A DNA stretch of 42,838 nt from a virus. Positions 1 through 42,838 of the stretch are shown here, in pieces. Numbering within the stretch: position 1 is the stretch's first letter; every line of letters begins with the position of its first letter. The notes beneath the pieces are model-generated. The model was not told the origin of the DNA, did not search any database, and saw only the letters and a program-made list of their open reading frames with translations. The stretch lies in IMG/VR virus record IMGVR_UViG_3300008267_000107, positions 1 to 42,838 of that record; one strand, given 5' to 3'. The translations under genes were made by a program, and so were the position numbers.

Positions 1-31
1 ACTTCCTCGAAACCGTTAAGGAGACCGACTG

Positions 32-292
32 ATGCAAACGATGTTCCGAACCCTGCGGGCGCGTCGGGCGAACGCCCCTTCCGATGGCGTTACCGTGTTC
101 AACTTCATCATCCACAAGATGGACCCCGAGTTGGTGCAGTTGGTCTACGACTTGGCCGACAAGCGCGGCGGATACGACGCGATCGCGGCGGCGAAGCTGG
201 GCAAGGTGACCGGCGTCGATGCCGTCTGGATCCGCCGTCGCAGCTACGTCGAACTCTGGATGGACCTGGGCGGAGAGGTCTACCGGATCTGA
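32..292 (+). CDS. hypothetical early protein, 86 aa
   Basis: I do not recognise this protein. It is small and mixed alpha/beta in appearance, with a basic N-terminus (RARRA) and a central helical segment. The start is supported by AAGGAG at 18-23, eight bases before the ATG. The stop overlaps the next start as TGATG at 290-294, which suggests translational coupling to the sigma-like gene. Its leader nearly matches that of the gene at 41252, which hints that it belongs to the same early operon across the window ends. Role unknown. Confidence 0.7.
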   Translation: MQTMFRTLRARRANAPSDGVTVFNFIIHKMDPELVQLVYDLADKRGGYDAIAAAKLGKVTGVDAVWIRRRSYVELWMDLGGEVYRI

Positions 293-657
293 TGGCACGC
301 AGGCGCACAGCTAGGATGCGCCTGTTCGATGGGCACATCCCTTTAGTGGGGTTCCTGCTCAAACAGCTAGGCCCGTGGCGCGCACGCGCTGCGGGCTGTG
401 ACCAAGACGACCTATATCAGGCAGGGTTGATGGGCTTGTGGCGAGCGACCCTGACTTGGGACAAGAAGCGCAGCAGCTTTGCCACGGCTGCTGCTCACCG
501 TATCAAGGGTGAGATGCTGGACTGCATCGAGCGCGCACGGTTTGGAAAGCACCGGCACGCTAGACCTTTGATAGATCACGCAGCCATGCTGCATTCCAAC
601 ATGATGAGGGTAACCGATGAACGTTCACGAGATCGAGATGGCGTGGAAGAGTGCTGA
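292..657 (+). CDS. sigma-70 region 2-like small protein
   Basis: Residues about 38-80 read as region 2 of a sigma-70-family factor: an acidic DQDDLYQAGLMGLW helix followed by a WDKKRSSFATAAAHRIKGEM segment, close to the region 2 of FliA-type factors (DLxQxGxxGLxxA, then FxTYAxxRIRGxM). In true factors this helix pair contacts the beta-prime clamp helices and melts the -10 element. The protein is only 121 aa and has no region 3 or 4 after residue 80; the tail is polar and non-conserved. It could redirect or block host RNA polymerase, or be a degenerate remnant. The start overlaps the preceding stop (TGATG). Its 3' end overlaps the next gene by 41 bases. Family assignment is fairly firm; the function is inferred. 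Confidence 0.75.
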   Translation: MARRRTARMRLFDGHIPLVGFLLKQLGPWRARAAGCDQDDLYQAGLMGLWRATLTWDKKRSSFATAAAHRIKGEMLDCIERARFGKHRHARPLIDHAAMLHSNMMRVTDERSRDRDGVEEC

Positions 658-799
658 GTTCAACGAGATGCTGCTCCGCAGGCTTGCCGATGGGGTCAAG
701 CAATTCATAGCTAATTTTGAGGACGCCAAGATGAGTACGGCAGACATGTGGGACAGCTACGAAAACATGAAGCGGGTCTACAACGAGGTGATGCGATGA
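617..799 (+). CDS. hypothetical small acidic protein, 60 aa
   Basis: This is an unrecognised helical protein with regularly spaced charged and hydrophobic residues. GAGG lies about six bases upstream of the ATG. The gene begins inside the 3' end of the sigma-like gene and ends in an ATGA overlap with the next gene at 796. It belongs to the coupled early train. No motif suggests a function. Confidence 0.6.
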   Translation: MNVHEIEMAWKSAEFNEMLLRRLADGVKQFIANFEDAKMSTADMWDSYENMKRVYNEVMR

Positions 800-933
800 C
801 CGAGGGATTCAAGGGTGGACAGGGTCGCAGCGCGGGCGACGTTGTTGGCGATACCTTGGCATGGATGACAGCCATGGTCTTGGCGTTAGCCATCGCTGCT
901 CTGATCAACATCCTGGCAGCGGTGCTAGCATGA
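796..933 (+). CDS. small single-pass membrane protein, 45 aa
   Basis: The ATG at 796 overlaps the preceding TGA (ATGA), and the stop overlaps the next start the same way at 930-933. After a polar N-terminus of about 20 residues, the remainder is one long hydrophobic helix (TAMVLALAIAALINILAAVL), so an inner-membrane anchor is expected. Small early phage membrane proteins often interfere with host envelope functions or superinfection, but nothing here identifies a target. Confidence 0.6.
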   Translation: MTEGFKGGQGRSAGDVVGDTLAWMTAMVLALAIAALINILAAVLA

Positions 934-1226
934 GGACGAGACGAAAGATGTGCGACATGCAATGGGCCGAACTATATCGGGAGTTCAATCCTGATCGAGT
1001 GGCTGGCTTCTGGTGCTACAACTGCGAGAGGCCAACGTTTGTCGCATGGCACCTTAGCGGCGGGTACAAGTGCCGTCATTGCGGCAACGCTGACATCCTA
1101 CCTGAGTGGCCGAGGACCAAGGAAGGCTTGATCGAGGCGCAAGATTGGGCGCACGAGTTCGTGCCCAAGACACAGGCGTGGCGGATCGTTGACAGCGAAG
1201 GCCGCTATATCATTTGGTTTCTTTAG
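930..1226 (+). CDS. zinc-ribbon protein, 98 aa
   Basis: Two CxxC knuckles, Cys29/Cys32 (CYNC) and Cys48/Cys51 (CRHC), are about 16 residues apart. This is the usual spacing of a four-cysteine zinc ribbon, which normally binds nucleic acid or protein. The start at 930 makes an ATGA overlap with the preceding stop; an ATG at 948 is an alternative and would keep the ribbon. The gene is followed directly by the tRNA gene. The specific role is unknown. Confidence 0.65.
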   Translation: MRTRRKMCDMQWAELYREFNPDRVAGFWCYNCERPTFVAWHLSGGYKCRHCGNADILPEWPRTKEGLIEAQDWAHEFVPKTQAWRIVDSEGRYIIWFL

Positions 1227-1245
1227 CCAGGGCATCCTGGCGTCT

Positions 1246-1318
1246 GGCTCAGTAGCCCAACGGCAGAGGCAGCAGACTTAAAATCTGCCAAGTGTGGGTT
1301 CGACTCCCACCTGAGCCA
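1246..1318 (+). tRNA. tRNA-Leu (anticodon UAA)
   Basis: A full cloverleaf can be drawn. The acceptor stem is GGCTCAG (1246-1252) with CTGAGCC (1311-1317), and the D stem is GCC/GGC with T8 and A9 in place. The anticodon stem is GCAGA/TCTGC with loop CTTAAAA and anticodon TAA at 1279-1281. The T stem is GTGGG/CCCAC with loop TTCGACT, and the discriminator is A at 1318. The CCA end is not encoded. The variable loop is only five bases, so this is a class I shape, whereas bacterial tRNA-Leu normally has a long variable arm. It would read UUA (and UUG). TTA codons do occur in this genome, for example in the recT-like and YqaJ genes. Confidence 0.88.
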
Positions 1319-1340
1319 CATTTCTAACCGAGGAAAAGTT

Positions 1341-1568
1341 ATGCGAGTAAGCATGCAAGACGCTGTCGAGATGCGTCCTGAGATCCTGACATGGGATGGC
1401 ATCAAGACCGATGATCGGGCAGCTGTAGCAAAAGCTACCAACGCTGCGTACCTGTACGCACCAAACGAGGGAGAGCGTGACTGGTCAATGGCCGACCTTC
1501 GCTACAAGTACTACATCATCAAGGATGGGTACTACCGGAGGCGCAATGAGCCGCAAGGCGACGGATGA
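1341..1568 (+). CDS. hypothetical protein, 75 aa
   Basis: This is the first gene after the tRNA, with GAGGAAAAG just upstream of the ATG. It is a soluble-looking protein ending in a tyrosine- and arginine-rich segment (RYKYYIIKDGYYRRR). No family is recognised. The 3' end overlaps the candidate membrane-protein gene at 1546 in another frame. Confidence 0.6.
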   Translation: MRVSMQDAVEMRPEILTWDGIKTDDRAAVAKATNAAYLYAPNEGERDWSMADLRYKYYIIKDGYYRRRNEPQGDG

Positions 1569-1689
1569 GGTAGTGGCATGGCTCCTAATAGCTATGATGG
1601 GCCTCCTGATTCTCCTATGGACTACCTGTACGAGCAGTTGCGGCACCTTGCACAGACCGACCAACAAGACCAGCAGCTTAGGACGCTAA
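1546..1689 (+). CDS. small membrane or lipoprotein-like protein, 47 aa
   Basis: The ATG at 1546 is preceded by GGAGG with a four-base spacer. The product has a strongly hydrophobic helix (VVAWLLIAMMGLLILLW) followed by cysteines (TTCTSSC) and a short polar tail. The cysteines after the hydrophobic stretch could be a lipobox, so a small Rz1-like lipoprotein is one possibility, but the fit is loose. It overlaps genes on both sides in other frames, and all of 1578-1689 is also coding in the next gene. Real translation is uncertain. Confidence 0.35.
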   Translation: MSRKATDEVVAWLLIAMMGLLILLWTTCTSSCGTLHRPTNKTSSLGR

Positions 1690-1772
1690 TCCGTAGCTGC
1701 TATGCGATGAACAGCAACGTGAAGTATTGGGAGATCGAAGACACTTGGCACGCTGCAAAGCGTGAAGGATAA
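1578..1772 (+). CDS. hypothetical protein, 64 aa
   Basis: A small hydrophilic, glutamine-rich helical protein (LAQTDQQDQQLRTL) with no recognised family. GAGG occurs upstream of the ATG at 1578, and an ATG at 1620 is a possible alternative. It overlaps the candidate membrane gene at 1546-1689 and ends four bases before the start of the next gene. Confidence 0.5.
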   Translation: MAPNSYDGPPDSPMDYLYEQLRHLAQTDQQDQQLRTLIRSCYAMNSNVKYWEIEDTWHAAKREG

Positions 1773-1776
1773 CAAC

Positions 1777-2034
1777 ATGAGTACGTCAGTCGAAAGCTTG
1801 AGATACTGGCTAAAGAAAGCGCAGCCCGCACCATGGGGCACGTTTGAGACCCCATGCAAGAAGCACGGGGTCAAGTTTGAACTCTACGCAGCGGACTACG
1901 ACGTTGCGGATTTCTGGAGCGAGGGAAGCGCAGAGTTTTGCGCATTGGCTCGTAACCTCCTGCCCGAGATCCTGGCTGAGTTGGATTCCCTAAGGGCAGA
2001 GTTGGCTGCGCTGAAGGAGGTGGCCCGTGGCTAA
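1777..2034 (+). CDS. hypothetical phage protein with C-terminal coiled coil, 85 aa
   Basis: The ATG at 1777 has AAGGAT upstream; a GTG at 1762 in the same frame is less likely. The C-terminal half (LARNLLPEILAELDSLRAELAALK) resembles the coiled-coil tail common in small early phage proteins of the Ea22/ead type. The protein ends EVARG, and the same bases supply the ribosome-binding site and GTG start of the next gene. Function unknown. Confidence 0.6.
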   Translation: MSTSVESLRYWLKKAQPAPWGTFETPCKKHGVKFELYAADYDVADFWSEGSAEFCALARNLLPEILAELDSLRAELAALKEVARG

Positions 2035-2234
2035 ATCGCGCAAGAAGCCGAGGAAGCGCAAGACGCCAGCCGAGAGGTTGGACGGCATCGTGCTGCGCGC
2101 CCTCCGAGAGTACGGTCGGCACTGCCGAGAGTGCGGACGGAACGGCTGGATGCCGTTTCAGCCGGAGACTGCGCTGGAGTACGGACATGCGCAACGCGGC
2201 ATCCTGCGCGTGCTTCGGGAGGTGGCCCGTGGCT
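2016..2234 (+). repeat. 17-bp direct repeat carrying RBS and GTG start (2016-2032 and 2218-2234)
   Basis: The 17-base string GGAGGTGGCCCGTGGCT occurs at 2016-2032 and again at 2218-2234. In both places it encodes the last residues (VARG) of the upstream protein and supplies both the Shine-Dalgarno sequence and the GTG-GCT start of the downstream gene. It behaves as a duplicated coupling module. Confidence 0.8.
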
Positions 2235-2236
2235 GA
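2027..2236 (+). CDS. basic CxxC protein, 69 aa
   Basis: A GTG start at 2027 follows a strong AAGGAGGT with proper spacing. The N-terminus is extremely basic (AKSRKKPRKRKTPAERL), and a CRECGRNGW motif follows near residue 33, so half of a zinc knuckle or a nucleic-acid-binding surface is plausible. It overlaps the previous gene by eight bases and ends in the same EVARG peptide as that gene. It is not a recognised family. Confidence 0.55.
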   Translation: MAKSRKKPRKRKTPAERLDGIVLRALREYGRHCRECGRNGWMPFQPETALEYGHAQRGILRVLREVARG

Positions 2237-2471
2237 CCGCATCACCGACGAGCGGCTGCGCGAGATCGTTAGCACGCCGCTGTCGCTTGCTCCAGCCGTC
2301 TGCGACTACGTCGATGCGTGGTACTTCGCCGCCGAACTCCTCGCCGCCCGCGACCGCATCAAGCAACTGGAGAGTTGCGTGGTGGACCGAATGGCCGAGG
2401 CTTTGAAAAAGTTGCCGCCACTCAGCGATGCAAGGTTCATGCTGGTGCGGAAGCACAAGGAGACGCCATGA
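2229..2471 (+). CDS. hypothetical protein, 80 aa
   Basis: A GTG start at 2229 sits in the second copy of the 17-bp coupling repeat, with GGAGGT upstream. The longer reading frame from 2187 lacks such support. The protein is mostly helical (AAELLAARDRIKQLES). It ends in an ATGA overlap with the next gene at 2468. Role unknown. Confidence 0.6.
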   Translation: MADRITDERLREIVSTPLSLAPAVCDYVDAWYFAAELLAARDRIKQLESCVVDRMAEALKKLPPLSDARFMLVRKHKETP

Positions 2472-2674
2472 GCAGTTCCGACAAATCACTGATCGTCGCA
2501 GTCATGCGCTCGCTCGACCTCGCCAAACTTGGCGGAGTCGGGCGCATCGATGTTGATGCTGCAACTCCAGAGGGAATTGCTGCCGTCACCATGCTGACGA
2601 TGCCGACGCACGAAGCCGACCGTGTGCTGCGTCAGTTGCAGATGTGGGCCGACGACATAGGGAGAAAGCCATGA
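2468..2674 (+). CDS. hypothetical protein, 68 aa
   Basis: The ATG at 2468 overlaps the preceding TGA. This small soluble protein has no recognised domain. Its stop at 2672-2674 overlaps the ATG of the following zinc-finger gene (ATGA at 2671), so it is part of the coupled early train. Confidence 0.6.
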   Translation: MSSSDKSLIVAVMRSLDLAKLGGVGRIDVDAATPEGIAAVTMLTMPTHEADRVLRQLQMWADDIGRKP

Positions 2675-3228
2675 ACCATGCACGAAAACAATTCTGCCTT
2701 CGTGGTCACGACATGAATGACCCAGACAACTACCGGATCGACACTCGTGGGTACAAGAGATGCTTGGAGTGCCATCGCATGCACAACACGCATCAGATTG
2801 CCCCTAAAGTAAGGGGCTTCTGCTTTCGTGGTCACGATCAGAACGATCCAGAGAACGTAAGGATTGGGCCGACAGGCAAGAAGCGTTGCAGGAAATGCCG
2901 CCGCATCCTCGACAAAGAAAAGCGGCTTAAGCTTAACCCTCTACTGCCTGCCAACACTACGTTCACTAAGTGCAAGTCTTGCGGCAAAGACTACAAGTTC
3001 GCTACTAACTGGCAGTATTGCAGCAAGGAATGCTCAAAGAAAGAAAAGCAAAGCAACTTGTACGCAAGGCAGAACAAAAATCCTGATGGGAATGCTCTTG
3101 CCGGGACGGAGATCTTGGCGTTATACGAACGACTGGATCGTGCCAGCACAAGCTGGGAACGAGCAGACATCCGCAAGTTAATCCAAGACAAGCTATGCTC
3201 TCAAAGACGCAACTCCGCAAGCTCCTGA
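2671..3228 (+). CDS. multi-zinc-finger protein with duplicated GHD module, 185 aa
   Basis: GGAGAAAG precedes the ATG at 2671. The N-terminal half holds two copies of a zinc-knuckle module: FC-x-RGHDxNDPxN-x-RI followed by KRCxxC, at about residues 8-36 and 50-80. A third cluster, CKSCG then CSKEC, follows near residues 105-125. Modules of this type accompany phage HNH endonucleases and other nucleic-acid-binding proteins, but no HNH catalytic core is visible. The C-terminal 60 residues are helical. Most likely a DNA- or RNA-binding early protein; no enzymatic activity is supported. Confidence 0.65.
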   Translation: MNHARKQFCLRGHDMNDPDNYRIDTRGYKRCLECHRMHNTHQIAPKVRGFCFRGHDQNDPENVRIGPTGKKRCRKCRRILDKEKRLKLNPLLPANTTFTKCKSCGKDYKFATNWQYCSKECSKKEKQSNLYARQNKNPDGNALAGTEILALYERLDRASTSWERADIRKLIQDKLCSQRRNSASS

Positions 3229-3356
3229 CCGTGCCCGCTATCGTTCGCAAGATCGCTGCTGCGTGGGCCAAGGTCGAAGATCGCCTCGCCAAGAAGCGCA
3301 AGGTGTCCGTCGCCACGGTGCGGCGGATGCGCAAGTTGCTCAAGGCGTTGGCTTAG
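3195..3356 (+). CDS. very basic small protein, 53 aa
   Basis: A short frame overlaps the 3' end of the zinc-finger gene by 34 bases and runs to TAG at 3354-3356. The product is rich in Lys, Arg and Ala with alternating hydrophobics (VRRMRKLLKALA at the end), as expected for a small helical nucleic-acid-binding protein. There is no clear Shine-Dalgarno site. Its end overlaps the 3' end of the minus-strand gene that stops at 3340. It could be a chance frame. Confidence 0.4.
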   Translation: MLSKTQLRKLLTVPAIVRKIAAAWAKVEDRLAKKRKVSVATVRRMRKLLKALA

Positions 3357-4203
3357 AACGCTGACGGTAGCCGACGCAGCCATCACAGATGCAGCTAATG
3401 TGACCGAGAGGCATATTCGGAATGTGCTGCGTGCTGGTTACCTGACCGGGTCGTCCTCGCTGCTGTGCTGTAGGCGGTGAGGCGATCCACTCTGCGCGGA
3501 AGCTCTGCCAGTTCCTGGCCACCATCTCGGCGACCGCCCAGGCTACCGTGACCTTGGCTTTTGCTGCCTCACGCTCGACGGCAGCCCATGCGGTGGCCGT
3601 CAGCGGAGCACGCTTCGCCTTCCGCACCTTCAGCCAGTCTTGCCAAGCTTGCTCAGGAACACCTTCAGGTCGGGCGATAGCCCGCGCCTTCTGTGTAGTA
3701 TATGCTTCTGCTTCTGCTTCTGCTTGCGTAACGTGACGCGTTAAGGGCGTAACAGGTTCTGGCTTCGTCTCCTTCGACGACCGCTGTCTCTCCCTGTAGC
3801 GGCGCATCCGGTCCTTCGCGCCGTAGTCCCGCTCCCTGTAGCGCATAAAGTTGAGGACTAAATAGCCGCCTGTGACCCGCACCATGCGGCGTCCATCGTG
3901 CTCTGGGGTACGGCTGTCGAGGTCAGGCTGGCTCAGCTTCTCAAGCGCAGACAAGCCAGCATCTGCGGAGAGATTGGCCCTCGCTGCGATGCCGACGCCA
4001 GCAGCTTGCACCATGCCGTACCACCCAGGAGAGACCGTGAACCCAAGGGGATCCAAGGTCCGCACGCACAGCGCGTCCTGCTCCTCCATGATCTCAATCG
4101 GAGATGCCATGAGAAGTGCAGTGATAAACACATCCCTTACGTCCCTGTTGTTCCACAACGAGGAGTCCAAGATGCCCGAGTCCAGCTTAACGAATCCACC
4201 CAT
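3340..4203 (-). CDS. replication initiator (O-like / replisome organiser-like) protein, 287 aa
   Basis: The N-terminal ~110 residues (starting FVKLDSGILDSSLW, later GGYLVLNFMRYRERDYGAK) resemble the winged-helix N-terminal region of phage replication-organiser (O/DnaD-like) proteins. A very basic linker (RMRRYRERQRSSKE) follows, then a helical C-terminal region (about 185-245) that in this family recruits the host helicase loader. I chose the ATG at 4203 because it sits directly after a promoter-like sequence; a TTG at 4242 lies inside that promoter. There is no Shine-Dalgarno sequence. It probably starts theta replication together with host proteins, since no phage polymerase or helicase is seen. 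Confidence 0.6.
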   Translation of the reverse strand: MGGFVKLDSGILDSSLWNNRDVRDVFITALLMASPIEIMEEQDALCVRTLDPLGFTVSPGWYGMVQAAGVGIAARANLSADAGLSALEKLSQPDLDSRTPEHDGRRMVRVTGGYLVLNFMRYRERDYGAKDRMRRYRERQRSSKETKPEPVTPLTRHVTQAEAEAEAYTTQKARAIARPEGVPEQAWQDWLKVRKAKRAPLTATAWAAVEREAAKAKVTVAWAVAEMVARNWQSFRAEWIASPPTAQQRGRPGQVTSTQHIPNMPLGHISCICDGCVGYRQRSKPTP

Positions 4204-4206
4204 GAG

Positions 4207-4218
4207 CGTAACGTTACG
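4207..4218. promoter_or_regulatory. 12-bp perfect palindrome, possible operator
   Basis: CGTAACGTTACG is a perfect palindrome. It covers the -10 hexamer of the candidate promoter for the replication gene and ends four bases before the ATG. A regulator bound here would occlude RNA polymerase and ribosome access together. No cognate regulator is identified. Confidence 0.45.
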
Positions 4219-4239
4219 GCGAACGCAACGCGAGGTCAA
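4211..4239 (-). promoter_or_regulatory. candidate sigma-70 promoter for the replication gene
   Basis: Read on the minus strand: TTGACC (4239-4234), a 17-base spacer, then TAACGT (4216-4211). The expected start of transcription is within one to three bases of the ATG at 4203, so the mRNA would be leaderless. This fits the missing Shine-Dalgarno site. The -35 is five of six to consensus; the -10 is weak. Confidence 0.5.
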
Positions 4240-4240
4240 C

Positions 4241-4291
4241 AAAAAAACCCCTGTCAGCTACGGCGAGATGCGGCACCGTAACCGACAGGGG
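4241..4291 (-). terminator. rho-independent terminator
   Basis: On the minus strand CCCCTGTC (4291-4284) pairs with GACAGGGG (4255-4248), with an inner CGG/CCG pairing, and is followed directly by seven T residues (4247-4241). It would end transcription coming from the secreted-protein/rusA unit. The T tract abuts the -35 box of the next promoter. Confidence 0.75.
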
Positions 4292-4365
4292 AACCTCTTG
4301 GAGACAGACAACGAAGATCGGCTGACGCTGCTGGGGGGAGAGTCGCTGGGAGTTAGGCGACAGCG

Positions 4366-4752
4366 TCAGCCGGGTGTGCTGATGGGAGGGTAATCCATCG
4401 GCTCGTAGGATTCAAGCTTGATCCTCACGGAACCCGGCTTTTGCACTGTGCCCTGCTCGATTATCGCTCTCTTGAAATCTCTATCGTTCACCTTGAGCGC
4501 GTCGCATACGCCATCAAGCCCAGACTTCATGCGTCCGAGCAAGTTGTCCATGTCGTAGCGGCGGTTGTCGGGCGGGCAGAACAGCATGATCACTTGCCAC
4601 GGCCCCTTGGGCATCCGCTGCCTGACCGATTGCAGCATCGTCGTCGTGCAGCACACCTCTCGGTAGCGGGCTACAGCCTTCGACTTGACGACCCAGTGCT
4701 GCCTCTTGTTGGGGCTAAGCTCACTCGACGGCCACGGCAGGTTGATGATCAC
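4366..4752 (-). CDS. rusA: RusA-type Holliday junction resolvase
   Basis: This 128-aa protein has the RusA layout: an N-terminal segment LSPNKRQHW, then PPDNRRYDMDNLLGRMKSGLDG and DALKVNDRDF. Asp67, Asp69 and Asp90 match the three catalytic aspartates of E. coli RusA (120 aa), which bind magnesium and cleave four-way junctions. The GTG start at 4752 forms a GTGA overlap with the upstream stop; longer starts would run into the neighbouring gene. It likely resolves recombination or replication intermediates made with the RecT/YqaJ system before packaging. A terminator at 4241-4291 follows. Confidence 0.88.
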   Translation of the reverse strand: MIINLPWPSSELSPNKRQHWVVKSKAVARYREVCCTTTMLQSVRQRMPKGPWQVIMLFCPPDNRRYDMDNLLGRMKSGLDGVCDALKVNDRDFKRAIIEQGTVQKPGSVRIKLESYEPMDYPPISTPG

Positions 4753-5471
4753 GGTGCCGCCCACACATACCCAGTAGCCATGGCGTTTGCACTGGTCATC
4801 TGCTGCGGCGTACACGACGGCCAGACCAAGGTCTTGGCTACATGCAGTCGATCCCTGGCGTTGATTTGAAGGCCAGCGGCTGCGATCCTAGAGCCTTGCA
4901 GGACCGTAGCTGTACCCCAACTCAGGTGCATGTCGGAAGGCACCGTATGGATTAGGCTGCTATCTGGAGGCGGGGTAACCGTAGCCATCAGTTGCATCCA
5001 CGGCTGGTCTGGATACCAAGCGATGTCGATGCTGATCGACCATTCGTTCACGAACGTGCTGGCTCGGACCTGAGCGTGCGCGCCCTGAAGTTGCAGAAGC
5101 CACGACCGCATCGCTACACCGTTGACCGTCGGCATACCTCCCCAAGATTCAGTCGGATCGAAAGGCAACTGCACAACGGGACGGATGCACGGTGTCATCT
5201 GGTGTAGATCGATGACCTGGACTTGGCTAGCCATTAGCACAGCGTAGATGTCTACGATGGACTCATCGTCATCAGGTGGGCCAGACGCATAGACCCTTTG
5301 GCCGCCTGCTGGATCCCAACCAGCCCAGGCAGGGACGTTCTGCACCCTAGCCCGAAGCCATCCGTGAAAGGGCAGCGGGCTGTTGTTGTGCAGCGTAACG
5401 GTTTGTGCCGATAAGCAGGCGCAACCAACTAAGAACCACAACATCTTGTGTGCAGCGACAACAGCTTGCAT
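4749..5471 (-). CDS. secreted protein of unknown function
   Basis: Residues about 10-22 (MLWFLVGCACLSAQT) form a short hydrophobic export signal ending in a signal-peptidase-like SAQ; GCAC could instead act as a lipobox. The mature part (~215 aa) looks beta-rich and tryptophan-rich, with no family I recognise. Two starts are possible: ATG at 5471, ten bases after a perfect TATAAT, or ATG at 5444, which begins at the signal peptide. Neither has a Shine-Dalgarno site. It is the first gene of a two-gene unit with rusA (GTGA overlap). An exported protein beside a resolvase is unexpected, and no role can be assigned. Confidence 0.6.
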   Translation of the reverse strand: MQAVVAAHKMLWFLVGCACLSAQTVTLHNNSPLPFHGWLRARVQNVPAWAGWDPAGGQRVYASGPPDDDESIVDIYAVLMASQVQVIDLHQMTPCIRPVVQLPFDPTESWGGMPTVNGVAMRSWLLQLQGAHAQVRASTFVNEWSISIDIAWYPDQPWMQLMATVTPPPDSSLIHTVPSDMHLSWGTATVLQGSRIAAAGLQINARDRLHVAKTLVWPSCTPQQMTSANAMATGYVWAAP

Positions 5472-5481
5472 AAGATGTTGG

Positions 5482-5510
5482 ATTATATCGGCGAATCTTT
5501 AAATCGTTTA
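5482..5510 (-). promoter_or_regulatory. candidate sigma-70 promoter for the secreted protein/rusA unit
   Basis: On the minus strand there is a perfect TATAAT (5487-5482). A weak TAAACG lies 17 bases upstream (5510-5505). The predicted start is only a few bases before the ATG at 5471. It sits in the divergent gap with the YqaJ/recT unit. Confidence 0.5.
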
Positions 5511-5518
5511 CAAGAACC

Positions 5519-5546
5519 TTGAAGATGGGTGACCGGGTGCTACCAT
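5519..5546 (+). promoter_or_regulatory. possible promoter for the recombination operon
   Basis: TTGAAG (5519-5524), a 16-base spacer and TACCAT (5541-5546); each hexamer matches consensus at four of six positions. It would give a short leader before the ATG at 5569. Weak on sequence alone, but a rightward promoter is expected in this divergent gap. Confidence 0.3.
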
Positions 5547-5568
5547 GACCGACCCAACCAGGAGACAC

Positions 5569-6516
5569 ATGAGCAACAAAGAGATCATCACAGCACAGAG
5601 CAAGCAGGAGTGGCTTCAGAAGCGCATCAACGATGTGACCAGCACCGAGGTCAGTGCGCTCTTCGGACTCAGCCCATACCTGACCGAGTTCGAACTGTAC
5701 CACAAGAAGAAGGATCGCATCGTGTCGGAGATCGCTCCGAGCGAGCGCATGAAGTGGGGCACTCGACTGGAGTCAGCTATCGCTAAAGGTGCAGCCGAAG
5801 AGTTTGGCTGGACGGTGGAACCCATGGGTTGCTACATGCGAGATGCAGACCTCCGCATCGGTAGCTCGTTCGACTTCAAGATCGTTGGCCAGGAACCCGG
5901 CATCTGCGAGATCAAGAACGTCTCCGCTGATCAGTTCAGCAAAGTCTGGGTTGATCACGGTGATGGTCAGCTTGAGGCTCCGCCACACATTGAGCTTCAG
6001 GTCCAGCACCAGCTACTGGTTAGTGGCATGGACTGGGCCGCCATCTGTGCGCTGGTCGGGGGCAACAGCCTGCACGTTGCCATCCGTAAGCGTGATGACC
6101 AGATCGGTCAAAAGATCATCGCTGCCGTGGGTGTTTTCTGGGCAAGGGTGGAGCAGGGCAAGGCTCCATCCGCAGACTACAGCCGCGACAGCGAGTTCAT
6201 TCTTCAGCAGCTTGCCAACCAAGCTGACGCTGGCGAGATGATGGTTGCCAGTTCCCGCATGGAGCAACTCCTTAAGGACTATCGAGTAGCTCAGTCAACC
6301 ATTGCCGAAGCCGAAGCAAAGCGCGATGCAGCAAAGGCCGAGTTCCTGACGTTAGCTGGCACCTCTAGCAAGGTCATCTCTGAGGTGGGCACCGTTAGCT
6401 GCGGCGCGACGAAGGCCACGCCTGGGAAGCCGATCACCCAGGACATGGTCGGACAACTGATCGGAGGCAGAACTGGTTACCGGATGTTCCGGTTTAACGC
6501 GAAGAAGGAGAAGTAA
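5569..6516 (+). CDS. YqaJ-family (lambda exonuclease-like) recombination nuclease
   Basis: The ATG at 5569 has AGGAG upstream; the in-frame ATG at 5545 does not. The 315-aa protein shows the YqaJ/lambda-exonuclease core: TSTEVSALFGLSPY at about 25-37, WGTRLE with Glu69, SFDFK with Asp102 and CEIKN with Glu114/Lys116, then an H-E-x-Q-x-QHQ helix near 150. These residues bind magnesium and digest 5' strands to expose 3' single-stranded tails. The C-terminal ~100 residues are a coiled-coil-like extension (SSRMEQLLKDYRVAQ, AEAEAKRDAAKAEF). The RecT gene follows one base later, forming a standard exonuclease plus annealase pair. Confidence 0.9.
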   Translation: MSNKEIITAQSKQEWLQKRINDVTSTEVSALFGLSPYLTEFELYHKKKDRIVSEIAPSERMKWGTRLESAIAKGAAEEFGWTVEPMGCYMRDADLRIGSSFDFKIVGQEPGICEIKNVSADQFSKVWVDHGDGQLEAPPHIELQVQHQLLVSGMDWAAICALVGGNSLHVAIRKRDDQIGQKIIAAVGVFWARVEQGKAPSADYSRDSEFILQQLANQADAGEMMVASSRMEQLLKDYRVAQSTIAEAEAKRDAAKAEFLTLAGTSSKVISEVGTVSCGATKATPGKPITQDMVGQLIGGRTGYRMFRFNAKKEK

Positions 6517-6517
6517 C

Positions 6518-7324
6518 ATGAGCGACGTACCACAAGTCAGTCCGATGGAAGCAGTTCGCGGCACGCTAACTCGGATGGAAAGCGAGTTCAGCATGGCGTT
6601 GCCGCCCCAGATCCCCGTTCAAAAGTTCATTCGCACAACGCTCACTGCCGTGCAGATGAACCCTGACCTTCTGCAAGCTGACCGGCGCAGCCTGCTCGGC
6701 TCATGCATGAAGGCAGCCCAAGACGGGTTGCTTTTAGATGGGCGCGAAGCCGCCTTGGTTATCTTCCGCACGAAGAACGGGCCTGCCGCTCAATACATGC
6801 CCATGGTGGGCGGGTTATTGAAGAAGCTCCGCAACAGCGGCGAGCTTGCCAGCGTCAGCGCACACTGCGTGTACGAGAACGATTCGTTCGAATACCAGTT
6901 AGGCGACGACGAGAAGATCACGCACAAGCCGTTGCTCCAGGGCAACCGAGGCAAGGTGGTCGCCGCGTATGCCATCGGCAAGACGAAAGACGATGCGATT
7001 TACCGAGAGGTAATGACCATTGACGAACTGGAAAAGGTTCGCAACGTCAGCCGTGCTCGCGACTCGGGGCCGTGGACCCAGTGGTACGACGAGATGTGCA
7101 AGAAGACCGTGCTTCGCCGCCTGATGAAGCGCATGCCTAGCAGCAGCGATGTCGATCAGGTTGTCGAGCACGACAACGAGACCAACGACCTGAATGCTCC
7201 GAGCAAGCAGGAGCCGGGTGCCCCGCTTAACCGACTGAAGGCGGCGTTGCAGATCGAGATGCCAGAGCAGTCGGATATCCCAGTAGACATGATCCCTGAC
7301 AACGAGAAGGAGGAATCCAAGTGA
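6518..7324 (+). CDS. recT: RecT-family single-strand annealing protein
   Basis: This 268-aa protein has the RecT core: an N-terminal QKFIRTTLTAVQMNPDL helix, CMKAAQDGLLLDGREAAL, QYMPMVGGLLKKLRNSGEL and ARDSGPWTQWYDEMCKKTVLRR. RecT proteins coat exposed 3' tails and anneal complementary strands. GAAGGAGAAG precedes the ATG, and the gene lies one base after the YqaJ nuclease, which would supply its substrate. The C-terminal 60 residues are acidic and probably disordered. The stop overlaps the next start (GTGA). At least two leucines in the core use TTA codons, which the phage tRNA-Leu would read. Confidence 0.93.
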   Translation: MSDVPQVSPMEAVRGTLTRMESEFSMALPPQIPVQKFIRTTLTAVQMNPDLLQADRRSLLGSCMKAAQDGLLLDGREAALVIFRTKNGPAAQYMPMVGGLLKKLRNSGELASVSAHCVYENDSFEYQLGDDEKITHKPLLQGNRGKVVAAYAIGKTKDDAIYREVMTIDELEKVRNVSRARDSGPWTQWYDEMCKKTVLRRLMKRMPSSSDVDQVVEHDNETNDLNAPSKQEPGAPLNRLKAALQIEMPEQSDIPVDMIPDNEKEESK

Positions 7325-7533
7325 GCCTGTTAAGTCCGAACCAGTTGGCCGAACGGTGGCAGATGTCCAGTAAGACCTTGGCCCAGTGGCGTTGGAAGGG
7401 CATTGGCCCCAAGTACGTCAAGCTTGGCCCGAACGATAAGTGCTCCGTCCGTTACCGAGTTGAAGATGTCGAAGCTTTCGAGCGTGCTAGCCTCAGTGAA
7501 CCCGCTAAGGTGGAGGCGACCGATGAGTCGTGA
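7321..7533 (+). CDS. small helix-turn-helix protein (AlpA/excisionase-like)
   Basis: A 70-aa protein with a GTG start that overlaps the recT stop. The first 55 residues (LSPNQLAERWQMSSKTLAQW, then GPKYVKLG and RYRVEDVEAFER) fit the winged HTH_17/AlpA fold used by excisionases and small phage regulators. With no integrase in the window, a regulatory or DNA-architectural role is more likely than excision. The 3' end overlaps the next gene by 11 bases. Confidence 0.75.
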   Translation: MSLLSPNQLAERWQMSSKTLAQWRWKGIGPKYVKLGPNDKCSVRYRVEDVEAFERASLSEPAKVEATDES

Positions 7534-7834
7534 AGGACTAGCTCTTCGTGAGAAGGGCGAGAAGAAGGTGCTCGACAACAACTTGAAGTGGCGAAGCGAT
7601 ATCGCCTACATCGTCGAGCAGTTCATCAAGCGTGGCAAGCCGTTCACCTGTGCCGATGTTCGGCAGGCTGCGGTCAACTGCAAGCTGGCTGAGCCTTCGC
7701 ACCCCAATGCCTGGGGTGCTGTGCTCAACACCTTTGCCCGCAACAAGCGAATCGTCCGCACCGGGAAGATCGTCATGTCCCCGTTCGCAACGAGGCATGG
7801 GTCGTACCTTCCCGAGTGGGAGCCGGTTCGCTAG
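7523..7834 (+). CDS. winged-helix-like hypothetical protein, 103 aa
   Basis: The ATG at 7523 has GGAGG seven bases upstream. Its pattern (a helix around DIAYIVEQFIKRGKPFTCADV, then AWGAVLNTFARNKRIVRTGKI) suggests a winged-helix fold similar to small host-takeover or DNA-binding phage proteins. It is the last gene of the rightward recombination unit. Its TAG shares the palindrome CTAG with the stop of the oppositely directed giant gene. No function can be assigned. Confidence 0.6.
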   Translation: MSREGLALREKGEKKVLDNNLKWRSDIAYIVEQFIKRGKPFTCADVRQAAVNCKLAEPSHPNAWGAVLNTFARNKRIVRTGKIVMSPFATRHGSYLPEWEPVR

Positions 7835-10800
7835 CGCATTAGGCGGGCGGGGAAAGTATTGCTTTCCTCGTCCGTCACTGCCTTTAGCGGGTCGGTAACC
7901 CAGTTAAGGGGGACACGACCACCGCTAAGAATCGTGGCCAAATCAGCAAACGTGTCGATGTTGGTCATGCTAAAGAACTCGTCTGAGTTCTTCGCCCTGC
8001 GGATAGCGTTGAACACCATGTCAACGCCAGGGGCAATAGGAAGCTTGTCGTTGATGATGTTGTCATCAAGAAACAAGTTCTCCATGCCCCGCGCAAACTG
8101 ACTGATCGCAGGCAAGGGAGCAACGGCAGCCTTGGCCATTCCATACACGGATCTCATGGCCAGCGACAAGGCGTCCTTCTCTTCATCCTCGTCGTCCCAT
8201 GCGCCTCTGCCGTACCACCAGTCCGAAACAAGCTGGCCAAGGACGACAGGCATAATCGAAGAGGTGACGAACAACTCTAAAAGCTGAGTGGTCTTGTTCA
8301 ACCAGCCAACTTCGTCGCGAAGGATGCGCTGCGCCTCAAACCTGTTGAGGTTTACCATGTTGGTAAACCAACCAGTAAGAGAAGTTAGGACTCGATATGC
8401 ATCGCTTCCCGTCTCAGACATTGCTACGTCAATTGGACGATTGGCGTTCTGAGTTGTTGTGATCAGCGCATCAGCTTGTGTGGCAGCCTCCTTGTGGGCC
8501 GCTTCGTAATCCATCGTGGGCGACAACTTGCCCATCACTTGCTGATACTTGGCATTCCAAATCGCAATGTCTAGCGGACCTTGCGTCACTAGCTGCAAAA
8601 TAAACACATACTCCCTGACCTTGTTGTTTATCTTGGCAATCTTACCAACCTTGCCTTGGCTCTGGATGTACGTCATTACTTCGTACAATCCGTCGCGGGA
8701 CGACTGGCGGAGGAAGTCAGAGCTTTTATACACCTGATCTCTCATCTGCCCGTAATTAGTGATGACGCTCCAAACACTACGCATCATGTTGGCATAGCCA
8801 ACCTGCCGCGCAGCCGGGAAGAATCCAAATACGTTTTGGATCATGGCGGACACGTTAGTCGCCATGGCTACAGCCGTGCTGCCAGCCCTCGCGTTACGCC
8901 AGATAGCTCCGTTCCAATAAGGGGCGGCACCTGGATTACCAACAGATTGATTGGCTGTGCGAACAAGCCATGGCTTGATCAACTTGCTAATGACATCTGG
9001 GTCGTGCGCGTTAAGCGCATCAATAACGTTGGGCCGACTGATGAGCCGCTTAACCTGCCGAAGCGTCGGAGCAACAGAGACAAAGCGGACAACGTTCTCA
9101 ATGTGCCCAGCAAGGCTTGCCAGGTTTAGGTCAAGCTGCGGGAACTGACGCTCAGTGCGTTCCTTTAAAAAGTTGGACTGCACAGACGGGATCATCTGGC
9201 TGACCGAAGTAGAGAACCCATCAAGGTCAATCTCCAAATCGTCTCCATGTAGATTGACTCGCGGAGCCACCCACTTGTCGCTGACAATCGGGATGTACCC
9301 ACCCTTGATCGTCTTGCCAGTAGCCGGGTTAGTGATTTCCGTGGGAGGAATCATTTCCACCCTGTAGCCATGCATCTTTCGGAATGCATCGTTGGCTTGC
9401 ATGCCCAGGCTCTCGGTCAGGTCGAACACTTGCTGAACAAGGTCTAGGTCTGCATCGCTCAGGATGCCTTCCTTGAACATGCGCTCGATAAACTGGTCAA
9501 GATTAGCCGGATCAAACTTAAATCCGTTCACCGCATACTTGCGGTTGCTGGCGTTGCCAAGGTTCATCAAGAACTTGATCAACTCCGCCTTGCCCTGGTT
9601 GCTTCCTCGGCCAAAGATAAAAGGAGTCTTTTGGCCAGGGCGAGACGGGTCATCCACCGTCAGTTCCGTGGCGATGATCTGACCGCTAGGCAGATCAAAC
9701 TTCTGCAAGATGTCTGCGTACTTCTTAGTGTACTCAAGCATCATGTCTTGGTACTTAACCGTGGCCTCGTTCATCGGACGCCAGATGTGCTTGGTAAAAG
9801 CACCGACATTCCCGTTGTCCATGAACTTGAAGTAGTGCTGCAAGCGAGCCGTAAAGTCCGCCATCTTTACGCCCATGGCCTGCACGGTGCGCTCCCACCA
9901 AGTCTTGGTTCCAGGCGGAGGCGGAGACACACCATTGACCAGGACTTGGCTAACCAACTCTTCTTCTTGCTGATCAATCGCGATCTTCTGCTCAGCAATC
10001 TCCGCCGTGCGAACCTGCTTAGCAGTGTCCCACAGACCATCAAGCTGAGCCATGACGATCTTGAACTCGTCAACGGTCAGCAGGTTGTATGGCATGCTCT
10101 TCGATGGCCGGTTAGCCATCTCCATGCGCTGCCGGTACAGGCCAGCCTTCACGATCAACGGCTTCAGGTTGTGGTACACATGCGGGTGAAGCCTCTCTAA
10201 ATCCGACAACAGCTTGTCTGGGCTAAAGCTGGCATCACCCGAGTACATGCCGAAGTGCGCCATGATCGCACGACCGGCGTTGACGATGTCGATGTCGCGG
10301 GTGCGGACGATGTCCTTGTCCGGTCGCGACCACGACTTCATGCGCTCCTGCGCCTTCTTCAGGAAGTCTTGGAAGTCAAGCTGCTGCTCATGCAGATGAG
10401 TGTAGAGCAACTCCTGCTCAGCCGCCTTAGCCGCCTGCTCGCTCTCGGCCTTGGCCAAATGCATCATGGTCAGCGACCGGAACCGGCGTGCCGTCTGCTT
10501 CGACTTGTTCGGCAGCACCTCGCCAAGCCGCATCTCGCGCAGCTTGTTGGTTGCACCCTGCGCCGCCGCCGCGTTTAGAATCCGAACCGGCTGCTGCGAC
10601 TTGATCAGCGCGCCGATCTCAATGGCCACAAACTTCATGCGCGCCTTGTTGTGCAAGGCCTTGGCCACCAGCGGGGCAACCACCTTCATCGGCGCATTCT
10701 TGACATCGATGAAGCCGTCCTTCTTCTGCATGCGAGCAGCCGTTTCGTTGGCCACTGCTTCTGCTAAAGGCTTAGTGTCCCGAAGAATGCTCAGCATCTG

Positions 10801-13800
10801 GGTAGCGTTCTGATACCCAAACTGGTTGGCGACCTCGGTCGGGTCGAGGCCTTCCTTGCGGATGAACCGCTGCACGTTGGTCAAGTCCAGACCGGCAGCG
10901 ACAAGCTCCTGCATCCAGTTCTTGATCTCGGTAGCCGTCTTGCCCGTCATAATCGCCACGACCTTGTCGCGGTCTAAGCGATGCACCTCTCGGCGCGTGC
11001 TTTCGATGGGCTTGCCGTCCTCGTCCATGACAACGCCCTTGGCCAGGAAGTCGAGCAGCTTGTACTCGGTCTTGCCGCGAAGCTCCTTCTCGACCTCGAC
11101 GCTGGTCTTCTCGTACTCAGCGTCGTACTGCTTCTGGATGTCGCGCAGGTATGCCGCCTCGCTACGCACAAGGTAGGCCATAGCCTTCTGGCTTTGCTGC
11201 GTAATGTCCGCCTTGGCATCAGCACGGGCATCAGTTAAAGCCTGCTGGTACTCGGCCCACCCTGCATCGTCGCCACCGTTCTTTATCCACTGCTCCTTCG
11301 TGGTGAAGCGGGGCAGCATGTCGGCGGCAGCCTCAGCCTCGTCCATCTGCTGATCTGCGTCGATAAGGCGCGTGTAAACCTCCTTGACCTCAGGGGTCAT
11401 GGCAGGCAAGTCCTTGCCGAAGCGACGCTTGTACGCCTCGTTTAACGGGTTGTACACATCCCCGTAGGCCTTGATCATCATGTAGCGCATCTGGTCGAAC
11501 AGGCGGGACATGCCCTTGGTCGGGGCAATGCCCTTGAGCAGCCAGTCTTCAAAGCTGATGGCGAACCGCTCATGCCCCTCGCGCCGATCCGACAGCGGGC
11601 TGTTGATCCAGATGTCCAAAGCAGGGCGGCCATCGGCACCGTCCTTAATGCCGAACCAAGACAGCAACGCGCCCATGTCGTCGCGCAAGCTCTGGTCCGC
11701 ATTCGGATCCATGGCCATCTTGCCCATGGATTCCAGCATCCAGTGCGCAAGCTCGTGCGTCAGCGTGCTGGAGTCGGCGTCCTTGAGCAGCATGATGACA
11801 CCGGTAGCCGGGTCAAACTCGCCGCGACGAGTGCCATTCTGAATGGACTCATAGACCTTGCGGAAGTCAGCCATCAACTCTTCGTTGCGGCTAACCACAG
11901 CCATCTTGTTGAGAATCTCTTGGTCCCAAATCAGCCAGTTGGCATCTCCGCTGCCAACACGCCCTTGGCCGCTAAGCATGCCAGCTTCATATCGCATGCC
12001 GCTAAAACCAAGCGACAACAAAAACTTTGATAACCCTTCTGGATCAGGATCAAATCCTAGCTTTCCGACACCCGGTTCAACATCTGACTCTGCCCCAAGA
12101 AACTTCGCGACCTGGCCTAGTGCTAAATTGATAGTGCTAAAAACCTTCGACGCAGACCCAGTCTTAAACAACGCTGACGAGGAAAGCCCTGGCACCTCGT
12201 CAAAGAAGTTGTTAAGGTCACTATGGACATACGACAGTAGTGACCGCACAGTTTTCTGTGGAAGTTTTACAAGTAACTGTTCAATATCTGGGATTGCTTG
12301 CAAAAAAGTTTTAAAGTCTTTGTGCAGATATTGTTCATATGTGCCTAGCCGAGGGGATTTGTTGTCAAAAACCGCCCTAACCATTAACTCAATAGCAGCG
12401 TCGTCAAACCTGAGATTAGACGCAATCTTTAATAAAAACAATTTAGCGCGTTCATGTTCACCAATGCCTTCTGGGGCGTAGCTTCTGTAATCAAGGCCAG
12501 CTTTCGCCATATCTTCTGCCAAAAAGAAGCCTTCGAGGCTATCGGATACCGTAAACGGTTCTCCGGCCATGGAAAAAATCCGCCGCGCATTCGCTTTAGT
12601 AAAAAACTGGTGCTTGCTGCCTTTCAAAGACAATTGAAACTTAAGGCGGCTGTCATCAAATGAATTAGCTCCATTATTAGTGATAGAGTTAAATAGCTCT
12701 TCGCCAAATGCGTCAATCAGCTTAGCCTTTAAAACAGGCTGGTCATTGATTGGCACAAAGTTATCAATGAAGGGGAAGTCTGGAACTTCAAATGTATACA
12801 AAGACCCAGGCTTGATGTAGAACTGATTCCCAAACTGCTTCCAGTCCTCTTTTAACCAAAGAGGAGTTTGGTCAACGGGAACGCCGCCAAGCTTGTCCAT
12901 GTAGTCATAGCCAAGCTTTACTCCAAGGCTTCTGTGATTACCAACAAGCCAAAGCGCAGCGCGCCGCTTCCGCGCATGCAAAGATGCTTGACTGACTAAA
13001 GCTTTATTAGCCGACTTAGCGTGAATCGCTGAATCAAATTCGCCGCTGTTATTTAAAGTCCCTTGAGCGGAAGCGGTGTCTCGCAACGCAATTAGCCATT
13101 GCGCCAAAGCCTTTTCTGTTTGATTAAATCTTGCCACAGAAATGCCTTGTTCGCTCGGGCCAAGTTTTTCAAATCCCTCGGCAAACAAATAGCGACTTAG
13201 CCCAGCATGGTCATAATGATATGGGCGAATGCGAAGTCTTACATAGAAAAGCCGCTTATGCTCTTCGCTGGCTGTTCCATCTAAAATCTTTGGAGCAACA
13301 TCAAACAGCCATTTCCACAGTGTGTCAGCCCTATTCAGATTACTAGCCAGAGCATCTGCTCCATTTTGCGACCATAGATATGCGTTTTCTGAATCTGCTG
13401 CTAAAGCAATGTCGTCAACCGTGACATCAGTAAGCAACTCTCGGCTTGGCTTGCCGTCAAACTTTAGCCGGTCAAGGGTGCGGTATTCTTGCGACCTGTA
13501 GTGCTCTGCCACACTTATGACGGCAGTAGTGTAAAATCCCCAGCCATACGCACCGACGCCCTCGCCAGTGCCCAGCTTGTCTAACCGAGGTCGCCCAAAC
13601 GGATACCCAGGCTCCGGCTCCCAGATCCACGGAGTGCCGTGGTACAGGATCTGCGCCAGCTTTTGGAGGTCGTCGCGTTCAAGTTGGTCCTCGGGGTCGA
13701 GGTCTTGCTGATACAAAAAGCTTGGCTTTGACACATCAAACCGCTGCGATAGCGGGATGACGTTGCCCTGCTCGTCGCGGGTTACGGGGTCGGCGGACTT

Positions 13801-16800
13801 GATGCGGCGCGGATCTCTAACGGCGATAGTATCTAGCTTTTGCTCTACGGTAGATTCTTGCAGCAAAATGCTGTCATACTTTTCAAGCACAGCATCAACA
13901 ACATTAGGGGCTTCCCAAATCATGTAGTTGCCGTTTATTACATGCTGCTGCATGTCGGGGCGCAAAGACTCCCACGAGGATGCCTTTAAATACTTAAGTA
14001 CCTCAGGAAGAAACTCTCTCCACTGCTGCCGTGGGTTGAAAACACGACCAGTGTCTAAATATATCTCTAAGACGCGAACGCCCATTTCGCTTTGTGCGTC
14101 AAAAACAGTCATGCCATCAAGCAGCGACCTTTCATAATCTCGCGCTTTGTCTAAAAGCGCAAACACTTCATCGTCCGGCGTTTTTTCCCGCGATCCGTAC
14201 TGAGCTAAGAGCGAATAGTATTGTTCGTCAAAGAACTTCTTGGATAACTCTTTAACGCTTTTAATGCGCTCTACGACTGCTGGCTCTGGAGTTCTGTGCC
14301 CACCACTTCCAGTGGCATAGCGACGCGCAAACTCTTTGTCGTAACTAAAATACGACAGCTTGCTTGGGTCTCTGTATGCTGGATTAAAAGTTGTAAACTC
14401 CTTTTTGGTTCCGTGATACACGCGAACGACATCTAGGCCCGCTGCCTTAGCCGCTGCGTCAACCATCCTCTGCGCCGTCTCCATGTCCCCCCGCTCAACA
14501 GCGGCAAGGTAGTCGGCGTCCATCTGGGCAACGTCTTGATCCAGCATCTCGCCGCCAGACACAGGTAGCTTCCGCGCAATCGACTGACGCTCGTACTGCT
14601 CGGCCTGCTTGATCCAATCCGCCTGCGCCTTGATGTCGGCCTCGGGCGACCCAGTCTTCTTCATCTGAGCTAGCTGCTGCTTGGCCTGCACAATCTCAGC
14701 CGAGATGTTGCGGCCACCAAACGGCACAGGCGCGATAGCTTCAGCCTGCTGTGCAACTTCCTGCACGTTGGCAGCAGCCGCGCTGGTCGTTGCCTTAGCG
14801 GCAGCCAGCTTGCCGCGCATGCTCTTGATCTGGTCCTGATGCTTCTGGTACGCCTTGACCGTTCGGTCGTATGCCTTCTGCTCCTTGGCCGTGGCGTTGT
14901 CCCGACCGTTAGGAAACACCGTAGTCTCCGCCTCGGGCTTGGGCGGCGGGTTGGCGACCATGTCCTCCAGCTTCTTCTCTAAGGCCTGGATGTCTGCGGC
15001 TGCCTGCGTACCCTCCGCGACGTAGGGTTCGGCGGTCTGCATAATCGCCTTCTGCCCAGGCGTCTTGCCCTGCAACTCAAGGAGGCGAGCCGAGAGCTTC
15101 TCTACGTCAGCCAGGATGGGGTCGGCCTGACCGGCAAGGTCGGCGGAACTGACTCCCATCTCGTCCTTCTTGGCTTCGTTGACCGTCCGAGTCAGACGCT
15201 CCTTGACCTTGCCAAGCACCTCCTCGACCTTGGTCGCGTCCAGCAAGTCCTTGGGCGCAATAGCAACCCCAGGCTGGCCGCCAAAGGCTTCGCTGTCGAT
15301 GGTGCTAAGCGGCTGGGTTAGGTCAACCGAAGGCCGCCCAGCGGGCTGCATGGGCGAGAATGGGGCTTGCCCAGGCTCAGCCACAGGCTCCCTGGGAGTC
15401 AGCCTCCCAAGCCCAGCCGACTCGACGGCAAGGGCAAACTCCGGCGAGCGCATGAACTCCACCGGCTTCTTGCCTACACGCAGGCCAGCCGCCACGGTGA
15501 ACACCTTGATCAGTTCCGCGTTGGCCTCGGCCTCCGCTTGGCTGCGACCAGCGTCCATGATCTGCTGCTTGAACGCAGCCTTGACCTGACGCGCCTGCCG
15601 CACGATCTCCATGTTGTCGAGGTGAGTCTTCTTCAGAAGATCCTTACCCTCGTCGATGTACTGCTGAGATAGCCTATCGACGGTCATCGCCTCGTTGAGG
15701 CTCAGCGTCTGCCCCTCCATGCGAGCGTGGAACGACAGATCCTTGCCGACCTGAGAGTTGAGCAAATGCGTTCCCCATTCACCCGCACTGAGCCGAAGGT
15801 CCACGTTTTCATCGCGGGCCTTCTGCAACCGCTCCATGAGGTTGGGGATCTTAGTTGCCAAGTCCGCCATCACCGGGTTTGGAGTCGCCATCCCAGCGCG
15901 CAACTGCTGGACCGAGATCTTCTGCTCAGCCGCCATCTTCTCTAGCTGCTTAGTTTCAGCAGCCAAGATCGATTCTTCAAAAGCCTTGGGGTCGATCTCG
16001 ATGCCGACCTCCTGGGCCAGGGTATCGTTGATTACCGCTGCAACATTGGGATCGCGAGCGTTCGTCTTGGACTTAGCTGCCGACTCAACCAGCCGGTCAA
16101 AGCCAGCCTTGACCGACCTAGCCTGAGCGACGTATCGGCTCTGGACTAAAGCGTTAGCCAGGGGGCCAACCGGGGCGATTAACGCCATGCCCTTTGACGT
16201 TTCGGCGGCAACAGCCTTTAGCTCATCAAACAGCTTGGAGCGTTCCTCCGCGCTGAACCCACCTTCCTTAAACGTCTGGATCGCCGTCCACTGCGTCAGG
16301 GTCTCGGCAAGCTCCTGCCCAGTCTCGACAACGACACCCTTCGTCGATTCACGCAGCAGACCTCTCCAGATCTGATTAGCCGTCGCACGGCTAACGGCAC
16401 CAGAGACTACGGAAGAAGCTGCGCCTCGGCCAAACACCTGCCCCATCGTAGGCAAGTAAGGCTCAACAAACGACTTGAACACCTTGCCGCCAAGGTAGCC
16501 GGTGACGGCACCAGTAGTAGTGGCCGCAATAACCGACTGCTCGTGAGTTAAGCCCTCCTGGCGAGCTTGGTTGTACGTCTCGCCAGCCATCAGCAAGCCG
16601 TTCATAACGGTGCCAAGCGCAGTACCAGCAGCCAAACTTGTGCCGCCGGTTGCCGGAGCAGCAAGCACAGTGCCCGCGCCAACCGCTATAGAAGGCCACA
16701 TCTGGCCAAGCAAGCGGCCCGAAGCAGCCGCAAAACTGTCGCTGGTTTGAGCAACCGCAACGCTGGCCTGCAACTTGTCGTACTCTTGCTGGTCCTCGCG

Positions 16801-17301
16801 AGACAGATTGCCGTCACTAGACAGAATCCGTAGCAAGCCATAGTACGACATCGCGTTAGTATTGTGGCCCGCACCAAGCTGGCGACTAATGCTGCCCCAG
16901 GTGCTGTCCGCTTTCTTAAGCTCGGTGATGTCGTCGTATGTCTGGGCTAAGATGTCCTTGTTATTAAACATCTTGAACAGGTTGGGATTGGTGCGCTCAA
17001 GCTGGCTGCGCGCCATAGCCTCCTGCTTCACGAACTGCTCAGCAAACGACAGGTTGCTCTCAATCGTTGCCGGGTCAACGTTCATTTTCTGCGCGTACTG
17101 AAATGCGCGCAGCTTGATTTCTGGGTCTCCCTGAAGAGCCTGCCTGTAGTCCTCCAAAAACTTGGCACGCTTTCGCTCCTCTTCTTGCTGAATCAGTTCC
17201 TGCTCCCGCTGCTGCATCTGCTGCTGCAACAGAATAGGATCCTGCGTCGGCTGAACGGTCTCGGGCGTCGAAGGGACGGGCGGCGGAGGAATGTCGCTCA
17301 T
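7831..17301 (-). CDS. giant polyvalent ejection protein: two ART-like modules plus zinc metallopeptidase motif, 3156 aa
   Basis: The order of parts is: proline/glutamine-rich N-terminus and coiled coil (1-60), and a Gly/Ala-rich membrane-active segment (about 200-285). A first ADP-ribosyltransferase-like module follows at about 955-1185: VYHGTKKEF with His963, YFSYDKEFARRYA, and a typical ending RRIKSADPVTRDEQGN. A second begins near 1218 (ILYHGTPW, His1221; AYGWGFYTTA) and ends near 1795 (GFSGMRYEAG, NWLIWDQEIL), with about 450 residues inserted inside it. A HELAHW zincin motif lies at 1849-1854, then long helical regions and a late hydrophobic segment (about 3007-3030). This combination is typical of phage polyvalent proteins, which are packaged in the virion and injected to modify host targets. 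It is the last gene of the late region, after two internal virion proteins, which fits ejection. The actual targets are unknown. Confidence 0.8.
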   Translation of the reverse strand: MSDIPPPPVPSTPETVQPTQDPILLQQQMQQREQELIQQEEERKRAKFLEDYRQALQGDPEIKLRAFQYAQKMNVDPATIESNLSFAEQFVKQEAMARSQLERTNPNLFKMFNNKDILAQTYDDITELKKADSTWGSISRQLGAGHNTNAMSYYGLLRILSSDGNLSREDQQEYDKLQASVAVAQTSDSFAAASGRLLGQMWPSIAVGAGTVLAAPATGGTSLAAGTALGTVMNGLLMAGETYNQARQEGLTHEQSVIAATTTGAVTGYLGGKVFKSFVEPYLPTMGQVFGRGAASSVVSGAVSRATANQIWRGLLRESTKGVVVETGQELAETLTQWTAIQTFKEGGFSAEERSKLFDELKAVAAETSKGMALIAPVGPLANALVQSRYVAQARSVKAGFDRLVESAAKSKTNARDPNVAAVINDTLAQEVGIEIDPKAFEESILAAETKQLEKMAAEQKISVQQLRAGMATPNPVMADLATKIPNLMERLQKARDENVDLRLSAGEWGTHLLNSQVGKDLSFHARMEGQTLSLNEAMTVDRLSQQYIDEGKDLLKKTHLDNMEIVRQARQVKAAFKQQIMDAGRSQAEAEANAELIKVFTVAAGLRVGKKPVEFMRSPEFALAVESAGLGRLTPREPVAEPGQAPFSPMQPAGRPSVDLTQPLSTIDSEAFGGQPGVAIAPKDLLDATKVEEVLGKVKERLTRTVNEAKKDEMGVSSADLAGQADPILADVEKLSARLLELQGKTPGQKAIMQTAEPYVAEGTQAAADIQALEKKLEDMVANPPPKPEAETTVFPNGRDNATAKEQKAYDRTVKAYQKHQDQIKSMRGKLAAAKATTSAAAANVQEVAQQAEAIAPVPFGGRNISAEIVQAKQQLAQMKKTGSPEADIKAQADWIKQAEQYERQSIARKLPVSGGEMLDQDVAQMDADYLAAVERGDMETAQRMVDAAAKAAGLDVVRVYHGTKKEFTTFNPAYRDPSKLSYFSYDKEFARRYATGSGGHRTPEPAVVERIKSVKELSKKFFDEQYYSLLAQYGSREKTPDDEVFALLDKARDYERSLLDGMTVFDAQSEMGVRVLEIYLDTGRVFNPRQQWREFLPEVLKYLKASSWESLRPDMQQHVINGNYMIWEAPNVVDAVLEKYDSILLQESTVEQKLDTIAVRDPRRIKSADPVTRDEQGNVIPLSQRFDVSKPSFLYQQDLDPEDQLERDDLQKLAQILYHGTPWIWEPEPGYPFGRPRLDKLGTGEGVGAYGWGFYTTAVISVAEHYRSQEYRTLDRLKFDGKPSRELLTDVTVDDIALAADSENAYLWSQNGADALASNLNRADTLWKWLFDVAPKILDGTASEEHKRLFYVRLRIRPYHYDHAGLSRYLFAEGFEKLGPSEQGISVARFNQTEKALAQWLIALRDTASAQGTLNNSGEFDSAIHAKSANKALVSQASLHARKRRAALWLVGNHRSLGVKLGYDYMDKLGGVPVDQTPLWLKEDWKQFGNQFYIKPGSLYTFEVPDFPFIDNFVPINDQPVLKAKLIDAFGEELFNSITNNGANSFDDSRLKFQLSLKGSKHQFFTKANARRIFSMAGEPFTVSDSLEGFFLAEDMAKAGLDYRSYAPEGIGEHERAKLFLLKIASNLRFDDAAIELMVRAVFDNKSPRLGTYEQYLHKDFKTFLQAIPDIEQLLVKLPQKTVRSLLSYVHSDLNNFFDEVPGLSSSALFKTGSASKVFSTINLALGQVAKFLGAESDVEPGVGKLGFDPDPEGLSKFLLSLGFSGMRYEAGMLSGQGRVGSGDANWLIWDQEILNKMAVVSRNEELMADFRKVYESIQNGTRRGEFDPATGVIMLLKDADSSTLTHELAHWMLESMGKMAMDPNADQSLRDDMGALLSWFGIKDGADGRPALDIWINSPLSDRREGHERFAISFEDWLLKGIAPTKGMSRLFDQMRYMMIKAYGDVYNPLNEAYKRRFGKDLPAMTPEVKEVYTRLIDADQQMDEAEAAADMLPRFTTKEQWIKNGGDDAGWAEYQQALTDARADAKADITQQSQKAMAYLVRSEAAYLRDIQKQYDAEYEKTSVEVEKELRGKTEYKLLDFLAKGVVMDEDGKPIESTRREVHRLDRDKVVAIMTGKTATEIKNWMQELVAAGLDLTNVQRFIRKEGLDPTEVANQFGYQNATQMLSILRDTKPLAEAVANETAARMQKKDGFIDVKNAPMKVVAPLVAKALHNKARMKFVAIEIGALIKSQQPVRILNAAAAQGATNKLREMRLGEVLPNKSKQTARRFRSLTMMHLAKAESEQAAKAAEQELLYTHLHEQQLDFQDFLKKAQERMKSWSRPDKDIVRTRDIDIVNAGRAIMAHFGMYSGDASFSPDKLLSDLERLHPHVYHNLKPLIVKAGLYRQRMEMANRPSKSMPYNLLTVDEFKIVMAQLDGLWDTAKQVRTAEIAEQKIAIDQQEEELVSQVLVNGVSPPPPGTKTWWERTVQAMGVKMADFTARLQHYFKFMDNGNVGAFTKHIWRPMNEATVKYQDMMLEYTKKYADILQKFDLPSGQIIATELTVDDPSRPGQKTPFIFGRGSNQGKAELIKFLMNLGNASNRKYAVNGFKFDPANLDQFIERMFKEGILSDADLDLVQQVFDLTESLGMQANDAFRKMHGYRVEMIPPTEITNPATGKTIKGGYIPIVSDKWVAPRVNLHGDDLEIDLDGFSTSVSQMIPSVQSNFLKERTERQFPQLDLNLASLAGHIENVVRFVSVAPTLRQVKRLISRPNVIDALNAHDPDVISKLIKPWLVRTANQSVGNPGAAPYWNGAIWRNARAGSTAVAMATNVSAMIQNVFGFFPAARQVGYANMMRSVWSVITNYGQMRDQVYKSSDFLRQSSRDGLYEVMTYIQSQGKVGKIAKINNKVREYVFILQLVTQGPLDIAIWNAKYQQVMGKLSPTMDYEAAHKEAATQADALITTTQNANRPIDVAMSETGSDAYRVLTSLTGWFTNMVNLNRFEAQRILRDEVGWLNKTTQLLELFVTSSIMPVVLGQLVSDWWYGRGAWDDEDEEKDALSLAMRSVYGMAKAAVAPLPAISQFARGMENLFLDDNIINDKLPIAPGVDMVFNAIRRAKNSDEFFSMTNIDTFADLATILSGGRVPLNWVTDPLKAVTDEESNTFPARLMR
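12000..14450. other. low-GC island inside the giant gene
   Basis: Base composition drops within the gene. By hand count, 12241-12300 has 24 G+C of 60 and 13201-13260 has 27 of 60, against 39 of 60 at 15001-15060. The island covers the first ART-like module's end and most of the second with its insertion. The reading frame is unbroken. This suggests the modules came from a different source than the flanking structural parts. Confidence 0.6.
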
Positions 17302-17304
17302 GGC

Positions 17305-19713
17305 TTATTGATTCTCTTCCAACTTCAGACCGGGCTTGACCTTAGGCTTAGCTTCTGCGGAAGAAGCAGCCTTGTAATACATCAAAATCTCGTACAAATT
17401 GCTGTATCGATTTTTTGAATAATCACTTTCGTCCCATTTAAACTTGTTAGCTAACTTCTCTACCGACAAATACTTTTGCTTGTTTGAAACAGAGCCAAAC
17501 GCAGTTTCCAAATATTGGAACTCTTTTAACAGCTCTGGCTTACTGGCTATAAACGCAACGCGCTCCTGAACAGCCTTTTTAAGCGGGGCTTGTTCCGCTT
17601 GCTGCATCTCAATCACGCCATCGTAAATTTTTCTAGCGTACTCCTCCAACAACCGACGAGAGACATGCTGCTGTTCCGCTAGCTCATACTCTCTGGTGCT
17701 AACCAGCGGCCCAACAATGCTGCGCGTATCATCCATCAAAGCATTTTGAATTGTAGTTAAATTGCGCGCAACGCTAACCAGTTCATCGATGTCCTTACCC
17801 GTCGCCTTCCACATCTCCTCGGCAGACGGGGAAATAGCAAAGCGAGCGACGGCACGGTCGCTTTCGCTCATGGCGTACTGCGTGAGATCAATCTCTTCCT
17901 CGGCACTGCCGCGAAAGTTTCGCTTGACCTTGACCATTTGATCTGTGTCTCGCACATGCATCATGGCTGCGCGATAATGCTCATCGGTGACCTTGCGATC
18001 CTTGCCAGCAATATCTTGCGCCTTCTGCTCTAGCCAGTTCGCAACCGCAGCGCGACGGTACTCTTTCTCTGAGTTGCGCTGGATAACTGCCTCTCTTCGC
18101 TGGGGGTCACTTAAGTAAGCGTCTGACTCATCGACAAACGCTGCATAATTGCGCCCTTCGTTAAAGTACTCCTCCAGCAACTTTTTCTTAGTGCCTTCCT
18201 CAATAGGCTGAATGTCGGCAACGCCATTAGCTTCCTTCCACGCTCGCCGCATCTTGTCAGCGTCTTCTTGCGACGCATTGGGGATTACCTGCGCGTTAAA
18301 TTCATCTTCAGTCCTAATGCTGCGCCATTGCTCCGTGCCCCAGCCCATCATGGCACGGCCAATCGGCGTAGTGATCGGCTTACCTCCGTTGGTGAGAATG
18401 CTTTCAACCTCGGCTAACGCGCCAGCCTTCTGCGCACGCACTGCTAAAGCTGGGTTATTCTGCACAAGCGTCTGAAGCGTAGCCCCAGGATAACGAAGGG
18501 CAAACTCCTTAGCGTCGCTTTGGACAGATGCCTTTTGCTTTGCGGCAGACTCGTCGATTTGGTTCTGATCGGCAGTGTACTGAGTCTTTAGCGACTTAGC
18601 CTGCTCCATGGTAATCTGGTTTTGAGCAAGCAACTCATCAACCTTGGCAAAGGCTGCTTCTGAGAACCTTTGAGGCACAGATACACTCTGCTTCTTGCCG
18701 CCAATGTCCATATCGTATGTCACTGGAGTGTTGGCGTACGAGCGGATATGTTGATCAATTTGCTGCAAACGCTCGGCTCCGCGCTTTTCAGCGACAACCT
18801 TAGTGACGCGCTCGCCTACCTTCGGATCCTGAATCGTGCCTCCTGCAAACTCAAAGTACTTTAACGCTTCTTCGGTTCGCCCATCACTCAGCAAGTCGTC
18901 AACGATTCTAGTGTTGAGCTTGTTGTACAACTCGTCGCGCTCGTTGGCGAACTGGTTGCTGTTAACGTCAATACCCTTTCTAGTAGCTTGCGACCTAAGC
19001 TCGGCCTCTAAATCGGCTAAGCCGTTTACATACATCTGGACAGCACCCTGAGGACTGCCAGTCTTAGGGTCATAGCTCATGTCTCCAAGGCTCATCGACA
19101 TCACCGCGCCGTGGATTGACTTGGTTTGACGATTGATCGATGCCTCGCCCTCACCGATTGCCGCTGCGCGCAACGACTTGTCGTGATGGTTTAAAATCTT
19201 CGCTCGGTACTCGCTGTCAGACTTGTCCGCCTTAATGCGGAACATGCTTAATGCGTCTTGGTTGTTCTCAAGAGCCTTCTCCGCCGACAAGCGGTCAGAC
19301 TCCATCTTCTTCATGGTGGTCGAGTAACTCGACATGGCCTCCATGCCGGGCGTAAGCTGATACGCATCTACTGTCTTCGTTGACGTTTCAGAATAGATGT
19401 TGAACGCAGAGTTGGCCTGCAACTCAGCTTGCTGTGCTCGGATCTTGTCGTTGTAAGCAGCAAGCTTAGCCTGCTGCTCTTGCTGAAATGAAATCTGCCT
19501 TTGCCGATTGCGCTCCTCAAAATTTTCTGTGATCCCCATCTGGGATCCAATCTCAAACAGTCCTTGGCCAGCTTGCATAGTGGCTTGGCCCGCCTGCGCC
19601 ATCGACTGCGGCGAGTTGCCCATGACCATTTCTTGGCTTGGGGCAGACGCCTGGGGCAGGTTCACAGACTGATAGCCAACCTGCGGAGAGTCGTAGATAG
19701 GAATGCGGACCAT
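17305..19713 (-). CDS. internal virion / ejection protein, 802 aa
   Basis: Its place between the small gp14-like protein and the giant protein, its size and its helix-rich, Gln/Ala/Lys-rich composition match the second internal core protein of T7-like podoviruses (gp15-like). No catalytic motif is seen. The N-terminal 60 residues are low complexity (Gln, Ala, Ser, Gly), followed by long coiled-coil stretches (RNRQRQISFQQEQQAKLAAY and onward). It would be packed in the capsid and released into the periplasm to help build a DNA channel. It joins the flanking genes with one- and three-base gaps. Confidence 0.65.
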   Translation of the reverse strand: MVRIPIYDSPQVGYQSVNLPQASAPSQEMVMGNSPQSMAQAGQATMQAGQGLFEIGSQMGITENFEERNRQRQISFQQEQQAKLAAYNDKIRAQQAELQANSAFNIYSETSTKTVDAYQLTPGMEAMSSYSTTMKKMESDRLSAEKALENNQDALSMFRIKADKSDSEYRAKILNHHDKSLRAAAIGEGEASINRQTKSIHGAVMSMSLGDMSYDPKTGSPQGAVQMYVNGLADLEAELRSQATRKGIDVNSNQFANERDELYNKLNTRIVDDLLSDGRTEEALKYFEFAGGTIQDPKVGERVTKVVAEKRGAERLQQIDQHIRSYANTPVTYDMDIGGKKQSVSVPQRFSEAAFAKVDELLAQNQITMEQAKSLKTQYTADQNQIDESAAKQKASVQSDAKEFALRYPGATLQTLVQNNPALAVRAQKAGALAEVESILTNGGKPITTPIGRAMMGWGTEQWRSIRTEDEFNAQVIPNASQEDADKMRRAWKEANGVADIQPIEEGTKKKLLEEYFNEGRNYAAFVDESDAYLSDPQRREAVIQRNSEKEYRRAAVANWLEQKAQDIAGKDRKVTDEHYRAAMMHVRDTDQMVKVKRNFRGSAEEEIDLTQYAMSESDRAVARFAISPSAEEMWKATGKDIDELVSVARNLTTIQNALMDDTRSIVGPLVSTREYELAEQQHVSRRLLEEYARKIYDGVIEMQQAEQAPLKKAVQERVAFIASKPELLKEFQYLETAFGSVSNKQKYLSVEKLANKFKWDESDYSKNRYSNLYEILMYYKAASSAEAKPKVKPGLKLEENQ

Positions 19714-19714
19714 G

Positions 19715-20503
19715 TTAGGGGTTCATCCTCGGGTCAGCGGCAGGGGCGGGAGCGGCACCGGAAGCAGCGGCACCGGGAGTCCCCATGCCGCCTTGGACCG
19801 AGCTATAGTAACGTTGCTCTCTAAGGTACGACGCATACATGCCAGCACCTTGCGCGCCAGCTTGGGTCAGTAGCGTGGTAATAGCTGGCCATGGACTAAT
19901 TGCTCGCCTAGCAGCCATTAACATGTTGGCTTGACCGCTAAGCATGGCACCCTGAGCACGCAAGTCGCCTGCCTGCATGCGCGCCGCGCCCATAGCGCGG
20001 GCCGTGTTGCTATCGATGGTGACCCTGTCCACCTCCTTCATAAAATCGGTGCTGTTCAGAATGTCTTGCACCGTTCCAGGGGCAGCCTCAACACCACTTG
20101 TGGCAAGGCCAACCTTCTGAGCGGCCTTGACCTGACCGGCCTGCAACGTCTGCTGCATGGCCTGCACCTGACCCGCTCGCAGCCGATCCATGGCTTCCAT
20201 CTCAGCCCGACGGGCGTTGACGGAAGTCATGTACTGCTGGAACTTAAGCGCGTTGGCTTGAAACTTAAGCTGACGCTTTTGATTCTTGGCAGCGTAATAA
20301 GCACCAATAGCTTGCTGCGCTACGCCAACAGCCATGAGTCCGATACCGGCTGTCTGGTAGGCCTTGGCTTGATTGCCATCAGCGGACATGCCGCCGCCTC
20401 CAGACTGCGCCTGCTGATTTCCAGAGGCAGATCCAGTCGCCGCGTTCATGCTTTGACTGTATCCCATTGGCGATCCATAACTCTCATTATCGTCAAGCCA
20501 CAT
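19715..20503 (-). CDS. gp14-like internal virion protein, 262 aa
   Basis: The N-terminus is Gly/Ser/Gln-rich, followed by a hydrophobic helix (GIGLMAVGVAQQAIGAYYAAK) and a long Gln/Ala helical region with RAGQVQAMQQTLQAGQV. The tail is Ala/Pro-rich. Size, order and the single membrane-capable helix match the gp14-type internal virion protein that forms the outer-membrane part of the ejection channel. A strong GGAGG lies six bases before the ATG. The start follows the upstream stop by one base (TAATATG). Confidence 0.7.
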   Translation of the reverse strand: MWLDDNESYGSPMGYSQSMNAATGSASGNQQAQSGGGGMSADGNQAKAYQTAGIGLMAVGVAQQAIGAYYAAKNQKRQLKFQANALKFQQYMTSVNARRAEMEAMDRLRAGQVQAMQQTLQAGQVKAAQKVGLATSGVEAAPGTVQDILNSTDFMKEVDRVTIDSNTARAMGAARMQAGDLRAQGAMLSGQANMLMAARRAISPWPAITTLLTQAGAQGAGMYASYLREQRYYSSVQGGMGTPGAAASGAAPAPAADPRMNP

Positions 20504-20504
20504 A

Positions 20505-23500
20505 TTAGCCTCCTAAAGCAACCTGTGCAGTCATGCCAATAAGCATGAGAGGGACAGGATCAGTTTGAACAATGCGAATGCTTCCATCCTCAGACCAGTC
20601 GCCTGGGATGGTCACTTGGTGCTCTGTGCCGTCTTCGGTCTGCTCGACAAAAGCAGTAACCAATTGACCGGACTTACGCGGGCCGACGTAGAACGACTTG
20701 CTGCCAATCGTTCGCAGCCACACCTTATTGACGTTCTTCATCCTGCCCTGCAACAAGCCTTCCGCCTGCTGAGCGATGGCGAGAGTCTCTAGCTCAGCCT
20801 CGTACTTAAGGCCAATCGCAACCTTCAGGTACGGCTTGCCAAGGCTAACGATGCCTCCGCTGACGGTGAAGTCTCCAATGTACTCACCATCTCCAATCAC
20901 GCCGACCGTCTTGCCCTCAAGGAACGACAGTCCGCTGTAGCTGTCCCTGGCCCACGCCCACGAGTTGGTCGCAACGTTCTGAGTCGGAATAGGGGCTGCA
21001 TCAACAAGCGACCCAAGGGCTACTGTGCCGGATTGAATCGTTGAGATAGACACCACCACCTTCTCGCCACCGACGTAGGTCAGGTGAAGCTGGTCGCCGA
21101 TATCCGAACCCGTAAATGTAGACTGGCTGCTAGTAATCTGAACCAGTTCCTTGGCCGCAAAGCCCCCAGACGCAACCGAAGACAGCGTCATGGTATGGCC
21201 AGCAGATGCATTAGTATAACTACCAAGAGCAAAGCAGTCAAGATACTGCGCCCCTGGCAGGGTCTCTAAAACGGACATCTGAATCTTCTCGACGTACCGC
21301 TTAGTTACTCCGTTGATCGATCTTCGGACGATGGCGTACAGGTAATCCGACTCGTTGTCCTGCGCCGCCGCGATGCTCTCAACAACACCGTCAGTAACGT
21401 GCTGGTGCCAACCTCCGACACGCTCCTCAGGGACATAGGTAAAGCCCAGGAGCTTGCCAGTCGAGGACACAGCCCACACAATAGGCTGCGGTGCGCGGGT
21501 GTAGGCAAGATCGGTTACCGTGTAGTTATCAAACAGGTGGGAGGCACGCAGGCTGATGTCACCGGTAACGTAGCCACCGACCCGGCTATCAAAGCCAGCC
21601 TCGCGAAGCCTGCCGCCACGAGCCGAAGCAAAGATCAGAGAGTTGTTGATGATGACCGGGGTGGGATACCCCGCACCAATAAAGCTCTGAGGGCGGACGT
21701 AGATCGAGGTTGGCGTAATGCCGTCGCTGTTGACGCTGGTTACCCGGTACTCCGACTTGTCGGTTAGAACCAGCAAGTCCTGAAGCGGGACCACATGGCG
21801 AATGGTCTGCACCTCCTTGCTAGCTAAGGAGAAGGCAATTCGATCAGTTGCCTGAAACGGGATGCGAAAGCCTAGGTCGTTAAGGGTAAACGACCGAGTC
21901 ATCCATATCTTACTAGGGTAAGCACCCGTACCGGCGAAGATCGACCTTTGCTCGTAAAACGCGACAGCCTGCGGATACTCTCCAGCCGACTCCAGAGACC
22001 GGTCAATCTTCGGCGGGTTAACGCTAAAGTCAGGAGAGATATTCTCATCCTTAAACGACTGGGCCGATCCGCCATCCGTCTCGCCCACTAATCCATACAA
22101 GCCACTAAACTGCCGGTAGATGCGGTACTTAACCGCTCCAGCCACGGGGGTCCAAGTAATAGTGTTGAATGCCCCACGCTGGTAAATGTTGTTTACTATG
22201 GTCGCCCCAGGCGAAGATGGCTCACTCTCGATGCCGTCATTGTTAATTGCCGTGACGGTGTAAGTGTTGGTAGACTCGCTGCCATCTGGCCAAAGTTCAG
22301 CCGTAGCACCAGAGTTAAACGTTACTGGGTTAGCTGCGCCAACGGCTGAATGCAGTAGCGGTGCTCCGTTGGTAAACCCTGTGGTTAGGCCGCACGCCTT
22401 GAGCGTGAAGCGATACTTCTGGGCACTAGTGCTAGGGTTAAACGGAAGGGCAATGCACCAAATGTTGTTATCTAGTACAGAGATGCCAGTGCCTCTGAAG
22501 TAGATGTAATCTCCGATTACATATCCATGCTCATTATTGCCAGCGCACAAGATAACTGCGTGAGTATTAGTGCCAAGTGCAGACTCGATAATGCTAATTC
22601 TTGGGCCAGCACTTGCAGTAGCAGTCACCGAAGACGGCGGATCAAGCTCAGAGTTAATGGCTAGCAGACTGGCTGACCAGCCTTGACTAATTCGCTTGAT
22701 CTGAACGGTCTGATACTTTCTATGCGCGATTAAAATGGTCGCGCCGTTTTGAGCGTAAGAAAGCTCTGCAAGCTCCGACTCTGCGTAAGTAACTGGGTTG
22801 GCAACCTCTAGCGGCACGTTACCTTTTAAAGTCCACTTGCCCACTTCCGGCCCAGTATCCTGAGAGTAAGTAGCTACCGTACACTCGTAGTAACCAGCGG
22901 CCTGACCAACTCCGCCAGGGTTAGACCAGTAGACAATCTGGCCTGGAGTATAGTACTTGTGGCACTTTAACGTGCCAGTTCCTGCGGTTGTAAACCCGCC
23001 CCAAGAAGTAACTCCGCTAATCGGGCGAACCTTGATCGCAGTTGACGAAGCGATGTCAACATAATACCTGTCGCTGCGTTGCCTTGGATTTACCGAAGTA
23101 TCGATGCTGGACAGATACAGGTAGTAGGCACCAGTAATGGCCGGGCCACCAGTGGTTGGAGTTACCGCAGCACCAGCCGAGTTCCTCACCCTAAAGCTGT
23201 AGCCGACGTTGTACGCGGCAGTAGGCTCGGCGTAGAAGTACGGGTCTCCACCGGTCGGAACAGGCTGCGCCCGACTAAACGGGTCGTTGACAACGAACTT
23301 GTGCGGTGCCGCAGAGGTAATCGTGTTGTACAGGCCGCTCGCCACCGTAAAGCCAATAGGCGAATACGATGTAATGATCGGCATGTTGCCGCTGCACGAA
23401 AACCCGATGGCTTCGTTTGTCGAGAAGCCATGCGCTGATCCAAATGACACAAGACCAGTTCCTGTGGCAATCGTCACAGTGGCTGGCAGCTTGTAGTCAA

Positions 23501-23804
23501 ATGCCGTGTACTGGTACGAGACCTGCTGGCTGTTCTCGTAGAAGCGGAAGTAGTTAGTGCCAACCTCCAGGACAGTAGAAGGGCTGCTATTGACGCTGAT
23601 CAGGCGGCTCTTCTTGGTGCTGTCCTTAGTTTCCGCAACGTACTGAAACCCCCACCGCTTGCGTGCTGGCCCCTGAGGCAAGCAGTGCAGGTTCTTCATC
23701 GTTCGAACGCCAAACTGATACCGCTGGTCGTCCATGCGACCATACATTTCCGGCGACAACTCTCCGCCGTTAAACGAAAGGCTTAGGTTTCGAACGTTAG
23801 GCAT
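20505..23804 (-). CDS. tail tubular protein B-like (tail nozzle) protein, 1099 aa
   Basis: The N-terminus (NLSLSFNGGELSPEMYGRMD, then GPARKRWGFQYVAETKD) and the C-terminus (WLRTIGSKSFYVGPRKSG, PLMLIGMTAQVALGG) are characteristic of podovirus tail nozzle/tubular B proteins. These form the distal tube and bind the tail fibres. It is longer than the usual 700-850 aa. The extra length lies in beta-rich inserts at about 150-350 and a fibronectin-III-like segment at about 510-600 (NTYTVTAINNDGIESEPSSP, AVKYRIYRQ). It lies directly after the adaptor fusion, as expected for TTPA-TTPB order. Confidence 0.85.
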   Translation of the reverse strand: MPNVRNLSLSFNGGELSPEMYGRMDDQRYQFGVRTMKNLHCLPQGPARKRWGFQYVAETKDSTKKSRLISVNSSPSTVLEVGTNYFRFYENSQQVSYQYTAFDYKLPATVTIATGTGLVSFGSAHGFSTNEAIGFSCSGNMPIITSYSPIGFTVASGLYNTITSAAPHKFVVNDPFSRAQPVPTGGDPYFYAEPTAAYNVGYSFRVRNSAGAAVTPTTGGPAITGAYYLYLSSIDTSVNPRQRSDRYYVDIASSTAIKVRPISGVTSWGGFTTAGTGTLKCHKYYTPGQIVYWSNPGGVGQAAGYYECTVATYSQDTGPEVGKWTLKGNVPLEVANPVTYAESELAELSYAQNGATILIAHRKYQTVQIKRISQGWSASLLAINSELDPPSSVTATASAGPRISIIESALGTNTHAVILCAGNNEHGYVIGDYIYFRGTGISVLDNNIWCIALPFNPSTSAQKYRFTLKACGLTTGFTNGAPLLHSAVGAANPVTFNSGATAELWPDGSESTNTYTVTAINNDGIESEPSSPGATIVNNIYQRGAFNTITWTPVAGAVKYRIYRQFSGLYGLVGETDGGSAQSFKDENISPDFSVNPPKIDRSLESAGEYPQAVAFYEQRSIFAGTGAYPSKIWMTRSFTLNDLGFRIPFQATDRIAFSLASKEVQTIRHVVPLQDLLVLTDKSEYRVTSVNSDGITPTSIYVRPQSFIGAGYPTPVIINNSLIFASARGGRLREAGFDSRVGGYVTGDISLRASHLFDNYTVTDLAYTRAPQPIVWAVSSTGKLLGFTYVPEERVGGWHQHVTDGVVESIAAAQDNESDYLYAIVRRSINGVTKRYVEKIQMSVLETLPGAQYLDCFALGSYTNASAGHTMTLSSVASGGFAAKELVQITSSQSTFTGSDIGDQLHLTYVGGEKVVVSISTIQSGTVALGSLVDAAPIPTQNVATNSWAWARDSYSGLSFLEGKTVGVIGDGEYIGDFTVSGGIVSLGKPYLKVAIGLKYEAELETLAIAQQAEGLLQGRMKNVNKVWLRTIGSKSFYVGPRKSGQLVTAFVEQTEDGTEHQVTIPGDWSEDGSIRIVQTDPVPLMLIGMTAQVALGG

Positions 23805-23807
23805 AGA

Positions 23808-26800
23808 TCACCGGTTGCTCATCCAGGGAGCCGTGTGAGTAGGGGGTACTAACTGCTTGTTGATGCTGTCGTGTTGAGTTGCCTTGCTCATGTAGAACGC
23901 CATCATCTGGCTGCATCTACGAGCTTCTGCTGCGCCAACGTCACCCTTGATCAGCGGCCCAGCCAGCATCCCAGACAAGTGCCAGCTTAAAGAGATGACG
24001 AACAGCTTGCTGAAAGCCGTCGAGTCAGCAACCTTGGCCGTATACCGAATATTGGCATCCTGCTGGTTAGTGTACAGAATGCGATTACCATACGAGTCCG
24101 ACTCGATAATGTACTTCTGAGCGACCTTGGTCTTGTAGTCGTACTGATCGTCTTTGGCGTCTGGCGGCATGATGGCGATGACGCTGGCAACATCGCTGGG
24201 AACAGAGTAGGCGTACTGCCACTCGGTCCTCAGGTTGTCTACCGCATCAAGAGCCTTGCGCTTAGTGGCAAAGTCCCACGGGTGCATCTCCAGCAAGCTG
24301 TCTCGGGCAACCGGGTAGAACTTGGCGCAAAGCGCAGCCTGCGTAGAGCCGTCAGGCGGGTCAATGCTGGTGATCTGGCCAGAATCGCCGATGTTGGCCA
24401 GTGCAAGGTTACAGATGTCTACCTCGCTCGTGCCCATGCGGTAGACCTCTAGCAGTGCCTCAAAGGCACGACCAGCAATCTTGTGCATGCTCTCACCGTT
24501 GTAGTGCGCGCCATCTGGCATCATCACCAAGTCTTGCACCTCAAACGTGCGGCTGTACTGATCGTCATCGACCATGCTCTCGATAACTTCGTTAAGCTCT
24601 TCGGCGTAAGGCCATGGGCCGACCTTGATCTTCGGGTGAATCCAAGGGATCTTATGAGCACTGCCGCTATACATTCCGCGCTCCTTGATGGCTGCGCGAA
24701 TTGAGTTCTTGAGCGTAGTGCAGGAGTTCTTGTACCGAGTCGTGGCTTCTAAGTTAGAGCCGTCGTTCTCTCCTTGCAGCCAGACAATGCCTACGCATTC
24801 TCCGGTATCTCCCGCCAGCAAGAAGGCAGTCTTGGCTGAGTCCAAAACATCCATCAGTCTGGCGTAGCAGTTGTTCGGCTCGCCTGGAGACCAGCTTGCC
24901 TGCTGATCTGGATCAAACCACGCATAGCCAGAGCCAAGGTCAACGCCGCCGTACCCGACCTCCGAGTGAGACACGTTAGTTCCGCCAATAGCGAAAGCTG
25001 CAACATGCATGGTCTCGCCGAAGTAGTCGTACAGCTTGCTACCCAAGCCAACGTAATGCGATTGCTTCGGCTCTAACGATTGCGCCTTGAAGCCGTCGTA
25101 GGGCTGATAAGGCCCAGCAACCGGAACGTAATGGTTGGGGTAGTTAAACCCTGGCGGGTAAGGGTTGTACTTGTTGTATTGATCGTATGTCGTTGCCGTG
25201 CAACCGTAGCCCGTAATGGCGGAAGAGCTAGTTAAGGCAGAGCCGCCGTATGTGGCACTAATGGTGCTTTGCGTCGTAGTGGAGGCGACAACGTAGTAAG
25301 TCGAGTTGTCCGACAGTGGCAACGGAAGCCCTTGCTCTACGAACTCGTAGGCATCTCCAGTAGACGGGGCAGCAGTAAACCCTGGGCTGACCCTGACCTT
25401 ATCAGGGTTAAAGAAGATGATCTGCCTAGACTGCCCAGCCAAGGCACCGCTGGTAAACCGCATCCACTTGCCAACCCATCCGTTTCCTGGCTCGCCAGTA
25501 CTAAGTACTGGAGTCGTGTCAATCGTGTGAATGTCGGTCGCAAGGTTCTGCGTCTCAATGTCAAGCGCGTCGCCTGGGCTTGGCGCATTTGGGAACGCAG
25601 CAACGTAAATTGTAGTGCCGACATTGTCCTGCACCACATCTCTAGATAGACCACTGTTCGCGCCAGAAGTGAATCGAACAGAGTAGCCGACGGCACTCGG
25701 AAAAGACGCGGGCAGTACAATTTGCGTCGTCGTGCCTCCAGCCGCAGCAGTCAGCGAGCTAATCACCCGCTCGTCCTTGGCAACAAAGTCTCGGCGAAGA
25801 ACTCGCGCCCGCGAGCTAAGCTTTAAAGCGGTGTTCTTGGTAAGGTTGCCGATGCCGACGTTGATCTGCCCGCCAGAACTTGCGGTGATCGTAGTCGGAA
25901 GCGAGATGTTGGCGTAAGCCCGCCCCTCAAACGGAGACCACGGCAGCCAATACGCCCACTTGTGCCACGGCACAGCCACGCTAGCAACGGTAGGCGGCTC
26001 CATAACGAACTTGTCGTTAACGGTCAAAGCACCAAAGGTGCCCGTATACGCAATAGTAGACCGATACTGTCCGCTAACAAATTCGTAGGAGACATCACCA
26101 AGGGTGACCGACTGACCGCTATTGGCACCGCTGATGCTGCGAAGCTTAATGCCGGTTAAGCTGCCTCGCCATGTCTCCAACAACCGCATTCCGAACACTG
26201 ACTGAGGCGCAAACCTGTTAGACACTTCGCCGTTTAGGTACGACTGAACGTTAATGCCAGCGGCTCCAGCACTAAACGGCAAGACGTAGCCGCTTGAGCC
26301 AATCGAGTTTGTTAGCTCATAAATGTGAGGGAGGTCAACTCGCTCAATTGCAACTGCGCCAATAGGAGTGTACGCAATAACGGGTCCGCCAGGAAATGCG
26401 GATAGCTCAAAAAAGCCACCGTTCTCAAACAAAAGCCCCTTACGCTTGATGAAGTAATCCTTGTCAGCGGTGAACTCGGGAGGAATCGGCAAAGCCGTTG
26501 AGAACCTAACCCGCTCTCCTTCCGTCAAGTATTGCTGGGATAACGTCTGAAAGCCATACAGGGGCACAAGTGGAATAACTTGCGGGTTAGCCAGGAACAG
26601 CGGCTCGGCCTTAAGCTTGCTGGCATACAACGTCTCCGGCGCATGCACTAACTGAAGCTGCGCCGCACTGCTTGGCGCAGTGCCACCAGTAAGCTCAATA
26701 GGAGCACCGCCAGGAGTCAGACTAAACTGAAACCGGCTAATGCCAGAGCTAACATTTACAAGGTTCTTGATGTAGTAAACCGTGTTAATGCTGATCCCGG

Positions 26801-28097
26801 TAGGCAGTACAGCGGGGGCAACAACCCGGTTAATGGCAATAGGCTGGTTTGTCTCAAACTCCCATGTGTCGGCAACGTTGGCTCCGCCGCCAGCACCATC
26901 ACCGAAGAAGGTGCGAGACTGAACCTCAATGTAGTCGTTGGTGGCCCAGGTGTTGGCCAAGGTCGTTGGCCCCATTGCAATGCGGACACCGCGCCGAACA
27001 TCGAAAGTCTCAATACCAACAATGGTGCCGTTGTTCGTCCATGTAATTGGCGCACCACCTAAGCTAGCCGACAACTTAAACTTTGTGGCAGTAGCCTTAA
27101 CTACATAATATGTAGTAGCCGTAGCAAGTCCGGTAGGAAGCGTGCTGCTGCCACCGCCGGTAATGCCTACCTGAACCTTGTCGCCGTCGTTGTAGCCGTG
27201 CTCAATAGCGTTGGTGCCATCATCAGTGCGAGTCACTAAGATCTGGTTGTTCTCGTTAGAGTAAACGACTCGCTTCGGGCCGGTCGGGTAGGTCGAAGTG
27301 GCAAGATCCCAATCGCCAAAGCCCTCAAACCTCTTCAGCGTAATGCAAGAGTTGTCAGGAATGGGCTTGGCCGAGTAACGCATGTACGCCTTGATAGGCG
27401 CACCGACAGTGCCGGAGTCCTGAAGGATGTTGCCGAACTCCGCAGTCTTGTCGGCGGCTACGTCGAGGGCATTGCCAAGATCTGACAGGCCTCCGAACAT
27501 CGCGGAAAAGCGAACCTTTCCGGTATCGAACGACTCAAGGCGAATCTCGTAGCTGAAGTCCTCCCCAGGCTCTGGGGCAGGCATCATCGGCGGGGTTACC
27601 GAGACCGTGTTGGTCAAACCCGTGTACGAAGTGACTACAACGGTGTGCTCAATACCGGTCTTCTTGCGGACAACCTTAATCCCGTTAGGGTTGTACTGCC
27701 AGTAAACGGTAGAAACGAGCTTGTCCGTCGTGCAGCCCGCAAGAGTCGAGCAAGTGCCAGGATACCGAATGGTGTATCCACCACCAAGGTTGAAGTAGCT
27801 GGCAACCGGGTCGTAGAACGTCAGCATCTTGACGTTCTGAGCAGCTAAGCCCTTAACGTCAAACGACTGCCACCCACCGCGCTTCGGACCTTCGCCAAAG
27901 CGGCCCGTCTGAGGGCCACCAGGGAACGTCGAAAGCATGGTGAAGTAGTCGTTGTAGCTTCCCTGACTCGTCTGCGAAGGGGTCGCCTGCGGGCTTCGAA
28001 GGCGAAGCAGCGGGTTGTTGTCTTCCCACGATTGAGCATCACCAATTGCCGTGCTATTGCTCTGACCAATTGCCAACAGGAACTTACGCTTCGCCAC
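23808..28097 (-). CDS. SGNH esterase tail protein fused to tail tubular protein A / head-tail adaptor
   Basis: The GTG at 28097 has AGGAG upstream; a longer frame to 28139 lacks support and runs into a terminator. The 1429-aa product starts with an SGNH/sialate-O-acetylesterase block I (AIGQSN, Ser13). The other blocks are AIGGTN near 1037, WLQGEND near 1106 and DGAHYNG with Asp1195/His1198. Between block I and block II lie about 1000 residues of beta-rich repeats: four FCCH-like modules (TYYVV...GGAPI near 327, 441, 549 and 934) and repeated FTSGA-x-G-x-SR modules. From residue 1221 the sequence is a complete tubular protein A (MGTSEVDICNLALANIGDSG, LLEMHPWDFATKR). The esterase would deacetylate or trim a surface polysaccharide. 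The adaptor joins portal to tail tube. Confidence 0.85.
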   Translation of the reverse strand: MAKRKFLLAIGQSNSTAIGDAQSWEDNNPLLRLRSPQATPSQTSQGSYNDYFTMLSTFPGGPQTGRFGEGPKRGGWQSFDVKGLAAQNVKMLTFYDPVASYFNLGGGYTIRYPGTCSTLAGCTTDKLVSTVYWQYNPNGIKVVRKKTGIEHTVVVTSYTGLTNTVSVTPPMMPAPEPGEDFSYEIRLESFDTGKVRFSAMFGGLSDLGNALDVAADKTAEFGNILQDSGTVGAPIKAYMRYSAKPIPDNSCITLKRFEGFGDWDLATSTYPTGPKRVVYSNENNQILVTRTDDGTNAIEHGYNDGDKVQVGITGGGSSTLPTGLATATTYYVVKATATKFKLSASLGGAPITWTNNGTIVGIETFDVRRGVRIAMGPTTLANTWATNDYIEVQSRTFFGDGAGGGANVADTWEFETNQPIAINRVVAPAVLPTGISINTVYYIKNLVNVSSGISRFQFSLTPGGAPIELTGGTAPSSAAQLQLVHAPETLYASKLKAEPLFLANPQVIPLVPLYGFQTLSQQYLTEGERVRFSTALPIPPEFTADKDYFIKRKGLLFENGGFFELSAFPGGPVIAYTPIGAVAIERVDLPHIYELTNSIGSSGYVLPFSAGAAGINVQSYLNGEVSNRFAPQSVFGMRLLETWRGSLTGIKLRSISGANSGQSVTLGDVSYEFVSGQYRSTIAYTGTFGALTVNDKFVMEPPTVASVAVPWHKWAYWLPWSPFEGRAYANISLPTTITASSGGQINVGIGNLTKNTALKLSSRARVLRRDFVAKDERVISSLTAAAGGTTTQIVLPASFPSAVGYSVRFTSGANSGLSRDVVQDNVGTTIYVAAFPNAPSPGDALDIETQNLATDIHTIDTTPVLSTGEPGNGWVGKWMRFTSGALAGQSRQIIFFNPDKVRVSPGFTAAPSTGDAYEFVEQGLPLPLSDNSTYYVVASTTTQSTISATYGGSALTSSSAITGYGCTATTYDQYNKYNPYPPGFNYPNHYVPVAGPYQPYDGFKAQSLEPKQSHYVGLGSKLYDYFGETMHVAAFAIGGTNVSHSEVGYGGVDLGSGYAWFDPDQQASWSPGEPNNCYARLMDVLDSAKTAFLLAGDTGECVGIVWLQGENDGSNLEATTRYKNSCTTLKNSIRAAIKERGMYSGSAHKIPWIHPKIKVGPWPYAEELNEVIESMVDDDQYSRTFEVQDLVMMPDGAHYNGESMHKIAGRAFEALLEVYRMGTSEVDICNLALANIGDSGQITSIDPPDGSTQAALCAKFYPVARDSLLEMHPWDFATKRKALDAVDNLRTEWQYAYSVPSDVASVIAIMPPDAKDDQYDYKTKVAQKYIIESDSYGNRILYTNQQDANIRYTAKVADSTAFSKLFVISLSWHLSGMLAGPLIKGDVGAAEARRCSQMMAFYMSKATQHDSINKQLVPPTHTAPWMSNR
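24437..24450 (-). promoter_or_regulatory. likely internal translation start for a standalone adaptor (209 aa)
   Basis: The in-frame ATG at 24437-24435 (MGTSEVDICN) lies exactly where free-standing tubular A proteins begin. It is preceded on the minus strand by AGAGGT with a spacer of about seven to eight bases. Initiation here would give a 209-aa protein ending at 23808, the normal family length. Confidence 0.5.
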
Positions 28098-28113
28098 TTG
28101 AGTTCTCCTTTCC

Positions 28114-28153
28114 GACAAAAGAAAACCCTGCCGCACCAAGCGGCACGGCAGGG
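28114..28153 (-). terminator. rho-independent terminator between head and tail genes
   Basis: On the minus strand CCCTGCCG (28153-28146) pairs with CGGCAGGG (28133-28126) around a loop, followed by TTTTCTTTT (28125-28117). It lies between the cement-protein stop and the esterase/adaptor start. It should end or reduce transcripts from the capsid genes. Confidence 0.85.
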
Positions 28154-28173
28154 TCAGTCAAACTACGCTAGGA

Positions 28174-28656
28174 TCAAGCGGTGAACTTGAAGCCGCTGGC
28201 GTAGAACTTCTTGCCATCCTGATAAGTCAGGGTGACATCGATGGTCATGCTTAAAGCAGTAATGGCCGCACCACTAAAGATGCCAGCAGAGATGTAACGC
28301 TGACCATTAGTAAGCACGCCGTCCGTCGGCCTAAACGTGTGCGGCGGAATCGCCATGACATACTGCTTGCCCACCGTCATAGCAGTATCATCAACATCCA
28401 TGCTGGCAATTACGTTGATGTCAGCGTTAACCTTGCCAGTGCCGTCAACTCCCGACGCACTAAAAATGCGTAACGATCCACCGCTTCCGGAGCCAGTAAA
28501 AGCAGCCGTGATGGTGAAAACTACGAAAAGATCAGTGCCTTGACCAATATCGCGGTTAACTGAAAGGTCAATGCTATTAGGGGCGTAAACAGCACCCTGG
28601 GCACCAGAAGTAAAGGCCGCAGCGTCGGCCAAACGTAAGTTGTTATCAAGAATCAT
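28174..28656 (-). CDS. Bbp16-like capsid cement protein, 160 aa
   Basis: MILDNNLRLADAAAFTSG at the start and the beta-rich remainder match the Bbp16 family of Bordetella phage BPP-1, whose members sit on the outside of the capsid and stabilise it. A strong AGGAGG lies six bases before the ATG, suiting a protein needed in hundreds of copies. It follows the major capsid gene and precedes a terminator, so it ends the highly expressed head unit. Confidence 0.85.
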   Translation of the reverse strand: MILDNNLRLADAAAFTSGAQGAVYAPNSIDLSVNRDIGQGTDLFVVFTITAAFTGSGSGGSLRIFSASGVDGTGKVNADINVIASMDVDDTAMTVGKQYVMAIPPHTFRPTDGVLTNGQRYISAGIFSGAAITALSMTIDVTLTYQDGKKFYASGFKFTA

Positions 28657-28671
28657 TGGTGTTCCTCCTTA

Positions 28672-29688
28672 TTAGACAAGTTCTTCGTTCAGCTTGATAG
28701 AATCGCACTTGCGAATCGGGACACCAAGGAACGACAGGTAATTCTGCGGAGTGCCGAACTGAGTAAGACCCGGCTGAATAGCCAGGACGCCATTGCTCTT
28801 CTCCATGGCGAGCATCGACAGGCCGGAGAAAACCTTGCGGTGCATGTAGAACACCGGACGGCAAGCCGACAGGTTGGGGATACGATGCAGAGCGCGAGTC
28901 ATCTGGTAGATGACGTTCTGCATATCCGTGGTCGTCTGCGTGCTGGTCAGGGTGTCAAGGTGCGAGTGGTTGATATCGCAAATACGAACCACATAACGCC
29001 AATCCTTGACGACAAGGCCGCACTTCCATTGGTAGCGCGTCGAGAGAGCCTGCATACGGTTGTCACCGCTGTAGACCGTCTGCTCGCCAAGATCCTCGTG
29101 AATCAGGCCAGCCTTGCTCCCCTTCGGGAACGGGCAGTAAACCGTATTGTCGCCCCAGCCAACAAGATAAATCGACGTATTGTTGGAAGAGTCGGCACCA
29201 TCGCTATCTAAGATGTTGGCAGCATTGCCAGCACCGGAGCTACCGTAGCGCGACGCCAAGCCAAGAAACTCCTTGGGGTCCGAAGCCGGGTTACCATAGA
29301 ACATGGTAAACGCCATCTTCTGGTTCATGGCCTCAAGGAACGCCGAGTCTTCCGACAGGCGGAACTGAGCCGTGTTGCCGTTAAGCATCGCGAGATCCTT
29401 GTCGATCTCCGAGCGGGCCTCCAGAATTGCGCAAGCCTCATCGACCTGAGCGGTCGTGGACTTGCTGTTCGGAATGCCCTGGTTCAGCGAACGCCAGTAG
29501 ACGGTCGGCAGACCAGTGCGAATGACGACGCGCTCGCCAGTCGGAAGATTGCCTTCCTTCCAGACGCAGTCGGTTAGGATTTCGTTGGTTTGCGAAAGAA
29601 GCTCAGCGACGACCGGGATGCGACCGTCTGGATCAGTGCGCTTCGCCCAATCAATGAGCGTAAGATTCGAATTGCTTAAAACAGCCAT
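28672..29688 (-). CDS. major capsid protein (Bbp17-like, HK97-type), 338 aa
   Basis: The N-terminus (SNLTLIDWAKRTDPDGRIP) and segments such as GNPASDPKEFLGLASRYG match the BPP-1-type major capsid family. Its 338-aa length and its position between scaffold and cement protein agree. No prohead protease or cleavage region is apparent, as in other podoviruses with separate scaffolds. The Shine-Dalgarno site is weak; the start follows the scaffold stop by two bases. Confidence 0.88.
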   Translation of the reverse strand: MAVLSNSNLTLIDWAKRTDPDGRIPVVAELLSQTNEILTDCVWKEGNLPTGERVVIRTGLPTVYWRSLNQGIPNSKSTTAQVDEACAILEARSEIDKDLAMLNGNTAQFRLSEDSAFLEAMNQKMAFTMFYGNPASDPKEFLGLASRYGSSGAGNAANILDSDGADSSNNTSIYLVGWGDNTVYCPFPKGSKAGLIHEDLGEQTVYSGDNRMQALSTRYQWKCGLVVKDWRYVVRICDINHSHLDTLTSTQTTTDMQNVIYQMTRALHRIPNLSACRPVFYMHRKVFSGLSMLAMEKSNGVLAIQPGLTQFGTPQNYLSFLGVPIRKCDSIKLNEELV

Positions 29689-29690
29689 GG

Positions 29691-30323
29691 TTAACCGTTA
29701 GGGTAAAGAGCCGACGCGAGCGAGTTGAAGTCCCTGGCAGTGCTCGGCTTCGCACCACTTTGGTTTCCGCCAACGTAGCGGTCTTCACTAATCGCCTGAC
29801 CGGCTCGATACCACGCCCGAATAACTTCGGGGTGATTACCAAGCCCAGTTTCATTAAGCAGCTTGCTTAACTCAGGCGAACCAAACTGGGTCAGTGCCTT
29901 TCGAGCAATGGCAATGCTATCGTTCAGCTTTTCTCCGCCGAACTCCTTGTCGCCACGCGAGGCCTCTTCCCAACCGCTGCGCTCCTGAGCCTTCAGCGCA
30001 TTGCTGCGCTCCTGCATGGCAGGCGCGATCTGATCAATCAGTCGCTGGGCGTTGTCCTGCGATAAGCCAAGTTGCTTGGCCGTGTCGCCGTACTTCTGCA
30101 TCACGTTACTGTCCAGGGTTGTGCCCTCTGGAGCCTTAAACGTGAATGGAACATCGGCTGCCTTAACTTCGGCAGCAGGAGGAGCAGCAGGCTTGTCGCC
30201 TGAAGTTGCTTGCTGAGCCGCCGGAGCAGTGACCAACGTGGCCTGCTGCGCGGGGGCAGAGTTTGCAGTGGCGTCGCCCGCAGCAGTTGGATTAGTTGCG
30301 GTTTGCGTCATCGCTTCCGTCAT
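29691..30323 (-). CDS. capsid scaffolding protein, 210 aa
   Basis: The first ~65 residues are low-complexity Ala/Pro/Thr/Gln, followed by a helical region (LDSNVMQKYGDTAKQLGLSQ, AQRLIDQIAPAMQERS) and a C-terminal segment ending NSLASALYPNG. This is the usual form of podovirus scaffolds, whose C-terminus contacts the capsid protein. It sits immediately before the major capsid gene. GAAGGAAA precedes the ATG. It begins inside the 3' end of the Bbp19-like gene (32-base overlap). Confidence 0.75.
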   Translation of the reverse strand: MTEAMTQTATNPTAAGDATANSAPAQQATLVTAPAAQQATSGDKPAAPPAAEVKAADVPFTFKAPEGTTLDSNVMQKYGDTAKQLGLSQDNAQRLIDQIAPAMQERSNALKAQERSGWEEASRGDKEFGGEKLNDSIAIARKALTQFGSPELSKLLNETGLGNHPEVIRAWYRAGQAISEDRYVGGNQSGAKPSTARDFNSLASALYPNG

Positions 30324-30627
30324 CGTTCATTTCCTTCTTCATTACCGAAAACAAGTCGGGACAAGCCGTAATGGCAATGTTGAAGAGTCGCAGGCCCAAG
30401 TTGCGGTTGCCTTCAGTAAACGCCATAGCCATAGCGTTAGTATTGAAGACCGACCTGAACACGCCAGCCTCTGCCATCATTCGCCAAACAATGCGCCTGC
30501 CACGCTTAGAACTCATTAACCAGCGAATGTCAGCCTGCTCACTTTCTTGCTCAAGCTTTTCGCGGAGCTTTCTGTCTTGCTCCGCCTGTTCTTGGCCAAC
30601 AATGTCCGTAGGCTGATACTCGCTCAC
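30292..30627 (-). CDS. Bbp19-like phage protein, 111 aa
   Basis: Residues about 35-98 (SSKRGRRIVWRMMAEAGVFR, MAFTEGNRNLGLRLF) match the Bbp19 family found beside the scaffold gene in BPP-1-like phages. Its function is not established; a role in head assembly is inferred from position. The only suitable start is GTG at 30627, which has no Shine-Dalgarno site but lies six bases after a near-consensus -10 box. It is the first gene of the head expression unit. Confidence 0.8.
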   Translation of the reverse strand: MSEYQPTDIVGQEQAEQDRKLREKLEQESEQADIRWLMSSKRGRRIVWRMMAEAGVFRSVFNTNAMAMAFTEGNRNLGLRLFNIAITACPDLFSVMKKEMNDDGSDDANRN

Positions 30628-30633
30628 GCTTTT

Positions 30634-30662
30634 ATTCTATGTATGTTGTTATGTGCTGTCAA
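30634..30662 (-). promoter_or_regulatory. strong sigma-70 promoter for the head operon
   Basis: On the minus strand: a perfect TTGACA (30662-30657), a 17-base spacer and TAGAAT (30639-30634, five of six). Six bases (AAAAGC) separate the -10 from the GTG start at 30627, so transcription should begin at or next to the start codon. The -35 box contains the TGA stop of the upstream gene. Confidence 0.8.
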
Positions 30663-30961
30663 TAGCTGCGGAGGGTAATGCGGCTGGTCGCCCTAGCCGC
30701 CGCCCTAGCCCAAGCTTGGTTAACAGCAGTTTGGACCTTCGTGCGCTCGTAGACGCTTAAGCAAGCAAGCTGTTCTTCAATAGTCTTAACATCACTACTG
30801 AAGTCTTCTTGCCTAGCCATCTTAAGAGGAATCGCGGCAACCGCCCGAATAAGCTGTAGCTTATCCAGGCGTCTGTATTCGTCTTCGTCTTCGCAGTAAG
30901 GGCCAACAATCTGATGGAGTTCGTCCATCAGGATGTTATGCATCTGATCAGGCTCCGGCAT
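30659..30961 (-). CDS. hypothetical protein, 100 aa
   Basis: An unrecognised helical protein, acidic in the middle (CEDEDEYRRLDKLQL) and basic at the C-terminus (ARAAARATSRITLRSY). AAGG lies upstream of the ATG, and the start is inside the 3' end of the lipoprotein gene (14-base overlap). Its stop codon is embedded in the -35 box of the head promoter. Confidence 0.6.
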   Translation of the reverse strand: MPEPDQMHNILMDELHQIVGPYCEDEDEYRRLDKLQLIRAVAAIPLKMARQEDFSSDVKTIEEQLACLSVYERTKVQTAVNQAWARAAARATSRITLRSY

Positions 30962-31304
30962 TAGCCTTCTCTGGCTCAGCCTTAGGCTTCGGCTTGCCGA
31001 ACAACAGAGTAATCAAAGGGGCGACCAGGGGACGCGACGCGCCAACTAAGCGGGCCGCAGGGCCAAGGCCTAAAGCCATCAGAACCCAAGTTGCAATGTC
31101 GAGCACATCGACCTCAATGCCACTGCCAGGAACCGGAACCTTGCCGCCAGCCTGAGGATCGCCAGTACCCGGTTCGGCAGGGTCAGGCGTCTCCGCCGCC
31201 CAGTCCTGAAGGAAGTGACAGCCGCTTAACGACATGGCAACTAAAGCCATTAATGCACAAACTGCAACGCGATATGCGCCGCCCTTCTTCTTCTTCTTGC
31301 CCAT
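30948..31304 (-). CDS. lipoprotein-like membrane protein, candidate lysis (o-spanin-like) protein, 118 aa
   Basis: A basic start (GKKKKKGGAYR) leads into a hydrophobic signal ending LSGC, a good lipobox with Cys at about 29. A proline-rich stretch (TPDPAEPGTGDPQAG) follows, as in outer-membrane spanins. A second hydrophobic segment near 70-100 is unusual for a spanin. It lies between the tail fibre and head genes beside another membrane protein, a common place for lysis genes. The lysis role is inferred only. Confidence 0.5.
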   Translation of the reverse strand: MGKKKKKGGAYRVAVCALMALVAMSLSGCHFLQDWAAETPDPAEPGTGDPQAGGKVPVPGSGIEVDVLDIATWVLMALGLGPAARLVGASRPLVAPLITLLFGKPKPKAEPEKANAGA

Positions 31305-31306
31305 AG

Positions 31307-31657
31307 TTATCGAGTTTCGTGTAAGTCTTGGATGATCTGCTGAAGCATCGTGAGGTTGGCTTGGTTGTGCTGCCGCCCGGCCTCAATAATCTTATGCGTG
31401 CTATCCGCAAACTCCTTAGTGGAAGCTCGGACGGCTTCGCTAAAGTCGCTGCTGACCTTGCTGACGGTGTCGCCGTGTTCCTTTCGCATTTCTGAGATGG
31501 ACTTCAGAAATAGGATCACTACGAAGATCACCATGCCTGCCGCGCCGCCGCCTAGCACATCCTTCCAGCTTAAATCTGCGGCAGTAACGGCTTGTAAACC
31601 AGCCATGCTGGCAATCCCTACGGCGGCACAGGCAGTCAATGTTCCTCCGGTGTTCAC
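31307..31657 (-). CDS. membrane protein with coiled-coil tail, candidate holin or i-spanin, 116 aa
   Basis: I chose GTG at 31657, which makes a GTGA overlap with the preceding stop and has GGGAG eight bases upstream. TTG at 31639, four bases after GGAGG, is an alternative. An N-terminal hydrophobic segment (LTACAAVGIASMAGLQAVTA) and a second one (GGAAGMVIFVVILFL) are followed by about 60 residues of charged coiled coil. Two membrane segments plus a soluble tail fit a holin; a single anchor plus coiled coil would fit an inner-membrane spanin. No endolysin is found nearby. Confidence 0.5.
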   Translation of the reverse strand: MNTGGTLTACAAVGIASMAGLQAVTAADLSWKDVLGGGAAGMVIFVVILFLKSISEMRKEHGDTVSKVSSDFSEAVRASTKEFADSTHKIIEAGRQHNQANLTMLQQIIQDLHETR

Positions 31658-31914
31658 AGCGAGCACTCCCAGGTCATCACTTCGTCAAGGCTGAACGTGT
31701 AGGTGGTTTGGCGTGAGTTGATGTCATCGACGACAAGCGTCTTTAAGTGCTCCAGTACGTCGGCATTCGTCAGGTTGTCGTCGGGGACGTAGCCAATGTC
31801 GCCCGTGGTGATGCCTTCGACTGCTTCCGTCAGCCGGTAGTCAACGCACCGCTCAAGCGTGCTGCCCACGATGTCGATGTGCGGGTTCGTCAAGATCAGC
31901 TTCGGAACTGGCAT
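31654..31914 (-). CDS. hypothetical protein, 86 aa
   Basis: The ATG at 31914 overlaps the tail-fibre stop (TGATG) and has AAGGTG upstream, so it is translationally coupled to the fibre gene. The longer frame to 32046 lies inside the fibre gene and is unlikely. The sequence is acidic with no recognised domain (NPHIDIVGSTLERCVDYRL). A role in fibre assembly or as a tail accessory is possible from coupling alone. Confidence 0.6.
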   Translation of the reverse strand: MPVPKLILTNPHIDIVGSTLERCVDYRLTEAVEGITTGDIGYVPDDNLTNADVLEHLKTLVVDDINSRQTTYTFSLDEVMTWECSL

Positions 31915-33641
31915 CAGATCACCTTCGGGTGTTGCACGATGCGATACGAAAACACGGTGAACGTTTGCGTCGCCGTGGCCGCAGACGAGAGCACGCGCAG
32001 CTTCACGGCTTGCGAGCCGGTAAGGTTGCTCGCGCTGGTGTGCCACGCCTGCCGGTACGTTGTCGTGGCGATGGACAGGCCGGTGTCTGCCGCACCGGGA
32101 GCAGAGTGCTCCGCGAAGATCGTTACAGCAGCCTCGGTTGTGCTCTTGACCGCGTACACGGCGCGCAGCTTGATCGGTGCGCGGTTGGTTGCGCTCGCGG
32201 CGATGGTTGTACCGTCAATACAGGTAACGCCAAACGCGCCAAGCTCGGCCTCAAACGTGTACGTCCTAGTCGCGCCAGAGTTGTTCAGGATTGTGCCGGT
32301 CAGTTCGATCTCGATTGTGTCTCCAGCGGTCACGGTGACCGTCTTGCTGACGAGATCGACAAGCGTCGTGCTGTTGGCCGCGACAGCAAGGATGGGCGCA
32401 TCGGCAAACTTGACCGGCGACGAGCCGCCTGCCGGAGTCGCCCAGGTCTGGTCACCGCGCAGGAACGTGGTTGCGCTGGCCGTGCCCGAGCCAAGACGCG
32501 CCGTCGCCATCGTGCCGGTCGTGATGTCGGCAGCGTCGTGAACGTGCGACTCCAGCGCATAGTTCGCCGCGCTTTCCGTAGCCATCGTGCCAAGGCCCAG
32601 CGTCGTGCGCTGCGCTGCGGCGTCTGCATCGTCGATTAGGGCACGACCGGCAGCCGTGCAGGTGATCTCCTCGACTACGCCTGCGCCAGCACTACTGCGC
32701 CCAAGCAGCTTGTCGGTCGCGCTGACGTTTTGGATCTTCGCGTACGTCACCGCCGACGCCTTTAGCTCCGGCGTGTCGATCCCAAGGTTTGGGACGCGGA
32801 TGCCGCCGGGCACTAACTCTAATCCCTTACCGACTGAAAGAATCTCAATAGCACCACTGCCAGCCGTTGTGCGCCCAAGGATGTAGTCAGCGTTCATGGT
32901 GTAGTCACCATTCGTGATGACTCCACCCGCCGATCCACCTGTCGCATTGAGCGTTGTTCCGCTAAACGACAGGTTGGTGCCAAGCGTGATTTCTTGCGCT
33001 ACGCCACTTCCGCTAGTACCTCGCCCAAGCAGCCTCGATGCCGTGTAGTTGGGCACATCGTTGACGCGGCCCGGACCCATCACAAGGATCTCGCCCGTGC
33101 TGGCATGCACTCGCATAACGCGACCGATGTTTTGCACCAAATGCGTTGCTGCGGTAGGCCGCGTGCCGGTCAAGGCACCCACGCTAGCTGCCACAAAAAC
33201 TACTTGGTTAATCGTGTAGCCGGTTGTGTCCAAGCCGCGAAGCACGCCGAACGAAGTGGCAAACCCTTCGCCGTTGTTCAGCAGTTCTTCTTCTAGCAAA
33301 CCAACGCACGGCATTTTGGCCGAGTCGCTAGCATCGCATGCAGTTACTTCTGATGCGCCGCTAGCTCCAACGCTTCCGGTGATGTAGACCGGGCATCCCT
33401 TAGCAAGCGTGCCACCGCTAGTGTTCTTGACCGGGAATCGCACAACTTCGATGTGCGCCCAGGTGCCGTCGCCGCGCAGATACGTCGAATCGTCGGCGGT
33501 GCCGGTAGCTAGCGCAGCAACGCTGATAGGGGCTTGAAGAAAGCCGAGACGCTCGACCTCGCGACGGAGCACATCTCCAACTAAAGGGATGCGCTCCGGC
33601 TGATCGCGGCGACCTCCGGTATTGTCAAACCCTAAAGCCAT
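31914..33641 (-). CDS. tail fibre / receptor-binding protein, 575 aa
   Basis: Typical fibre repeats are present: YLRGDGTWA near 54 and FLRGDQTWATP near 390. Three copies of a shaft module also occur (LLGRGTSGSGVAQEIT, ILGRTTAGSGAIEIL, LLGRSSAGAGVVEEIT) at about 205-305. The C-terminal ~170 residues form a beta-rich domain, probably the receptor-binding tip. The N-terminal part probably anchors to the virion. No chaperone or self-cleaving domain is recognised. The start overlaps the preceding stop (TAATG). Confidence 0.75.
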   Translation of the reverse strand: MALGFDNTGGRRDQPERIPLVGDVLRREVERLGFLQAPISVAALATGTADDSTYLRGDGTWAHIEVVRFPVKNTSGGTLAKGCPVYITGSVGASGASEVTACDASDSAKMPCVGLLEEELLNNGEGFATSFGVLRGLDTTGYTINQVVFVAASVGALTGTRPTAATHLVQNIGRVMRVHASTGEILVMGPGRVNDVPNYTASRLLGRGTSGSGVAQEITLGTNLSFSGTTLNATGGSAGGVITNGDYTMNADYILGRTTAGSGAIEILSVGKGLELVPGGIRVPNLGIDTPELKASAVTYAKIQNVSATDKLLGRSSAGAGVVEEITCTAAGRALIDDADAAAQRTTLGLGTMATESAANYALESHVHDAADITTGTMATARLGSGTASATTFLRGDQTWATPAGGSSPVKFADAPILAVAANSTTLVDLVSKTVTVTAGDTIEIELTGTILNNSGATRTYTFEAELGAFGVTCIDGTTIAASATNRAPIKLRAVYAVKSTTEAAVTIFAEHSAPGAADTGLSIATTTYRQAWHTSASNLTGSQAVKLRVLSSAATATQTFTVFSYRIVQHPKVI

Positions 33642-33895
33642 TACCAGATGTACAAGACGTTAACGGAGGCAGCTACGCCTAAGTTCTCAATGTAGTACTG
33701 GTGGCCCAACAGCAGTGCAAACGCAACAGTCGTCGAGTCAATTAAAGTAATGGTTGCCGTAACAGAAACTGCTTCCGATGCCGGATCACGCTCAAGAATA
33801 AACCCGCGAGCCGGATTGCTAGCATTAGGAGTATTAGTAGCTGCCCACTGACCAGTGCGAGAATGACCAGCGTAAGCTTTAGAAGGCAGAGCCAT
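33641..33895 (-). CDS. small beta-rich virion-associated protein, 84 aa
   Basis: No family is recognised. It has a Ser/Thr/Gly-rich N-terminus and a beta-strand pattern (AVSVTATITLIDSTTVAFAL). Its position between portal and tail fibre, with an ATG one base after the portal stop (TAATATG), suggests a small structural or head-completion protein. Confidence 0.55.
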   Translation of the reverse strand: MALPSKAYAGHSRTGQWAATNTPNASNPARGFILERDPASEAVSVTATITLIDSTTVAFALLLGHQYYIENLGVAASVNVLYIW

Positions 33896-33896
33896 A

Positions 33897-35615
33897 TTAA
33901 ACCTGTGATGGAGGAGGTGAGTTGTATCCGCTGAACATGTTCATCACATCGTTCAGTGCGTTCTGATCTTGCCCGGTCTTGGCCAGCGAGAGGTCGCGTG
34001 CCGTCGTCGCCTGCTGCTGACCCATCGCGGCCTGCTCCTTGGCGGCCATGGCCTTGTCTCGCGCTTCGCGAACAATAGCGGCTTGATTGGTGCTAACGAT
34101 AATGTTGGGGTCAACGCCAAGCATATCGGAGTAGGCATCCACCCACTCATCAGCATCAAAGCGATCAAGAACATCAGGCTTCATCTGGGCAATTGAGCCA
34201 AGGCTACCCACAAACCTATCAAGGCTGTTGGTGCCAATCGCACGCTGAGCCTGAGCCAGCATCGACACAAACTCGACGCTGATGTCGGCACCCTGCATTT
34301 CGCGGGGAGGCGTAGGCAGCACGTTTGCCTCCATCATGCGAATAAACGTAGAGTCAATAAGCGGCTCAAGCAGTTCGTTATGCAACCGCTCCATGACCGG
34401 GCCAAGCATCAGCAGCTTTTCTTCGTGCCGCTCTGCGACCTCGGTTGCGGTCATGCGCGACGCAGGATTGCTGTTGGCCAGCATCAAGAACAAGTCCGCA
34501 TAGAACGAAGACTCGATGCGGTTGCGAACGTCTTGAATGTCTTGCAGCAAATAATCAAGACGCAGATTGACCTCAAACGCAGGCCGAATGCCAGCCTGCT
34601 GACTCTGCGAATCGACGTAGGTAATGCCGCCAGGGAGGGTCTCAACCTCCCGGCTCTTCATGTTAGACGGCACTTGCAGCGGCGGCTTGGTTTGATAGTC
34701 GATGGCTTGCGCCTTGCGAAGCTGCTCGTGCTGAAGCTGCTTAATGTCGCCAAGAGCTTCCATGCCGGGGCTGTGGCCATAGACATCGCCACCCGCAACC
34801 GCCCAGCGCGGAGCCAGCACCGGAAACTCGCGGAAGCCAGACTCACGCAGGTAATGCGAGTTATCGCTGCCAAGCTCAAAGTAGCAGCTACGCCACGGCA
34901 TGTTTAACGCGTCGCGCTTCTTGGGATCGCGATCTTCGCGTGGCTCAATGGCGTGAATCAGAGTGACGTACTGATCCAGGCTACCATTGTTGTACATGTT
35001 CTTGGTAGCATGACAGCAATTCTCGTAGCCAAATTCCTTGACCACCTCGGCAACGGTCTTGTCAAACTCCCGATACATCGTACACACCTTGCCCTGGTAG
35101 TCTGACGCAAGCGCAAACTCACCAGTAGTGATCGGGTAGTGATGGATCAAACGATCCATATCAGGCAGCAATAGATTGCAAGCAGTGCCAAACGCGCCGA
35201 TCTCCTCGTAGATCTGATGGAGTGCGCGGTAGGTATTGCTGCGCTGAAACACTCGCATCATCCGCTTGGCGACATCGTCAAGCCAAACACGGACAGAATG
35301 ATACTTGTTGAGTTCAGGATCTGCCGTGGTTAAGCGGAACCAGGGGCGAGCCGGACTAGTAGCACCGGCCATCATGCCTGCGGCCATAACTCGCAGGCTG
35401 CGCGTGCCGGTATTATCGTAGATGTTGTTGTGCCGCTTAGTGCCCTTGTTGCGATCCTGCACGAAGTAGCGACCGTTGCGCGGCAGCAGGTAGTTGGTGA
35501 TCTCCTGCCAGTGCTCGATCCAGGTGGCTCGCTCGCTCTTAAGCGATGCCCAGCGAGTCAGAATCCGATCTCGCGGGGTGCGCTTGCCGGTTTCGTTGTT
35601 CGCTGGGTACATCAT
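33897..35615 (-). CDS. portal (head-tail connector) protein, 572 aa
   Basis: The sequence carries the podovirus head-to-tail connector signatures: LLPRNGRYFVQDRNKGTKR near 45, RSLRVMAAGMMAGATSPARP near 75, ending in a Gln/Ala-rich tail. Twelve copies would form the DNA gate at the capsid vertex. I chose ATG at 35615, one base after the preceding stop; the next codon is also ATG. The longer frame to 35672 runs into the neighbouring gene. Placement downstream of the terminase agrees. Confidence 0.9.
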   Translation of the reverse strand: MMYPANNETGKRTPRDRILTRWASLKSERATWIEHWQEITNYLLPRNGRYFVQDRNKGTKRHNNIYDNTGTRSLRVMAAGMMAGATSPARPWFRLTTADPELNKYHSVRVWLDDVAKRMMRVFQRSNTYRALHQIYEEIGAFGTACNLLLPDMDRLIHHYPITTGEFALASDYQGKVCTMYREFDKTVAEVVKEFGYENCCHATKNMYNNGSLDQYVTLIHAIEPREDRDPKKRDALNMPWRSCYFELGSDNSHYLRESGFREFPVLAPRWAVAGGDVYGHSPGMEALGDIKQLQHEQLRKAQAIDYQTKPPLQVPSNMKSREVETLPGGITYVDSQSQQAGIRPAFEVNLRLDYLLQDIQDVRNRIESSFYADLFLMLANSNPASRMTATEVAERHEEKLLMLGPVMERLHNELLEPLIDSTFIRMMEANVLPTPPREMQGADISVEFVSMLAQAQRAIGTNSLDRFVGSLGSIAQMKPDVLDRFDADEWVDAYSDMLGVDPNIIVSTNQAAIVREARDKAMAAKEQAAMGQQQATTARDLSLAKTGQDQNALNDVMNMFSGYNSPPPSQV

Positions 35616-35616
35616 A

Positions 35617-35916
35617 TTAGTAGCCACCAAGCATAGACGAACCGCCGCCAGCATTACCCGTCGAAGCACCACCGGTCATCATCGTGCCGGTCGGCTTAAC
35701 AAGCTGCTCAGCGTTCTGAACGAACGGCTTACGGTTCTGCTTGTTCTGCAAGCTCTTGGCATTCTCCATCTCGCGACCAGCAGCAATGGCAGCGGATCGC
35801 TGCGACGCCTGCTGTTCCCGGTCCTGCTTGTTCATGGCCTTGCGCTCGCGTTCCTTTTGTTGGTACTGTTGGTCCGCGCTAATGGCAGCCGATGTAATGA
35901 TAGCAGTAACAGCCAT
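35617..35916 (-). CDS. small Gln/Lys-rich protein, 99 aa
   Basis: A short hydrophobic start (AVTAIITSAAISA) leads into a charged, Gln-rich helix (QQYQQKERERKAMNKQDRE). The C-terminus is Gly/Ser-rich and ends GGASTGNAGGGSSMLGGY. The composition resembles minor virion proteins near the portal gene of other podoviruses. AGGA lies upstream of the ATG, one base after the acetyltransferase stop. Confidence 0.55.
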   Translation of the reverse strand: MAVTAIITSAAISADQQYQQKERERKAMNKQDREQQASQRSAAIAAGREMENAKSLQNKQNRKPFVQNAEQLVKPTGTMMTGGASTGNAGGGSSMLGGY

Positions 35917-35917
35917 A

Positions 35918-36376
35918 TTAGAGTTCCTTGCTGTAAACGATGTCTTGTACTTGGTACTTAAGCCGAGGCATTAAAGCGTCTAATGCCGTGCCTTGCTTAG
36001 CATGCCACAGCATCAGCTTGGCTCCACGCTGCCTTGCAAGATTTTCCGTCTCGCGAATCAACGCAAGTCCAAGCTTACCTCGCCTATACTCCTTGCTAAC
36101 GAACAGAACGTCGTTCTGCGCGTAAAGCATGTGACGGTAGTGCAGGTGATGGCTTAAGAATGATACACTATAGCCGACTAACTTTGTTTCGTCCCACGCA
36201 GAAATAACAAGAAGCAAGTCGCCTTTCTCTAGCCGCTCGTAGAGATCCCAGTTTGGCGCAAGCTGCATGATGTGCTTGTTGCGCGCAATCTCTTCGTAAT
36301 GCTCAGCAAACAACTTATCCGCATGCTGGCGCATTTCGCGGACATTGGACTGCTGAATGTTTGCATCTATGTACAT
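35918..36376 (-). CDS. GNAT-family N-acetyltransferase, 152 aa
   Basis: The C-terminal half holds the GNAT acetyl-CoA-binding motif: DVLFVSKEYRRGKLGLALI (R-R-G-K-L-G in place of Q/R-x-x-G-x-G/A), followed by the helix ETENLARQRGA and a strand with MLWHAKQG. Such enzymes transfer acetyl groups to amines of proteins or small molecules. AGGAG lies eight bases before the ATG. It is embedded between the AspH-type hydroxylase and a small virion gene, so modification of a virion or host protein is possible; the substrate is unknown. Confidence 0.8.
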   Translation of the reverse strand: MYIDANIQQSNVREMRQHADKLFAEHYEEIARNKHIMQLAPNWDLYERLEKGDLLLVISAWDETKLVGYSVSFLSHHLHYRHMLYAQNDVLFVSKEYRRGKLGLALIRETENLARQRGAKLMLWHAKQGTALDALMPRLKYQVQDIVYSKEL

Positions 36377-36379
36377 GCG

Positions 36380-36946
36380 TTAGTCTCCTGGAATGGCGTC
36401 GAAAATAAGGTGGACTCGCTCAAAGTCCTCTCCGTTGTGGGCACTGTGTTCCATCTTGTGGTTGAACCACCAAAGCTCGCCGGGCTTCATGCTGACCGTC
36501 TTACCCCCAACAGTTAGTGTGCTCTTGGGTCCGCCACGCAAGCAGATGTGGAACCGATGGAAGTGGTCTGCGTACTTGCCTTCGTCGATGTGAGGGGCAA
36601 CCGTCCCCTTGGCACTTAGCCCGACGATCATGGCTCGCCCGACTTCCTTGCAGTCGAGGATGTCTACCAGCACCTCCCGCATCAGCGGGACGACCGAAGG
36701 AGCCAACTCCTCCAGGGTCCAGTAGTCCAGGCTGGTCAGTTCCTCCTGGTAGTCGTGGAACGTAAACTTCTCCGGCCCCCGAAGGTAGATGGTCCTGGTC
36801 ATCCGGTGCGGACTACTGGGAAAGTCCTGCCGGATGGTGACCACATCCCAAAGCTCGCCCCGCTGGGCCAACTGCTTCAAGACCGGCTCAACGTCCAAGT
36901 TTGTAGCTAGTCTTCGAAAGTTCGGCGTACGGGTCGTATTCGCCAT
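36380..36946 (-). CDS. aspartyl/asparaginyl beta-hydroxylase-like Fe(II)/2-oxoglutarate oxygenase, 188 aa
   Basis: The AspH family core is clear: VAPHIDEGKYADHFHRFHIC with His119 and Asp121, then GELWWFNHKMEHSAHNGEDF with His167, and RVHLIFD with Arg177. These are the expected iron ligands and 2-oxoglutarate-binding arginine of the double-stranded beta-helix fold. The enzyme would hydroxylate a protein side chain or a small molecule. The start overlaps the 3' end of the large terminase gene by 59 bases, so it is expressed with packaging genes. The substrate is unknown; neighbouring structural proteins are candidates. Confidence 0.85.
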   Translation of the reverse strand: MANTTRTPNFRRLATNLDVEPVLKQLAQRGELWDVVTIRQDFPSSPHRMTRTIYLRGPEKFTFHDYQEELTSLDYWTLEELAPSVVPLMREVLVDILDCKEVGRAMIVGLSAKGTVAPHIDEGKYADHFHRFHICLRGGPKSTLTVGGKTVSMKPGELWWFNHKMEHSAHNGEDFERVHLIFDAIPGD

Positions 36947-38255
36947 TACTCCGGTTCCTCTTTGAGATTAGGGCTTCAATCGGGTCAAGCAAAAGCTTTT
37001 TACGCACTGGCGCAGCAAAGGTCAAAGCCAAAGCATCGGCCAAGTCAGGGCTAGCACCACCCTGCAACCGCTTCTTGATCTGGTCCTTGGTCTCTAAGCA
37101 CTTCCGCCCAGTCGCATCAAACCAGTAGATAGGGGTGGCAAGCTCCTGAATCAGGGTCTGGTCCGGCGGAACCGCCCCCCCGTTCTTGACCCAGTCCGCC
37201 ATCAGGCACCACATCTCCGTGCGCCTGTTCATGTACAGCGTGTGGTTGTTCGCCCGCCCGCCAAACGGCACTTCGATCACATCGTACTGAAGCTGCCTCA
37301 GTCGGTCGATTACGCCAGAGCCAGCCCCCAAGTCCACGAACACGGCATCCGGCTTCCACTCCTCGATAAGATGCGCCACACGGCTGGCTACGGCCATGTT
37401 GTCCAACCCCCGCATGATGATCGGGGTCATGGCCTGCTGGCCCTGCCGCTGCATAATCACCGTCCGGTCGTCACCAAACCGGGCAGGGTCAACCCCAATC
37501 ACCCTAGGACTCTGCAACAAGTCATGCTCCGAGTACACCCGCTGAGCCGACGAAGTCACATCCGACAGGCTGATCAACTGGTCCTCGCCACTAGCCGCCC
37601 AGTCGCAAAGGTACTCTCGGGAGAACGAGGTCTCCGGCATCGACTCCTTCAGTCGCTTGACCTCCTCAGGGACAATCGCCTCCGTGTCGTAAACCGTCCA
37701 AACCGCTGAGTGCCAGTCCGGTTTCCCCTTCGCAGCAAAGAAAAGCTCCGAGAACAGGTTCACCCCAGCCGGAGTCCCGATGAACAAAGCCCACCCCAGC
37801 CGGTCAGACAAGGCAGGCTGCAAGATGTCAAACCACACCTCCGGCTTGATCTGAGCCACCTCGTCCACAACCACCCCGTCCAACCGCACGCCACGCATCG
37901 CATCAGGGTTGTCAGCACCAAAAATACGGATCGCTGCCTTGTTGTGCGCGAACGTTACGCTCAGTTCGGCCTCGTTCACCGTAACAGCCCCAGCCCCAAT
38001 CAAGGGATGGATCCGCTGCTTCAACCGCCCCCAGGCAATCGCCTTCGCCTGCTTGAGGTACGGAGCTACATAAAAGAACGCACCTAGCTCTACCGTGCAT
38101 TTCAAGGCCCGGTCGATCAACTGCATCAAGGCTAACTCCGTCTTCCCAGCCCGTCGATGCAAAGCCAAGACCGTAAACCGGCGTACACTTTCGTGACAAA
38201 CCTTTTGCCATGCTCTCGGCAGGTAGGAGAGGGATACCACACGCGAGCGGCTCAC
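36888..38255 (-). CDS. terL: terminase large subunit
   Basis: The ATPase Walker A (HRRAGKT, residues 33-39) and Walker B (GVVVDEVA, Asp131/Glu132) are both present. An RNase H-like nuclease domain with GVDPARFGDDRT, DAVFVDLGAG and a late SPDLADALALTF aspartate follows. It packages DNA through the portal and cuts it. I took GTG at 38255, just ahead of the family start LSYLPRAWQK; GTG at 38240 and TTG at 38360 are alternatives, and none has a good ribosome site. The protein is about 455 aa, usual for this family. Confidence 0.92.
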   Translation of the reverse strand: MSRSRVVSLSYLPRAWQKVCHESVRRFTVLALHRRAGKTELALMQLIDRALKCTVELGAFFYVAPYLKQAKAIAWGRLKQRIHPLIGAGAVTVNEAELSVTFAHNKAAIRIFGADNPDAMRGVRLDGVVVDEVAQIKPEVWFDILQPALSDRLGWALFIGTPAGVNLFSELFFAAKGKPDWHSAVWTVYDTEAIVPEEVKRLKESMPETSFSREYLCDWAASGEDQLISLSDVTSSAQRVYSEHDLLQSPRVIGVDPARFGDDRTVIMQRQGQQAMTPIIMRGLDNMAVASRVAHLIEEWKPDAVFVDLGAGSGVIDRLRQLQYDVIEVPFGGRANNHTLYMNRRTEMWCLMADWVKNGGAVPPDQTLIQELATPIYWFDATGRKCLETKDQIKKRLQGGASPDLADALALTFAAPVRKKLLLDPIEALISKRNRSNGEYDPYAELSKTSYKLGR

Positions 38256-38315
38256 GGTTGGGGCGCACCCCCATGCGCGAAGGCCCCCGGGGGGGCAGCT
38301 TGCCAGTCCGTCAAG

Positions 38316-38331
38316 CCCTGGCGCGTCAGGG
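38316..38331. repeat. imperfect 16-bp palindrome in the terS-terL gap
   Basis: CCCTGGCGCGTCAGGG is palindromic apart from one mismatched pair. It lies between the small-terminase stop and the large-terminase start, close to a run of C and G at 38284-38295. It could be a hairpin slowing transcription or a TerS binding site. Confidence 0.4.
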
Positions 38332-38378
38332 TTTCGCAATTGATCGCTAGCGATTCGCAATCGTCGATCATTGGCGCG

Positions 38379-39050
38379 TCATTGCTCCGCATCATTGCCA
38401 CCTTCACTGTCGGCATCATTGCCGCCCTGATTGTCTGCTCTATCATCGGCTGCGCCATCATCGTCGCCGTCGCCGCTATCATCAATCGCCAATAATTCCT
38501 CCGAGAATTCCAATTCCGGTGACAGGTTTCGTGATTGGTCGTCTACCTCCGTTCCCTTTGCGTTGTTGATAGGAACGCCAGTCACGACCTGCAATGCGAC
38601 GCCGCCGCTATGCTGGACGTTTCGAACGTCACCAAATACATTTGGTAAACGCTTAGCTAGCAACCATTTGCGCGTTTCGATCCTAGTGCGCTGCCATTGC
38701 GCTTCGGTATTGTCGGCGGGCTGACTGCTCGCCCATTGTTCTAGTTCTTCCGCATTGCATTCGAAGCCGATAGCCCTTGCCCTTAGAAAAGCCTGCCCGA
38801 ACTCACTATCTGCGATTGCCCATTCTCTAATTGCGGACTCCTTAGGATATCCCTTTGTTCGGCAGATATCTCGCAGTGATTCCCCTTCTGCGAGCCTAGC
38901 AAGGACTACGTGCGCCAGCTGCCAATTGACCGATAGCGGCGGTCGGCCCTTGCGCTTTGCCCTTGTGGGGATGATTGGCGGGCCTTCTTCCGTCCCGCCC
39001 TTGTTAGCGTGAGCGATGATGGCGCGACGCATTGCGTTGTTAGGCTTCAT
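38379..39050 (-). CDS. terS: terminase small subunit
   Basis: Residues about 40-110 (LARLAEGESLRDICRTKGYP, then AIREWAIADSEFGQAFLRAR) form the helix-turn-helix of small terminases that recognise the packaging site. A helical oligomerisation region follows (AQWQRTRIETRKWLLAKRL). The last ~35 residues are almost entirely Asp, Gly and Asn (DDSGDGDDDGAADDRADNQG and on), an acidic disordered tail. ATG at 39050 is my choice; in-frame starts at 39074 and 39086 are possible, and none has a clear ribosome site. Confidence 0.8.
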   Translation of the reverse strand: MKPNNAMRRAIIAHANKGGTEEGPPIIPTRAKRKGRPPLSVNWQLAHVVLARLAEGESLRDICRTKGYPKESAIREWAIADSEFGQAFLRARAIGFECNAEELEQWASSQPADNTEAQWQRTRIETRKWLLAKRLPNVFGDVRNVQHSGGVALQVVTGVPINNAKGTEVDDQSRNLSPELEFSEELLAIDDSGDGDDDGAADDRADNQGGNDADSEGGNDAEQ

Positions 39051-39209
39051 AGCGTGACAGTGTGATTGTGACATAATCGCGAGCATTGCGCAATAGCACG
39101 CAGATAGTGGTAGGGAACTTTTCCCGACTGCAATCTTTCCTCTTGACAGGGAAGATTTGCCGAGCGTTGCTGGGGTAGGGTATTTCGCCCGACCGACCGG
39201 ATTTCTCTT

Positions 39210-39232
39210 GACTCGGCAATTCTGCCCGAGTC
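39210..39232. repeat. 7-bp inverted repeat
   Basis: GACTCGG (39210-39216) and CCGAGTC (39226-39232) are perfect complements around a nine-base loop. It lies upstream of the small terminase gene and may be a regulatory or packaging element. Confidence 0.5.
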
Positions 39233-39702
39233 CTCGAGAGCCTCCAGGGATCCCCTAACGGATCGCGAACATCGCGAAAGTAGACCCTAACTTGAGAAGG
39301 CGAGACGAAGAAAGTAGGGGGCAAAATCACTTTTCTTTCGTCGTCGTAACCCGTTGAAACCGCTGGGCTTGCGTCCGCTTCTGTCTCGCCTTCTCTCGTT
39401 TTCTCTCAAGATTCCTTTCCGTTAGGGTCGATAGTGTGCGAGGATGTTCCCCGTCGTCGCACCTCCCGCAAGGGGGGGGCGGGACGGTCTCCCCTTGCGC
39501 CTGGAACGGCGCGGGGGGTCGCGGTGGTCACGCAGTGATGCGTTGCCGGTGCCCGCGACGGGTCGGCCCTGTGAGCCTACTGCCTGTGACAATTGACAAC
39601 TCGGTGAGTCGGTGCGGATGCCCTCGCGAAGCCTATGGCCTCGCGAAAACTGGCGCGCATGGCGACGTAGCGGCGGCTCGTCACGGCCCCGCTCGACCAA
39701 TA

Positions 39703-39724
39703 GGGGGGGGAATACGGCCCCCCC
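39703..39724. repeat. G8-N7-C7 hairpin
   Basis: Eight G (39703-39710), seven bases, then seven C (39718-39724) form a very stable hairpin. No T tract follows on either strand, so it is not a standard terminator. Confidence 0.5.
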
Positions 39725-39742
39725 TGGCAACCGAATGGCGCA

Positions 39743-39830
39743 ATTGTGCGCGGACCGGTCGCTGGCGACGTAATCGCCACATATCTAGCGTGCGCCAGAT
39801 TGCGCACAATGCTCCGAACATATCTTCGGA
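39743..39830. repeat. inverted repeat pair and 18-bp dyad
   Basis: ATTGTGCGC (39743-39751) is inverted as GCGCACAAT (39802-39810). Just beyond it, TCCGAA and TTCGGA (39813-39818 and 39825-39830) form a six-base dyad around CATATC. This cluster sits in the AT-richer part of the divergent region and may bind regulators or an initiator. Confidence 0.5.
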
Positions 39831-39937
39831 AATATCTAATCACACTAACGTGCCGGGGCGTCGGCACATAATGACGCCCAACCATTCCGCTTGGCGACGG
39901 TTTCGCCATAACCCCATTGCCAATAGGAGATTGAACA

Positions 39938-40636
39938 ATGGACCTCTTGACCGTTGGAAACCCGAAGACCGCCAAGGGAATCGCCCTTGGCTATCACACC
40001 GCCATCCTGCACCTCGCGCCGTCGGACCTGTCCGGTCGCGACCTGTGCCCGTTCGCCTCGCCCGCGTGCCGTGCCGCCTGCCTCAACACTGCGGGGCGCG
40101 GCGGCATCATGAAGAAAGGCGAGACCACCAACGCCATCCAGCAGGCGCGCTTGCGCCGGTCGCGATGGTTCCTGGATGACCGCGCCGGATTCATCGCTGC
40201 GCTGGCGAAGGACATCGCGGCGCATGTCCGCCAGTGCGCTCGCCTTGGCGTCCGCCCTGCCGTTCGGCTGAACGGCACCAGCGATATCCCGTGGGAGCGC
40301 GTCGCGCCGGAATTGTTCGCGCAATTCCCCGATGTCACCTTTTACGATTACACAAAGGCGGAGCACAGAATGACCGAAAAGCTGCCCGCCAATTACTCGC
40401 TGACATTCAGCCGCAGCGAGACCAACGGCGCGGCATTGCTGCGGCTTCCGAGCACGGCCAACGTCGCGGTCGTCTTTGCCAAGCGGCTGCCTGATACGTT
40501 CGCCGGTCGCCGCGTCATCAACGGCGACGCAACCGACCTTCGCTTCCTCGATCCGCAGGGTGTCATCGTCGGCCTGCTCGCCAAGGGCAAGGCTAAGCGC
40601 GACACCAGCGGCTTCGTCATCCCCTTCGTTGCCTGA
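39938..40636 (+). CDS. gp88-family protein with Cys cluster, 232 aa
   Basis: It matches the phage gp88-type family: NPKTAKGIALGYHTAILHLA at the start, CPFASPACRAACLN at 37-50, RLNGTSDIPWE near 110 and FYDYTKAEHRM near 135. The cysteines are spaced C37-x6-C44-x3-C48, which could bind a metal or an iron-sulfur cluster. The biochemical activity of the family is not known to me. AGGAG lies before the ATG. It is the first gene of the right-hand plus-strand unit, so it is probably early. Confidence 0.8.
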   Translation: MDLLTVGNPKTAKGIALGYHTAILHLAPSDLSGRDLCPFASPACRAACLNTAGRGGIMKKGETTNAIQQARLRRSRWFLDDRAGFIAALAKDIAAHVRQCARLGVRPAVRLNGTSDIPWERVAPELFAQFPDVTFYDYTKAEHRMTEKLPANYSLTFSRSETNGAALLRLPSTANVAVVFAKRLPDTFAGRRVINGDATDLRFLDPQGVIVGLLAKGKAKRDTSGFVIPFVA

Positions 40637-40672
40637 TATCCGAAACCTCGAGTCAATAGGAGATAGATAGCT

Positions 40673-41173
40673 ATGCACCAAGATCAGATCGCGTCGATCC
40701 TCGCCTCCCTCGATTCCCTCGCCGTCGCGCTGCGCGCTGTCGCCGACTCGCCGATTGTGGTGCGGTCGTCGCCGCCGCTGTCCGAGCCGCTGTCTGAGCA
40801 GGTCCAGAAGGACGCCGCCGCGCAGGTCGCCGAGGCCATCATTACCGACGAGCGCGAGAACCTGCTGGACCGGGCCGTGGACCGGCTGGTGGACAGCGAG
40901 CGGCTGCGCACCGCCGTAGTGGCACGCGCTGCCGAGCAGGTAGATCACGAGGACATTGCGCAGAAGGTCGCAGACAAGCTGGACGAGTGCGATATCCTCG
41001 ACCGTATCGACTTCGATCAGATGGCCGACAACCTCAAGGACGCAATCGACGAAAGCGCAGTGATCGACAGTGCTGCCGAGCAGATTGCTGGGCAGATCTG
41101 CTTCGACAAGGTGGTCGCAGCAGCGGCGGCGAAGCTGGCCGAGCAGATCATGGCCCGGCTGCTGCGCGCCTGA
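40673..41173 (+). CDS. hypothetical acidic helical protein, 166 aa
   Basis: AGGAGAT precedes the ATG. The protein is rich in Ala, Asp, Glu, Ile and Val with a regular helical pattern (AVDRLVDSERLRTAVVARAA, EQVDHEDIAQKVADKLDE) and probably forms a coiled coil or helical repeat. No family is recognised. The leader TCAATAGGAGATAGATAG resembles that of the gp88-family gene. Confidence 0.65.
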   Translation: MHQDQIASILASLDSLAVALRAVADSPIVVRSSPPLSEPLSEQVQKDAAAQVAEAIITDERENLLDRAVDRLVDSERLRTAVVARAAEQVDHEDIAQKVADKLDECDILDRIDFDQMADNLKDAIDESAVIDSAAEQIAGQICFDKVVAAAAAKLAEQIMARLLRA

Positions 41174-41251
41174 GCGCAGCGCGGTCGCAGTAGTGGTGCT
41201 ACTGCCTGACGAGGCCACAGACCTAGGCCGAAACCGCAAGGAGACAGACAG

Positions 41252-41617
41252 ATGGACATCCAGACGATGGTGTACAAGATCTGCGAACGCGCCCGTGATC
41301 AGCGGCGCAGCCTGCTCTACCCGAACGACGAGCACTGTGCATATCGTTCGCACGATGGGCTGGCCTGCTTCGTCGGCGTGCTGATTCCCGACGACCGCTA
41401 CTCCGCCAGCATGGAAGGCTTCAGCGTCAGCAACCTGCTTGAAGAGACCGACGCCATCCCCGTCCAGGCCGAGCAGTATGCTGCCGTGTTCAAGCTGCTG
41501 AGCGAGGCGCAGCGGATCCACGATCTCTTCCCGCCCGCAACGTGGGAACTGATGCTGACGGAGGCCGTCGCAGAGATCAACCGAGCGTTCGACCTCGGCA
41601 TCCTGGTGCTGGAATGA
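41252..41617 (+). CDS. hypothetical phage protein, 121 aa
   Basis: AAGGAG (41238-41243) lies eight bases before the ATG. The N-terminal half (HDGLACFVGVLIPDDRYSAS) resembles a conserved small phage protein of unknown function. The C-terminal half is helical. It ends in an ATGA overlap with the next gene. Confidence 0.65.
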   Translation: MDIQTMVYKICERARDQRRSLLYPNDEHCAYRSHDGLACFVGVLIPDDRYSASMEGFSVSNLLEETDAIPVQAEQYAAVFKLLSEAQRIHDLFPPATWELMLTEAVAEINRAFDLGILVLE

Positions 41618-41817
41618 GCAAGCGCATAGACGCCAAGCTGCGGGTGACGCTGGCCGCACGGTGGATCGTGACCGTGCCCGGCTACCCGGTGCGGCGATGG
41701 CACGAGCGGATCTACGGGTGGTGGTGGTGGAAGATGGACGGCTCCCTGCAATGGCTGGGGGCAACCGCCGCCGACGTTGAAGCATCTGCCAAGGTGCGCC
41801 AGAATCTTGGCGAATAG
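41614..41817 (+). CDS. small Trp/Arg-rich protein, 67 aa
   Basis: The ATG at 41614 overlaps the preceding stop (ATGA). The sequence is basic and tryptophan-rich (RRWHERIYGWWWWKMDGSLQ), ending in an acidic helix. No family is recognised. Confidence 0.6.
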   Translation: MSKRIDAKLRVTLAARWIVTVPGYPVRRWHERIYGWWWWKMDGSLQWLGATAADVEASAKVRQNLGE

Positions 41818-41909
41818 TGTTGCGCCTCCCGATGTGCGCTCTATACATCGGACCCCACTCCCGCGCCTGCCGGGTTCCGCAGGCAACCTCAACTCAGAGA
41901 CAGACTCAG

Positions 41910-42800
41910 ATGACCATCACTCTCGACAAGACTCAGAACGTTGACCCGCTCGCCCGCCTCCGCTCGTGGGAGCCGCGCCTCCGTCCGATCCTGTACTCGG
42001 TCGGCGAGGACAGCGGCGAGGATCTCCGCCGTGCCGATGGCTGGGGCAGCGTCGTCGTGCGCGACGACACGGCGCAGCCCATCGGCGTCGTCGGCAACCG
42101 CTACCACCTCGTGCCGAACCGCGACAAGGTCGCGCTGTTCGATATGCTCGCCGAGCGCGGCGTCATCAACAACCTGCGGTGCGGTGAGTTCGGCGGCGGC
42201 TCCAAGGTCTGGCTGCAAGGCCAGAGCACGGGTCGCCAGATCGAGATCGTGCCGGGCCACACGTTGCAGCACCGCATGACGATCTGCGACGGTTACGACG
42301 GCAGCATCAGCATGGCCCTGGTGGACACGGCGACGAACATCGTCTGCAAGAACACGTTCGCCTTGGCACGGAAGACCGGCGTCGGGTTCCGGTTCCGCCA
42401 CACCAAGTCGATCCTGGCGCAGTTCAACAACGCTGTCGCTGCGATCCAGCGTAGCATGGAGGACTACGAGTACACGGCACAGCGGCTGCGCGCTGCCTCG
42501 ATGATGGCGTCCACGGCCAGCGACCTGACCAAGATGCTCGACAAGTTCTTCCCGCTGCCCAAGGTCATGCCGGGCGACGAGGGTGACGGTGTCGAGGCGA
42601 CGCAGGAGAAGCGCAACCGCATCGCCTGGGCATACGAGGCTGCGCCCGGTGCCCAGCCCGGCACCCGCTACGGCTTGTATCAGGCGATGACCTACTACCT
42701 GACGCACGAGTCGGGCCGTGACTCGCACCGCCGCGAGTCCAACCTCATCGGCAGCGCGATGAAGACCAACCGCGAAGCCCTCAACTGGATCCTCAACTGA
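41910..42800 (+). CDS. DUF932-family phage/plasmid protein, 296 aa
   Basis: I chose ATG at 41910 (MTITLDKTQNVD), preceded by AGAGACAGACT; the longer frame from 41817 has no ribosome site. The body matches the DUF932 / TIGR03299 family: VVRDDTAQPIGVVGNRYHLV, GGSKVWLQGQ, a central TATNIVCKNTFALA and a helical C-terminus ending LIGSAMKTNREALNWILN. These proteins are common on phages and plasmids and their activity is undefined. It is the last complete gene on the right. Confidence 0.8.
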   Translation: MTITLDKTQNVDPLARLRSWEPRLRPILYSVGEDSGEDLRRADGWGSVVVRDDTAQPIGVVGNRYHLVPNRDKVALFDMLAERGVINNLRCGEFGGGSKVWLQGQSTGRQIEIVPGHTLQHRMTICDGYDGSISMALVDTATNIVCKNTFALARKTGVGFRFRHTKSILAQFNNAVAAIQRSMEDYEYTAQRLRAASMMASTASDLTKMLDKFFPLPKVMPGDEGDGVEATQEKRNRIAWAYEAAPGAQPGTRYGLYQAMTYYLTHESGRDSHRRESNLIGSAMKTNREALNWILN

Positions 42801-42810
42801 TAGCAACCCC

Positions 42811-42831
42811 GCCGCCCCACATCGGGGCGGC
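42811..42831. terminator. GC-rich hairpin after the DUF932 gene
   Basis: GCCGCCCC (42811-42818) pairs with GGGGCGGC (42824-42831) around ACATC. The stem is strong, but only ACCTCAA follows, with no T tract, so it may attenuate rather than stop transcription into the genes at the left end of the window. Confidence 0.5.
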
Positions 42832-42838
42832 ACCTCAA

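Follow-up and report, generated by a model that had tools for sequence, protein, structure and literature searches.

An SGNH esterase-like module fused in frame to the head-tail adaptor in a family of uncultured bacterial viruses

The DNA analyzed here (the window) is the whole of IMG/VR virus record IMGVR_UViG_3300008267_000107, 42,838 nucleotides long. It encodes a split SGNH module that runs in frame into the head-tail adaptor, and it belongs to a family of uncultured bacterial viruses in which the head-tail ring would be built from the last part of a large protein resembling sugar esterases. Our best explanation, to which we assign a probability of roughly 0.6, is that one polypeptide forms both the adaptor ring and an outward SGNH esterase-like neck module, that the SGNH part is a single folded domain composed of the N-terminal GQSN strand and residues 976-1220, and that the module is portable, joined to several unrelated connector proteins sharing one position in the virion.

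The fused gene and its neighbourhood

Features of the region are summarized in Table 1. The gene order is that of BPP-1, with the major head protein gene (28672) followed by the bbp16-like gene (28174), the fusion and the PHROG_376 gene (20505). The fused gene lies between the head genes and the nozzle gene, as expected of a TtpA/gp11-type adaptor. A hairpin precedes it, and in BPP-1-like phages, where the adaptor is encoded on its own, similar ones are found ahead of the adaptor gene.

Table 1. Features of the window around the fused gene
Feature	Coordinates	Strand	Remarks
Neighbouring tail protein, PHROG_376	20505..23804	minus	BPP-1 bbp13 position, nozzle-like
Fused ORF, split SGNH module and TtpA-type head-tail adaptor	23808..28097	minus	1429 aa
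Head-tail adaptor domain (TtpA / PHROG_394), residues 1221-1429	23808..24437	minus	Sole copy in record
SGNH/SASA domain, second part, residues 976-1220	24438..25172	minus	
GAGG, possible internal start	24446..24449	minus	8 nt ahead of in-frame adaptor ATG; missing in most relatives
Block V DGAH, residues 1195-1198	24504..24515	minus	Candidate Asp/His
QGEND motif, residues 1108-1112	24762..24776	minus	
Block III region GGTN, residues 1038-1041	24975..24986	minus	Gly well conserved, Asn not
Inserted region, ~residues 110-972	25182..27770	minus	FCCH-like and FTSGA-type repeats, Phage_BR0599 match
SGNH block I GQSN, residues 11-14	28056..28067	minus	Candidate nucleophile Ser13
Shine-Dalgarno AGGAG	28105..28109	minus	7 nt ahead of GTG start
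Terminator-like hairpin, 14 pairs then TTCTTTT	28124..28155	minus	Between bbp16-like gene and fused gene
bbp16-like gene, PHROG_427	28174..28656	minus	
Major head protein, PHROG_212	28672..29688	minus	
Head protease gene	29691-30323		

A preliminary description had read the fusion as a single unbroken frame and named a hidden stop codon near 24440 as the point on which this might fail. The frame is borne out as a 1429-codon ORF on the minus strand with its own ribosome site, starting with GTG at 28097 and ending with a stop codon at 23808-23810, and its GQSN, GGTN, QGEND and DGAH motifs agree to one or two residues with the positions first given. No stop codon is hidden near 24440: a contig from another assembly (L002) has the identical frame, and the frame is also kept in more diverged contigs with 57-63% adaptor identity. 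A missed stop, a misassembly or chance read-through joining a tail-spike gene to an adaptor gene is hardly credible. The junction does sit nearly exactly at the usual first residue of the adaptor, but such an artefact is already refuted by the contig, partner-family, selection and adaptor-copy data: the fusion occurs in dozens of contigs from many metagenomes and with several partner families, purifying selection acts on it, there is one adaptor per record, and broken frames are confined to two contigs (L137 and L019/L027/L144).

The split SGNH domain and its insert

As first proposed, the SGNH domain is discontinuous, with block I at the N-terminus and the remainder at residues 976-1220. The Pfam SASA profile (PF03629) matches residues 1068-1216 (1.9e-9; 37.9 bits against a curated cut-off of 24.8 bits) over profile positions 97-225; the match does not reach the block I end of the profile, as a split of the domain would predict. 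By profile, the C-terminal SGNH part aligns to ordinary SASA enzymes with a probability of 99.7%. GQSN and QGE are 1097 residues apart in the window and 379-1097 residues apart across 40 family members, versus 120-166 residues in 18 ordinary SASA-type proteins, and the window insertion is therefore about 930 residues, slightly short of the 1000 or so first estimated. The insert holds the four FCCH-like repeats already described (around residues 330, 441, 548 and 934), a Phage_BR0599 match at residues 807-848 and FTSGA-type repeats, previously given as several, of which two are clear (809 and 881) and a degenerate third, near 653, was recognized by eye. In relatives, dN/dS is 0.07-0.18 for the core, 0.17-0.43 for the insert and at most 0.14 for the adaptor; the insert changes faster than the flanking parts and the SGNH core is under strong purifying selection.

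Judged from the alignment, the candidate catalytic residues are widely but not universally kept. Ser13 is replaced by Asn in L125, L128, L132 and L135 and by Glu in L168, with GQNQ as the motif of L128, the block V His is missing in L135 and L168, and the Asp at -3 is missing in several members. The block III Asn position is variable, with GGTP, GSG, NGT and DGT found where the window has GGTN. That the fusion is kept in spite of these Ser13 and His losses would suit an SGNH fold acting as a structural part or lectin, whether as neck decoration, as a brace between adaptor and capsid or in glycan binding without cleavage, and the authors of the roseophage R4C study think that the Ig-like domain of its adaptor is unlikely to act in adsorption (PMC10276861). 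We nevertheless consider such a non-enzymatic role rather doubtful: Ser13 is present in 35 of the 40 sampled members and the His in 38, the core is strongly constrained, and Ser13 losses are restricted to subclades of the long-insert branch.

A family of fusions with changing partners

The search for homologues with the same fusion, proposed at the outset, found the module in about 70 viral contigs, and all C-terminally complete copies continue in frame into a connector-slot protein. Partners are of the TtpA, DnaT_2-type Ad1 and gpW-like types (HMM matches phrog_394; phrog_477 plus DnaT_2; phrog_2545/118/5774), with two unclassified, L121 and L161, whose C-termini gave no convincing match. The C-terminus of L152 is gpW-like only by eye, and gpW-type members have a Pro/Ala-rich linker in place of a continuous helix at the junction. 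Members with 57-63% adaptor identity to the window are L009-L017 and L031/L032; the fusion is found at lower identity in L033, L107, L112, L123-L135, L151, L157, L164, L167 and L168. A tree of the SGNH part of 40 members requires at least 8 partner changes. Ten TtpA-type records of 41-45 kb, the window included, have one adaptor each, fused in all, and likewise 6 records have one DnaT_2, always fused. The gene orders terminase-fusion-portal-protease in L109 and portal-MCP-fusion-Hc1-Neck1-tail terminator-tape measure in L117 place the fusion in the connector slot.

Neither residues 1-1222 nor the L033 module had a match in the phage collection, the genome collection held SASA-type enzymes only and no module member, and the plasmid search gave only two distant sialate esterases; no cultured member or host was found in the phage and genome collections. 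A search of the open literature found no SGNH-connector fusion. There are precedents for extra-domain adaptors and for split SGNH enzymes, but the partner-swapping fusion appears to be undescribed.

Predicted structure

The fusion of the short-insert relative L033 was modelled with AlphaFold2 from 59 alignment rows, with phage-collection rows left out; an earlier model from 7 sequences (pLDDT 37) was set aside. The model has a pLDDT of 85.5 (about 96 for the first ten residues) and a pTM of 0.80. It predicts for L033 an SGNH fold with a strand at residues 3-11, and GQSN of the window likewise stands after a predicted strand. A predicted helix at 521-559 spans the junction, the last SGNH helix running on into the adaptor. 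The SGNH module of L033 has 544 residues, with Ser13, Asp515 and His518 as its candidate triad. In Foldseek searches, the adaptor side matched connector 8ck1_E (6.5e-13, TMt 0.80) and T7 gp11 (7box, TMt 0.58), and the SGNH side matched the SASA protein 2apj (2e-7) as well as NanS, SIAE and XAC1771, covering both SASA and CE20 enzymes. At the sequence level, the SGNH alignment had no match among solved structures, although the fold search did. The 1084-residue BFVD protein A0A516LTA4 aligns along its length with the L033 model (TMq 0.75, E 2e-63) and is therefore a probable family member.

The adaptor and its junction

PHROG_394 matches residues 1223-1429 (1.5e-41) over positions 2-188 of its 190, nearly its full length, confirming that a complete tubular protein A, whose Met is residue 1221, lies at the C-terminus. 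The remark that adaptors are separate proteins of ~200 residues applies to most relatives; known exceptions with an additional domain include the adaptor of roseophage R4C (PMC10276861).

The preliminary description offered two alternatives, an enzymatic spike rigidly tied to the neck or one merely made in the same frame as the adaptor. We prefer the rigid tie because the L033 model combines a confident SGNH fold with a helix continuous into the adaptor; in the window, a separate adaptor from an internal start is conceivable. We consider a two-product arrangement unlikely in general, in which cleavage of the long protein or internal initiation of the adaptor would give a ring mostly of free adaptor, with the SGNH part as a separate or minor virion protein and the shared frame serving co-translation or stoichiometry. 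The GAGG and in-frame ATG of the window, an AGGAG 9 nt ahead of the junction ATG in L125/L146, the junction Met (kept in the window, L009-L017 and L031, partly in L125-L132) and the nearby head protease gene would all fit two products. However, L009, L010 and L031 have no ribosome site at the junction; L033, L107, L151, L124 and L127 lack any in-frame start in the 16 codons upstream of it; and the continuous helix of the model leaves no obvious flexible cleavage site. An internal start as a conserved device was rejected, as start codon and ribosome site vary among relatives.

Possible role of the module

Host-range and depolymerase studies look to fibres and spikes for enzymes. The present enzyme-like module is part of an essential connector, a position normally expected to hold a short adaptor. 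According to our preferred reading of one polypeptide, the ORF product would build a 12-fold adaptor ring under the portal, expected in place of the usual trimeric spike, and would hang the SGNH module with its large beta-rich insert outside the neck, so that up to 12 modules could crown it. The module is probably a putative O-deacetylase or glycan binder, Ser13 being missing in some relatives: it would bind host surface or extracellular polysaccharide, O-deacetylating it where Ser13 and His are kept, and the fast-evolving insert may make most of the contact. An enzyme is less easily explained in L117 because the neck of a long-tailed phage is far from the cell at adsorption.

The same module on several unrelated ring proteins suggests a standard route to glycan-binding or glycan-trimming neck arms. 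We lean towards regarding the neck crown as a dedicated virion part, a portable SGNH module moving among unrelated short- and long-tailed phages and fused each time in frame to the ring protein under the portal, giving up to 12 glycan-acting arms. What a neck appendage requires can be studied through a natural experiment, the repeated transfer of the module among unrelated connectors; structure and activity are directly testable in short-insert members, and long ORFs in the Ad1/TtpA slot should be checked during annotation.

Comparison with known systems

T7 gp11 forms a 12-fold ring (PMC6702177), and the connector ring under the portal is W in lambda, Ad1 in HK97 and a dodecamer in 80alpha (PMC11661146). 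The TtpA/gp11 adaptors of T7, KP32, Carin-1 and BPP-1 (Bbp14) share the homologous adaptor domain and the gene position with the fusion but are standalone proteins of about 200 residues; enzymatic activity of its own, with no added domain, has been reported for KP32 TTPA (PMC5440376). Roseophage R4C also has an extra N-terminal domain on a dodecameric adaptor, peripheral by cryo-EM (PMC10276861), yet this is a single case of a ~106-residue Ig-like attachment domain with no enzyme fold, whereas the fusion family, known from sequence, has SGNH modules of 490-1220 residues on several connector families.

Among SGNH domains of tail fibres, that of Possum deacetylates O-antigen and that of G7C deacetylates LPS (PMC9569702). 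G7C gp63.1 and Possum gp66 resemble the fusion in that they equip the adsorption apparatus of the virion with an SGNH esterase domain, but they are separate fibres attached via other proteins rather than fused to a connector, and a split by a large insert is not reported for them. In CE20 esterases (PMC12313940, PMC8245568), an inserted beta-sandwich splits the SGNH domain and helps form the active site. These enzymes are cellular, act outside virions and have a single inserted domain and N- and C-terminal beta-sandwich flanks, whereas the fusion begins directly with the GQSN strand, has the adaptor as its C-terminal end and contains an extra stretch of about 230 to 950 residues. Only the principle of a split domain is common to both. 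The closest known systems also include, alongside A0A516LTA4, a second viral protein from BFVD, A0A516LMG1.

Organization of the fused gene

In the window, a split SGNH/SASA esterase-like module and a TtpA-type head-tail adaptor are encoded by a single ORF (see table), with AGGAG 7 nt 5' of its start codon. The preliminary description had read this frame as uninterrupted and had placed its motifs and adaptor; translation of the window agrees to within 1-2 residues, and L002, a contig of almost the same sequence, shares the frame. The frame is also present in nine contigs with adaptor identities of 62-63% (L009-L017) and in others at 57% (L031, L032), with inserts of differing length between GQSN and the rest of the SGNH domain; together with L002, these rule out a sequencing error as the source of the window fusion. 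The frame is broken in L137 and in L019/L027/L144 (the last three being one contig), probably through sequencing errors. GQSN and QGE are 1097 residues apart, versus 120-166 in ordinary SASA-type proteins (n=18).

Features of the window and of two related contigs
Record	Position	Strand	Feature
Window	28097-23808	minus	Fused ORF, 1429 aa, GTG start
Fused ORF	residue 13		Ser of GQSN
Fused ORF	residue 1038		GGTN
Fused ORF	residue 1108		QGEND
Fused ORF	residues 1195-1198		DGAH
Fused ORF	residues 1068-1216		Pfam SASA match (profile positions 97-225 only)
Fused ORF	residue 1221		Adaptor start (Met)
Fused ORF	residues 1223-1429		PHROG_394 match
Window	28124-28155		GC-rich hairpin, then T-rich sequence, 5' of fused gene
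Window	31914-33641		Separate putative tail fibre, 575 aa, PHROG_2282, DUF5907
Window	7831-17301	minus	ORF, 3156 aa, PHROG_9880 (function not assigned)
Window	5545-7324, 7321-7533	plus	RecE-like exonuclease, RecT annealing protein, excisionase-like gene
L121	9906-10391		C-terminal partner, ~160 aa
L161	9843-10331		C-terminal partner, ~160 aa

Exactly one adaptor, within the long frame, occurs in the window and in each of nine TtpA-type records of 41-45 kb; six DnaT-type records show the same pattern for their partner. No in-frame start occurs in the 16 codons 5' of the junction in L033, L107, L151, L124 and L127. An ATG lies at the junction with GAGG in the window and AGGAG in L125/L146; extra internal initiation is thus possible there but is not conserved across relatives. 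A terminator-like hairpin precedes both the fused gene and the standalone adaptor genes of BPP-1-like phages; this would fit a history in which the module entered between the leader of the adaptor gene and its first codon. A similar hairpin and T-rich sequence precede the adaptor or fused gene in L003, L004, L007, L018 and L031, perhaps lowering its expression relative to the head protein.

A family with exchanged connector partners

Profile scans with the SGNH alignment reached about 70 contigs, among them homologues with the same fusion, for which the preliminary description had proposed a search. GQSN-QGE spacing ranges from 379 to 1097, and a further in-frame domain follows the module in all members whose C-terminus lies on the contig. 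In a 40-member set, the partner is TtpA/PHROG_394 in 19, DnaT_2/PHROG_477 Ad1 in 10 and gpW-like in nine (by HMM for L109, L162 and L165, by eye for L152, by similarity for the others). Pfam and PHROGs gave nothing convincing for the remaining two (L121, L161), which possibly represent an unrecognised connector family. Matches to the adaptor query are mostly standalone adaptors (L034-L106); the fusion is therefore specific to this SGNH family.

The SGNH tree (591 columns, IQ-TREE, LG+C20) requires at least 8 partner changes, the minimum conceivable being 3. Two are well supported: L121 is nested in a DnaT clade (100/100) and L156 (DnaT) in a gpW clade (100/99).

What unites the partners is where they sit in the virion rather than descent within one protein family. 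The L109 order (terminase, fusion, portal, protease) is that of lambda around gpW. In L117 the fusion comes after portal and major head protein and before Hc1, Neck1, tail terminator, tail assembly chaperone and tape measure, a gene set that makes it a long-tailed phage, and in L121 the fusion adjoins Neck1. The published equivalents (lambda W, HK97 Ad1, T7 gp11) form a ring under the portal, with 12 copies in T7 (PMC6702177) and 80alpha (PMC11661146).

Structure and precedents

L033 (771 aa, short insert; alignment of 59 rows) was modelled with pLDDT 85.5 and pTM 0.80, residues 1-10 reaching about 96; a predicted helix (521-559) crosses the SGNH-adaptor junction. Foldseek matched the adaptor end to the Carin-1 connector, LME-1, PhiM1, T7 gp11 and KP32 TTPA, and the SGNH end to the SASA protein 2apj, NanS, SIAE, XAC1771 and CE2 enzymes. 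By profile comparison, the stretch of the SASA template that aligns with residues 325-531 of short members begins at position 156, past its block I.

Adaptors with an extra domain are already known from R4C, and fold matches point to others, such as one in Vibrio phage VP2 (Ig-like); split SGNH domains are known from CE20, and SGNH esterases from phage fibres. Within an open-access library, no paper was found that describes an SGNH module joined to a connector or exchanged between connector families. Adaptor-like domains also lie inside longer BFVD proteins (Q6RCF4, A0A2D0YMN7, A0A6J5LNM8) annotated as Ig-like (Vibrio phages VP2, JSF9) or ChiA1 chitin-binding (uncultured phage), a hint that annotation understates how often adaptors are fused.

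Predicted function

Of the 40 members, 35 retain Ser13 and 38 the block V His. Purifying selection acts on both the SGNH core and the adaptor (dN/dS up to 0.18); constraint is weaker on the insert (0.17-0.43), the pattern expected where a surface touches the host. Fibre SGNH domains of Possum and G7C remove acetyl groups from host polysaccharide (PMC9569702), and O-deacetylation plus glycan binding is the most likely predicted role of the module. GQNQ, GQNN, GQEN or GQDN replaces GQSN in L125, L128, L132, L135, L168 and L170, and L135 and L168 also lack the block V His; by their motifs these are apparent pseudoenzymes. They nevertheless keep the fusion (the L170 contig stops before the C-terminus), and glycan binding alone is most likely for the GQNQ clade. 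By analogy with T7/80alpha and with R4C, whose adaptor has its N-terminal domain at the periphery (PMC10276861), we infer the module's copy number and outward orientation. The fused protein is one of at least two candidates for adsorption, since the portal gene has a separate putative tail fibre gene nearby.

Other genes of the window

The RecE, RecT and excisionase-like genes suggest that the phage is temperate or formerly so. The 3156-aa ORF occupies the position of BPP-1 bbp10.
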